Shown here: positions 1 through 64,000 of the stretch, piece after piece | Position numbering within the stretch: the first letter of the stretch is position 1 | Layout: the number at the start of each line of letters is the position of its first letter | Assembly (NCBI GenBank): GCA_963930775.1 | Contig: OZ005689.1 | Coordinates: 4,464,001 to 4,528,000, forward strand | DNA from: Cliona cf. orientalis | Taxonomy: Eukaryota; Porifera; Demospongiae; Clionaida; Clionaidae | DNA: 64,000 bases | Reading direction: 5' to 3' | Translations under genes and position numbers: made by a program | Notes under the pieces: generated by a model | Told to the model about the DNA's origin: nothing | What the model saw: the letters and a program-made list of their open reading frames with translations, nothing else | The model's database searches: none

Positions 1-55
1 TTAAAATGTGTATGTGTACAAATGGGTTCTTGTTATAATACAAAATGTTAGCAAA

Positions 56-1254
56 TCAACAGGTATGTACTTGACCATAGGCAATGTTTTTTCCTGTATC
101 AATAATTACACCAGACGAAGATGCCTGATGCTCTACCACCTCATAGTTACTCTCAGCCGGTAATTGTTGTTTAGTAGGTAGAAATCTTTTATTTTTTTTC
201 AATTTTACTAGCATAACTAGGAAAATGAAGGTAAAGATTGAACCACATGTTAAGAACATTATAGCAAATAAACTAGTTGATACAATGACTCCTGTGCATT
301 TACATTCGGAATCCTGTTTTGGACTTCCCAAATATAGTGTTATTGAATTACTTTCATTCCCTGCAATGAATCCACAGACCACTGTCTGAACAGCGAATGT
401 ACATGTGCTACCATTTATTTGTACATTAGTGCAAGTGACTGAGGTGTGGTTGGTGGTAGTGGGGCAGCTGCCACAGTTTGATGCTAGGATGTTGTAATGG
501 ATAGCTCGATCAGGACATTCGCTGATTGCCTTGCTCCAGTTGAAGGTGACTCGCCTTGATGTAAAGTCAGCCTTACTGATAAACAGTGTATTAGGTGGTG
601 GTAGTGGATCTATGATACAATAATGTATGTCATTGATTTACACAGTACGTGGTGGGCAATCAGTACTAGTATGCTATGACAATCAAGTCTCACCTTCAGT
701 GGCTACTATCAATGTACCAATTACACTTTCTATAGATGTATTATCGTAAACACATTCAACAGTCTTTCCAATCATATTAGTAGTGACAGTGATGTATAAC
801 TGTGATGTATAGCAGTTACCTTCTACTCGAACACTGTGTGCATGTATGGAGCCACTGTTACATTCTCCAGCAGCTACGGTACTAGATTTAGATCCAAATA
901 AACTGTGAATCAAAGCTATCTCATTGTTAGCGCTACTACAATCAAAAGCACTCCCTCTCCAAACTGTAGCATCACCAGGTCGACCAGATCTTCCTTTCAC
1001 TGTACACTCAGCAAAGGTCATATCGTAGCCAGGACAAATGCAGCTCATCTTCAGTGCTAGGCTACTATTTGATGCACTACCTATACATTATAATATTATT
1101 ACACACAACACTCATAGCATGTTCAATTTTAGTACTAACCTGGCAAAATCACAGCAAACAAAGCAAAAAGTACATGGCATGCCCACCTGAATGTATAAAC
1201 CATTTCTGACCACGATCTTAGATACTGACTCAGTGAGTAAGCTTGCATGCTCAT
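56..1254 (-). CDS. Receptor A: Ig-like/FN3-like single-pass membrane protein with short tyrosine tail
   Basis: Three exons, 1254-1140, 1080-694 and 609-56, join in frame (1056 nt, 351 aa plus stop). Both introns are phase 1 with GT/AG ends (donors GTTAGT and GTGAGA). Exon 1 begins at the ATG at 1254 and encodes a signal peptide (hydrophobic stretch HVLFALFAVILPG). Exon 2 encodes a Cys-rich Ig-like module (CICPGYDM, WRGSAFDC, NCYTSQLYITV, VECVYDN). Exon 3 encodes an FN3-like module (FNWSKAISECPDR, CGSCPTTTN), a transmembrane helix (about residues 280-302) and a tail of about 50 residues. The tail carries NYEVV and AYGQV, two YxxV motifs about 19 residues apart. The layout suggests a small cell-surface receptor that could recruit SH2 proteins if phosphorylated; that role is inference. 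The ectodomain is clearly paralogous to the gene starting at 26179. The gene lies downstream of the COMMD8-like gene on the same strand. Confidence 0.82.
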
Positions 1255-1870
1255 AATGCTCTATTTAAATAGGTAGTGCTTTGGGAATATTTTACATAAT
1301 GTCATAATATTATGTTATTGACTGTATTAGTTTTCAGTCATACTATGGATGACTTGCTTACTAAGGTATTAAAGCTTATAATTGCATGGTTGCAAAATCA
1401 TTAATAATAATTAGGGGTAAATAATATCTGAATCATCTTTCACTTCACCCGATAAATCCCAGAAGCACCACAATAGCATTTATTAATGGACTAGATTATT
1501 GTTACGAACCAAATGAATCTTGTCAAATCCTTAATTGTGTCATAATCTACAACAATAATTTCTAGATAGCAGGATCAATGTGACACATCACTGCTATAGT
1601 TACTAACATTAATAAGGTTATCAAACAACTACAAGTAATTAATATAATCACCACTTGCATACAAAAACAACTGACACTCATTATGACATAATATATGCAG
1701 CCAGCAACTATCGCCGTAGAAATACCAATAATTATAGGCCGGAAATTAACAATACTTAGTATGTTCCTGCACCCATGGACTCCTATAATACCCGGGACGC
1801 TACAGTAATACATTTCTACATTTTCCAAAAACCAAAAAAAAAAAAAACCCTACAATGTCATTATCCACTT
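1255..1870. other. Intergenic spacer between receptor A and COMMD8-like gene
   Basis: AT-rich spacer. It contains a minus-strand open frame at 1562-1828 (88 codons) with two hydrophobic stretches. No paralogue, splice context or domain supports it as a gene, so I treat it as non-coding. The promoter of receptor A is presumably between about 1255 and 1500. Confidence 0.5.
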
Positions 1871-3278
1871 TTATACCTTATTGGCAGCCTCTAGCGACGA
1901 GATGAATTTCTCTAGTTCATCTTTAGAGAGCTCCACATTCTTTGATTCACCGCCTTCACAAAGGTCAAAGTCAACACGGATACCATCAGCTGCTGGATGG
2001 AACCCAGCTTATCACTGGACATGATCAGCTACAGCGTGAGATGAAAAGTTAAAATGGAGAAGCTACATTAAGAGTAATATTCTTGATAGCTGACCTCTAA
2101 GACATACTGTATAGTGACATACTGTATAATGAGTACTTTAAATTTAGTGAAATGGTTCTCCATTGGTATAATTTGGCATAGGTTTAAATTTGGTTATCTG
2201 AATCCTTACCGCCATAGGCGCGCATGCATGACATTGTATTAAGTTGAATTGGTGAGCTTTTAATTTGGCGATCTGTACCAAATTCACCAACTTAATAACC
2301 TTGCCAAAGTTTCCAGCTGTATGGTAATAATTAAGTTTTATTGAGAACACCAACAATATCACCATAGTCATAGGGCCACTTACCCAAGACTTGTAAACTA
2401 TTAGTGTAGTGCACACTCAAGGGTTATCTTGTGGTTAAACCACAAGTTATCCCTGGAGTGCTACATTGTGTGCACTACACTATTAGTTGACAAGTCTTGT
2501 GTAAGTGGCCCTCTGACTCAGCTAGGGTGATACATGTACATGTACCATATACATTACCGGTACAATAAATTAGGAGTATATACACACATAATAATATTAT
2601 AGAGGACACTTCATATTATAATATTATGACCAGCCTCTTCACTATCTATACCTCTGTGTATTAGTGCACTATAAATCAAGACTATTTTTGCGTTGATCAG
2701 TGCAAGAAGAATATTTTTCTTTTATTATATTGATATCAGGCCACTCAAAATTGATTGTTTAACCCGACCAACTATAAAATTTAATTACATATTCTGTGTG
2801 GCCTTACTGAGGCTACTTTAGAGCTAGTAGCTATATACACAGTAGCACATGATGTACATGTATCCGTTCTTGAATGTAATCCGATTCAAGTGGGAAAAAT
2901 AACCACTCCATGATGGACATGTTTTATAAACTGTTGGTTATGGATAAGCTATATTAGTTAAGGATAACTGCTAGCTGCATGCAAAGTTCACAAACATTGA
3001 CTGCTCAATTCACAATGTACCCTAAAGCAATGGGTGGCTTGCTCGAAGTCATAACAGGTTGGAATCGAACTCACAACCAAGCTACTCAACTCATACACAT
3101 ACACATTACACACACCTTAACGTAATCTCCAGTCAAAGTCATTGAGGTAGGTATGTGAGAACTTGTAGCTGTCTCTGAGCAGCTGTGACCTTATCTCCTC
3201 TCTCCTCACCCACAGGCAGCCAGCAACCAATTGAGATAGCTCTCCATCAACTCCCATACCCACCAGCTTCTCTGCAAC
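1871..3278 (-). CDS. COMMD8: COMMD8-like protein, 3' part (COMM domain), two exons seen
   Basis: Exon 3278-3122 starts after a good acceptor (TGTCCACAG). It encodes VAEKLVGMGV, CLWVRREEIRSQLL and LNDFDWRL, matching the middle of COMMD8-type proteins. Exon 2028-1871 encodes SSDKLGSIQQ, then IRVDFDLCEGGES, and ends with ELEKFISSLEAANKV and TAA. The last part is the C-terminal end of a COMM domain; SLEAANK is what I associate with COMMD8. COMMD proteins form the Commander complex, which acts in endosomal recycling and NF-kB control. Oddity: SSDKLGSIQQ and the following DFDLCEGG lie in different frames. Either the acceptor is at 1990-1993 rather than at 2029, or there is a one-base indel. The N-terminal exons, which should lie above 3278, were not found among the repeats. 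Confidence 0.66.
2372..2512. mobile_element. Palindromic MITE in COMMD8-like intron
   Basis: Nearly perfect 141-bp inverted repeat. AGGGCCACTTAC at 2372 is mirrored by GTAAGTGGCCCT ending at 2512, with TAGTGTAGTGCACAC in both arms and its centre near GTGGTTAAACCAC (2431-2443). It lies in the intron between 2029 and 3121. The rest of that intron shows no other feature I can name. Confidence 0.7.
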
Positions 3279-4309
3279 CTGTGGACAGGAAGAGAGACGG
3301 AGGGAGAGAAAGAGAGGAGAGGGCTGGGGGGAGGGAGATTGTCATAGTAGTGTAGGCCTGTGTATACATATTGTGTGTAAAAAGTCAGCTTTTACCATTA
3401 AAGTTTAGTGCTCAACTTGAAATTAAATCCTGCATGCTATAAACAACTGGTCAAAAACACACCAATCATGTACTCTTGATGTTTATCGGATTTTTGGGGG
3501 AATGACTATCATTTGACCAATAATACATTACACCTAAAAGGATTTTAGTCTATTTTAAGCATTAGCAGTATAGTGTCAATGTATTTGGGAAATGTTGCAC
3601 TTGCGATAACATATATAGACTGGCAAAAAATTATAGCTTGACAAGGTAGCATTCATAGTATTTGTGTAACGTATTAGCTATACAGTATACGTACCAGGTA
3701 CATTATAAGACCGGATGACTAATGTTGACCCATACATATACCCGCCTACACCATAATGTATAATAATAATTATGTACGTGCAAGTATGTATTATTGAAGT
3801 CCCATCAATCCTGACACAAATTAAAGTATACGTTGTACGTAACTGTCAAAAACAGATAGGCTGGTGGTGAGATTAATTGGGTAAAGGGTAATCACATGTG
3901 CATGGAACATGTAGGGCTACAATGTACACTTTGTCAATAAGCTTCATGGCTAATTGTACATTAGGTTCTGAAGTGTCCAGTTCATGATTGGAAGGAAGCT
4001 ATGTTAGATACAAGTACATGTAGTTGAGACCCTTAATGTGTCTGCAATAATAGGGGATAGAGAGGTACCCATACTTCCGAATCAGTGATCACACTATATC
4101 TAATGTACATAGCTAGCCAATATTATGAGTTGATGCTGAGAAACCATGCAATGTATATGATAACAAGCAGAGTTCTTAAGACCTAGTGGATTCAAGAGTA
4201 TGCTTTGAGAGCCACATGAAGTCTTAGAGCTTTTGACTCTTCTCATGCACATAAAGGTAAAGGGACTCGCTCACTAAAACTAATATCTGAAGCACTGGCC
4301 TAAGGCTTG
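3279..4309. other. Unassigned AT-rich DNA upstream of the last recognised COMMD8-like exon
   Basis: No supported coding exon. There is a purine-rich GGGAGAGAAAGAGAGG tract near 3300-3340 on the plus strand. Earlier exons of the COMMD8-like gene should lie here or further right, but none was recognised. Confidence 0.4.
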
Positions 4310-4314
4310 ATCAT

Positions 4315-4622
4315 CAGGAGAGGCGGAACAGGGGGGCAGGGGGGGGGGGCAATCGCCCCCCCCTCCCCCAAACTGGATGGCTATAGTTATAGGCCTACAT
4401 TATTATTATGATGCATGTACACTATATTTCTGGCAATTAACTCACCTACTATCATCAATTCAAGTTCGTTGAACCAAAATTCTAAAAATTATATAACAGC
4501 CATGAAGGCGGACCTAACTAGCTAGCTACAAGCTCTGTTTATTGAACTGTACTAAATATTTATTACAAAACTTTTGGGTGCCTGACTGCCCCCCCAAACT
4601 GACCTACCCTCAGCCGCCCCTG
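4315..4622. mobile_element. CAGGGGCGG-type MITE, copy 1
   Basis: Ends CAGGAGAGGCGG and CCGCCCCTG are imperfect inverted repeats followed by G-rich and C-rich runs. It is flanked by a 5-bp direct duplication ATCAT (4310-4314 and 4623-4627). No coding capacity. Confidence 0.72.
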
Positions 4623-4690
4623 ATCATGGCCTGCAGTATGTTGGCTACTCTATAAACTGGATCATTTCAGAGAGATTCCATTGAGTATAA

Positions 4691-5028
4691 CAGGGGCGGA
4701 TCCAGGACATCAAGTAGGGGGGGTCATAAAGTAAATGATCGCGCGCGAAGCGCGCGCGAAATTTTTGGCCACGCCCACTTTTGTGAAGACCACGCCCACG
4801 TTGTTGCCGCGAACGAGACAAACAGCCCGAGATGTCAATGGAACCCGACTTTTTCATCGTACAAACAGGTTTTTAGCTATATTTTGTGACAGATCAAGGT
4901 TCATTGGTTGAAGGGAGGGTGGCAAAGCTGGCTATTGAGCCAAGTACAGCAAGCTGGTACAAGATATTCAGGCCTGGAAGGGGGGGGGGTCATCTGCCCC
5001 CCATGACCCCCCCCTGGATCCGCCCCTG
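4691..5028. mobile_element. CAGGGGCGG-type MITE, copy 2
   Basis: TIRs CAGGGGCGGATCCAGG and CCTGGATCCGCCCCTG are perfect inverse repeats. Target duplication TATAA at 4686-4690 and 5029-5033. The inside carries CACGCCCAC repeats and a GCGCGCGAAGCGCGCGC palindrome, shared with the copy at 35815. The open frames across it are shadows. Confidence 0.82.
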
Positions 5029-5037
5029 TATAATATT

Positions 5038-5591
5038 ACAGTCGAGCCTCCGAACAAAGGACACTTTGGGAACGGGCCTCTTGTCCTTTGTTCGGAGGTT
5101 GTCCCTATCTCGGAGGTTCATGATTTCTCAACCCATTTTGATTGTAGCTATTATCCTTAACAAGTTAGTAAATGCATGATAAGAGCAGTAGAGATGATAA
5201 TCAAGTGGTTGGTATGTTCAGTCTTCAGTATCAACATAGCACAGACTGAATTTTTTTGTTTCTGAAGTACTGGCTACTCCAAATCGTTATCTGGATTCAA
5301 GGCTAATATTATTATCGCGCATGCGGCACAATATCGCGATCGCCTAGATGGGCGTGGCATCGTTAATTTAAGGGCGTGGTTTCCGGATGTCCGCTATTTA
5401 GAGGCAGTTTTGCATTGAAAAGTCACGTTGGGAGCTTGGATCTTGTCCGCTGTCCGGAATCGAGAAGCGTCCGCTTCTCGGAGGTTGCTAATGTACTATA
5501 ACTATGCTAAATTCAATCGGTAACACAGCACTTGTCCGCTGTAGAGAGGTTGTCCGCTTCTCGGAGGGTCCGTTATCGGAGGCTCGACTGT
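5038..5591. mobile_element. MITE with ACAGTCGAGCCTCCGA ends
   Basis: TIR ACAGTCGAGCCTCCGA at 5038 is mirrored by TCGGAGGCTCGACTGT ending at 5591, with probable TA flanks. Internal subrepeats TTGTCC(GC/TT)T...CGGAGGTT occur several times, so the termini are themselves iterated. Confidence 0.75.
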
Positions 5592-5833
5592 ATAATGATT
5601 TTGTAAGGCTTAGCTAGATAGTTTCTGTATTCCTCCAATGGTTGAGCCCAGGCTCCTGTTCAACTAGTCAGTGGTGACTCAGGGTCATAACTCTGCCTCT
5701 GGGCTGCTGGTGAGCACACAGTGACAAATAATAATATATTTCACTTCAAAAGACAGCATGTATAACTCTTCAGTATCATACACGGCATGAGGCACCAAGC
5801 TGCAGGCTATAAAATTTAATTGTATAGTGACAA

Positions 5834-6222
5834 TACCGTAGAATCCCGCGATTACGCCCCCCCCTCGCGCATAAGCCCCCCCCCTGCATTTTTAGCTCAA
5901 ATTCCTGCATAGGTAGTTTAGTCTCGCGTATAAGCCCCCCCCTGACTGTAAAGTGGAGTCCATAAGTCAATAAAAACAGTAGCTACAGCTAGTAAACTAG
6001 CTATTTGTGTCACAATATGCCTTACTTTGTCGTTTTTCTCGAGTTTTGCCCACCAAACAGCCAGAGAAAGTACAGAGATCGCGCGCCCACGTGACATTCG
6101 GCGGTTGGTAATGGTCGTCACACGGAAATGTTAGGATCCCGCGTATAAGCCCCCTCCCCACTTTTGCCCAATCCTAGCATGCACAAAGGGGGGGGGGGGC
6201 GTAATCGCGGGATTCTACGGTA
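5834..6222. mobile_element. MITE with TACCGTAGAATCCCGC ends, copy 1
   Basis: TIR TACCGTAGAATCCCGCGATT is mirrored at the right end by AATCGCGGGATTCTACGGTA. Poly-C/poly-G tracts lie just inside. Further copies at 36865-37238, 43791-44191 and 55292-55673 share the inner CCACGTG(G/A)CATTCG segment. Confidence 0.8.
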
Positions 6223-6748
6223 CTAACTTTGACATGTCACTCATGCAGTGATCATGAGAACAGTGGACTCTGATAAGAGTAGCTAAATAACTCAATAGTC
6301 TCTCTTTTACCTGACATTGTGTGCATGCTGGATGAATGTACTATCATACATATGCTATAATTGCATGTAAACAGCTATAAAATCGTTCTCCCAAAGTGTA
6401 TTAGCATAATACAAGGATAGGCTGTCCCAGGCTTGACCAACACTATTAAGTCTTGATTACTGTATTGTCAAGTAGGGTAAAGTAGCTAATAATACCAGAT
6501 GTTAGGTCGTACCCTAGGCCTGGGAAAAGGAGTCCTAGGGCCTGAGCCCATCTCCCCCTTGACAATATCCTACTAATGATAGCTAATATATTATTATATA
6601 ATATAATAATGATTATAGCACCACAAACTATGACGTACGTACCGTGTGTGCATGCGCCTTAATAATACTCCGTTGCTTCCGCATTCCATTTCATTTTTTT
6701 GTCGCTAATACTTTATGCAGTAGATATGCAATGGATACTACATAATTA

Positions 6749-6941
6749 TACCGTAAATCGCGAATATTTCGATGTTAAAATATTTTCGGACAGCATGGCT
6801 TGTGCGAAAATTAAACGCACGAAATACATGCGCGATATTAACGACAATGCGGTACAGGGTCGTTTGTCCGAAAAATTAATTATTAACGCGAAAAATTATC
6901 GCATGAAATATTTTAGACACGAAATATTCGCGATTTACGAA
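6749..6941. mobile_element. MITE with TACCGTAAATCGCGAATATTTCG ends, copy 1
   Basis: Left end TACCGTAAATCGCGAATATT and right end GAAATATTCGCGATTTACG are inverse repeats. The interior GTGCGAAAATTAAACGCACG is also in the copy at 41919-42085. A more diverged relative is at 24290-24677. Flanks 6223-6748 and 6942-7189 hold nothing I can name. Confidence 0.78.
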
Positions 6942-7189
6942 AACTACCTAGTATGCACCCAGTTAATCCACCGTTTCATTCCTGGACTCATGGACTGGCA
7001 TGTGGACTGACATTTAGGCTCGATTTGGACTGATGGAATCCCGACTGGGAAGCGTGCAGAAACAAAGTAGTGGGATGTACCATACCTTCAATCTCATGCC
7101 AAATGTAACCTGACTGAGCTCAAGATAATTGACCTGTAGCTCCTGCCTGTAGGGAAACTCTGCAGTAGATTTTACACTTAGAATGGGCA

Positions 7190-7391
7190 ATGGTCGTCAA
7201 ACATCCGGTCCGTAGTCCAGTCCACGGTCCAGTCCACGAGTCCACTGTCCAGGTCTTGAAGTATCCCTCCCAGAACATCTTGAGCGGGTGTCTTTATTCA
7301 GCGCAATGGAACGATGGAATGGAATGGTGGAATGGAGTGGAATGGAATAGTGGAATGACCACGCCCACCTACTGTATTTTGTGACGACCTA
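7190..7391 (-). mobile_element. Short element with GGAAT tract, copy 1
   Basis: Bounded by TGGTCGTCA and TGACGACCTA. It contains GTGTCTTTATTCAGCG followed by an irregular (GGAAT)n tract and ACCACGCCCAC. The copy at 18173-18376 has the same parts in the opposite orientation. Confidence 0.7.
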
Positions 7392-7651
7392 TACCTACTA
7401 TATTCAGTGCCCAAGACACGCGATGGATTTATGGGATCAAAGTGAGATCAAGCAGTCAAGCTGTAAAATTGGGGACGATCAAGCGATCAAGACGTCCGTT
7501 TGCGCTGCTCAAATCAAGGTCAAGATGGGTCCTGTCCTTTGACTCCACCCACACCCCGCCCACCCCCGGTTGGCAATCAAGGGTCAAGGCTCTTTTAGCG
7601 GTGCGATCAAGCGATCAAGGTCCAAAAATGGCCCCAATCAAATTTTGATCC

Positions 7652-8826
7652 CGGTCGCGTATGGGGGGTGGATAGTGTCAAAAGGGGGGTGGTTTCAACT
7701 GGAGGGGGTGCCTTTCAGTTGGAGGATACCACTTTTTGTGGAGGAGGGGTGCGTTTTGATCTCGAGGAGGGGGTCTAGCTCATCTGGAGTAGGGGGTCAT
7801 AGTTCGCTGGAGGAGGGGTGCGTTTTGATCTCGAGGAGGGGGTCTAGCTCATCTGGAGTAGGGGTCATACTTCGCTGGAGGAGGGTTGCATTTTGATCGC
7901 GAGGAGGGGATCATACTTTCGCTGGACAAGGGGTACATTTTGATCTCGAGGGGTTGCTACCTCCACTGGAGGAGGAGCATATTTGAAGCAATGGAATGGA
8001 GCTATATAGCAGTTGCCGATAGATGCCGTTTGTGTCTATTATAATTATGTGGGTGTGGCACATTTCGCGCATGCGCATAAAAAATCTTCGCGTCATGTGG
8101 CATGGCCTGTGTGCTTTGAATTTGGACGTGGCTGGGAAGCTAGTGGCGTGATTCTGGACTGCTGTAGACGTACTACTGGTGTCTCTTGTACAAAGGTGCT
8201 ACATTTATTCAATGAAGCGCAGATATTTGATAATTTGTTCGTAGCACATACAATTATTGAACCTTTGTACGACAGGAGACACCACCAGTACATTATAGTA
8301 GTCCAAAACAACTCATTTCCAAGCGACTTGCTTCCCAGCACACGTTCCGCACCATCATGGTACCAGCACATAGCGCGAAGACTAAAATAATGTTAACAGA
8401 TTTGCGCATGCGTAAAAATGTGCCACACCCACAATATTCTGTTCGGTAGTCGGCTCCTCGATATCAAATGCATCCTCATCCAACCAGAGTATCACCCCCT
8501 ACTTCAGATGAACTAGAGCCCTCCTTGAGATCAAAACACACCCCTCCTTGATCCTCCAGCAAAAGTGTGTGACCCCCCCCCCTACTCCAGGTGATGTAGA
8601 CCCCCTCCTCGAGATCAAATGCACCCCTCCCCAGCGAAGTATGACCCCCTACTCCGGATGCGCCAGACCCCCTCCTCGAGATCAAAACGCACTCCTCCAC
8701 AAGAACTGGTATCCTCCAACAGAAAAGTACCCCCTCCAGTTGAAACCACCCCCCTCCTCAGAGAAGTCACCCTCCTCCAAAACACTGACTGTACTTTTGA
8801 CACTATCCACCCCCCATAGTCGCGGG
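7652..8826. repeat. 1.2-kb palindrome with minisatellite arms
   Basis: The left arm (7652-7990) and right arm (8440-8826) are inverted relative to each other, from TATGGGGGGTGGATAGTGTCA to its mirror near 8805-8820. Each arm has about three tandem copies of a roughly 69-bp unit (GAGGAGGGGTGCGTTTTGATC...). The centre 8048-8442 is a second inverted repeat (GTGGGTGTGGCACATTT ends). Open frames here are low-complexity shadows. Confidence 0.72.
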
Positions 8827-9139
8827 TGTCAGTACAGCAGGTATATGAATTGAATTGAATTGAATTTTATTTTAAAGTCACGCCTCTAGGCGGCAGACCA
8901 CAAGTTTGGCCCATGTGACAACAATTTTACATAAAATTAATAAAGGTATAATGTGATAATAATATAATAAAGAGAGTGTCATATAATATGAGAGATATAT
9001 ACATAATCCTGCAGGAGCCTCGGGGAATTGTACATAGAATAGTTAATAATCAAGGGGGTGGAGGGTGAAAGGAGAGGTGGATAGAGAGGGGAAGGTGGGA
9101 AAGGGCTTTCTTCTTCTTTTTTTTTTTTTTTTTTTTCAA

Positions 9140-10057
9140 GCTACTGTGCACACTAAGCAGAAAAAAAAGAGCGGCACATAATTAGCAATGTGCATATAGT
9201 AGGGTCACATAATACTCCTTTGTGCAATAAGTAGTGAATGTCTAACATACGGAGTGTATAATATTATGGTTATTAGTGCTGATCATTGTCCAGAAAACCA
9301 CATAATACACCTAGGATGCACAGTAGAGCCATACAAAGCAAGCAAACAACCTATACTCCAATTTTGAGAAAGTTTCTAAATAACGCACACCACGGGTATT
9401 TCCCGTTTTTCACGTAGCGCGTGGGCGGAAAACATTGCAAACGCATGGCTTCCCTATACAAACATATGGGAAAACTTTAAAGGGCCATAACTTTAATTCT
9501 AAGGTGTGAATCAAAATTCCGCTTCCAAGAAATTTCCAGGTGCGATCCATTCTGCGTGCTGATATGAATAGTTTGTCGTGAATGGCTTCCCAGAGTCTCA
9601 AACATTATTTACATTAAATCTTTTTTTTTTTTTCTACTTAGTGTGTAATTTCAAGGCGACCAGAACACTAAGCAGAAAAAAAATTGTTCGAAAACCGCCA
9701 CATAGTTGAGCTGGATGCATAGTAGAGCCATACAATGCAAGCAGGCAGCTTATAGATCAATTTTGATCAAAGTGGGTAATGGTCGTTACGTTAATGTGCG
9801 CGCGTGGCCCCGCCCCTCACGTAGCTCGTGGGCGGAAAACATTGCAAATGCATGGCTTCCTATACAAAACATATGGGGTAACTTCCAAGGGCCGTAACTT
9901 TAATTCTAAGGTGTGAATCAAAATTCCCCAGGGTCAAATCTCTAGTTTCGACCCATTCTGCGGGCTCATGTAAAAATTATCTCCCCAAGTGCTCCCAAAG
10001 CCCCCAAACATTAATTAATTATATAAATCTTTTTTTTTTTCTACTTAGTGTATAATT
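9140..10057. mobile_element. Two tandem TIR elements (CACACTAAGCAG family) inside the CR1 3' region
   Basis: Two units, about 9145-9640 and 9660-10057. Each starts with ACTAAGCAGAAAAAA and ends with TTTTTTCTACTTAGTGT, which is the inverse. The inner parts ACATTGCAAA(C/T)GCATGGCTTCC and GGGCC(A/G)TAACTTTAATTCTAAGG match the array at 59634-64000. Confidence 0.75.
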
Positions 10058-10808
10058 ACAACAACAATAAATATATTAATATTAGATTGGCAAATTAGGT
10101 GAATTTTGAGGATGATTTTTGTTGTGTACACAAATATGTTCAGGAGAAAGTAGTAAAAACTTTGCCATAAGGTTCAATAGAGATAATATTATACAGATTT
10201 GTCAGATTAGGTGAATGTTTGGGAGTGATTTCCGTTGTATATACACATCAGTAAAGTACGATCGAGAAATTAGCCATTTGGGAATGTTCAATAGAGATAA
10301 TATGATTGGGAAAGTTCAATGGAGGTAATATGAGTTGTTTTTCTTTTTTGTTGGTTGCTGTTTAGAACAATGATATAAGATAAGTGTCAATAATAGATTA
10401 GAAGTTTTCAGAAGAGAATAAAATGATTTTGCCATTTGAGGAGTTTTTTTTTTTTTTTTAAAGAAATGAAACATGATATAAGACAAGATTTCAGTAAGAG
10501 ATTAGAAGTTGTCAGAAGAGAATGATTTCAGTTGTATAAATGATTTGCCATGTGAGGAGTATATTATTTATTTTATTTATTTATTTATTTTATTATTATT
10601 TTTTTTCCAGATAAGTTATAGGGTTTTGTTTCTCTCTTTTTTTATTTATTTATTATTTTTTTTTTCCTTATCTTTTATATTTAAGCCCATTGTGTGTGTG
10701 TATGGAGAGGAACGAGAGGGGAGGGGAAGAAGGAGAGGAGAGAGTGGAGGAGATATGAAGAAAAGGTGTCAAATGATATAATTATTCTTTGCGGCCTCAC
10801 GGTCTGAG

Positions 10809-13800
10809 TTACCTCAAATGGTTACACCTCTCGCGGTACAGATGGCAGACGGCAGTGCCAACTTTGGGGGAGGTTGCACAGGCAAGTAAGATCTGGCAGG
10901 TTTTTTCTTTAGCTGAGAGAGATGAAAAATTCGGTACAATATCTGTAATTGCCTGGGTAAGTTCAGTCCTAGGGGAGCTCAGCTCGTGGCATGACAAGAG
11001 GAAGTGGCTTTCGTCCCCCACACCATCCTTGCACAGTTGGCAGGTTCTTTCCATTAGGGGGGTTTTGGGAGATCTGTACCGACCTGTTTCTACTTCTAGG
11101 GGTAGGCATCCACATCTCAGTTGTGCAACAATTCTTCTTTTATTTAGTGAAGCTGATCTCATAATATACTGCTCGCTTGAAGGAGTTACTTTAATTTCAC
11201 GATAATACCTAAATCGGCCACCTGTTTCACTGTCGACTGGGATTTCATCAACTGTCTCTTTCCATTTCTTTGACTCCAAGTTAGCCAGTGCATCCCACTG
11301 CTCATCTCCGGTCATCAACCCACTAAAGTCCTTGATGCTCTCCATTAGTTCTTTCGTCTTCCCTGCCCAGTTTTTTGCTGTAGGCTTTCCTGAAATAAAT
11401 TTACTCCATGCATGTATCTTTTTAGTTACTCTCTCTCCCTCCATTTTCCTAATTCTGTTGTTGAACCTAAGTATTTGAAATTTGATGGCCATGGCTAAAG
11501 GAATCCATCCCGTCTCCCCGAACAAACCAGCTATGGGACAGACCTTACCCACCCCCAGAAGGTATCTCATCGCGCTATACTGTATACCTAGAATGCTTCT
11601 ACTTACTGTATGCCCCCAGATGCATGCATTGCACAGGATTATTGGCTGCACCAATTGGTTGAAAAGCATGGTGTAGGTGTTAGTGTGTAGGCCACCGCAC
11701 ATCCTGGCTCGGTGATTCAGTAAAGCAAGTGCTCTGTTGGCTTTCTTTACTAACTCCTGAAAGGCTAAGTCCCATTCAAGGTGCTCAGACAAAATGAGTC
11801 CCAGGTATTTGTACTGGTCAGCATAGGCTATTTCTTCCTTTTCAAGCTTAAAAGCAGTCTCCGATCTAGACCTGCCCCTCCCTTTCTTCCTAAAATGTAC
11901 TACCTTAGTTTTATTGATGTTCAGACTCATACCCCATCTCTTACACCATGCAACAATTACATCAATAAGCTTCTGTAGCTGACCCTCGTCTGGGGCTATG
12001 ACCACAGCATCATCTGCATACAAAAGGCCTGATACCATATCCTTCCCACACTGGACCCCTGCCTGGGCCTCCTTGATCTCTTCCATCAGGTCATCAATAA
12101 ACATAGCAAAAAGGGTAGGGGATAAAATGCAGCCTTGCTTTACTCCGGAATCTACATGGAACCATTCTGAGAGGGATTGATTGATGTCAACCGAGCAGCT
12201 GACGTTCTTATACAGGGATTTCAAAGCAGATAGGAATTTACCTCTTATCTTATATCTAGCTTCAATTTTATGCCATAATAAATCCCTGTTAACACAATCG
12301 AACGCTTTCTTGAAGTCCACAAAGCAGGCAAAGGTGTCCATCTTATTAAGTAATCTATTTTCTATGATTGTTGTGAGGGTAAATATATGGTCCTGGCAAT
12401 TTCTACCGGGCCTAAAGCCATTTTGTTCGTCACAGAGTGCTCCATTCGCTTCTAGGTAGTCCCTAAGTCTAGAGTTTAGTATTCTGCAGTAAGTCTTTGC
12501 CACAAAAGACTGTAGCGATATGCCCCTATACTCCGTCGGTAGCTTACTGGCTCTGCTAGTCTTAGGGATGGGTTTTATGATTGCCTTAACCCAAGCTTCG
12601 GGCACCTTTCCATGCTTGAAGCAGTAGTTACACAGGGAGTGGATAAACTTTGTACATGCTTGGTTCTTAATGAATGTGGGTCTTATCCCATCAACTCCCG
12701 GAGATTTGTGGTCGTTATTGGAGAGTATCGCTGTCTCAACTTCCTGCATTGAAATTTCATCATTCAGATCGACTGGGTCTAAATTGTTCATGATCCGATC
12801 AGGCTCTATTGCAATGTCCAGTTGACTCTTATTACTAGGAGGGTTCAACAAGCTTTGGAAGTATTTCTTCCAAGTTTCCTTCACTTCCCCAGGGTCACCC
12901 TGCTCATTGCCCATTTCATCAATAACACTATCCGGTAAGGATGCCTGTTCACTCCCGCCTAGGTTTTTGATAAAGTTCCAGAAGGCTTTGGGGTTCCGTT
13001 TTTGATCCTCAAGCAGTTTGTCCCTCCGCAGACGTCTAAACTTGCGCTTGCTACTGCGGACTAGCTTATTGAACTGTTTTTGCTTCGTGAGGTAGGAGAG
13101 TTTCAGCTGCGAATTACCCCTATGTTTTTCCCACTGTTTAAGGGCGAGTCTAACTTCTTTAGCCAAGGCTCCGAGGTCCTCGTTCCACCAGGGTTTGCTA
13201 TAGCTGGTGGATCTACCTTTATTAACTTGCTTAGAGAGAAGTTGACTATCTATGATCTCGCAAAAATTTTTGTACACTTCATCCAGGCTGATGTTAGTAG
13301 TTTTGTCCAGCTCCAATTGGTTGACTATCCCTTCTAATTCTTGCACAGGGCTAGCATCATTCATGAAGTCTGCAGGGACTGTTTTAATATTCACTTTCTT
13401 AGGCATTGAGGGTTTCCTGTCATACCTGAGAGGTCCACCGACCAGCTCGGCTGTCAGGATTCTGTGATCGGGTATGCTAGAGTCGATCGCTATTCCATGC
13501 TCATTGATTATGTGAAGGGGGTCTTGCACTCTGAAGTTCTTGAAGGAATTAAAAGATTTAGTTGGGACTAGAATATAATCTACCACAGACATGCCATTTG
13601 TGGACACAGATGTGTATGAGTCCCAGGAAGGGGAGAAGCGACCATTTAACATGCACATATCCAGGGTATCTAGTGTAGATAGTAGCTCTTTTCCCACTTG
13701 ATTAATTACTGTATCCACCGAGGTCCGTTTTGGAATGAAATGCAACACGCTAGCTTCTTGGGCATTTCCACATCTTGCGTTAAGGTCTCCACAAATTAAG

Positions 13801-14288
13801 AGGTTTTCTATATGGTAGTTTTCAATTACAATACTTTTTAGTGAATCAAAAAAGTCCTGGGAGTGATCCCCCCTAGATGAACTAGCGGGTGGTAGGTAAC
13901 ACACACATATCCCAATGCTTTTCCTACTTGTTTTATGGATTAGCTGGACGAAAAGGATGCCTTCAAACTTATTTGAGAGGACAGCAATATCATAATTAGT
14001 CAATACGTTGTTACGTACTAGGATACCCACTCCTCCAGACCCTCTACATGCTCTCTTAGAAAGGGACTTCCTGTTATTACCGAACCATGTAAAACCGGCT
14101 ACGTCTAATTCTTGCTCACCTATTAGAAAGGTCTCACTCACACACACTATATCAAGTTCAAGGGCATTAATTATTTTGGTTCTTAACAGTTGTGATGGGT
14201 CTGAGCCCCACCCCCGGACATTCCAGGCCCCAAGTTTAATGACATTAGAGGAGGGATGGAGGCTGTCTGAAAAACCTGCATGCCATTA
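10809..14288 (-). CDS. CR1-like ORF2: AP endonuclease and reverse transcriptase
   Basis: Open frame of about 1160 codons ending in TGA at 10809. The N-terminal endonuclease starts at GAWNVRGWGSD (about 14240) and includes GDLNAR and the SSIPDHRIL motif. RT motifs are FVDFKKAFD, GVKQGCILSPTLFAMFIDDL and LLYADDAVV, with an intact catalytic YADD. The C-terminus has a Cys-rich patch (RTCQLCKDGVGDESHFLLSC). The frame is open back to a TAA near 14288 but has no ATG before the endonuclease. It overlaps the end of ORF1 by about 105 nt, so translation may depend on a frameshift or on a non-AUG start. No stop codon interrupts it, so it may be a young copy. Confidence 0.9.
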
Positions 14289-15560
14289 GAGGGAGGGGAA
14301 GGTATGTGTGTGGTTGGTTGTGGAGAAGCACCAGGCTGAGCATGTTGGTTTCTAGAGAGTGGTTGGGAGCAGTTCATGGCAGGTGGGGTGGCCCTAGGGG
14401 GTGCCTGCCTTGGATTTCCCACTCTAGGCTGTCTAGGGGGGAGCATGCTTATGAACCATCCCAAAGGTTCTTCGGTTTTTAGGGCTACATGCAGTTTGTT
14501 TGCCATCGAGGTGGTAAGGGAGACTTCCAAGTATTTTCTCTTTGCAGAGGGGGTAAGTGAAACAGGTAGGGTGAGAGTATTGACCTGCTCAGGTGGGATC
14601 CCATAGGAGGCAAGCTTATTTTGGACCGTTTCTAGTGCTGTAGACATTGGAATACCTCTAATGAAAAATTTGCAAAAGGAGGAGGAGGGGGGGAGGCTAC
14701 CAGAATCAGACAGGATCTGCCTAGGCTCATCAACCGATGGGACCATCTCCTCTAGACTTGGATAGATCCTACTTACTGTGGGTATGGAGGAGGAGGTGTT
14801 AGGCCTGGGGGGGGTTAACGTTAGTAACGTTAGTAAGATTAGCCACCCGAGGAGGGGAGGTGCTTCCCTTTTGGGAGGGTGCAACAGGCTTGTTGGGGAT
14901 TCCCTCACCAGAATGGTGTTGGTAGGTTGGGGGGAGTGGGGTAGGAGATTCACTAATGGGGATTATTGTGGGCTGGTCAAATTGGGCTAGGATCTCGTAT
15001 CTATTTGTCAGTTTCAGTGTGGGTGCTGCCGATTTTGTTTTGACTACTCTGGTGCTACAGCTATCAGCATCATTCAGCACAAACTCCAGTTCCTTTTCAA
15101 TGGATTCCACATGGGATTGAAGAGATTGGACTACACCTGGTAACTCCTCTAGTTCCTTCATCTTAGCTTTGAGCTCTGCATTCTCCACAGCTAGTTGATC
15201 AGCCCTCACCCCAGAGGCCTTGAGCTCAGCGTTCTCCTTAGCTAGCTTTTCCACTTTCTCCCCAAGGGCTTCCAACCCCTTCGTTATGCTAGCTTTGAGC
15301 TCGACATTCTCCTCAGCTAACTTATCTACTCTCAAATGTATCTCTCCAAAGGCATCCTCGCAACCCTCACACAGCCAGATACTACCCCTCATGCTCTCCA
15401 TCACTTCGAAGGTATCGTCGTCAATATGCAAACACTCAGTATGAAACCAGCCATGGCACCAGTCACAGTTCATTGCCTTAGAGGTGGAGTATACCATTTG
15501 CCTGCAGCACTTGCAGGGGGCATCATCCGGACTGGGTAGAGGTTCACTTGTGTAAGGCAT
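14183..15560 (-). pseudogene. CR1-like ORF1 with PHD finger, one frameshift
   Basis: The first frame (15560-14799) encodes a PHD-type C4HC3 finger near the N-terminus (CKCCRQM, CDWCHGWFHTEC, WLCEGC) and then a long charged coiled coil (KLAEENVELKA and KLAKENAELKA repeats). It stops just after an eight-C run (minus strand, 14814-14807). The next frame continues from that run (TPPRPNTSSS) through FCKFFIRGIP and a Pro-rich tail to TAA at 14183. Removing one C from the run would join them into about 457 codons, so a single-base slip in a homopolymer is the likeliest break. The product would be the RNA-binding/chaperone partner of ORF2 (family knowledge). Confidence 0.82.
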
Positions 15561-16287
15561 GCTTAGATTTGGTACTTGATAGATAGCTAGGTGTCAAAAG
15601 GAGGTAAGGTGAGACAAGTGGCCTATTCAATTGGGTAGATTTTATTTAGTTTAGCACCAGTTTGATACTGCACTATTAGGGGTATTAAAACCAATTGTAA
15701 CAAATAGTTTAAAAGCTCTTTGGACTTATCTGTACAGCGATCAATCCACAGCCGAGGTGCCGATTAGCCGAGACAGTACAAAATTCACACCTTGTTGTAT
15801 CTCTCCTTCTGCTTCACGAAAACGGGCGCGACTGGTATCTATATGTTCCTCCTAGTGAGCTGATAACGATTCCAAGGTCCACGGCTTCAGGAGAAACAAT
15901 GGGACGGGCTCCTAACGCAGGTCACGACAGAGAACTCGAAAGCGATCTCGCTGGGTAATGGTCACGTACATATGTGACCACCCCTTGATGTACCTCGGTA
16001 CTTGTGCAAGAATTATTTGGTGTGTTGCCTTTTCCATGGGCCAGATTGTGCCTCTTTGGGCTTCATATGCAGGCTAGGCAAGCCTTTACCGGTATACTAA
16101 CAGGAGAGATATTGGCACCTCAGTGCAGTTCCAGCCACACCAGACTATCCCCCTTCCCAAATGGCTCCCAGTGAAATAGCTAGGTACTAGATCTGACCCC
16201 TATTTCGACAGCTATTGCACTAAAATAATATAATTGTGACAGGATCTGAGAAAAGGGACCATTTCGCGCTATTCCCGAATTTTCATT

Positions 16288-16926
16288 TTAAGGTACCATT
16301 AAATTGCGTGGGCGTGAGGTGGGGGATATGACACCTAAACCACATCAAAGTCATTAGTGAGGTGCATGTTGTGTAACCAGGCCCTTTTAATTGCACAGGT
16401 CTCAGGGGTGTGGCTGCTAGAGCCGGAAGTGTTCATTTAATATCCTCCATGGACCGGAAGCCGAGCCGGAAGGTCAAAGGTCACCACCGCTTCCGGGACA
16501 CGCCCACCTATCGCCGAGGCCAAGTCCCAGGCGCCGATGTCCAAGCACTGGCCCGTGAAGCCACGCCCAATCGGAAGCAATAAAACCTGCATTAACGCAC
16601 ACGCACACACTCCACACAGTGCCAGGAACACGCCCACATGCTTAATTAGGCCTAATAAGCTTTTTTTTTTTTTTTTTCAAGTCGTTGCGGTTAATAGTTA
16701 AGAAAGAATGCTTTGATCTTGCTTTGATGTGGGCAATTACCGGCCTTTTCTTCAGGGGCCACTTCCGGTCGCTAATTACACGCGCATAATCATCCCTGGC
16801 CGATTCTGGACACGCCCACCTTCGACCAAAAGCACTCGTATGGCCTCTTCGGCCACGCCCCTTCACGATTCGCTAATTGAATTAACCATTCCTGACGCTC
16901 ACGGCCACGCAATTAAATGGTACCTT
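16288..16926. mobile_element. TIR element copy 1 of a tandem pair
   Basis: Starts TTAAGGTACCATTAAATTGCG and ends TTAAATGGTACCTTAA. It lacks an inner segment (about 378 bp) present in copy 2. GC-rich inside, with ACGCCCAC motifs and a T-tract at 16662-16677. Confidence 0.72.
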
Positions 16927-17944
16927 AAGGTAGCATTAAAGTGCGTGGGCGTGAGGTGGGGGATATGACACCTAAACCACATCAAAGTCATTAGTGAGAT
17001 GCATGTTGTGTAACCACGCCCTTTTAATTGCACAGGTCTCAGGGGTGTGGCTACTAGAGCCGGAAGTGTTCATTTAATATCCTCCATGGACCGGAAGCCG
17101 AGCCGGAAGGGAGGGGCCAGACCACGCCCAAAACAGCCCCACCCTGTTCCCCAAGGACCACCATTCTCAATCAAGTGCCTACTAACCACCGGATGTCCAC
17201 CGGAAGCCCACAATCAATCCCAATTAAAACACACAGCTTCCTCAAGGCCAAAACACACACAAACACTTGGAGGCCGTTCTGCCACACCGCCCACGCAAGA
17301 GCTCACCTCATTTCCTGTGTGGGCGGAGTAACAACACGTCATCGCAACCACATCCGCTTTAAACCATCGTCAGCTTCCGTCCAGCCGTACAGGCCCCTCG
17401 ATCGCACCGCCGTGCAGTGCCTCATTAACAGACACGGCCTCACCTTTGACCTCCTGCCACGCCCCCAAAGCCTCCTCGCGGGGTTCAAAGGTCACCACCG
17501 CTTCCGGGACACGCCCACCTATCGCCGAGGCCAAGTCCCAGGCGCCGATGTCCAAGCACTGGCCCGTGGAGCCACGCCCAATCGGAAGCAATAAAACCTG
17601 CATTAACGCACACGCACACACTCCACACAGTGCCAGGAACACGCCCACACGCTTAATTAGGCCTAATAAGCTTTTTTTTTTTTTTTTTTTTTTTCAAGTC
17701 GTTGCGGTTAATAGTTAAGAAAGAATGCTTTGATCTTGCTTTGATGTGGGCAATTACCGGCCTTTTCTTCAGGGGCCACTTCCGGTCGCTAATTACACGC
17801 GCATAATCATCCCTGGCCGATTCTGGACACGCCCACCTACGACCAAAAGCACTCGTATGGCCTCTTCGGCCACGCCCCTTCACGATTCGCTAATTGAATT
17901 AGCCATTCCTGACGCTCACGCCCACGCAATTAAATGGTACCTTA
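16921..17944. mobile_element. TIR element copy 2 of a tandem pair
   Basis: Same ends as copy 1 and near-identical over the shared parts (for example 16470-16940 versus 17485-17945). It shares the GGTACCTTAAGGTA junction with copy 1. The predicted frames are non-coding shadows. Confidence 0.72.
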
Positions 17945-18172
17945 ATAAGCAGTGCTATCATTAACGTGAATAGTCTGGGTGCGGCTAGCTGGCATCCAGA
18001 CTGTAACTTCAAAACAACTGTAGCTGAACTTGGCGACTCTCTTTCAAATTATGACCAACGTTCATCCTAGTTTCAGGCTAAATCTTGAGCCCACACTTCT
18101 GATCTCTACTCTTGCTGAATCAGTTCAAGGATCCGCTAATACTATTGCTATTGTGTCTCAATATAATGGGTA

Positions 18173-18376
18173 TAGGTCGTCACGGAACGCGCTCGGTGGG
18201 CGTGGTCATTCCATTCCATTCCATTCCACCGTTCCATTCCACCATTCCATTCCATCGTTCCATTCCGCTGAATAAAGACACCCATCTTGAGCCATGAATT
18301 ATGCGCGTGACTGGCAGGTCCTCTCCATTCCATTCCCAATTCCATTCCATCGTTCCATGGTCCAGTCCACGACACA
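18173..18376 (+). mobile_element. Short element with ATTCC tract, copy 2
   Basis: Begins TAGGTCGTCACGG, has an irregular (CCATT)n tract followed by GCTGAATAAAGACACCC, and ends TCCAGTCCACGACAC. It is the inverse of the copy at 7190-7391. Confidence 0.7.
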
Positions 18377-18769
18377 CCGGGTATTCACGTGTCTGAGCTA
18401 TGATCTGAGTCTGCTAGGAGAAGAACAACTCTGGGAGAAGAACTACTTGACTAGGTATTTTATAGGATGGTGAGTGCTAGTAACACATTGGGACCAGTAT
18501 TGTTACTAAATTTTATCTTCTTCAGAATCAGTTGCCGATGAGGAGATCAATGATTACGGGGGTACTACCTAGAGAAATTCGACTACTGATTATGATCATG
18601 GTGGCCTTCAATATACGATTGTCTGAAGCGGGTACATCAAGTTATTATTAGTACTACCTTAGCCGTAATATAATGGCAATTAGAAGCTGGTGCCAGGGGG
18701 GCCCAGTTAATCATGCCAGATGCCAAGAATGAAGCTGAACTCATAAAGATGTAGCTATGCTCAACCTAA

Positions 18770-19205
18770 GGCCCCATTTCGTTGATTATTAGTTTCTCAT
18801 CAACCGCCCGCATCAATTTTTCAAGTTAGAATTTATCACCATTATTTCATTAGTGCATTCCAATGACGTAATAAAAGGCGTGGATAATCACGTGACCGTC
18901 CGTGTGCAGCAGTTAGCTACAATGTTGTTGAAGAGCTAGGGGGTGCTATGGCTCTGGTAAGCATCTGTGTACTGCCTAACCATGCTGCTTTCATGACTGA
19001 CACTCTTGATGCCACTTTTGTGACTAGTATACTGTTTGTGTGTGCCAATAGCAATGTTTGCCCAGGCAGCACCATGCATTTATGTGCCTTTCAAGTGTTG
19101 CATAAGTTGTGGTCAACATTAATTAAATAATGGTAATACCCGCCCGCCCGCATGGTATGTTGGGAAACTACCTGATGAGAAACTAATAATCAAGGAATTG
19201 GGGCC
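18770..19205. mobile_element. PIF/Harbinger-like MITE with TAA target duplication
   Basis: Ends GGCCCCATTTCGTTGATTATT and AATAATCAAGGAATTGGGGCC are inverse, with TAA on both flanks. The inner CCGCCCGCATG motif near the right end is shared with the element at 63184-63651. Confidence 0.7.
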
Positions 19206-19437
19206 TAATTAAGGGCTCTGCAAGCTGGACTCTGTCCACTATTCTGCATGGTATAATTCTGAATTCTTTCAATATCCATAGTAATGGGTATGTGATCAGT
19301 CAGCATGGCCGCATCATTTAGAAGCTGATCCTAAACCCTTGGAAAGATCTGAGCCTCGTGTGCCTTCTCTCTCTACACTCCTGGACATAAGACTAACCTT
19401 GGAATGCTAGTTTGTGTTCTTTCCATAATATTATATA

Positions 19438-19580
19438 GTTATTACCATAGTAGAACGCGATACCGGGAAATATCACGAGTTCATTGCCGAGTATTGTTAC
19501 GAGTGCGAAGCACGAGTAACAATACTAAGGCAATGAACGAGTGATGTTTCCCAGGTATCGCGTTCTACTATGGTAATAAC
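19438..19580. repeat. 143-bp near-perfect hairpin
   Basis: GTTATTACCATAGTAGAACG at 19438 is fully mirrored at 19561-19580. The arms continue through CGCGATACC, TTCATTGCC and GTATTGTTAC, with a central GTGCGAAGCAC. A looser inverted pair, TTATCGTATGG (about 19587) and CCATACGATAA (about 20101), lies outside it and suggests a larger element to about 20113. Confidence 0.75.
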
Positions 19581-21393
19581 GATTTTATCGTATGGTGCCA
19601 TTGCGAACCTGAGATGGATCGAACGGCTCGGACTTATAGCCACACCCCCTGGAAGCAAAAATCAATTTCGAACGTAGCTAGCTAGCTAGCAACGGCGACC
19701 GTCCAACAATGAATGAACGAACAAGAAGCAGTATACCGCTCAGTGGAATAGCTGTGAAGAATGCCTAGGAGACGTATTGCTGAACGAATCAATTCACTAT
19801 AGATACTACACGGCAACACAACGAAGACCGTCGGCAGGCGCCACCACATCGATATCTGAACTGAGCACTCTTCGTAGCATGCCGATAGTGGCGTACTAGC
19901 GAGCGTAGATAGCCTGGACACCTATCGCTAACACTGTTCTTCATACTTGGCTACATAGCAGATAGCTTCTCTTTCAAACTCACAGTGATACTGGTCAAAC
20001 TCGCAGTGATACGGGGTCAAACAGGGGGTGATACGGGTTTTTATCAAAACGTGTTTGAAATTACTTTCTCCATACATTTCTATATAAACGAATAATTAGA
20101 CCATACGATAATATATCATATTGCGTATGTGATAGCTATAATTATTACTATACAAATTATGCTGAAACTAATAACTTGAACCGTAATATCGGGATTCCGG
20201 GTGCAGGAGACCAAAGCTATGATTAAAAGTGTGACTTGGAGTGTCAACGGGGATTGGTTCTATGTTATATGATGCATGGGAAACATTTGAAGGATAAAAC
20301 TTTTGCCAATCAGTACAAAATGAGAAATTCACTGAGAAAGCTTTCAGCAGAATGCTAAATCATTTGTGTATGTCGGTGGCCATGGGACACACCTAAAATT
20401 TGTGGAGAAATCTTTCACAGGTGGCTCTCAAACCGTGAAATGCGTAAAGCTTTCTCCCTCAAAATTTCTGTATTCTTTTATGCATCTAGAATATTATTTG
20501 CTTGTAGTTTCTTTCCTAGCTTATATTGAACTAGCTATGTGTCTGTTTAATGTACAGTAGCTATATGTTTGTAGCAACTATTTAACATAATATTATTATT
20601 ATCTTATCAAATGCTTTTGCACTTTGTATGTCTCAAATTCATACTTCGAGAGTCAAATGTGCTTAAAAATAGATCTATGCTAAATATAGCATGTGTACAA
20701 TGCATCTTATTCACTGTCATTCTAATTAGCTACATGTACATGTATTAGGTAACCGATCGGAGTCTGAATGATGAGTTTCGTATTGCTCCAAGTATTATTC
20801 GTAGTATCCATGTGTATCTTGATCCAGGAGGCATCTACAATATCCGTAATCCTTTATTAGCATAGCTATAGCTCATTACACGTGGTGTAAACAAGGGTAT
20901 TTACCTATACAATGTGTACAATGTAGGTATGCTTGCTTGCATTATCCATTGTATTCTATAGGCCTAGTTGGTGGCAGTAACCATAGTGGAACATGTAGCA
21001 ATTATTATAGATGATATGATTATAGATCTAGAGGATCGATAGCTTTTTATGGTCAGTAAGGGTTGTTCCCAAGAACTAGCATTGTACTCCTGTACATTCA
21101 TTACTAAAAGGTGTTGCATTGAATATCCTTTAGCTGTAGACTCTGTGTGGGGGTGGTTGCATGAATGGTATGAATGGCTGAGTAACTTCATGAATACCAT
21201 GCTGCTGTGTATCACAAGTTGTTAGATGTTACCTAGGTAACCAGTGACAGAATATTCTCCAATACAGAGGAACATCAGTAATATTATAGTCTCAAACAGG
21301 TTCATGTTAGTGTACACAGTGACGCTGTGGGCAACATGCTCAATGTAAAAGAATAGGTACTAATTAAGTTCCTATGTCAACATCTAACAAGTC
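19581..21393. other. Unassigned AT-rich region
   Basis: Apart from the possible element end near 20113, I see no coding exon, RNA gene or clear repeat. The open frames are short and lack splice-consistent neighbours. Confidence 0.35.
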
Positions 21394-21394
21394 G

Positions 21395-21462
21395 GTTATA
21401 TGGAAGCCACCGTCTTGTATTGGCCCTTCGGGCCAATACAAGACGGATGCCTGCCATATAAC
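21395..21462. repeat. Perfect 17-bp stem hairpin with outer stem
   Basis: CCGTCTTGTATTGGCCC at 21410-21426, a TTC loop, then GGGCCAATACAAGACGG at 21430-21446. An outer stem GTTATATGG/CCATATAAC encloses it. Confidence 0.75.
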
Positions 21463-24289
21463 TTACCATGAGCAATACTATTCATCATTCACACTGCATT
21501 GTAGCTATGCATACCTGCTCGTCATAACTATTAATACTAAGATGAAAATCGCTTCTCAGTGTACTTAAGGTCAGTTTCTGAACTCTTAGCACGCGCCCGA
21601 CTAACGGCCTCTTATCACTCAAATTTGCGGTCAATTAGCGCTTGTATTGTGATGTCATATCATATCGAACACGTACAAGCCAAGGCATTGGGGCCGCATA
21701 GCTGCAGATTGGAGTTCAATATCTCGAGAAAAAGCCGTCCAGGGTTGTTCCACCCTACATTTTGCCAGTTTGACAGTAAGAAGGTGATCGTTGGGATGGA
21801 TTTCGAGGATCTGTCAGGGGGATTACGAATAAGTTTATTCGTTTTGAACTTACATGCGGAAGATTAGGCCGTCAGCACTCCAAAAACAGTGTCTAGGTGG
21901 AATAAAACTTGACCAGAACGCTATTTTCACAACCCCTCCAATGAAATTTTAGATCACTGTCTTAGGCTTCTTACTTCATAGTTAAGGTCAGCTGAAAATT
22001 GCTGCTTCAAGGTTGGAACGCACGATTTAGCAATCTAGAGGGCGTGGCTAAACGCCGTGCATAGCGCTTAATTAGTTAATTGGTTGCGGTTGATTAATTA
22101 TTAAGATCAAAGTACTTGAGTTAGTCTTTCATTCAAACACCATGATTAGGCCTCTATCCTTCTATTTAGAGGTAGCACCAGCCTTTGAAGTATGCCTGTT
22201 TCAGCAGTAGTTTCCCGTTGGTAAAGTACACTGAGTTTGAAGATTAACTGTTGTGCTTCCATAGCTCATTGGTAACACAGTATCATACCTTGGGCTCTGT
22301 GGGGACCAACATGCCCTACTGTCACCACTTCTGCTTGCTAATATTCATAAATTCATTTCCTGTTAATGACTAACCATGCTCAGAACACACTTACGTTACC
22401 CTTGCCCCCTCACCTTCAGAATGATTCCAATGCCTATGTTCGTAGCTCATTGATAGTTTCATGTGGGCTTTACCATGTTTTGTCAAATAGAAGCCACATC
22501 CCAACTAACTATACCTATAGCTCGATGAAATAAATTGTAGCTGCCCATAAAATTAATGGTAAAGTGTAACTATGGCTGTGATCACAAGTGGCGAATCTTC
22601 ATTCATTTGGGAATAGTAGATTAATTTTGGGTTGATTGTGTAGTAGTGTGGAGTGTGGCTAGTCTCGTGCGCCACATCCCCAATCCGAGGGAAAGAGGGG
22701 TCTGGTGACCGTGAATACAACGAGTTGTTCTGGCGACAGGATTTGGTCGCGTCCAATCAGATTCGAGATTTGAATTTATTGCTTGGCAACGCATTACCGG
22801 CGGCACGCGCATTACAGTTGGCCCCACGTTGTTTGCGGTTACCCGTGACGTGAATTGTAATTATTGCATTCCGACGGAACAACTAGCTGTACGCATGGTC
22901 AACAGGCCCTCTTTCTTTTGAGATTGAAGGGTGTGGCTAGCGAGACTAGAGTGTGACTGCTTCTTTTATTAATAGAAGCAGCCATAATTAAGAGCCACCC
23001 TCAATTTGTAGCCACAATCCTCCGAGCTATAGCTAGCTATAGTGACCTTGTTAAGTTACAAGACCATATCAATAATAGTATCTAGTGGATTATGTTGAGG
23101 TTGGTCTGTAAATATCCTATATTGGCGTATCTAGTGGTTTGAACTGTAGTGAATTTCTAGGGTTTTAGTGCAGCTGTGCACTCTTGGCTGATGCTAATAT
23201 AACTTTGATATGCACTTTATCTAAGTACGAGATACTTCCAGTGTAAACAACACATTTCTAGTTCCTATAGGTGTAGGATGATGTCTTTTAATAATAACGG
23301 TCATGTTATATAATGAGTGCACCCAAATATGGGGCACTATTGTGAAGCAGTCTCAGTGCATTACAATTTTGCCTCACTACATCGGAGCTCTAAGTAAGCC
23401 GTCATGAAAGGAGCTTGGAGCGGCTAGAGATGACCTATATGGGCTAGTAATGAGGTCAGAGTTGAAACTGCATGATGTGAACTGGAGTAACCATAATTGT
23501 GAATGTGCACAAAATATTACATGTGCCATACCAGTTAGCTTGACAAATCGTGCTCATCTTATGATTGACGAGTTGGCAATAGTCCTTATAAGATATCCCA
23601 AGCCAATTGATATATAAAGCCGGTGTATTTCTAACAGTCACTACTTCTAGCTTAAATGGTAAGGGTCGTCATAGAGAAAGTACGCATTCTAGGTATACGT
23701 AGCATAAAGGAAGAGTGGTCATGTTAAGTCCTGCCCAGTGGAGTAGTAGTGTGCAACTTGCCAGTCTGTGTTTACATGGTACCTACCTAAATTACATGAC
23801 TGATTGCCATTCTGTGCTTTACTGGTCAGTTGTCAATACCATGACAGTGTAAACAGGCAGTGGCTCTCAAGTGCATAATTCGGTTGAAGTATGTCACAGA
23901 GGCTTTCAGTTTATATAGTGACATAGCCAGGTGCTTCCCCCAACTCTTAGATCACTGACTCTAGTATCAGAACCCTGTTTAGGTGCCAGGTATATAGCTA
24001 GTAGTACCAGAACCCTGTTCAGGTGCAGGATATGTTGTTGATATTGAACATGTATTATACACAGTGAGCCATGCTATATGCATGCGTGTAGCTGTGAGGG
24101 TTCTGCACTTCTGTGCATTCATTATAGATTCTGATTATATAATATTATGTAGCATGTTTGCAATGTGGATATATATCACATTTATACCCATTAATTTTAT
24201 CAATTATCTTTTTCTCCTGGGTATCTGATCAACACTTCATAATTAATTTCTGACACAATGAAGCAGCTTAAATTGTACACTTTGTCAGT
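21463..24289. other. Unassigned region, no gene recognised
   Basis: No exon with paralogy or consistent splicing was seen. A-box-like TAGCTCATTGG occurs near 22262 and 22444 without a convincing B box, so no tRNA gene is called. An unseen first exon of receptor B could lie in this stretch. Confidence 0.35.
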
Positions 24290-24677
24290 TACCGTAAATC
24301 CGGAAATTTTCGTTGTGAAATATTTTTGTAGTCGCTCGAACTACGGAATTAAATATGACGAAATATTTTCTACACTGAATAATAGAAACAACGAAACATT
24401 TGCGGTACAAAAATTTTGCGCGCACGTGCACATACATACGTACTTGCATGCATACGTATATACATTTACTTATACGTCTGCATGTTCTGCTAAATTTGTT
24501 TGAATGCAGTAGTCGCTCCTCCATTAGCGTTGATGATTTTGACACCTGGGCTGCTCCGTCAATGTTTTTGCTAAAAAAATTATTTTCGTAGGCGGAGTCA
24601 TCCTATGAAAATTTTTAAACACGAAAAGTTTTATTTATAAATATTTAATTACACGAAAATTACCCTATTTACGGTAA
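24290..24677. mobile_element. MITE with TACCGTAAAT ends, diverged copy
   Basis: TACCGTAAATCCGGAAATTTT is mirrored by AAAATTACCCTATTTACGGTA. Ends match the family at 6749-6941; the centre differs. Confidence 0.65.
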
Positions 24678-24683
24678 TTATCT

Positions 24684-25235
24684 CCCCAGTAGCAATTTAC
24701 TTTTCTGTGGTTATGAGGTAATTATGGTGTAATTATGATGAAACCTATGGTGTAATCTATGAGGTAATTATGAGAAAATTCAGGGCCTCGCTGGAGCCTT
24801 TCTGGTACTTGAAAATCAGTAAATATGTAGAGTATCTTACGCGTGTATCCAGCGAATACATTACAAGCTGAGCGCTACTTTCTCTGAGAAGTACTGTTGG
24901 TTGAACTTCACGTGTTTTCTTGGCTTACGTAATGCCGTGGATAAATAAAGCTAGCCTCGCGCTATATATAGCACGCATTGTCACAAGGGGCTGGCCCGCG
25001 CAACTGCAGCAGCGTGACCATGACCAACCTATAGTTCGGAAGGAATACTGTACTGTCGAGTTCGTCTCTGTGATTGAAGCATCGAAACTTGTCGCTGTCA
25101 AGGCTGAGAGTCGATCTTAGATGCCATCTCCATGATTTCTGGGGCGAGCATCGATCGATGTGTACACATTCTATTGACGACCTTTTACCACATGCACCAT
25201 TACACTATGCAGCTACTGGGGAGATGGTCAAGGGT
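24684..25235. mobile_element. CCCCAGTAGC-family MITE, longest copy
   Basis: Ends CCCCAGTAGC and GCTACTGGGG are inverse. Inside are ATGAGGTAATTATG repeats, GGATAAATAAAGCTAGCCT and TCGAGTTCGTCTCTG. Full or partial copies lie at about 28666-28915, 30385-30530, 33640-33897, 35490-35625, 38648-39100, 56296-56793, 57743-57880 and 59270-59527. It is the commonest element in the window. Confidence 0.7.
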
Positions 25236-25669
25236 TCATTTATGTAACTAGTATAAAAAATATCCTATAGATTACTCAATTACAATTACCTCATACAAAA
25301 CAATAAATTGATGTGACGGTAGGTGCAGAACTTAGAGATGTTGACTACTGTTAATACTATTATAATATTCTATCCAGAATTTTTTAATAGAGCGGTGGAG
25401 GGGGGATGCGGGGACTTATACTAAGATTCTTACATCTATTATAAGCTAAGAATTACACTGTTTCACTGCTCATGTAGTGTATTGAGCAGGTAGTTTACAC
25501 TACTCGTGGTCTGTATGGCTGGATATTTGTGGTTGTGTACTTGTGCTGCACACTTCCAGTTATAATGTGCTGCAGTACTACTGCTATAACTTGTATGCAG
25601 GATCAGTGCTGGAGCCCCACCCCTTTTTGCATTTATAGTGTGCAGGGTGGTGTGCTGCTCTACAGTGAT

Positions 25670-26198
25670 AATAGGCCCTTTTCCAACATTACGTCATAAA
25701 CGCGCGGGTGGTCAAAAGTGAGCGCTAATTAGAACCGCACCATAGTAATGTATTGTGAAGTATACCTCCAAAAAACGCGGTCTCCTACCTGGAACCAGCT
25801 GTACTGCAGCTATTCATGGCGATAATGCATTAGAAGAGGGACTAAAGACTGTGTTTATTGCTAGAAGGCAGCACCAAATCTGGAGTGTCAGTTGCGTGGC
25901 CACCTCCAACTTGACCATCATGAGTCCTCCTGTGGATAGTGCTTTTGTGGAGAAAAGGGACCTATGACGCTCTCGAAACACGTTTGCAGCCCACAGCAGT
26001 GGCCTGATCAGAACCAGAACAAGCTGAAATAGTGGCAGGGTAAGTCACTTTGGTATAAACTAGTCTGAAAGGGCACATTTTAGGACAATGATTTTTGAGG
26101 TATACTTCACAATTATACGTTACTATGGCGTGGTTCTAATTAGCGCTCACTTTTGACCACCCGCACGTTTATGACGTAATGCTGGAAAAGGGTCTATT
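25670..26198. mobile_element. TIR element overlapping the predicted 5' end of receptor B
   Basis: Long TIRs: AATAGGCCCTTTTCCAACAT at 25670 is mirrored by ATGCTGGAAAAGGGTCTATT ending at 26198. The arms continue through TTTGACCACCCG and TTAGCGCTCAC for about 100 bp. The first in-frame ATG of receptor B (26179) lies inside the right TIR. Confidence 0.8.
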
Positions 26199-26599
26199 GT
26201 ACTCAGAATTCGTGAGAGCCCTGATATTATTGACCATTATTTTCTTAGCCATACAGGCATTTTCTTCATTACCCAATACCGGATGTACTTGTGCTGGTGA
26301 CACATTGACCTATGGTTGCACTGCTGTTGGACCTGGAAACACATTGTGGGAGGGAAGTGTTTTTGATTGTGTTGCAAAGTCCATTGTTCTACGTCACAGC
26401 CTATATGGTACAGGAGGTGCCTCTGGAGTATGTAATGGTGGAAATATAACAGCAAGAAGCATTGACGTTAACAATAATTGCTATATTTCACAACTTAGTG
26501 TCAGAGTCAGCTCTAACTTCAACAATAAGACAATTAGGTGCACCCATGACTCGACTATGGGAAGGGAAACCATTGGTTCATCAACTTTGATAGTTCTAG
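26179..26599 (+). CDS. Receptor B exon 1: signal peptide and Ig-like module
   Basis: Hydrophobic ALILLTIIFLAIQAF is followed by CTCAGDTLTYGC, LWEGSVFDC, NCYISQLSVRV and IRCTHDS. These line up one by one with CICPGYDM, WRGSAFDC, NCYTSQLYITV and VECVYDN of receptor A exon 2. Ends phase 1 at GTCAGT. Confidence 0.78.
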
Positions 26600-29500
26600 G
26601 TCAGTAAAAATAATAATTATTACCAGTATAATAAAACCAATTGCAAAACGGAGCAAGAAAAATAATTGGGATGGTAGGTTTTCCATTAGAATTAGCTAAC
26701 ATCGTAAATCATCCCTGCATTTCTAAGTGGTTTTCTGTGTGTTTGCATACACCACAAGGTTATAATAGCATATTTATCTATAGCTATAGCTCTGTTATAT
26801 ACAATACACTAGCTGCTACTGTAACATGCCTCATTTAGTCATGTTCTGAATCAGTTTTTACTGTTCATCTCACGCTCAGCATAAATTATCAACTCTCGAC
26901 CGTCTAAGACGTTCAGAATTGTAACTCAGGCTCTGTACATGCTATGAACTTCGAATATTGGATGATTTATTTATCAAATAAATGACTGCTTAGTGTTGAA
27001 CTTCTTATTTCTGCAGGTCACCACTAGCAATTATGCTATAGACCCATGATTTTATGAATTGGTGACTGTTTTCACCTGTTGTTGACCGCCCAGTATTTTA
27101 TAATAGCACTAATGTTGACTGATCACCGATTTTTATAACAAAAGTGCATGCAAGTAATAGATATTACTTTCACTATTGTTAATACTTACTATTGTCATAA
27201 ATATCAATTGCAAGTTATTATATCGAGTGAAATGTTTATATTATGCACAGGATGAACAAAAGTAATACCACTACTATACATTAGCAGCGCATTACAAAAT
27301 ATGACCATAGCTGAGACCACTGTATAATAAATATGAATTTGGTCGACAATAAAGATGTTCGACTAATGATGACTTATGCTATTTGTATAGAAGGTATTCC
27401 ATTGACCCCATGAAATGTGCATAGACACTTCATGTATCTTGGAGTGGGCATTTGCCTGGGACGCAACGGTACATTTTTCATCATATTATGCAATTTTGTT
27501 ATATACTGGCTTCAGTTTTGGCCTTCAACAATAATTATTATTATTATTGTGTTGCTCAATGCACTAAGGATTTTGCACTAATGTAGTTTTTATGTATTAA
27601 TTTGTCTAATAACACTTTGTATTGCAGCTCCTTATTCATCTCCTGATAATGTTCGATTGACTGGTGTTCAAGAAGGATTGCTCACATTCAGCTGGGACTC
27701 ACTTGGTCCAAATTGTGAATCTACTAACTATCGTATCATATCTGACTGTGGTGGCTGTCCAAATAGCACAAATTTGACCGAAATCAATTGCACCGAACTT
27801 CAGCTATCTACAGAAGCAAGAGAATGTAGTGTCAGAGTTCATGCTGTTCTCTGTGGTGGTATTGGAAATCTGAGTAGTCCAGTTGCAGTAATGTTAAAAC
27901 GTATGTTTAATAGTCTTAATTATTGTACCGTAATTCTTGTACATGCGCCGAGAGTTAAATATGTGAGGTGGATGTGCTTATAAATAAAGAGGAATCTATG
28001 GCACCATCCAGAGAGTATCTGGATTCGAGGCTAGTAATATGCAACCACTTGGGCTACTAGAGCTCTAGAGCACATACTAGGCGCACTTCGCATGCATGCA
28101 TCTGCGCAAGCATGCTGCGACGACTGTGCGATTTTCATGCTGATAGATTACATACAAACCGATTATTTTACCCCTTGCGAACATTCGCATGATAAAATGC
28201 AATATGTACGTATGCAGCACACGATGATGTTACACATTTATAAAAAAATACTGTATAGCATGAGACTTTCGAGGGAGAAAACCTTCACAAAAATTTCGTG
28301 ATTTTACAGCCACCCGCGTGAAAGTTTTCTCCACAAAATTTTCGGCATGCCATACCCATCTATGCAATCAGTTTAACATTCTGCAAAAGTTTTCTCCACG
28401 AAAGTAATGCTCCCTTCGTATAATTATACCGAGGCATGATATTGTATTGTGCTGATTGAAATGCTTTGCTTGCCAGTTAGGGCTAAGGCTTTTTATGGTA
28501 TTTTCAGGATATGAATTGTGAGGATATCAAAAACCGCTTGTTCAAAAGTTCTAGTGACATTTGATGGCCTTCGTTTCTCGACGAGCTCTTGATCGATGAA
28601 AAAGACAACAATATTGCTTCATTTCAAGATTTTTGACATGTAGCTATAGCGATAATTCTACTGACTCATCACTGGTCACAGTGGGCTAGCAACTACGCTT
28701 CTTGGCTTTATATTAATATGTATGAAAACTTGACCACATGCCCAGTATGTAGCTGCATAATGGTTCATATGGTAAAAGGTCGTCAATATAGTGCGTACAC
28801 AGTCCAAACTACGTCGATGTTGGCGCCTCAATTGTAGAGGTGGAGTCTGAGACCAACTCTCGACCTCGATACTGACAATTTTCAATCACAAGAGACGAAC
28901 TCGACAGCACCATATGTGACCCTCCACGAGGAAATCAAGCATAATATGCTAGATATCAATCTGAGATACAGGCCAAAATAGTTGCCCAAGGTGATAATTA
29001 TCATTAATTTTCTCACTTGTTGGTATAGATCAATTGAAGAATCATTCCTCTACACAAAAATCTGCTTTGTAGCTTCTAGAACGCTATACTTACCGAGTTA
29101 TGGCTCGAAGAAGTCGGCCGCGTAGCCGCTAACATTGACCGTCCATTATACGGAGCCGTTGCCATAGTTGCCAGTAGGCAAGCACAGCAGTTGCATAAAG
29201 AAACTCTCCAGTCACTTCTTTCTTCGATTTTGTGTACTAACGATCTATAGACACGCTTATCTTTTTGTTCTTTTCTATCGAAACGCTGGCCGCTGCTTTC
29301 TTTCCAACGTTTTAGCAGCCATCTAGTCATGCACGACAAAATGGTAATAGAAGATGATGTGGAAACTTCATTCGTCCTCGGTCTGTTTCTTCAGTATTGC
29401 CGGAATGACTGTCTATCAGATTCAACCAAGACCTTCAACATCGACAGCTGCTTCCTAAGTTTCTGTTTCTTTTCAAGTGTGTATCGCTTTGCCACTCTTG

Positions 29501-32500
29501 ATCGACTCCAACAACTACGGTTACGGAATTGGATAGAAACGTGAAGACTGAACCCAAACAAACGGTACAGAGATACATCATCATCTGAAGTTACAGGTGC
29601 AGCTGGTTCTTTACAAATGGCAGATTCACACCTACTTCTCAAGTTGTCTAAAATCAAATCTCGCTGATGAACAATGAAAGTAAACAATGATGAAAATACG
29701 ACTGACATAATAGCACTCCTGCAGTCATCTGAAACAGCACCAGCATATCCACTGACTAGTCTACTCCATCGCCTAGAGCTAGTTGGTGTACTCATGGACG
29801 CAACAGCATAAGTGGCACTATAATTATTCCAGGCAAGGAACAGTCGTAAGTGTCTGTCAGCACCCTTGGAACATTGATCCACATACAGAAAGCAGAAGTT
29901 GTCGATCCCATCTTTAAGAAGTTCTCGAAAGGCTACACAAGAATTTCCAATTAAGTAGCACCACAAGGCTTTTCTATCTTGAAAGAAGTGAACATGCTGC
30001 TCTTTTTGTACTTCTCTTATCACCACCTGTTGTATAACATCGAGATCGGTATTTTTTAGCTCTTGTGCTATGCTTCTTAGCTCATGCACGATTAGTCTCT
30101 TCGTCTTGGGCATCATTCGTGTGGGATCAGGAATAGTGCTGAGTCTGCGTTTGCGCGCGTGTATCATGATATATGTGCATATACGTATATGTAGCGCTAC
30201 TAGCGCGCACTAGCGCAATGTTAATGTTATTCACAGCCACTTATGATACACCCCTCGCGGCCGCAAAGAATTTCTTGGACTTCCATATAAGGAAGGTTCA
30301 TCATTGTGGTGGTTTACGAAACGTAAAACACGGAAGAATCCTGAGTAAGACACTCCATCGCGCTGCTACGCGGTGCTCATAAGCTCCTGGTGCTACTTTC
30401 TCTAACAAGTACCACCGGCCGAACTTTACGCCTTCTCTTGGCTGACGTAATCCCGTGGATAAATAAAGCTAGCCTTGCGCTATATATAGCATGCACGCTG
30501 TGTGCCATCCCACGACCAACCCGATGTTCAGAATCTATATATATGCATATATGTGACCCTCCACAAGGAAACCAAGCATAATGCGTGGAAAAAAATTTTG
30601 AGTTAAGGCTACCATTACCAACTACAAACTTTGAACTATTGCTCCAGCAAATTTGAAGTCTCTAGCCCATGTAGTCATGGAGATATGAGCAAAAGTATAC
30701 CCGGATCGCCCGTACTAAAGTCTTGCAAAAATTGCTACGTATGTTGCACGTGGAAGTCCGTATATCGTCGTTTATGCAAATATGTGGCCCGCCCACTAAG
30801 TCAAAGAGTTCTGTGAAGATAAAATCAACACTGAATATGCAGGCTCTTCTGAAGGACGGTCGCAAGATATCCGAGGTAATATTATGTACATACACAAGTA
30901 TGAGCATAGACGGTTTTCTGTACATCCCCCCTTCAAAGTTTGTAAGGGTTGCATAATGCAACATGTACACAATTGAGCAGCCAACATCCATGATTTTCAA
31001 AATAATCCAACAATGCTAGAGGTTTTCTATTTCCCCCCCCCCTTCAAATTTCTATAAACCCCCGATAATTTTATATTGTAAGTATACATAGTATGGTATC
31101 GAGGTATGTTCCTGATCCAAAAATGGATGAAAATTTCCATATAAAATCATCCAAAAATGGATGATTATTTCATCACTTATGAAATCATCCGATTTTGGAT
31201 GATTTGTATTGATATTATTATATTATCATCATCCATTATTGGATGTTTCTTGACATAAGTTCCTGGATGAAATTTGCATGACGCAAGTAGCATCCATTAT
31301 TGGATGTTTCTTATCATCACTTTCTGGATGAAAGTTACACAATGCAATTATCATCCATCATTGGATGTTTCTTTGTATCAACTTTTGGATGAAAGTTGTA
31401 TGGTAAATTTAGCATCCATTATTGGATGTTTTTTATCATCAGTTTCTGGATGAATCTTTCATTCTGTCATAATCACCGATGTTTAATATCGTGCAAGTTC
31501 AACAATGAATATAATTATGTATTATAAATGTAAAGAAAAATAATTGTACAGAGACATAGTATTAATTACAATGACAGTTTTCCTACATCTATTTTTCCTC
31601 TTTTATCCATATTTGAAATAGCAAGAAATAATTTAACGTGAAACATAAAATTCTCTGGTTTCATGTATGCAATCTGTCCCTTTATACGCTGTAGCCCTGC
31701 ATTGGCTTGCTTATTTACTTGCGAGTTGATGCTTGCTATTTGACTTGTAGTGTACCTATCTAGCGAGTAGCCACTAGAACATCCAACATGTCCTCGCCAA
31801 TGGAAGCGATCTACAAAGAAGGAGGTGTTCCTGAAGTGAGATGGTTGCCGATTCAGAGCATACTGATGCAGTTTGCAGCAGTTATCATATTATATGATGA
31901 TGTCTGGAGGTGTTTCAAAACGAGTGGAGAAAATCTCAAACGGGTGCTTTGGTGATTCATGCGAACGCATTACTTCAAATCCACAGCACACTCCATGGGG
32001 GCAAAAGATGGTAAAAATCCCAGGAGTGAGTGTTGGATGGCTGGAGGAATACTTTCGGCAGCATTATTATGACATTCTGGCTACCTATAAAATATTAATG
32101 TGAATAAATTTCATACCCATTCTAATAGTGATCATGCTCCAGGGGTTACCACGTGATCCAAATGCTGCAGAAAGGATCAATGAAAGGCCCACATAAAGTT
32201 ACATGCATTATTAACAACAGTACTAACCATTTTGTTTCTGGTCTTTCATAAACTCGAGCCTGTCTGTGACCTTCTGCTTCCACTATTGCCTGAGAACATC
32301 CCCAGTGCCTATTTATGGTGATCATAATTAATACTATTTATCCTAGCTCCATGCTATAACTATCATACCAGCAAGATCAGCTTCCATCATTAGTTGTTCC
32401 AAAGCACCCTTTGAAGTTCGCTCTAGCTCAGCAACCACTGACATTAAATCATCGTTCGTCATTTCATTCACATTGACATCCAATTTCTGGAGCTTCTTTG

Positions 32501-35500
32501 CTGCTCTCTTATTGGCCAAAGCTTGTCGTTTCTCATTCTTCTCATGTTCAGAGAGTGACTTAGGAGTGAGGAATCTCTTAGGATTTGCTGCCTGCTGATG
32601 TACGTTTTTGTCTCGTTGCAGGGGATAAGGTCTTCTTACGTTGAATCATATCCCATAAATGATGATACAAATGAGAACACTTTGGGCACATGGCTGGTTT
32701 TGAGCTAGACCGAGATGTTGGATACCACATTAGGCATTCACGGTGGTCTGATCATTGGAGCAACGGCCCCCATTTTCTAAGACTTTTACTCTCAAATGTC
32801 ACGGAAGTTAATATAGAAGATGGCAGACGTGGACATAACACATAGTTGCTGTCCTTTTGTAGAGATGAAATGAGTGTGAATAATTCTTGTTCGTTTCCTA
32901 GATATGAAAAGCTCTTGATGCGAAGGTAATGTACTTCCAGGTGACAAATAGTAGTAGCTATCGAGTTGGCATGCTCGATGACAATTCTGGGATTAGCAGT
33001 AGGAGTCTGAGTAGGATTGATCATAGTGACTGGAGCACAAAATATCAACCAGGTAGTAGAAGCGTCTGTGTGAGTGAAACTGGTAATACCAGAAAACCTT
33101 GTCTGTAGCTGTTGCAGCAAATGGTAAGGGTCACTTAGAGAACTACCTGGCACTGGATCAGTAGCTATTATCACTGTAGAAATGGCAAGGTTTACAGTCA
33201 CAACTATCCCTACTTTAGCTTTCTTTAAGCTAACACAGAAATACTTACCCTCGCCAACTTGTGCTCTCTTTCGAGGCTTGTAGGCTTTCCGTTTCGGACT
33301 CCCCACCAACCTAAAGTTAGCAATCTGTGATACGATCTCAGGTGGGATCCCCTGAGTGCCGCGACTAGTTGGAATGAGTCTCCTTCTCTTTGGAGCTCTG
33401 GATTATCTATCGGGAGTGTCTGGCATTAGACATTTTCGGCCAGGAGCGTTCATCGTGGAATCTTGCTTCTTGGATCGCCGCGGGTCGTGGTTGCGCTCCG
33501 CCCAGGCGTATCGCGAAAGCGCGTAGACGACCCTGTACCGTACGTCTAGACCACAACTGCATACCACTTGACTTTGCATAGCGAAGTACAAGGTGCGATA
33601 CCATATAAGGAAACTACGTTTATCTCATTGTACGATACGTAAATCCAGTAGTAAGACGCTCCATCGCGGCGCTCATAAGCTCCTGGTAGCACTCAGCTTG
33701 TAATACGTTCGCTGGATACATGCGTCAGATACTCCTACATATATACCGATTTTCATATCTCAGAAAGGCTCCATGGAGGCTCTGAATTTTCTCATAAATA
33801 CCTCATAGATTACCTAAGAGATTACACCATAGATTTTATCATACATTACACTATAATTACCTCATAACCACAGAAAAGTGAATTGTTACTGGGCATGTAA
33901 CTTCATACTAGATCTGCTGATCTGGCATGCTAGTATGTAATAGCTTGCAATTGGCATTCTCGTGGTTACTCCTTACGACCCGGTGATGCTGGTTTAGTTT
34001 GCAAATTTGCAACATGTAGACTACTGGACTTAATCTAATACAATGCGTGGAAAAAATTTTGAAACACCAAGTTTGCTCCATATATATATAAATATTATGA
34101 GAATTACTAATTACTTGCATTAAATTGGATCATCGTATTTGATTAACTACGGTATATCTATAGACTGAGTATGGCTACTGCAGTGTGTAACGAGTTTTGG
34201 GCGATAGTGCTTCATTCCTTTAAGTTACTGCTAAGCACATGTGCATAATAATATATAAGTGTATGATAGTCTATAGGCTATTAATTAATATACAATTTTA
34301 TTCATAGTTCCCGATGCTCCCAGCGTACAATTTGTACCTCGTTTCTCTGGTGATACTAGGCAACTAACTGCACTCCTTGCTGCTATCTCTCAAACAGTAA
34401 GTGTATAATGGTACACTAGATAATTGGGGGCGAGCGTGAGCGAGCCCCACATTTGATCGTTTGCTGAAAGTTCATCTGTCTGTCTGTCTGTCTGTCCACT
34501 TTGGCTGACTGAGCATGCGCCATGCGAAAATAACACGTGCTCTCTATTGTGCCACGCCTCTTTGCCAATTATTTGCGTATGCTCAAATGATCAGAGTCAA
34601 CAGAGATCAACAACTTGGGAAAAATGGCAGGTTTCATTTAGGATTTTTGTCAAGGGGGGGGGGCAAACGTGACAATTCCAGAGTTAGGGGGGGGGGGCAA
34701 AGATTACTGTACGTTTTTCCATCCATAAAGAATGACGTTGTGCTCATTAACTTCATTATATTAGAGGGGGTCTGGGGGTATGCTCCTCCAGGAAATTTTT
34801 TTAAAGTTTCAACCTCTGAGACTGCTTCTGAGCACTCGGATAGGGAAAGTCTGTCAGTAATATCCACTGGTTCCCCTCTATTTCAAGTCAAATGTTGCAA
34901 GGTTGTGGGATATGTCTCCTACCGTGCGTAGCGCGAAGCTTTAGCTAATTTATGGCTTAAAAATGAGCAAACTGCCGCTTTGGACACTTTCACAGTTTAA
35001 ATCTTTAACTTGAGCATGTATTGCATGTATGGATGGTGGCTACTCTCAAGGGGGGGCAGCCAGCTTCCAAGGGGGGGGGGATGAGTGACCCCTCCTGCCC
35101 CCCCTAAATGAAACCCTGAATGGCAATTAAAGAACAAGGATATCGGATTCAATATTAGTTACAGAGAACGAACTAGACAGAGAAGACAGCGACAGAGAGC
35201 GAGTGCAGTTAAAGAGAGCTCGGGATGGAAGCGACGAACGAACGGATCAGTATGTCGCAGTAGCTTTGTCAGTATATTCAAGCTTGTTGCTCGCTTAAAA
35301 ACTCATATTAATTCACAGAGCTAACTCAAGGCTGCCTTGAGCTCTCACCTCAGTTTGAGTATAAATCCACTCTATTTCCTAGCATGCACATGTGTGGCAT
35401 GCTAATTTTGAGTTATGATAATTATTTAAACTGTGGGTTTATACCACACATTGACAATTGGGTATTTCTGATACTTATATAAATGAAAAACTTGACAACA

Positions 35501-38500
35501 TAATATATACCAATTTTTAAGTCTCAGAAAGGCTCTGCGGAGGCCCTGAATTTTCTGGCAATTACCTCATAGATTACGTCATCATTATCTAATAATCGCA
35601 GAAAAGTAAATTGCTACTGGGCTATAATAAATATAAGTATGTTTGATGTCACAATCATGGAATAATGTGGCTAATATGCATGAGTTACTCATAGTATTAA
35701 AGCTCACATACTCAGAAAATCTAAATTATCATCTCCCTAGCTGTGCATGTCAATCGAGTGTGCATGCCAGCTGCAGCAGCACAAACTTTGAACCTATTAG
35801 TATTCAGGGGTGGATCTTGGGGGGGGGGGGGTGTTCAGGGGGTTGCAACCCCCCCAAATGATTTGAGCAGCCCCTCCCACTTTACAAGGCCTGCTATAGC
35901 TAGGCATAGTAGCTGCCACTGTATGGTTAGCAGCAGACAAGCTGTGTAGTACATAATTGGCCTCAAACCAACAGTTGGTGCACGGTGGTTAGTGGTGCAC
36001 CCTGAACATGGCTTCAGCTATGAATAGTCTACTATAAACCACAAGAGTCAGCTGTGGTGCTAGGTGTGATAAAGCTCTATACCTACTTGTAGCACCTTAG
36101 TCACTCTCTGGGGTGCACGATTAAGCGGGCATAGGTGATTAAATGTGGGCGTGGCTTAAAAGTGGGCGTGGTCGCAAAAATTTCGCGCGCTTCGCGCACA
36201 ATTATACCTACAATCCCACCATACTAAATCCACCCCTGGTATTACTTCATAGACCACACCCCACAATGCAGGTCAATAGCAGCTGCTTGAATTCGCCACT
36301 TCAATGCTCCGTTGAATCTACCACCAGGCTATGACAAAGAACAGACCTCATCTCTCGCTTCACTTGAGGCTCAGTGGCCTGCTCAGCAGGCCTCTCGAAA
36401 TGCACGGCGCTTCGCACCGTTCATTCGAAATCAAGAATGCATCTCTATGGCCACCCTTGTTTGTGCACACGGCACTGCAAAATCTGATCAATCGTGGGCT
36501 TTCTGAACTTGTAGAAGAACGCATCTTTTATGCCCTCCAGGTTAGGACACAGACTATATAAGAAAAATGATCGTCTGATTTCATTGTATATAGTATAATA
36601 AATGTGCGTGCTCAAAATGTGTTGCCATTGACAAATCATTGACAAGTGGTGGCACACGCTGCACAGACCCGTACTCTCCTCGCTCGAGCTCGGTAGTCTT
36701 GTAACAGCTCTTGATCTCACCGCATCACAGCCACTACATACTGAATCAGAAGCATCCAATATCAGGGGCTTCCCTGTGTGGGGGTTAATATCAATAAGTG
36801 TATGATAATATTATTGAAAAATGTAAGCACAAGGATGTCTAGTAGATGTGATATGTTATCCCTATACCGTAGAATCCCGCAATTACGCCCCCCCCCTTTG
36901 TGCATGCTAGCATTGGGCAAAAGTGGGGAGGGGGCTTATACGCGGGATTCTTACATTTCCATGTGATGACCTTTACCAACCGTCGAATGCCACGTGGGCG
37001 CGCGATCTCTGTACCTTCTCTGGCTATTTAATGGTCAAAACTCGAGACAATCAACAAAGTAAGGTATAGTATGGCACAAATAGCTAGTTTGCTAGCTATA
37101 GCTACTATTTTTATTGGCTTATGGGCTCTAATATTCATATTTTAAAGTCAGGGGGGGCTTATACACGAGACAAAACTACCTATGCAAGAACTTGAGCTAA
37201 AATTGCAGGAGGGGGCATATTTACGGGATTCTATGGTATATGAATCTTATTAGAGTACTTTTTGGCACTGCCCTACTCCATCCTTTAATTTGCAATTGTT
37301 TTTTATACTTGTTATTAGGATAGCAAGGGCTTATAGAGTGATTCAGTCTATATGCCCTTGATTGTAACTAAATACTGGCACCTACACATATTTGCAGGAC
37401 ACTTACGCTATTGGTGATGGTATTCCTGGATCTGTAGTGGCCTATGTTATGAAGATAATGTCAAATTCTGAAGTTTTATTGAATTCATCCCTTGCTCTTA
37501 TGATGTGTGATGAAATAACTTGTGAAGAATTTGTTAGCGTTCTCTTTCAATGTGTCTCATTAACTGACATCAGTGCGACTCTTTCAGCAGCCAACAGACT
37601 TGGAGTAGGACCAGCTTCAAATCCAGCAAGGATTGGTTGGTAACTTTTAATGTAGTTGGATATTTTTCACTAGGAGAAAATTTTTGCCGATTTCATCACT
37701 GCTCCCATTGGCCAAAATTTTATCATGCTAGTTTTTTGTCCTGTGGTGAAGATTGCATAGGAGATATGGCTACCTTCACCGCATTGGTGAAACTTTTTTT
37801 CACGAACTATTTCCGCAATAATATTACTAGTGTCATGCAGGGCCTGTTTGGGGCGAGCCTGAGCTGAGCCTCTGAATGTCTAGCTGAGCTGCGACTAGAA
37901 AACTTTAATAAAGCCATAGCACGATAGATCTTGAAGACCATTGATACAGATCCAAGCAAACAATGACAGACAGTCTCATATAGTGTCGTGTAGGCCTGTA
38001 GGTCTACAGCTGTACGATAGACTATTACCCTCCATCCTACAGTGCCGACTGCCTCTGTTTTCAGAGTCATCAGTGAGCAGCACGTCTAATCTATCTTTAT
38101 CGCGTTCTTTAATAGCTGGTCCCGTTGGGCTGTTGAGCTGATAACGAGCTCTGCCTCGCTTTCTCCTCTTTTGGAGCCTTCTCTTAGTACGACGCAGTAC
38201 ACGTACGGTACCGGTACTGAGTAGCCTCGTCCCCAGGCTCCCGTCATGTTCTCAATGTTGCACGCACTGAGCTTGCTTGATCAATGCAAGCACGAGTGTA
38301 AATTTGCAATTCGCTAAATCAGAACGACGTATATACGGCCCGTGTCCCAAGCATGAGAATGCGCAATAGAATATTTCGCGTTTATGCCCGTAGAGATCAC
38401 TGGGTATATAATTTCGCGTGACGGACGTACCATACATAATAATAATAATAATATATGGATGGTGAGCGTTCATCTCGTCTATGTGGGGCTCGCTCAGGCT

Positions 38501-41500
38501 CGCCCCAATAAAGGTAGCTGTGCTTGGTGAAATTTTATCCAGTGAAAATGCTCTGAATCACGTATGTGGTGTGCCGTGGTGCACTACATTCAGTTCAGCT
38601 TTAGAATCCGTGTACTATGGGATGCTCAATTGTTTTGTTCATGTGTGATGAAACAGTTGACCATATCTTCAGTAGCTGCATAATTGTGATGGTGCATAAT
38701 ATTATTATGGTAAACGTCTTTAATAATTATAGTGTGTAAACAGTCTATATCGATGCTGGCACCTCATGATCAGTCGCAGAGAGACTGATTCTCAGTTTTG
38801 TTTTGGTGCTTCAATCGCAGATTGAGACGAATTTGATAGCTTCCGAACTTGAGATTGGTCGTGCTGCATGCATGATGCTTGCTATATGGAGTGCAAACTG
38901 TCTTTATAGTAATATTGTTGCATCCACGGGATTACGTAAGCCAAGAGAATGCATAAAACTCAACCAGTACTTGTCTGAGAAGGTAACATGCTGCTTAAAA
39001 AAGTATTCACTGGATTCACGTGTATCTAAGATGCTCTACATATCATCGAGGCCCTAAATTTTCTTATAATTATTTCATAGAATGTGTACCTCATAACTTG
39101 AGCTCTGTAGAGCACATACCCCATGCACACATTGTGCAATCTGTAGAATGATGTACATGCTTCATACCGTAAAGTCTGGTTAATAAGCGTATGCGCTTAT
39201 CACTCTCGGCGGTAAGGAAACATGTGCCTATTAGACGATGTGCGCTTAATAGAGAGTGAAGTTTTGGCCCCACCCACTGCCAGCACGTTCGAGCGCTCAA
39301 TGACAAAGCTAGCCAGTTATGAACACATTGATTCTTGGACTAAGCTCTATAATAGTTCATGGGAGTATGATCGGAAGCCATCGCTGGAAGAAAACCGTGG
39401 AAAATAGCCAATTTCTTTGGCGCTCGCTTCGGTCAAGGCAGAGGTCAAAAGTCTGAACCCGTCTCAGTGGAACATCGAAGTGTTGAGTACAGCCGATCTC
39501 ATGCAGCTGGCTATCCGAAAATAGGTTGGTAAATTAGTTCTAGCCATGTAGAACATGGAACACTCTTGATCGAACGATGACTATTACTGTTGTCTTTATT
39601 GGGCGCATGCGCTTATTAGACAATACTTCATAACAGGAAGGAAGCATGCGCTTATTAAAAAATATGCGCTTAATAAGCATGTGCGATTATTAACCAGACT
39701 TTACGGTATTTGAGTTAGTGGATAGCAGGCAAACACTACAGTACAATGACATGAGCATTACTTATAACATGTCCCTAGTCTTTGCCAGTTCATATAGGCC
39801 ACTTAGTTGTGCGCATGAGCAGAAAGCAGATGCTTGTATGCATTATGTATTGAGTAGGCCACTGTCCATAGGCATGGCTATAATGGCAATCAAAAAGGCA
39901 CTCTTTGTATCACTCGCTGATCGTGTCCCTCGATTTGAAACTTGCTGAAGCCAATTTTTCACCAAATTCGACTAATTCGAGATGATTACAAGTCACTCAG
40001 GCACCTAGATATTGAAATATGATAATTTTTGTGCTCACGACGACACAACTGATTACTTTACCCCTTGCACATGTGCACGAGGTAATATTACACTGTAGGT
40101 TTTATCGTAATTACAGTGGAAGCCCTTTATGCTGGACCCCCTTGGGACAGCTTAAAGGGTCCTAATTAAAGGAGATGTCCTCAGTTCAGAGATAGTTTAT
40201 ACATTGTTCTATATATATAGCTTGGACCGTGCATGGTGTCCTGATTAGAGGAGATGTCCCCATTTCAGTCATGTCCTTACAGATGGATTCAATGCACTGT
40301 ACCTCATACCATAAGAAAAGTTAATTGCTTTCAGGTATAATGTATTAATGCATATATTTAGATTGTACCAACAATTTCGTTGAGGTGAAGTATGATGAGT
40401 CCGCTTCTACCATCACCTGTACTTTCCTTGACCTTCCAGAAAGTACAGTATCTGTCAGATCATGTGAAATTCGATATGGAGGTTGTTCATCCGATCTAGC
40501 TGAATTATCGCGTGGCAGTACTACTACTACAAATGAAGTTGTATTGAATGTGTTATTGACTGAATCGGATCAAGAGTATTGCTACCTTGTTACAGCAAGC
40601 AATGGATTGGATATGGTCATGGTGGAGGGTAGAATTAGTGAGTGCATATATTCGTACATATATACAGACTGCTAGTAGTTTATATTAAGGGCTTCTAGAT
40701 GCTTATAATCCTTGATATAGTATTTTGAGCGAGTAAGTGTATCAAAAATAATATAAGCCCCGGGCTTTATCCTGACTCTGGAGATCTGGCAAAAAAAGGA
40801 GACTGGCCTTTATTTGGGACCAGGTTTTAAGCAGTACAAATACAAGGAAATGATCATACTCTACCTCCCCACTGGCAGATATCGCCATTCCTGTGCACAT
40901 TAATAAAACAAGCTTCCTGGTAGCTAAAAATGTGCCAGCGCTTGCTTCTACCTTGTGAAGGACTGGTTGCAATCAAAGGCAATGCTTACAGAAGTTGTGT
41001 AATATTGTGTTGAAATACCACACCCACAGCTGGAAAATTTGTTACTCCCAGCTTCAAAACCTTATTTCAAAGACGGCTTCTATATGGTAGACTAAGTTAT
41101 GTACTGCAAGCTTTTGGAGGTTTCAACATGATTTATCGTGAATCACGAATATACCATACCCTTGCGAAAGAGGGCCCACCAGGGCCCACTACGGAATGTC
41201 GGCCCACCCTCCACTTTGGGCTCAATTTCCTGCTAAGGTCTAGTGTTTACTCGAATATGCGCCCATGCGTAGCTGCCCTTGAAAGCGCAGCTCAAATGCA
41301 TGAAATGGCTGGACTGTACTTCGAATAATCTGCAAGCTTTTGGAGGTTTCAACATGATTTATCGTGAATCACGAATATACCATACCCTTGCGAAAGAGGG
41401 CCCACTACGGAATGTCGGCCCACCCTCCACTTTGGGCTCAATTTCCTGCTAAGGTCTAGTGTTTACTCGAATATGCGCCCATGCGTACCTGCCCTTGAAA

Positions 41501-44500
41501 GCGCAGCTCAAATGCATGAAATGGCTGGACTGTACTTCGAATAATCTATGTAAGATCGATAAGTAATGTGATAAATAGCCGTAAAACTAAGCCTAGCTAA
41601 CTTTATGCATGCCACGTTACAGCACAAATAAACGATCGTACACGGCTAGCGATCGTAGCCATGCCCACTGAACACGGCTGCACTCAACAACACACAGTGA
41701 AGTATCGCGGCCGCCTTGCTCTGGAATGGTAACCGTGCTTGAATAAGGCTGAAATCAATAGTAGCTGCTGCTACTATTCAAATTATGAAGCTAGCGTGGG
41801 TAACTTACCTGGGCGCTCTTTCGAGTATAAATGCGATACTGATACCTTGAATATTGGCCCATCCCCCAATTTTGGCCTAATGTAAGGTGCACTGCCCATG
41901 GGCCCTCTTTTGCGAGGGTACGGTAAAATATTTTGGACTCCCTGGCTTGTGCGAAAATTAAACGCACGAAAATACATGCGCAATATTAACGATAATGTGG
42001 TACAGGGTCATTTGTCCAAAAATTATTTAACTGTGAAAAATTATTGCATGAAATATTTTGGAGACGAAATATTTGCGATTTCCGGAAGTCTTTCTGTGAA
42101 GAATCCAGAGTTAAGCAAGAGTTCTTAGTTACTCTATAAACCATATAGAAAGTAGCCAGCATGATAACTTGATAAGTGAGTAATGCAGATGGTAATTATT
42201 TCCATTCAGATAATGCTTATGCACGACCGTGATGCGATAATTAAGAATTAACTGAGTATAGCAAGCATACCAAAGAACCAGTATAGTAAAACTGTCATTG
42301 ATCTCGTACATATAAGAAGTCTACGTTGCATTCAGGAGTAGTTCTTCCTATAGCCGTCATAGAGATCTCTCCACTGCTAGGCTATTTGCATGGGTGCACT
42401 TACTCAAAGATGCTTAATAATACTGCATGGCAAGAGAAGCTTCATTGCATGTATATAGCTTGTATTGAGTATTACAGGAATTATTATTTGTTTGTTTCAG
42501 GCACTGCTGGTGGTCTTCCTGTTGTTGCCATCACTATTGCAACGATTTTGTTTATCATGGTCGTTGTTGCAATCATTATAGCGGCAACTTTTGTACTTTT
42601 TTTCAAGTTACGTAAGAAGAGTGACTATCATAGTAAGGCCTGTCTGTTGAAACATGAAGCTACTAATTTTGTATGATGCTTTTGTAATAGGTATGGGAGT
42701 ACCTGAAGAATATCTTGGACATGTTCCTCTTAATACTCTTGATACTGCTGCACATTCTGAGGATATCAAATCCGCTGAAAAGCAGGGAATTGACCATCGC
42801 TTTAATCTAAAGAGAATAAATTTGGATGATATTGTCTTTTTTAAATTGAAAACTAGCTATCCTATTGAACTTAAAACCCTTGTGGAGGATGCCTTAAAGC
42901 CAAAGAAATTTGAAAGGGGATGTGCCTTTTATGAATTCTTATACAAGGAGGATATATCTGATGTCCAAGAAATTGTATTTGTGAATGTATGTGATGTTAT
43001 AGTAACTTTTTGTTCTGCATGTGTAATGGTTGATTGTACTGTGTCATATTATAGGAAGATGGCGAATATTTTTTTCCTAACATTGGCAAGGAAGAACTAC
43101 GTGTTGAGAAACTCATTGGTGAAAATCTAATGCCACCAAAGTTTGAGGGTTACAGAGTATTTGTTCAGAGTACAGGATCAGGAAGACGGTACATACCAAA
43201 GGAGAGTATGGCATTATACAAGGTATCATTGAAAGCTTTCTCTGAGTTACTTTTCATCTAATTGTTTCATATAGCATTTTGTGCGAATAAAAGAGCATCC
43301 ATTAATTCATGTTGATGCATCAAAATTTGCACTGAGAAGGGTTCCCAATGACTGTACACTGAAAGAGTTCTGTCAAAATTGTAAACCCAGAGCTAACATA
43401 AATGCTGTATATATTGAGCTTGATATAATTGAGGATGTTGGTGATATACTTGATGTGATGCTGTTGGACAAGGTTGTTATGAGGCTCTGGCAGGAGATGC
43501 TGGATATAATATTAGCTGCATTTTTTACATAGGCCACAGACAGGGTATTCACTGGAACTTCTGCTTTGCATATGGTAAAGGAGCACTATAGCCAATCTAA
43601 AAACATTGATGATAGGCACTGGAGAATGTATGTATTCAAAGAATTCGGAGAAATGTACCAGATGAGGAAGGATATGTATATCTTGTATGAGATTCAATTT
43701 GAGGTTTGTTACATAACCCTGCTTCCAATCTATGCATACAACTATGGTGGTTATTACGTATACCACTAGACCATACGCATATATTAAAATTACCATAGAA
43801 TCCCACAATTACACCCCCTCATCCATAGACCCCCTGCACTTTCGGCCCAATTTGCTACACATAGCTAAGCCAGCACTTTTGTCTCATGTATAAGCTCCCC
43901 CTCTCCTCTAACTGTGAAACATAGAAGTTAGAGTCCAAAAGCCAGTGAAAGCAGAAGCTAGAGCTAGCATACTAGCCATTTGTGTGTGCCTTATTTTGTT
44001 ACTTTTTTTCGAGTTTGCCCATCAAACAGCCAGAGGAAGTGCAGAGATCGCACGCACTCCCACGTGGCATTCGTTTGCTGGTTATGGTCATCAAGTGGAA
44101 TTGTCATAATCCCGCGTGTAAGTGCACTCGAGCTCCCTGGTTTTACCCAACGCTGACATGCAGAAGAGGGGGATAATTACGAGATTCTATATTATTTTAT
44201 ATCCTATATACTTGTAATAAATACTGTGATCTGATTGGTTAAACTGAAGTATCTATCCTTCATAGAAAATTTCTTGCCTATGGTTAGGGTTGTTGCTAGG
44301 TAGCAGTTTACGTATCTAGCTTTTGGGCATGGTTGCTAGGATCTAAACATGTTAGAAACGGTTTAGTCGGTTTCTACGTGATTGAGAAGACCTCAGGGTT
44401 CAGTAGAACCCTCGTTTTGCTCAGGATTCTACATAGAGCCCTTCAGTCTTCTAAATCATGTGGAAACCTCCTAAACAGTGTCTAACTATTATACGGTGGC

Positions 44501-47500
44501 TTGGATTTAGTATAATTACCAATCTTATTGCCCATTGTTCATATTTGCTGCAGGTACAAAGGGAAGAGTGGCCTCTTCTAGATATAAAATTACCAGTCAT
44601 TTGTGCTGATGGTACACCATTTATCCAAGAAAGAATTGAGAAAGCTTGTACCCTTGAAGCTTTTCGTGAAAAGTATGATTTGGATACTGATGTTCATAAT
44701 GTATTAGTGGAGTCGTCACGATTTTCTGAAAGTGACTTGGAGAGTGCCCAAATATTTGATGTCATTATAGAGGACCTGGTTAGTTATCTACTTCATCCTT
44801 GTATCTTAGGTAATGAGTAAATTCTAAGTGATAAATCCAGTCAGAATCCCTTGGCTTGTAAGAATAGGTGACCAATGTGTATTAATGCACTACTCATAAT
44901 ATTATAGCAACAAGACCACTGATTTGTACAATGCTATATACTATGGAGAGTGGCTAGGGCAGCCATTGTTTACACGTACAGGTGCAAAAAGCGGGCGTGC
45001 TAAGTACTACTACTCAGCAATAGTCTATTAGCTATCGCTTATCACGTGCCAGTGTGGTGTGTGCACGTGCATAGCTATTTAGCTAGCTACTACACTGGCT
45101 AGATGGAGTTTTAGAAGTAGGTGGTATTCCCTTCAAGAAGCTACTTCAGTTACTGATACGAGGGAAAGAAATAGTCCGGAAATGCAGTTTACCAATGGCA
45201 GCTACTGTTCCACAAAATTCACATCATAGGGTGCTCTATATACTTAACGTCCGGAGTATGATGGCACATGGAAAAGTAAGATGAATAAGATTCTTTCTGC
45301 ATTACTTGCCTTTTCTTGTTGCTATAAGTAGGATATAATATCATTATAACACCTATACCGCCATCACCATGGATTTGCACCCTCAGGATTGGGTGGTTAT
45401 CCATGATACAGTATAGTTGAATCGAATACAATGCATGATCCAATTTAATGCAAGAAATTAGCATTTTATGAATTCTCATAATGTTTATATATGGAGCGAT
45501 TGACAACCTTTACCAGAAAAACACATTTTTCAAACACAAGTTATTTTTTCCATGTGTTGTATTAGATTAAGTACGGTAAATCCTGGGTGACCGTGGTATA
45601 ACTATGTTGTTATAAAGTGACATTCATCGTTTTAACCTTAGCACTCTACACATGCATGCTTGACTGAAAGGGCTTAGGCATGGTTAGTGCGGCAGTGGTC
45701 ACTAAAAATACCATAGATACTGGTTATTGAAATGTATGCGAATATAATCACTAAAATACCGTATAGCCGGAAATATTGGCGGGAATTAAATTTGGCAGTT
45801 GAGCCCAAAATCGCTATATGCAAGAATGTAGGTGAATTTAAATTTCGCGGTTCGGTACAGGATTGCCATACGTATATATGCGAGTAGGATATATTGGCGG
45901 ATTTTAATTTGGCGGTTGTAATATAGACCACCAAACTGCCAAATTTAATTCCCCGTCAAATTTTCCGGCTATACGGTACAAAGCATGGACTTGATTAAAA
46001 CATGGTAGGTTGACACCTAACATGCCTATAGGCGACCTTGATAGATACCATATATTACAGATCGTGCAGGCGCCTCCAATTAGAACCAATAAATTTACGA
46101 GCAGGTCAAAGGGCGCCTAAATTAGGGAGGCAATTAGAACGGTCCTGGAAGTTTTGCCAGAGCTCAAGTGTTATCACTGTTTCTGGTGCATTAGCCATCA
46201 GAATGGTTGTCTCTAACTCCAGGAAGGCATCAAAGCAGTGCTCACATAAATCATTAAATGTAAGACAGCTTAGTTTGACATCTAAACTGCTAGCTTGATA
46301 GGTCAATCGATGATACAGCTGTATTGTGATAGCAATACGTTCCAATTAAACAGGCACCGCCTAAAAATAATTGATGTCCGGAAAGGCGCCTTTAATTAGA
46401 ACAGAAAAAATTGCGCAGGTCTCAAAGGGCGCGTACATTAGAACATATACAGTACTTAGCACAATGCATTGATGCATTAATTAAGAAGTTGAACCCATAT
46501 CTATCAGGGTTTCATTTAGGGGGGGGGGGGGCGGGAGGGGTCACTCGCCCCCCCTTGGAAGCTGGCTGCCCCCCCCCCCCCCTTGAGAGTAGCCACCATC
46601 CATACATGTAATACATGTACAAGTAAAAGATTTAAACAGTGAAAGTGTCCAAAGCGGCAGTTTTGCTTATTTTAAGCCATAAATTAGCTAAAGCTTCGCG
46701 CTACGCGCGGTAGGAGACACATTCCACATCCTTGCAACATTTGACTTGAAATAGAGGGGAACCAGTGGATATTATTGACAGACTTTCCCCATCCAAGTGC
46801 TCAGAAGCCACCAGAAACAGTCTAAGAGGTTGAAACATTAAAAAAATTTCCTGGGGGAGCATACCCCCAGACCCCCCTAATATAATGAAGTTAACGAGCA
46901 CAACGTCCTTCTTCACGGATGGAAAAACATACTATAGTCTTTGCCCCCCCCCTTAACTCTGGAATTGTCGTGTTTGCCCCCCCCCCCTTGACAAAATTCC
47001 TAAATGAAACCCTGTCTATGGTATACAGGCTTGAGAACAGAAGTTGTTCCATAAAGGTCATGATTATAACAGTTAGTATGATGAAGAAATAGGCATGCAT
47101 AGATTAATATTTTCAGCATTAGGTACCATTTGCTCTATTTACCACCAACCTATAATTTCAACAATGGTGCTTATTAATTTAATTTTAGTACTCCTCATTA
47201 TTGGATACACATGCAGTGTTTCAATATTAAGTGGAGGCATGTACTTAATGCAAAGATTTATGTGGTTTCGGCATTATGATTCTGATAATTAAGATATTAC
47301 TCCAAATGAACAAGTAGGTTTAATGTCACAATCATGGGATAATGTGGCTAGCATGCATGATCATCTATTAACAGTATATGCTTACAAAACATAGAGACGT
47401 AGTTCATGCACAAACACTATTAGTACCGTGCGCATGCACAGATTGAAGCGGTTGCAGAGACCACACCCCTCATAGCAAGCCACTGCCAACTAAGTGTGCA

Positions 47501-50500
47501 ATGGCAACGTTCTCGCTCTGCTCGAACGTTGCTATTGGACTACTGACAGGTATGACAAAGAACAGATCTCACCTTTCGCTTCGCTCGAGGCTCAGTACGG
47601 TGGCTAGCGCCAGTGCTAGCGCCTGCTTTAGCAGGCCTCTCAAACGCTGCGCTTTCGCGCCGATCGTTCGACAGTCGACAATGCATCTCTATGGCCCCAG
47701 GCATTTAGGCCACCTTTCTTCGTGCACACGGCCCTACTGTTCTGACCAATCCTGAGCCTTGTAGTGCGGACTTTCTCTCCGCTCGCGCCGCGCGTTCATA
47801 GCAACCGGGTGCATCCAAGACGCGTATCCATGCCCTCATGTAATGACACGGACTATATAAGAAAAATGATCGTCTGAAAAATATTTTTGTTGTATATAGT
47901 ATAATAATAGTGAGTATAGTGTCATTATTATAATTACAGATGAACGAAAATACATTCTATACCTGCCGTGCTCTTTGGAGTATTATCAAAGTTTACATCA
48001 AGGAGAAACACAGATGGAGAGTGTACATACTGAGGGAAATGGGACCAACATTTATGCTATGGGTTGATACTTGGGTTTTATATCGGGTGAGTTAATTCAT
48101 GTAAATATAAATTTTTATAATACTGCACAATAATTTTCAAACATGGCCAAACAAATACTGCTACGGATACAGTTGTGAATGTGCAGATACAAAGGCTTTG
48201 TGGCCTGCTGTGTGATACATTTTAAGCTTTGCACCTTGAGTTCACTTACTATTGCATGTCTAGGATCACCACATTTGTGCACACTACATGCATGCATGCA
48301 TGCATGCCCCTACAGTTCTAACCCTAACCTGGACATTCAGAACTACATATTGTGGTAGTTCTTACTATCGATTTATTATTATTATTCAATAGCCTTTACA
48401 ATAGCTTGTATGCCAGATGACTTACACAGACTTGACAGGAAGTAGACTGACAAACACACAAGAGATGGCACATTTTATGTGCACACAACAATGACATAAC
48501 GTCATGATAATATGAATAATAATCAATACTGCCACATCTCCGCTCTTAAGCAGTAGAGTCACTCAGGGGTTTAACAACTGTTCCAGTTTGGGATCTGGTA
48601 ACAGTTCAACTCGATTGTAATTATTCACTGGTCCAGGATGGTTCGTTCGACTCAGGTGGAGCAACTGTTGGCGGTTTCGCCTCAATACACCAGTAGGAGT
48701 GTCCACAATAGGGAATTTGCAGGGAAACGACTCTGCCTTCAAGACGCACACCTTCTGAAGTAATCCACACCAGGTCCTTTGTGTCCTCCGAAATATCCTC
48801 CAGGCTATGTGGTCAGTGACGTTTATCGAAGTCCTGCTTCTGCTTTAGTTTGAACTTCTGGTTGAGAGATCTAAATTCCACCAGGTATGGTCATTTAAGG
48901 ACCAGCTGCTCCTTTACTTGAGGAATGCAGGTTTTGAGTGATCTTCCCATCAGTAGTTCTGCTGGGCTTCTCTGGCACTATAGTGAAGTGGTGACACTCT
49001 AGTTTAGAAGCGCAAGATAAGAATCACTAGCTTGCTTTAGCAGTCGCTTCACGGGATGGTGCGCTCAGCCTGGCTTTTGCCCTGAGGATGGTGAGGACTG
49101 CTTGTCAGATGCTGAAATCCATAGGACTTGGCGAATTGTGAGAAGTCTCGTGATGCATATTTGGGACCATTATCACTTTTGATGATCTCGAAGATCCCAT
49201 ACCTGGCAAAGATGGACTTCAGGGACATTGATCATGGCTAGCAAAGTAGTAGAGGTGAGTTTAGCAATCTCCGGATACCTAGAGATTCTGAAGTAATCTA
49301 CCACCAGCAGATAGATAACTCCTTTGAGCTTGAATAGATCATTTCCTATCACTTGCCAAGGGTAGTCTGGCAGTGGAGAAATCATTAGAGGCTCCTTCCT
49401 TGGAGTAGCCTCTTTTGCGCACACAGGATAGTGCTGGATCATCTCTGTCATCTGTTTGGTAACTCCTGGCCACCAGACAGAGTACTTGACTCTCAGCAAC
49501 GTCCTATGCCTTGATGTCCGGTGTGCATTTTCTCCATTTCTCCAGTGTCTCCTTTCTTAGAGAAGTGGGGATAACGATCCTATTTCCATGTAGGAGCAAA
49601 TCGTTTTTGAGTGTGATGTACTTCTGGCATTCCAGTATGGGATAAGCTCTGGTTCCATTCTCTCTTTCCTAGGTCAGCTGGAGAGGCAACACTCTTTGAC
49701 TCTGGAGCATGCTGCATCCCTAGCTAGAGCTTTCTTGTATGCCTCCAGCTGGTTCGAGCTTGCAGGCAGATTGTCTGTAACACTTGCAGTAAATGACTCC
49801 ACCTCTTCTTGTAGCAGGAGAGAGTTCATTCCTACGATGGGAGCTCTTGATAGAGTATCTGCAGTGTACAGAAGCTTTCCAGGTACATGCTGGATGCTAT
49901 AGTCATACCGGGCGAGTCACAGTCGGAAACAGAGAATTCGTGGAGATAGGTTGTCCAGATTCTTAGTGCTTAGGAGTGGGACTAGGGTTTTATGATTCGT
50001 CTTAATGTTGAAATGACATCCAAGGATGTAATTTATTGCATGACCACATAACGGCGAGACCTTCTTTATCAATCTACGCCTAACACTTCTTGGTGTCTGT
50101 CATTGACTTGGATGCATAAGCTACTGGCTTCCACTTCTCAATATGCTGCAGGAGAACAGCTCCTTGACCAGGTGTCTGCTGAAACTTTTGTGGGAGCTTT
50201 TGGGTTGTCAAGAGCCAGCACTGTAGGTTGAGAGGGCTCTATTTTGATCTGCTCGAATGCCTGCTCTTGGCCGCTACCCCATATCCATGACTGTTTGGTA
50301 CTCAGGAGTTCATTGGGACAGTTCGGAGATTTGAGTGGAGAACTTCCCCAGCAGGTTCACCATGCCAAGAAATCTGCGTAGCTTGGTCACGTTGGTAGGT
50401 GCTTTCATCTGGAGGATAGCTGAGGTCTTCTCAGGAACTGCTCTGATGCTCGGTCGATCAGATGCCTGAGGAATTTGACTCGGTCTCCTCTGAATTCACA

Positions 50501-53500
50501 CTTGCCTGAATTAAGAGTTACCCCATGTGGCTGCAGCAGCTTCTAACCTCTTCATTACGGCTTGTAGGCGGACGTCATACTCCATTTGGTTGGTTCCATA
50601 CACCAACACATCATCCATGTGCAAAGGATTCCTCCTATATAGCCCTTCCAGGATCACATTGATACAGTGCTGGAACAACTTGGGTGCACTAGATATCCCG
50701 AAGGGAAGTTTGTTAAAACAGCACCTGCCAAAGGGTGTGATAAAAGTCGTGAGGGGCCATGATTCTTTGGCTTGGGGGATTTTCCAAAATCTACTGTTTG
50801 CTTCAAGCTTTGAGAAGATCTTTGCCTCCAAGGCTTGAACTAGCATCTCATCCACCTTTGGGATGGGGTGCGATTCACGTAGTACGCTTTCGTTGAGCGG
50901 CTTTAAGTCGACACAAATGTGAACGGCTCCAGAGCACTTTGGTACAACTACTACCATTGGTGTCCACCAGGGGGTAGGTTCTTGGATAGGAGAAATTACT
51001 CTCATAGCTTCCATTCGGGTAAGCTCTTCCTTCATCTTCTCATGGAGGGGGACGGGTACATTTCAAGGGGTGAAGAGGGCATAATGAACGGCTCCTTCTT
51101 TCAGCATATTTGGTACTCATCTCCCAGGTTGCGCAGACCTGCAAACACGTTTGGAGATTCCCATCGCATGTCTCCTCCTACATCAACACTGTTCACTCGG
51201 TAGAAAAGCTGGAGAGAGATAATCGCTAAAACTTCTAGCAAGTTATTCCGTAGTCCACGTATGACAAATATGGCTTATCGTGTGGTGTCGTTCTGGCATT
51301 CCAATATAGCTGTGAACTGATTGAGGACATTGAGTGTCTGTCGCGCTGGAACGAACAAGACCTTGGATGTCTGTTGCAGTTCAGGTTGGCCGAGACAGTA
51401 ACTTGTGCTCCTGTATCTAATTTTGAAGGAGATCTCCACCTTATTGAGGAGTAATGTGGTCGTCCATAGAGATCCTGGGCTCGCTCTCACAGTTCCCAGA
51501 AATGCTGTGTCCAAGTTGAGCTTATTAGTATTAACATTGGCTACTATTTTAGAGAAGCATTGGCTGCTATAGACTCCCTTGTGGTTACACTTATGACAGA
51601 GCATCTTTAGCTAGACAGACACCTGACTCCCTTATCATGTTTCGGTTTGCCACATCTCATACGTATTTGCTTGGTTGCAGGTGCTGTGGCACTACTGGCG
51701 CCTCTTTTAGCTGATAACGATCTCCCAGTGGAGGTCTCCTCGTTTGAGGTTTCTTTGATGGGGTGCTACCTTTGACCTGGTCGACAACTATGGGTGCTTG
51801 TTTACTGCCATCACTTTGCAGCTGCTGCTGCTATTCTCAGACACAGTTTCTCGTTGGTGCACCTTCTTCTTGGCCTTTTCGAGGGTCAAATTGGTGTCTA
51901 GTTGCAAGCACTCGGACAGAGCAGCATCTGTCCATAATGATGTGGTCTTGTAGCATCCGAGCCTTCTTTGAATGCTCCGTACTTGCAGGAGTCAACAAGA
52001 CGTTAGAGAGCAGTGATGTACTGTTTGACTGAATCTCCTTTGAGCTGGTTTCGACGACTGAACCTTGCTTGCTCGAATATTACATTCTTCTTCACTTGGA
52101 AGAAGGCGTCAAATTTCTCAAGAACCATCGCATACTTGTTCTTGCCTTCTGCTGTGAAGTTGGTGGAGGTGAGGATGTCGTCAGCTTCCTCTTTGAGGCA
52201 GTACAGCAGCGTATTGACTTGCCTCAGCTCGTCCGCTTTGACGAGTTCTGAAGCAACCCGAAATTGCTCAAACCGCTTCTTCCATTTAGGCCAAATTTGT
52301 GGCTGCTTGAAGTCAAATGGTTTGGGCATCCTTGTAGTTGCAGGTTCGCTAGAGCCATATCCCGCCAGCTGCCACCATGTAGTAGCTCTTAATATCAATT
52401 TGTTATTATTAAACAGCATTTACAACAGCATGTATGTCGGATATCTTACACAGACTTGACAGGAAGTAGACTGACACATACACAAGAGATGGCACATTTT
52501 ATAAGTACACAAATAATCACACATACATCATAATACTGCTGTGCCATAATTATTTTCTTCATCTAAGACCTTCTCTGAACTTGTCTATAGCTTCACATGT
52601 GGTGCAATTCATCCTATATAGTAACCGGTACTTTTGTTTTATTCTGTGTAGGCAAAAGCAAATCAATTTAGTGACACCAGCTTGAAGCCAATTATCTCAG
52701 AACGATTTCATATAGTAACACCATCTAGGAGTTGTACATTTGATGAGTTTAGAAAAGAACAGCCTCAAAAATGCAATATTTTCCTTGAGCTTGGTTACCT
52801 GCAGAAGGATAAGAAAATGATTGATGTTATCTTGATGGAAAAGGTAAATTATTGCAATTCAATGTGAAGTCATATTGCGATATGTCCAAACGTACTGCTT
52901 ACTGTTTGTACAGGCTACTGAGAAGTTGTATTCTGGTCTTTATGCACGTGATTTATTCAAAAAACACTTTAGTGGTTCCCAAGTGCTGGATGATGTCAGA
53001 TGGAAGGTATTTGTCTTCTGCAAATTTAAATCGAGTTTGCGGCTTACCAGTACTACTCAAGTATTATGCCAGGTATTTATTACTGAATCAGATGTTACGT
53101 GTAAATTTAATGTTGTAACCCTTACAGAAATTATTACGTATTCATAGTTGTATACCTTTGGTTGAGCCAAGCTCTCATAGCCCTCTTGCTGTCATCTGAT
53201 CCTCTATGATAGCAAGTGCACAACTCATCTAGACTAAGTGTATTTATTCTCTTCTTCTAAAGGGTGACTGTCATTGATTTAGCAGTTGCTTGATGATTTT
53301 TTTCCGTCTATAATATAGAATGCACAAACTGAGGCTACTACAATGCATGTACCCTATTTTACACTAATGTTTGGATTTAGATCTGGTTCTGCATGCTATT
53401 GGGGTCCATCTGGAGATATTTCTTTTATTGATCTGTAGCCTGAGTGTCCCTTCCAGTACATCAAAGTACACGTCAGCAGTCTGGGAATGAACAGTACTTA

Positions 53501-54827
53501 GACTCAAAAATCTACGACTAAGAATGGTATATAGAGCACTTATGCTTGATAAAGTTTAAAGTGCTATTCATTCCAAGATTGGCTTCCCATAAAGCCAAGC
53601 ACATTTTATAGATGCTAAAATAATTTATATAAAATGTTGTATAATGCTATAGGATTATGGCCCGCTGGCTCAAGCATTCCGTGTTCTCAAAGTGGATGAA
53701 GAGAATGACATTGTGCGGATGTCAGAGTTTATTAAGCAAGAAGTTGGTGACTACAAAAAGGGTGAAGCATTCTATGAATTTACACAAGAAGAAGATCTTG
53801 CCTTTTATAGAGAGATTTTGCATGTACCCAAGGATGTACTCGAACACGAAGATGAAAATCAGATCGTAAGTATAATCTCATATTAGGTGATGCCATTATA
53901 TCGTGAAAAAGGGCCAATGGGTAGTACATATTTTATTCGACAGAGGAGTGGGGTGACTTTCGAGGCTTCAAATAATATACTGTGTACAATAAAGCGTACA
54001 AAATCGTGCAAAATTTAATAGTGCACATCATGGGCTAATCACCTTGTAATCTGGTGTACGTAGCCCTCTAATGCTGCTTGTAGCATGTGCAACCTTGTTA
54101 AGCTAGCTAGACCGTAAAAATCCTAATTTACAATGCTTGTGCCTACAGAATATTAATGAAAACTGTTAGGGTTTGAGGTGAGCGAATAATCCATAGGGAC
54201 TAAAATGTAGTGTTAAATCCTAAACTGAAAATGTGACAGATGATGCCGATAATAATTATTAAATCCATTTACAACAATGCTACAAATATCTACAACTCAG
54301 GTCAGTGGTGAAGCAATGATTTCTGAAACACCACAGACTCAGCAAGAAACAGCGGAAAAGAAGGTACTGATAATAACTTTTAGACTCTGAAGAGGTATAA
54401 GAGAATGAATTCAAAGTTGTCAAATTAATGTGTCCAGAAAAGTGCATAAAAAGTCGACTGACTACGCATGCATGGTTACAAGTATACAAACATGTAGCTA
54501 ATACATTTATAATAATATAATAATATAATATGTATCTTCTTTAGATTTTAAAATTTTAATCAATTTTATTTCTAGTTGCTCAAGTTGAAATCTGATACAA
54601 AATCCTTTTATGATATTATTTCTGGAACACGTGGTCGGAGACTCGGAATCAAATCTCCAAATATACCTGGAAAGAGAGTTTTCATTCAGTGTACATCACA
54701 AGGATCGAGATGCCTCAGCAAAGGAATGCTAATTCTCTATAAGGTAACAAAAGTAGCTATTTTAATAATTGGAATAGCTTCTACTTAGTGCTTCATATTC
54801 TTGTATTAGGTGGAATGTGGAGAATAA
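26179..54827 (+). CDS. Receptor B: Ig/FN3-like single-pass receptor with five cytoplasmic repeats
   Basis: Rebuilt from 18 exons: 26179-26599, 27628-27900, 34308-34396, 37398-37635, 40362-40637, 42501-42632, 42691-42986, 43055-43222, 43275-43472, 43533-43703, 44554-44778, 47940-48086, 52652-52843, 52914-53072, 53653-53865, 54301-54363, 54576-54743, 54810-54827. All have GT/AG borders and the sum (3447 nt) is in frame, giving 1148 aa. Order: possible signal peptide, Cys-rich Ig-like module, FN3-like modules, transmembrane helix (about residues 437-462), then five copies of a two-exon repeat I do not recognise. The ectodomain is paralogous to receptor A. A signalling receptor role is inference. 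The 5' end is uncertain: an acceptor-like TTTTCTTAG at 26241-26249 would move the signal peptide to an unseen upstream exon, as in receptor A. Confidence 0.78.
27628..27900 (+). CDS. Receptor B exon 2: FN3-like module
   Basis: Starts after TTGTATTGCAG, ends before GTATGT, phase 1 at both ends. FSWDSLGPNCESTNYRIIS and DCGGCPNSTN match FNWSKAISECPDR and NCGSCPTTTN of receptor A exon 3. Confidence 0.82.
27901..28914. other. Start of the 6.4-kb intron of receptor B
   Basis: Non-coding DNA with a partial CCCCAGTAGC-family copy at about 28666-28915. The intron continues to 34307 and holds the ORF at 29391, the minisatellite at 31228 and the KDZ-like pseudogene. Confidence 0.5.
28915..30167 (-). 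mobile_element. Probable transposon carrying a 258-codon ORF of unknown function
   Basis: The element end TGTGACCCTCCACGAGGAAA at 28915 and the next about 400 bp (GAGTTATGGCTCGAAGAAGTC, TTTCTTCGATTTTG) reappear inverted in the 60061-60592 MITE, so this is the end of a mobile family. The minus-strand ORF 30167-29391 follows, with a basic N-terminus (HARKRRL), FFQDRKALWCYLIGNSCVAF and VSLYRLFGFSLHVSIQFRNR. I do not recognise its family. It may be the coding part of the autonomous element or a captured gene. The far boundary was not defined; another end-like TGTGACCCTCCAC at 30553 is in direct orientation. Confidence 0.5.
29391..30167 (-). CDS. Hypothetical protein, 258 aa, transposon-associated
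   Basis: ATG at 30167 to a stop at 29391. Mixed alpha/beta-looking protein, Lys/Arg-rich at both ends (TLEKKQKLRKQLSMLKVLV near the C-terminus), with no signal peptide or transmembrane segment. No domain recognised. It is intact and antisense within a receptor B intron, next to sequence shared with a MITE family. A product of a DNA transposon is the best guess. Confidence 0.45.
   Translation of the reverse strand: MIHARKRRLSTIPDPTRMMPKTKRLIVHELRSIAQELKNTDLDVIQQVVIREVQKEQHVHFFQDRKALWCYLIGNSCVAFRELLKDGIDNFCFLYVDQCSKGADRHLRLFLAWNNYSATYAVASMSTPTSSRRWSRLVSGYAGAVSDDCRSAIMSVVFSSLFTFIVHQRDLILDNLRSRCESAICKEPAAPVTSDDDVSLYRLFGFSLHVSIQFRNRSCWSRSRVAKRYTLEKKQKLRKQLSMLKVLVESDRQSFRQY
31228..31456. repeat. 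Minisatellite of about 61 bp, four units, each with a dyad
   Basis: Units begin CATCCATTATTGGATGTTTC, itself a dyad (CATCCA...TGGATG), and contain a second TGGATGAAA. Unit starts are near 31229, 31291, 31352 and 31412. Related TGGATGATT/AATCATCC pairs occur just upstream (31120-31205). Confidence 0.7.
31566..33402 (-). pseudogene. KDZ-like transposase, decayed
   Basis: Read on the minus strand. A basic N-terminal part (APKRRRLIPTSRG, 33402 on) leads into the 33309-32752 frame. After a TGA the same frame continues to MCPKCSHLYHHLWDMIQRKK, then shifts to TPKSLSEHEKNEKRQALANK (about 32600-32371). Further down, 32020-31566 encodes GIFTIFCPHGVCCGFEVMRS, HPFEIFSTRF, YDNCCKLHQYALNRQP, FFVDRFHWRGHVGCSSGYS and NKQANAGLQRIKGQIAYMKP. 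A TAA sits just before YDN. The last block resembles KDZ (Kyakuja-Dileera-Zisupton)-type transposases as I know them; the link to the N-terminal part is inference. Antisense within a receptor B intron. Confidence 0.62.
34308..37635 (+). CDS. Receptor B exons 3-4: second FN3-like module split by an intron
   Basis: Exon 34308-34396 (phase 1 in, phase 0 out) encodes LPDAPSVQFVPRFSGDTRQL. Exon 37398-37635 (phase 0 in, phase 1 out) encodes DTYAIGDGIPGSVVAYVMK through SAANRLGVGPASNPARI. The module is flanked by phase-1 introns but split by a 3-kb phase-0 intron filled with MITEs. Confidence 0.7.
34473..34496. repeat. (CTGT)n microsatellite
   Basis: About six CTGT units in receptor B intron 3. Other short tracts: (CATG)n at 48288-48307, TAGC repeats at 19677-19690 and 58207-58220. 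Confidence 0.85.
34628..35118. mobile_element. CAGGGTTTCATTTAGG MITE, copy 1
   Basis: Ends CAGGTTTCATTTAGG and CCTAAATGAAACCCTG; target duplication AATGG at 34623-34627 and 35119-35123. Poly-G runs lie inside. Copy 2 at 46505-47014 is inverted relative to this one. Confidence 0.82.
35815..36238. mobile_element. CAGGGGCGG-type MITE, copy 3
   Basis: Ends CAGGGGTGGATCTTGG and TAAATCCACCCCTG; target duplication GTATT at 35810-35814 and 36239-36243. It shares the GTGGGCGTGG and TTTCGCGCGCTTCGCGC segments with copy 2 (4691). Confidence 0.82.
36310..36602. repeat. Interspersed repeat shared with 47545-47910
   Basis: TATGACAAAGAACAGA, CAGGCCTCTC, ATGCATCTCTATGGCC and GACTATATAAGAAAAATGATC occur in the same order in both copies. 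Upstream, 35640-35814 matches 47316-47440, so the shared block is larger and the MITE at 35815 splits it. Confidence 0.68.
36865..37238. mobile_element. MITE with TACCGTAGAATCCCGC ends, copy 2
   Basis: Left end TACCGTAGAATCCCGCAATT; degenerate right end GGGATTCTATGGTA. Inner CCACGTGGGCGCGCGATC as in copy 1 (inverse). Confidence 0.74.
37853..38509. mobile_element. TIR element with GGGGCGAGCCTGAG ends
   Basis: GGGGCGAGCCTGAGC near 37853 is mirrored by GCTCAGGCTCGCCCC near 38509. No coding sequence. It lies in the receptor B intron 4 (37636-40361). Confidence 0.65.
38648..39100. mobile_element. CCCCAGTAGC-family MITE copy in receptor B intron 4
   Basis: Contains GTAGCTGCATAATTGTGATG, AATCGCAGATTGAGACGAAT, CACGGGATTACGTAAGCCAAG and TACTTGTCTGAGAAGG, as in the 24684 and 56296 copies (inverse orientation to 24684). 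Confidence 0.65.
39164..39709. mobile_element. MITE with ATACCGTAAAGTCTGG ends
   Basis: ATACCGTAAAGTCTGGTTAA is mirrored by TTAACCAGACTTTACGGTAT; TATGCGCTTA(T/A)TA repeats lie inside both arms. The remainder of the intron to 40361 shows a possible solo element end (ACAGTGGAAGCCC, about 40118). Confidence 0.78.
40362..40637 (+). CDS. Receptor B exon 5: third FN3/Ig-like module
   Basis: Phase 1 at both ends. Encodes VEVKYDESASTITCTFLDLP, SCEIRYGGCSSD and EYCYLVTASNG. The beta-strand pattern is FN3-like. It is the membrane-proximal ectodomain module. Confidence 0.75.
41107..41546. repeat. Recent tandem duplication, about 215-228 bp twice
   Basis: TGCAAGCTTTTGGAGGTTTC starts at 41107 and again at 41332. 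The copies differ by a 12-bp gap (CAGGGCCCAC region) and about one substitution. Intronic, non-coding. Confidence 0.82.
41919..42085. mobile_element. MITE with TACGGTAAA ends, copy of the 6749 family
   Basis: GGCTTGTGCGAAAATTAAAC, ACATGCGCAATATTAACGAT and GTACAGGGTCATTTGTCC match the centre of the 6749-6941 element. Right end ATATTTGCGATTTCCGG is diverged. Confidence 0.7.
42501..42632 (+). CDS. Receptor B exon 6: transmembrane helix
   Basis: Phase 1 at both ends. Encodes TAGGLPVVAITIATILFIMV then VVAIIIAATFVLFF, followed by the basic stop-transfer KLRKKSDYH. This sets the topology: modules before are outside, repeats after are cytoplasmic. Confidence 0.85.
42691..43222 (+). CDS. Receptor B cytoplasmic repeat 1 (exons 7-8)
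   Basis: Exon 42691-42986 holds the juxtamembrane segment and first half (TLVEDALKPKKFERG, CAFYEFLYKEDISDV, EIVFVN). Exon 43055-43222 holds the second half (EDGEYFFPNIGKEELRVEKL, YRVFVQSTGSGRRYIP, MALYK). The intron between them and the one after are phase 0. Family not recognised. Confidence 0.78.
43275..43703 (+). CDS. Receptor B cytoplasmic repeat 2 (exons 9-10)
   Basis: Exon 43275-43472: RRVPNDCTLKEFCQNC, NAVYIELDIIEDV, DVMLLDK. Exon 43533-43703: ATDRVFTGTSALHMVKEHY, HWRMYVFKEFGEMYQMRK, YILYE. Both phase 0 at both ends. The halves align with those of repeat 1 (CAFYEF with NAVYIEL; YRVFVQS with WRMYVFK; MALYK with YILYE). Confidence 0.78.
43791..44191. mobile_element. MITE with TACCATAGAATCCCAC ends, copy 3
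   Basis: Degenerate copy of the 5834 family. It has the inner CAAACAGCCAGAG segment and CACGTGGCATTCG, and ends GAGATTCTATA. It lies between receptor B exons 10 and 11. Confidence 0.68.
44554..48086 (+). CDS. Receptor B cytoplasmic repeat 3 (exons 11-12)
   Basis: Exon 44554-44778: KACTLEAFREKYDLDTD, NVLVESSRFSESDL, DVIIEDL. Exon 47940-48086: TFYTCRALWSIIKVYIKEKH, RWRVYILREMG, WVLYR. The halves are split by a 3.2-kb phase-0 intron with three TIR elements and a repeat that abuts exon 12. Confidence 0.74.
44779..45755. other. Receptor B intron 11, 5' part
   Basis: No coding exon or clear TIR element. Contains TATAATACAGTATAG-like AT-rich sequence only. Confidence 0.4.
45756..45979. mobile_element. 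MITE with ATACCGTATAGCCGGAAA ends
   Basis: ATACCGTATAGCCGGAAATA is mirrored by TTTTCCGGCTATACGGTA, with GAATTAAATTTGGC(A/G)GTT in both arms. Confidence 0.8.
46067..46450. mobile_element. Element with GGCGCCTCCAATTAGAACC-type ends
   Basis: AGGCGCCTCCAATTAGAACC at about 46067 and GGCGCCTTTAATTAGAACA near 46384, with CAGGTC(T/A)CAAAGGGCGC subrepeats on each side. Probably a MITE with iterated ends; limits uncertain. Confidence 0.5.
46505..47014. mobile_element. CAGGGTTTCATTTAGG MITE, copy 2
   Basis: Ends CAGGGTTTCATTTAGG and CCTAAATGAAACCCTG; target duplication TCTAT at 46500-46504 and 47015-47019. Inverted relative to copy 1, with the same inner GACAGACTTTCCC and CCCCCAGACCCCC segments. Confidence 0.83.
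47316..47910. repeat. Interspersed block shared with 35640-36602
   Basis: AATGTCACAATCATGGGATA, AGACCACACCCC, TATGACAAAGAACAGA and GACTATATAAGAAAAATGATC match the block in intron 3. It ends about 30 bp before exon 12 of receptor B. Confidence 0.66.
49173..49499 (-). pseudogene. gypsy integrase fragment
   Basis: VWWPGVTKQMTEMI and the PWQVIGNDLFKLKG region with LLVVDYFRISRYPE resemble the integrase N-terminal part and the start of its DDE core. The frame breaks soon after, and the last part of the core lies outside this frame. Confidence 0.72.
50511..51035 (-). pseudogene. gypsy reverse transcriptase fragment
   Basis: WWTPMVVVVPKCSGAVHICV, RESHPIPKVDEML, FNKLPFGISSAPKLFQ and MDDVLVYG are RT motifs. 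The expected Asp after KL is Glu here (FSKLEANSRFWKI), consistent with inactivation. RNase H-like remnants lie at about 49900-50500. Confidence 0.82.
51275..51604 (-). pseudogene. gypsy zinc-knuckle and protease-region fragment
   Basis: CHKCNHKGVYSSQC is a zinc-knuckle-like motif that has lost its His. The following frame probably covers the protease region, but no clear DTG active site is visible. Confidence 0.6.
52003..52419 (-). pseudogene. gypsy gag fragment
   Basis: PFDFKQPQIWPKWKKRFEQF, VNTLLYCLKEEADDIL, FDAFFQVKKNVIFEQARF and RRNQLKGDSVKQYITAL are typical of gypsy Gag as I know it. It lies just inside the 5' LTR. Confidence 0.74.
52652..53072 (+). CDS. Receptor B cytoplasmic repeat 4 (exons 13-14)
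   Basis: Exon 52652-52843: SRSCTFDEFRKEQPQKC, NIFLELGYLQKDKK, DVILMEK. Exon 52914-53072: ATEKLYSGLYARDLFKKHF, RWKVFVFCKFKSS, TTQVLCQ. Phase 0 throughout. The LY(K/E/R) at the usual end of the second half is LCQ here. Confidence 0.76.
53073..53652. other. Receptor B intron 14
   Basis: About 580 bp with no element or coding exon recognised. Confidence 0.4.
53653..54827 (+). CDS. Receptor B cytoplasmic repeat 5 and C-terminus (exons 15-18)
   Basis: Exon 53653-53865: MSEFIKQEVGDYKKGE, AFYEFTQEEDLAFYREI. Exon 54301-54363 is a small extra exon (VSGEAMISETPQTQQETAEK). Exon 54576-54743 holds the second half (KRVFIQCTSQGSRC, MLILYK). Exon 54810-54827 encodes VECGE and TAA. Repeat 5 resembles repeat 1 most (AFYEF; VF(V/I)Q(S/C)T) and differs from 2-4, so the array is bounded by two similar end units. 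Confidence 0.75.
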
Positions 54828-55291
54828 CTGTTACAGTAAATTACTCCTTGAGTTCGATAGTTTGGACAATGAAGCATTTTTGAGCTATAATGTATGACTT
54901 GTATATCTTAATTCTTGTATATGCATTGGAAATTGTATTATTTAAGAGAAAGGGTGTTACGCAATTTGTATATGCTCTGTTTTTCCAATCAACACAGGGA
55001 GTTAATACTTTTGGGTATATAGCTGTGACCTGATTTTACAATACCATTTGATTCAGGGATTCTAAAAATTTAATGGAATTGACAGGAGAAAGATAATTCT
55101 GAATTATCACATGGTCACTCCTTAACAGCAGTGGGAGAATAAGCTTAATTCAAATCCAGGAAAGCTTTGACTTAAGTCCCGTTTACACTTGCTAATCCGG
55201 ATTAGTTAACGTGCATTCTAACATGTATTATCTCTATCCACACGCGAAACCACAAACCGTGTTAAGGATGTGGTGCACATGTAAATGCTAT
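54828..55291. other. 3' flank of receptor B
   Basis: AT-rich, presumably the 3' UTR. No canonical AATAAA seen close to the stop; nothing else recognised. Confidence 0.35.
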
Positions 55292-55673
55292 TACCGTAGA
55301 ATCCCATGATTATGCCCCCCTCGCGTGTAAGCCCCCCCCCCTCCCCCTGCATTTTAGCTGAAGTTCCTGCATAGGTAGTTTTATCTCACGTATAAGCCCC
55401 CCCCCCCCTCCCTGACTGGTAAATAGAGTCCATAAGCCAATAAAAAAAATAGCTAGCTACAGCTAGTAAACTAGCTATTTGTGTCATATTAAGTCGTTTT
55501 CTCGAGTTTTGCCCATCAAGCATCCAGAGAAAGAACAGAGATCACGCGCCCATGTGGCATTCGACGGTCGGTAATGGTCGTCACACGGAAATGCGTACAA
55601 GCCCCCTCCCCTCCCCACTTTTGCCCAATCCTAGCATGCACAAAGGGGGGCGTAATCACGGGAGTCTACAGTA
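55292..55673. mobile_element. MITE with TACCGTAGAATCCCAT ends, copy 4
   Basis: TACCGTAGAATCCCATGATT is mirrored by AATCACGGGAGTCTACAGTA. Inner CATGTGGCATTCGACGG and ATGGTCGTCACACGGAAATG as in copy 1. Confidence 0.78.
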
Positions 55674-55906
55674 TATGTGACCCGAGTTAACCAGTCACCT
55701 GAGGTGCTCAATATCAAATTTGGAAAAAGCAACAAAGAAGCTCAGAAGACCAAGAGGAGGGCTCGATGGTTCATTTAACAGATAAGAACCGGTTGGCAGG
55801 TAAGTATTTGTTGTTTGTGTGGGGTTTGAGCATGTGCACAGGGGGTACAATTGCCTAGTAACGACTTGGAAACGTACAAGTATCACTATTGAGTCTTTTG
55901 TTGGCA

Positions 55907-57103
55907 ATGGATAAGCGTGTTGTTGCTGTGGTAGCTAGTTCGGAACATTCTGCTGAAAAGAAGGCATAGGGCCGATAAGAGATGGAACGAATGAAAGAGG
56001 AGATCTAGAGGAGAAGGCGCAGCGAGCTTTTTTGAGAAGGCAGGCTATGGAGCGTATGTTGTAAAGTCCACATTTACGCCAGAAGATTGACTACAGAATT
56101 TCTGTATATCGCAGAGTACCTTCATGTACTTGGGCGATGAAGTAGTTACAGTCCTCCATCGAGAAAAGTGTTACAGATATGTATGAGAAGAACAGTGCTT
56201 ACTGACATGCATGTTGTGCTTACACTATGGTTTTTAGCGACAGGTGCTGACTATCGTACCTTTAGTCACTTACTTGGCGTATCAAATTCTACTGTTTATG
56301 AACCCTTGACCACATCCCCAGTGGCTGCATAGTTCTACTGATGCATGTGGTAAAGGTCGTCAATACACACATCGATGTCGGGGCCTCAATCACAGAGATG
56401 GAGTCTAAAATCAACTTTCGACTTCGAGTTTCGATGCTTCAATCAAAGGAGATGAACTCGACAGCACAGTACAGCTTCCTAACTTCAGATCGGTCGTGGC
56501 ATGACGCGTGCTATAAATAGCGCAAGGCTAGCTTTATTTATCCACCGGATTACGTCAGCCAAGAGAACGCGTGAAGTTCGGCTGGCATTACTTGTCGGAG
56601 AAAGTAGCACTCAGCTTTTAATGTGTTCGCTGGATATGTATGTAAGTTAATATATGATTCTGTGGATTTTCAGGTCTCAGAAGTGTTCTGTAAAGGCTCT
56701 GAATTTTAGCGCTATGACGACATAGGTTACATCATAATTACAACATAATTACCTAATAACCGCAAAAAAGTAAATTTATACTGGGGATGTAATTTGGTGT
56801 CCAAGAATGTGACACTGTGTTCTGCCATCATAAAGAGTCTGCTTCCTCACTACGTAAGGTTTCCTGATGGCTTTAGAAGAAGAGATTATTGATGTTTTAA
56901 GCTTTTATCGTGATCTGGGTGTTCCTCAGTGTGTAGAAGCAGTTGATGGATCCCACATGTATCTTCAGGAGTGTCCAGCCGACTACTACAACAGGAAAGG
57001 CTGGCACTCCATTATGCTTCAAGGCACTGTCGACCATAGAGGCGGCTGGCCAGGTCAAGTTCACGATGCTTTTATCTTCGCCAACTCTAGTCCACATCAA
57101 TAG
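55907..57103 (+). pseudogene. HARBI1-like (PIF/Harbinger) transposase, split by a MITE
   Basis: Upstream remnants (FMYLGDEVVTVLHREK, about 56120) lead into LTLWFLATGADYRTFSHLLG (to about 56295), a typical HARBI1 helix-turn-helix region. A CCCCAGTAGC-family MITE (56296-56793) interrupts. The gene resumes with CSAIIKSLLPHYVRFPDG, then a frameshift near 56866. It continues with VPQCVEAVDGSHMYLQECPA, DYYNRKGWHSIMLQGTVDH and WPGQVHDAFIFANSS. The first two DDE aspartates are visible (AVDG, VHD). Several residues between DHR and WPG are missing and the third acidic residue is absent. Confidence 0.8.
56296..56793. mobile_element. CCCCAGTAGC-family MITE inserted in HARBI1 pseudogene
   Basis: Runs from AACCCTTGACCACATCCCCA to ACTGGGGATGTAATT. 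It contains GGATTACGTCAGCCAAGAGA and GGAGAAAGTAGCACTCAGC, inverse to the 24684 copy. Coding resumes on each side. Confidence 0.72.
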
Positions 57104-57269
57104 GTGCATGAAAAGCAAGCGCAGGGACGTATAGTGAATGTGATTATCCCTACGAATCTTGTTTGTGTACTTTTTGGATTGCATATTATGCATAATCATT
57201 GAATATTGTATCATTACAATTAAATTTTTGTTTTATGCATGGGTGTATGTGCATGTTCCATGCAGTAGT

Positions 57270-57708
57270 TCAGTTTATTTTATCTTGGGCATTAGACACC
57301 TCTTGCCAGGTTGGTTGATTTGGATGGTGTTTTAGCCAGTAATCAAGCAATTCAACAAGGCTATCCTCCTCACAATAGTCTTTTAGTTGATTTAATATCT
57401 CTCTGGGAACTCCAAGAGCCAGACCAAATTGATACCATTTCGAGGTAACCTGGCGTTGGAGTAAATACTGCAGTAGACTGTTCAAATCTGGAGGACGACC
57501 TGCATGAAATTCAATAATTGTGACATAATTATATTAATACTCTTTAAAACACTAACCCACGATAATCTTATTATTTGGAGTTGTCTCTGGACTCTGCACA
57601 AGAATTAGCTAGGTACACTTAGTCTAATATGGGTTAGAATATTATGAGTATTAAACCTGTATATACCTCATTGCCAATGTTGTCATCAATACCGTACATA
57701 CCCATCCT
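57270..57708 (-). CDS. Death-domain protein, C-terminal exons
   Basis: Three minus-strand exons, 57708-57667, 57593-57557 and 57499-57270, join in frame (phase 0, then phase 1) with GT/AG ends. Product: RMGMYGIDDNIGNE, SPETTPNNKIIVGRPPDLN, then a six-helix death-domain-like C-terminus (NSLLQYLLQRQVTSKWYQFG, LALGVPREILNQLKDYC, LLDYWLKHHPNQPTWQEV) ending in TAA. Death domains mediate homotypic signalling contacts; the W in PTW and the LG(V)P pattern fit. Earlier exons lie upstream (above 57708), hidden among repeats or beyond the window. Convergent with receptor B. Confidence 0.78.
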
Positions 57709-59633
57709 CTGCACATATAAATAATAGTATTATGTTATATACAATGAAAAACTTGACCACAGTAGCTGCATAGTTATCATGGTGCATAATATGGTAAAGG
57801 TCGTCAATATTTGTTATGCTTTATAGTCTTATCTACATTGATCATCACCTCTGGTATTGTCAATATAGAGCAATGATTGGACCCTGATACATGTAACTAC
57901 TGTGACGAAGTCTGCAGCACTGTAGGGCGTGGGGTCCCTATACTCCTAGTGTTTAGGGGACCCAGAGGGTCCATATTTTACTTAGGGTAATAGGCACCCC
58001 TATCCCCATAACACTAGTGATATGGGGTTGGGGGTGTCCAAAAACTGGGGATCCCCATATCCCTGCTACACCCGTGACGAACCTGACATTCGGAAGCTGT
58101 ACATTACTCTCGAGCTCACCTCCTGTAATTGAAGCATCGAAACTCGTCATGCACCACACTGACTACCTAGCTAAAACTTATTCAAAGCTACCACATTGGA
58201 TAATTTCTAGCTAGCTAGCTTTGTACTAGCATATATATAGACCTACTCACTATTGTAGTGTTACTATCATCTCATACATGTACGTGGTTGTGAAAGTACA
58301 ATGTCATGTATTCCTGGTTTCCATCCAATCCAAAGTCCAGTGGCATAGCCAGACTATGTGCAATTTTTTGGCCACATGCACCCACTATAACCAACACTGT
58401 ACTGAGTTCACGATTTGTGATGCTTTATAGTCCTATCTACATTGATCATCACCTCTGGCACTGTCAATATAGAGCGTGCACAGTCTACACTGCGATGCCA
58501 GTGACTCAATCGCAGACATGGAGTCCGAGACTGACTCTCAACCTCGATATAATACCTTATTGTCTGACGTAGTGGACAGTCTAGGGGAACCACAATTTTG
58601 GGGGGACTGTTGACAGCGTCACACAGGCATGTGCATAAACTAGTGAGGGTTCCCATTTTCCTATGGGGGTTCAAACCACTTGTGAAATGGGGACTCTGTG
58701 GTGCCCATTTCACTAGTGATATTGGGACGGGGATGCCTATAGTATATCACGGGGTACTCATCTATCCTACAATGGCATGCCACGCAGCGCGCGTGCCCAT
58801 GCTATAATATTATATAGCACAAGTCTAGCTAAATTTATCCACGGGATTACCGTATGACGGGTCATCTTCATGGGGTGCTAATTTCGTCATTTTTCATGGT
58901 GAGCTTAAATCATGAAATTTTCCCACCCACGAAAATTAATGCCATTGCGAGTCTATGATGATGAGCAGCACGGCCAGTGTTAGCAAGCAACAGTAGCCAC
59001 TGTCATTCAGCTGACAGTGTTTTCGACACAAATAGTATTCTTCTATCTCATGCTATTTGTCCAAGTCTCTGTAGGTATAGCTTAGTATTAAACAAAAAGA
59101 ATGTGAGCAAGGTCGAGGGTGTGTATCGATTACATCATCGCTTGTGCAGTGCCACGCCCCTGCACTTGTTGCTGTCACGAAATTTAAAACCACGAAAATT
59201 AAGTTTGAGGGCCTTTTTAGACTTTCCACGACAATAGGCGCCCACGAAAATTACCCGCCATAGAGTATGTCAGCTAAGAGAACTCGTGACATTCGGCCAG
59301 CAGTACTTGACGGAGAAAGTAGCTAGCTCTCAGCTTTTAATGTATTCACTGGATATAGGCGTCAGATACTCTACATACTTACCAATTTTCAAGTTAAAAA
59401 AAAAGCTCCATTGAGGCCCTAAAGTTTCTCATTATTACCTCACAGATTACACTGTAGGTTTCATCATACATTACACAGTAATTACCTCATAACCACAGAA
59501 AAGCAAATTGCTACTGGGGATGTAATGAAAAACTTAGACTACATCCCGAGTCTTACACCGCATCTACTGTAGGTTTCATCATAATTTCATCATAGGTTGC
59601 CTGAATATATAATATATTTTTTCAAGGGGACCA
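57709..59633. other. Repeat-rich region upstream of the death-domain exons
   Basis: Holds partial CCCCAGTAGC-family copies (57743-57880, about 58380-58560, 59270-59527). Palindromic stretches around 57950-58070 and 58600-58745 contain ACTAGTGATAT. An element with ACGAAAATTA ends lies at about 58850-59270 (ACCGTATGACGGGT... to ...AATTACCCGCC). No exon recognised. Confidence 0.5.
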
Positions 59634-60060
59634 CTCACTAAGCAGAAAAAATCCACCACACAGTCGATCTGGATGCATAGTAGAGCCAAACAATGCAAGC
59701 AGGCATCCAAATAGCAATATGCGCAATATTCAGTAAAGGATTGTCAACGTACCCCGTGCGCCAGTAAACTTCTTTTGGCAAACATTGCAAGTGAATAGCT
59801 TCCTATACAAACTTCAAAGAGCCATAACTTAACTTTAGTGTGAATCAGGAGAATCTTTACATCAAAGTTCGTGATTTGAACCATTTTGTGTGCCCATGAT
59901 AAATTATGGTCTTCCCAGAGCCCCAATAACTTTTTTCAATAAGCAGACACACTAAGCAGAAAACAACACCACCACATAGTTGATAATAGACCCACGCAAT
60001 GCAGCCTAAACTTCAATGTTGATAAAAGTGGGTAAAGGTCGTCACGTTATTGTGCGAGCC

Positions 60061-60592
60061 AAAATGTACCCGAATCGCCCGTATTAAAAATGTGCAGCAA
60101 GCACAATGAAACATTGCTACGTACATTGCACGCGGAAGTCCGTATACTCGCCGTTTATGCAAAATACGGGGCCACCCCCACTAAGTCAAAGTGCCAGATG
60201 GCGGCCAAAACGTTGGAAAGAAAGCAGCAGCCGGCGATTCGATGGAAAAGACCGAAAAGATAAGCGTGTCTATATATAGTTAGTACACAAAATCGAAGAA
60301 AGAAGTGTCTGGAGAGTTTTTTTCTGTGCAGCTGCCGTGCTTGCCTACCTGCAACTATGGCAACCGCTCCGTATCATGGACGGTCAATGTTAGCTACCCG
60401 GCCGACTTCTTCGAGCCATAACTCAGTAAGTATAGCGTTCTAGAAGCTCCAAAGCAGATTTTTGTGTAGAGGAACGATTCCTCTATCGATCTATGCCAAA
60501 AAGTGAAAAATGATAATTATCACCTAAATAGGCCTGTATCTCAGATTGATATCCAGCGCAATATGGTTGGTTTTGTCGTGGACGGTCACATA
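60061..60592. mobile_element. MITE related to the 28915 element
   Basis: Inserted in an array unit. It shares AGTTATGGCTCGAAGAAGTC, TTCCAACGTTTT and GATTTTTGTGTAGAGG segments (inverse) with 28915-29330, and TACCCGAATCGCCCGTA and GGAAGTCCGTATA with 30690-30790. Ends near TGTGACCGTCCACGAC (inverse). Confidence 0.7.
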
Positions 60593-61607
60593 TTATAGGG
60601 ATACTTCAAAGGGCCGTAACTTTAATAATTCTAAGGTGTGAATCAAAATTCTCTCAGGTCAAACCTAATTACTTTAACCCATTCTCTGTGCCCATTGTCC
60701 CCCATGAATTAGATTATAAAAGTTGTTTTGCTTTTTTTTTCAAGGCGACCACACACTAAGCAGAAAAATTGTCTGGAAACCACCACATAATTGATTAGTA
60801 GACCCATACAATGCAGTCTGTGCTCTAATTCTAACCAAATCTGGTAAAGGTCGTCAAGTTTATGCGCATGCGAGGCTCCGCCCCTCATGGGTGGGAAACG
60901 TAAATCCATGGCTTCCCTACATGGAAATATTTTAAAGTGACATAACTTCAATTGTAAGGCATGAATTCCTGCCATCAGATCTCATATTTTGACCCATTCT
61001 GCGTGCCCGTATAAAAATACGTACCAAGTGCTCCCAATTCCCCCACGAATTATTTCTTTTTTTCTATATACTTAGTGTGTAACAAGACCACACACTAAGC
61101 AGAAAAAATTGTCCAAAAGCACCACACAGTTGGGCGAGATGCATAGTAGAGCCATAAAATGCAAGCAGGCAGCCTATACATCAATTTTGATCAAGGTAGG
61201 TAATAGTCGTCACATTACTGTGCGCGCATGGTCTCGCCCCTAACGTAGCACGTGGGCAGAAAACATTGCAAATGCATGGCTTCCTATACAAACATATGAG
61301 GATACTTCAAAGGGCCATAACTTTAATTTTAAGGTGTGAATCAAAATTCCTCAGAGGTCAAATCACTAATTTTGACCCATTCTGCATGTCCATGTAAGAA
61401 TATCTCCCCAGGTGCTCCCAACCCCACCCCCCCTCCCCCAAATTATTTTTCTATATTAATTTTTTTCTACTTAATGTATTTAATTCTAAGGTATAAATCA
61501 AAATTTCCAAAGGTCAAATCTCTAGTTTGACCCATTCTGTGTGCCCATGTAAAAATTATCTCCCCAAGTGCTCCCAAACCCTCCATGAAATTTTTTTCTA
61601 GTGTAGT

Positions 61608-62006
61608 CCACTTAATTCAAATCCGCTTAAGACGAATTTTCGTCTAATTCAAATTCTTTCAGATTCCCTACATAGAGCTAATACATAAATTTGAATTGGT
61701 CTTTTCTCTTAATTAGAAAAATTACAGCCAGCTTTAGCATACAAAACTACACATATTTGTATAAATATAGAACATAGATCACATGGAGATCACTACAATC
61801 CTCCTTGAGATATGAAACTATAAGTGTCTATTACCTAAATCACTCTCAGAACAATTCTAAAGCTTCATATATGGCTGAATGCTCCACTAATAAGCATTGC
61901 AGGGTCTCAATACAGTGATTTATATGGATCTCTGTAATTCAAATTTTCGTTTAATTCAAATATTTTTCATGGATTTTGAGATTCGATTTAAGTGGACTAC
62001 ACTGTA
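61608..62006. mobile_element. MITE with AGTGTAGTCCACTTAA ends
   Basis: AGTGTAGTCCACTTAATTCA is mirrored by TTAAGTGGACTACACT; GTCTAATTCAAAT(T) subrepeats lie at both ends. Inserted in the array. Confidence 0.78.
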
Positions 62007-63183
62007 TGTAATATCAAGAAGCAGACACACTAAGCAGAATGAACAGTCCAGAAACCACCACACAGTTGAGTTGGATGCATTATAGACCCATACAATGCAA
62101 GCAGGCAGCCTAAACTTCAATTATGACCAAAACGTGGTAAAGATCGTCACATATATGTGTGCGCATAGCCCCGCCCCCACGTAGCGCGTGGGCGGAAAAC
62201 ATTGCAAATGCATGGCTTCCTATACAAACACTTGAAAGGGCCGTAACTTTAGGCGTGAATCAAAATAATATTCCAAAGTCAAATTTCTAGTTTCGACCCA
62301 TTCTGCGTGCCCATATAAAAATTATGGACCCAGATGCTCCCAAACCCCCTGTGAAGCAGACACAAAAAGAACAGTTCATAAATCACATAGTTGAGCTGGA
62401 TGCATAAACTTAAATTTTGACAAAAATGGGTAAAGGTCATCACTTACTGTGCGCGTAGCCACGCCCCTCACTTAATGCGTGGGCGGAAAACATCACAAGT
62501 GCATAGCTTCCTATGCAAACATATGGATGCTTCAAAGGGATGTAACTTTAATTCTAAGGCGTGAATCAAAATTCCCCAACGTCAAATCTCTAGTTTCGAG
62601 CATGCCCATGTAAACATTTTGCTCACCAGGTGCTCCCAAACCCCATGAATTAATTTGTTTCTTTCTACTTAGTTACACACTAAGCAGAAAAAAAGAATTG
62701 TCCGAAAACCACCAAGTCGAGCTAGATGCATAGTAGAGCCATACAATGTGGCCTGTACTCCAATTTTGTCAAATTTGGTAAAGGTCGTCACGTTTATGTG
62801 CGCACGTAGCCCAGCCCCTCATAAATTTTGATCCTGGCATACACAGTGACCTTTTGACCTCACATAAAATCTTCCCATATAATCAGAGAACACAATAATT
62901 AGGTGTGGATTTATGTATGAACTTTGACCTATTACTTTGACCCATTCTGCGTGCCAATGTAAAAATTATGTCCACAAGTGCCCAAATCCTCCATGAATAG
63001 ATTATTAATGTTTTTTCGTTTTTTTTCTACTTAGTGTATAACAAGCAAGCCGATACACTAAACAGAAAGTACTGGTGGAATGCATAAGAGAGCCATAAAT
63101 GCAAGAAAACTCCTAGTAGAGCCCTGTAAGAAAACTCAGAGTAGAGGCATAATATTATAATGCAAGCATAAGCATAAGCATTA

Positions 63184-63651
63184 GGCCACTACAAATTGGA
63201 TCATAGTTTCCCGTCCCCCGCCCGCATGCCTTTCGAGCTACCGCCTACTTTTTCTATTATTGCACTTATTTTCTATTAAAACGAAAATATTGATGACATA
63301 ATTGAAAATTTCAATATTATTTACGGTCTGTTCCATGTGCATTCGAGTTGCAAGCCGAGGTTGTGATGTCGATGGCTCATTCAGTACTTGCTCACTGCAG
63401 TTCTCGCTCTGCATGATGATCGCTATACTCGTGAGTAGCTTCATTCATAGTCGAGTTCATAGTTTTAAGACTGTGCTTATCATGTCAGCTGAAGATGGCG
63501 AGATTAGCTCTAGTCATGTACCCCGGCGGCCATTTGTGGTTTATACCACATCCGGTAATAATGAATAATAAATAATAAAAATTAACCGCCCGCCCGCATG
63601 CTATTGAAGCGACAGCCAGGACGGGAAACAACTATGCAATTTGTAGTGGCC
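63184..63651. mobile_element. PIF/Harbinger-like MITE with TTA target duplication
   Basis: GGCCACTACAAATTG is mirrored by CAATTTGTAGTGGCC, flanked by TTA on both sides. Inner CGCCCGCATG blocks near both ends are shared with 18770-19205. The frame at 63302-63568 is not supported as a gene. Confidence 0.78.
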
Positions 63652-64000
63652 TTATAAACCATGTTTGGTATAGGGTCGTCAACGTACCCCTCGCACCCGT
63701 AATTTTTATGGGCAAACATTGCAAATGCATGGCTTCCTATACAAGGTGTGAATCAAAATTCTGTCCGGTCGTCACATCTATTGTTTCAACCCATTCTGCA
63801 TGCCCATGTAAAAATTATGTCTCCAAGTACTCCGAATTCCCCCATGAATTAGATTATTAAAGTTTTTTTCTACATGTACTTAGTAGTGTATAACAAGGAG
63901 ACACTAACTTAAGCAGAAAAAATTGTCCAGAAACCACCACATAGTTGAGCTGGATGCTTAGTAGACCAATACAATGAAAGCCTAGCAATATGTAATATAT

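Follow-up and report, generated by a model that had tools for sequence, protein, structure and literature searches.

A gene of the sponge Cliona cf. orientalis appears to encode a single-pass receptor whose intracellular tail is a tandem array of a module shared with VWA-containing proteins of many other lineages. An origin of this tail from the VWA-protein module is well supported by the sequence comparisons presented below, and we favor, with moderate confidence, the fuller reading of the gene as a single-pass receptor in which the borrowed array probably serves as a docking platform. The gene lies in the 64,000-nucleotide stretch of DNA analyzed here (the window; C1:4464001-4528000 of the 216.8-Mb assembly), and positions given without a contig label refer to this window.

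The tail occupies positions 42691-54827 on the forward strand, 3' of a transmembrane exon, and comprises ten main exons and one small exon that together make up five two-exon units. Reconstruction of the exons from the DNA gave GT-AG splice sites for all of them; every intron 3' of the first tail exon is in phase 0, and the frame is open to the stop at 54827. Unit 1 is encoded by U1a (42691-42986), which combines a juxtamembrane stretch containing VPEEYLGHVPLN with the first half of the unit, and by U1b (43055-43222), which supplies the second half. The same division into first and second halves holds for unit 2 (U2a, 43275-43472; U2b, 43533-43703), unit 3 (U3a, 44554-44778; U3b, 47940-48086), unit 4 (U4a, 52652-52843; U4b, 52914-53072) and unit 5 (U5a, 53653-53865; U5b, 54576-54743), the last of which includes the small extra exon (54301-54363) and is followed by the final codons, VECGE and stop, at 54810-54827. 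The juxtamembrane motif V-P-x-x-Y-x-G-H-x-P/S-x-N, which reads VPEEYLGH in the window, was present in all 11 of the U1a database matches checked.

A tandem copy of the tail gene (C1:4451692-4461085), located immediately upstream of the window, provides a measure of constraint. The two tails differ by gaps of only 6, 6 and 3 bases and by no stop codon, and the dN/dS ratio summed over the 11 exons is 0.29; pN is not below pS in two of these exons, the small exon and U5b. The two-exon repeats and reading frames described in the initial annotation are thus borne out by splice sites, by a frame that runs to the stop and by this ratio. The intron between U3b and U4a contains, at 48549-52400 (-), a retroelement remnant that includes segments of a reverse transcriptase and of an integrase zinc-binding domain, and an 87% identical piece of it is present in the same region of the tandem copy. 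Elsewhere, the window carries a LINE-like open frame of 1158 codons with endonuclease and reverse transcriptase domains (10812-14285, -), a DDE_Tnp_4 transposase-like piece (56858-57103, +; E 0.0005, below cut-off) and a Death-domain-like exon (57273-57533, -; E 0.0013, below the Pfam cut-off).

A single transmembrane segment was identified, in the exon directly 5' of the tail (42501-42632, +), which is delimited by splice sites, has a hydropathy of 3.18 and matches a 73% identical exon in the tandem copy. Upstream of it, on the same strand, lies the membrane-proximal FN3-like exon FN3B (40362-40637), with homologues at paralogous loci, no Pfam hit and phases compatible with both the transmembrane exon and the preceding FN3-like exon, FN3C (37398-37635). 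The boundaries of FN3C could be read, and it likewise has no Pfam hit and has homologues 5' of FN3B at other loci. The first FN3-like exon, FN3A (27628-27900, +), has homologous exons in paralogues and an fn3 match (E 0.019) below the Pfam cut-off; its phase is mismatched to that of the next exon found, indicating that one intervening exon is absent from the model. The probable first exon (26179-26599, +), for which frame and splice site were read, encodes a start codon, a hydrophobic leader and a domain labeled Ig-like in the initial annotation, and the order of homologous exons in paralogues suggests that it belongs with the tail gene.

The linkage of these elements recurs at paralogous loci. 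Contig C1 harbors 21 loci with a first unit, including that of the window, and 20 of them have an FN3B-homologous exon 5' on the same strand, the exception being C1:3507832, where only 1.5 kb of upstream sequence was covered; a segment with hydropathy above 2.2 lies between the FN3-like exon and the first unit at 19 of the 21. This conserved linkage supports the proposal that the exons form one receptor gene and makes it unlikely that they are split among different genes. In the same linkage test, neither an FN3-like exon nor a hydrophobic segment was found for the three C5 entries; at the C5 locus, Ig/FN3-like exons do precede the array, and neither a transmembrane exon nor FN3B was found in the interval. 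For the window's Ig-like exon, 150 scored matches among 371 candidate places were recorded genome-wide, which makes the unit-tailed receptors one branch of a far larger family; these matches lie mostly in C1:2.7-4.5 Mb, many of them in one cluster. The Ig label itself found no confirmation in Pfam, which gave no Ig match in the 14 ectodomain exons of the genome scanned, and the FN3 label drew only sub-threshold support, with fn3 E-values of 0.019, 0.034 and 0.072 in three of these 14 exons. SRCR domains are also represented in the genome by at least 172 matches among 2082 candidates, a content that is compatible with a sponge but not diagnostic of one.

Sequence searches of Pfam, NCBIfam and PDB returned no convincing entry for the module, and profile searches against known families assigned the units to no well-described family, in agreement with the initial view that the domain is not a recognized one. 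The view that it is a speciality of receptors did not hold, because the module is also a conserved domain of a VWA-containing protein distributed across many lineages. The entry point to this protein was a weak match on C8, where one exon encodes a complete unit (C8:5044683-5045033, -) and a split unit (C8:5030647-5031315, -) adjoins VWA-like open reading frames; together they probably constitute one gene. A search with the C8 open reading frames, which reached proteins of up to 576 residues and was scored on the unit alone, recovered 344 proteins at E <=1. The matches listed, the best 120 of these 344, include proteins of corals, sea anemones, a soft coral, lancelets, the annelid Owenia, the copepod Tigriopus, the mite Dinothrombium, the diatom Epithemia and a Moranbacteria MAG, along with many unnamed entries. 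Pfam VWA or VWA_4 was detected in eight of nine such proteins scanned, in several cases below cut-off, and 52 of the best 120 of 344 carry the module on both sides of the VWA domain, many of the others being short fragments.

Homology between receptor units and VWA-protein modules is shown by profile comparisons in both directions. A profile built from 23 receptor units only matched all of the best 120 of the 344 homologues, as did a 63-unit profile without hand-set junctions, and among the scores listed for the receptor profile the best C-terminal module reached 94.9 bits and the N-terminal module about 50 bits. Conversely, a profile of C-terminal modules only recognized every one of the 42 A-type receptor units and 17 of the 21 B-type units (the two classes are defined below), and an N-terminal-module profile recognized 39 and 4 of them, respectively. 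Full-length profile matches were obtained in both directions, for four of the five window units, and hhalign aligned the receptor and VWA-protein modules over 115 columns (99.8%, E 8e-30). Furthermore, the C-terminal module of the genome's VWA gene is interrupted by an intron whose site and phase (0) match those of the receptor units; in the VWA gene and in window unit 2 it falls between ...DK and (V/A)T(G/D)xxFTG, a comparison made within this genome. Pfam detected no VWA domain in the tail exons or units of the window, so that the receptor shares the module without the VWA. The presence of a common module in the receptor and in an old VWA protein points to the latter as the probable source of the receptor tail.

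Several additional relatives came to light. Module-VWA relatives were observed on a viral contig (L074, 204685 bases) and in two bacterial MAGs (L075 and L076; Moraniibacteriota and Lloydbacteria), one of the two MAG sequences from these added scans being a record already among the protein matches. In two proteins, P0105 and P0137, the module is C-terminal and lies behind a basic, disordered-looking region, with no Pfam VWA in P0105, pointing to a third setting. The genome contains further weak matches at C4:801055, C4:6352302-6353366, C16:2232575 and C10:7768267, with E-values between 4e-5 and 0.013.

The units of the receptor tails fall into two classes, A and B, and the window array has the order A-B-B-B-A, with U1 and U5 of type A and U2 to U4 of type B. 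When the ten unit pairs were each compared with 1000 shuffles, the pairs U1-U5 (z 10.7), U2-U3 (18.5) and U2-U4 (26.0) exceeded all 1000 and U3-U4 exceeded 994. The six pairs that combine an A with a B unit all lacked significance, the closest being U1-U3, for which 69 of 1000 shuffles scored as high. The description of the tail as five copies of one domain therefore depends on profiles. These do unite the classes, since hhalign gave 97.5% (E 2e-11) when 42 A-type units were aligned with 21 of the B type, and a C-module profile derived from VWA proteins only scored 42.7 bits on U1, 38.4 on U5, 36.6 on U2, 23.5 on U4 and -0.2 on U3. The third unit, not recognized by the VWA-derived profile, is attached solely through its similarity to U2. 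The original claim of five copies of one domain is consequently upheld at the level of profiles and needs amending in that two kinds of unit are present, which show no resemblance to each other in pairwise comparison.

Nor are five copies the basic state. Of the 24 tails, some of them partial, whose units were typed, 11 consist of exactly three complete units in the order A-B-A and three are longer tails with A units at both ends (those of the window and of its tandem copy, with five units, and that of C1:4427175, with four counted); nine are incomplete in the sequence fetched, and one, on C5, is differently arranged. Because the classes hold their places in other tails, the five units of the window appear to be a three-unit tail whose middle part has been multiplied, the two extra units being B-type.

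The two classes differ sharply in the residues that define the module. Eight sites are conserved to at least 95% in C-terminal modules, and A units keep all of them at high frequency: G44 (98%), Y48 (93%), E49 (98%), E54 (95%), Q103 (95%), S104 (88%), S106 (87%) and R109 (97%). The corresponding values in B units are 0% at G44, Y48, S104, S106 and R109, 17% at Q103 and 40-47% at E54 and E49. We read this pattern as a putative pocket that the outer units have mostly retained and the middle ones have abandoned. Some residues that are invariant in VWA proteins are nevertheless mostly lost in A units (notably K52, kept in 10%; T115, in 21%; G46, in 0%), suggesting that the original binding function may be changed. 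At the sites diagnostic of module position, the residues of A units resemble those of the C-terminal and not of the N-terminal module (E49: C 98%, N 6%, A 98%; F50: C 100%, N 0%, A 81%). In a maximum-likelihood tree of 66 sequences, including 16 receptor A units and 24 N-terminal modules, the receptor A units define a clade (support 100) and the N-terminal modules define a separate clade (100) that excludes the receptors; the grouping of receptor units with C-terminal modules has weak support (27-40).

Structural predictions with AlphaFold2 yielded, for the Nematostella protein, two confident modules (block pLDDT 83-97) flanking the VWA domain, with a disordered linker. The predicted structure of window unit 2, calculated with its 60-base intron read through and from an alignment that contained homologues, had a mean pLDDT of 79.6. 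Compared by eye, the order of strands and helices is the same in unit 2 and in the Nematostella C-module, save for a helix added by the intron, and a structure search with this intron-containing model of unit 2 found no known fold.

The unit-tailed genes also have a recurrent genomic neighborhood. Eight such genes, a non-random choice, were examined on their 3' side, and seven of them face a convergently oriented receptor gene whose ectodomain belongs to the same family. The facing pairs are those of the tandem copy (with window 59-1087, -), of the window gene (with L077, 13 kb off), of C1:4427k (with L078) and C1:3283k (with L079), and those on C5, C13 and C16; for the eighth gene (C1:3211919-3213300), the next gene 3' is another unit-tailed gene on the same strand. 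The tails of the facing genes are tyrosine-bearing in the six read of the seven, L077 being read short of its end, and NIAY is present in three of them.

Taken together, these data are consistent with the following scenario. The window gene would be a single-pass receptor gene of a lineage-expanded family, its entire inner part an array of a module of about 115 residues that would have descended from one located C-terminal, and often also N-terminal, to the VWA domain of a conserved eukaryotic protein. The transfer probably took place as a two-exon cassette with phase-0 introns, and tandem duplication would then have produced A-B-A first and, later, the five units of the window gene. Receptors and adaptors with a common domain often bind each other or a common ligand. 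By the same logic, A units, which keep most signature residues, may bind the ligand of the VWA-protein module or the VWA protein itself, and B units may act as spacers or bind something else. Clustering of receptors could in this way concentrate many VWA proteins, or partners common to both, at the membrane, and such multivalent docking by the tail is, in our assessment, the best-supported mechanism.

The main rival to this reading holds that the tail is a scaffold for kinase/SH2-type signaling, in which VPEEYLGH carries the signal and the units merely present the motif or recruit unrelated partners. The retention of the motif in every U1a match checked and the tyrosine-bearing tails of neighboring receptors of the same ectodomain family lend it some weight, but the motif was not seen in the three-unit paralogue tails read, which still keep their units, and the low dN/dS extends across the entire five-unit tail and not the juxtamembrane part alone; we regard this explanation as rather unlikely. 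Equally doubtful, in our estimate, is that the units serve mainly to join receptor tails through homotypic A-A contacts, giving a clustered signaling layer without the VWA protein, an arrangement suggested by the A units at both ends of the 11 three-unit tails and of the window tail, and by the presence of two modules per VWA protein in 52 of the best 120 of 344 homologues, which would fit a paired mode.

The array might also be degenerating spare sequence with little function. The loss of most of the signature in B units, the distance of U3 from the profile and the two exons in which pN is not below pS would fit such decay; against it stand the lack of any stop or frame shift, the overall dN/dS of 0.29 and the retention of the A-B-A order in 11 paralogous tails, and we consider it highly improbable.

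Comparison with known systems helps to place the docking tail proposed here. The closest relatives are the module-VWA-module proteins (Nematostella LOC5507494 [P0036], Branchiostoma P0040, Owenia P0045 and Tigriopus P0050), whose flanking modules are homologous to the receptor unit. These proteins combine one or two modules with a VWA domain and, by eye, have no transmembrane segment and have basic stretches that look nuclear, whereas the receptors have three to five modules, a membrane anchor and no VWA. Toll/IL-1 receptors and TIR adaptors such as MyD88 are a case in which one domain occurs both in a receptor tail and in a soluble protein; the comparison concerns the way of working only, since the sponge receptor shares a different module, in tandem copies, and Pfam scans of the spliced units contained no TIR. 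With Ig-superfamily receptors that contain FN3 domains, the gene shares the leader, the single transmembrane exon and the Ig-like and FN3-like exons (as labeled in the initial annotation), and it differs from them in the absence of any Pfam Ig match or above-cut-off fn3 match and in its tail, an array of an undescribed module. Repeated beta-rich cytoplasmic modules are also found in the CABIT proteins (THEMIS, GAREM); we rejected this identity for the units, which have no CABIT match, Pfam CABIT occurring at three places in the genome, on C6 and C14, and at none of the unit loci.

The notion of a new receptor architecture stands in part: a literature search at the level of listings found none described, but the module itself occurs outside receptors and five copies are not its basic arrangement. 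The domain is new to the databases searched and old in evolution. These analyses define a previously unnamed conserved domain by its length, signature, predicted fold and two classes, and show that it occurs both in a widespread VWA protein and in the tails of a receptor family. The soluble VWA protein is thereby an obvious candidate partner for the receptors, making the function of both testable. A more far-reaching interpretation, which we advance as speculative and on balance unlikely, is that of an undescribed receptor class in which one Ig/FN3-like branch would signal only through arrays of a borrowed module, with the VWA protein as adaptor, and would often lie tail-to-tail on the chromosome with tyrosine-tailed sisters, for the paired recognition of self or microbes in an early animal. 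The genes described here offer a concrete, clustered receptor family with which to approach the question of how sponges recognize self and microbes.
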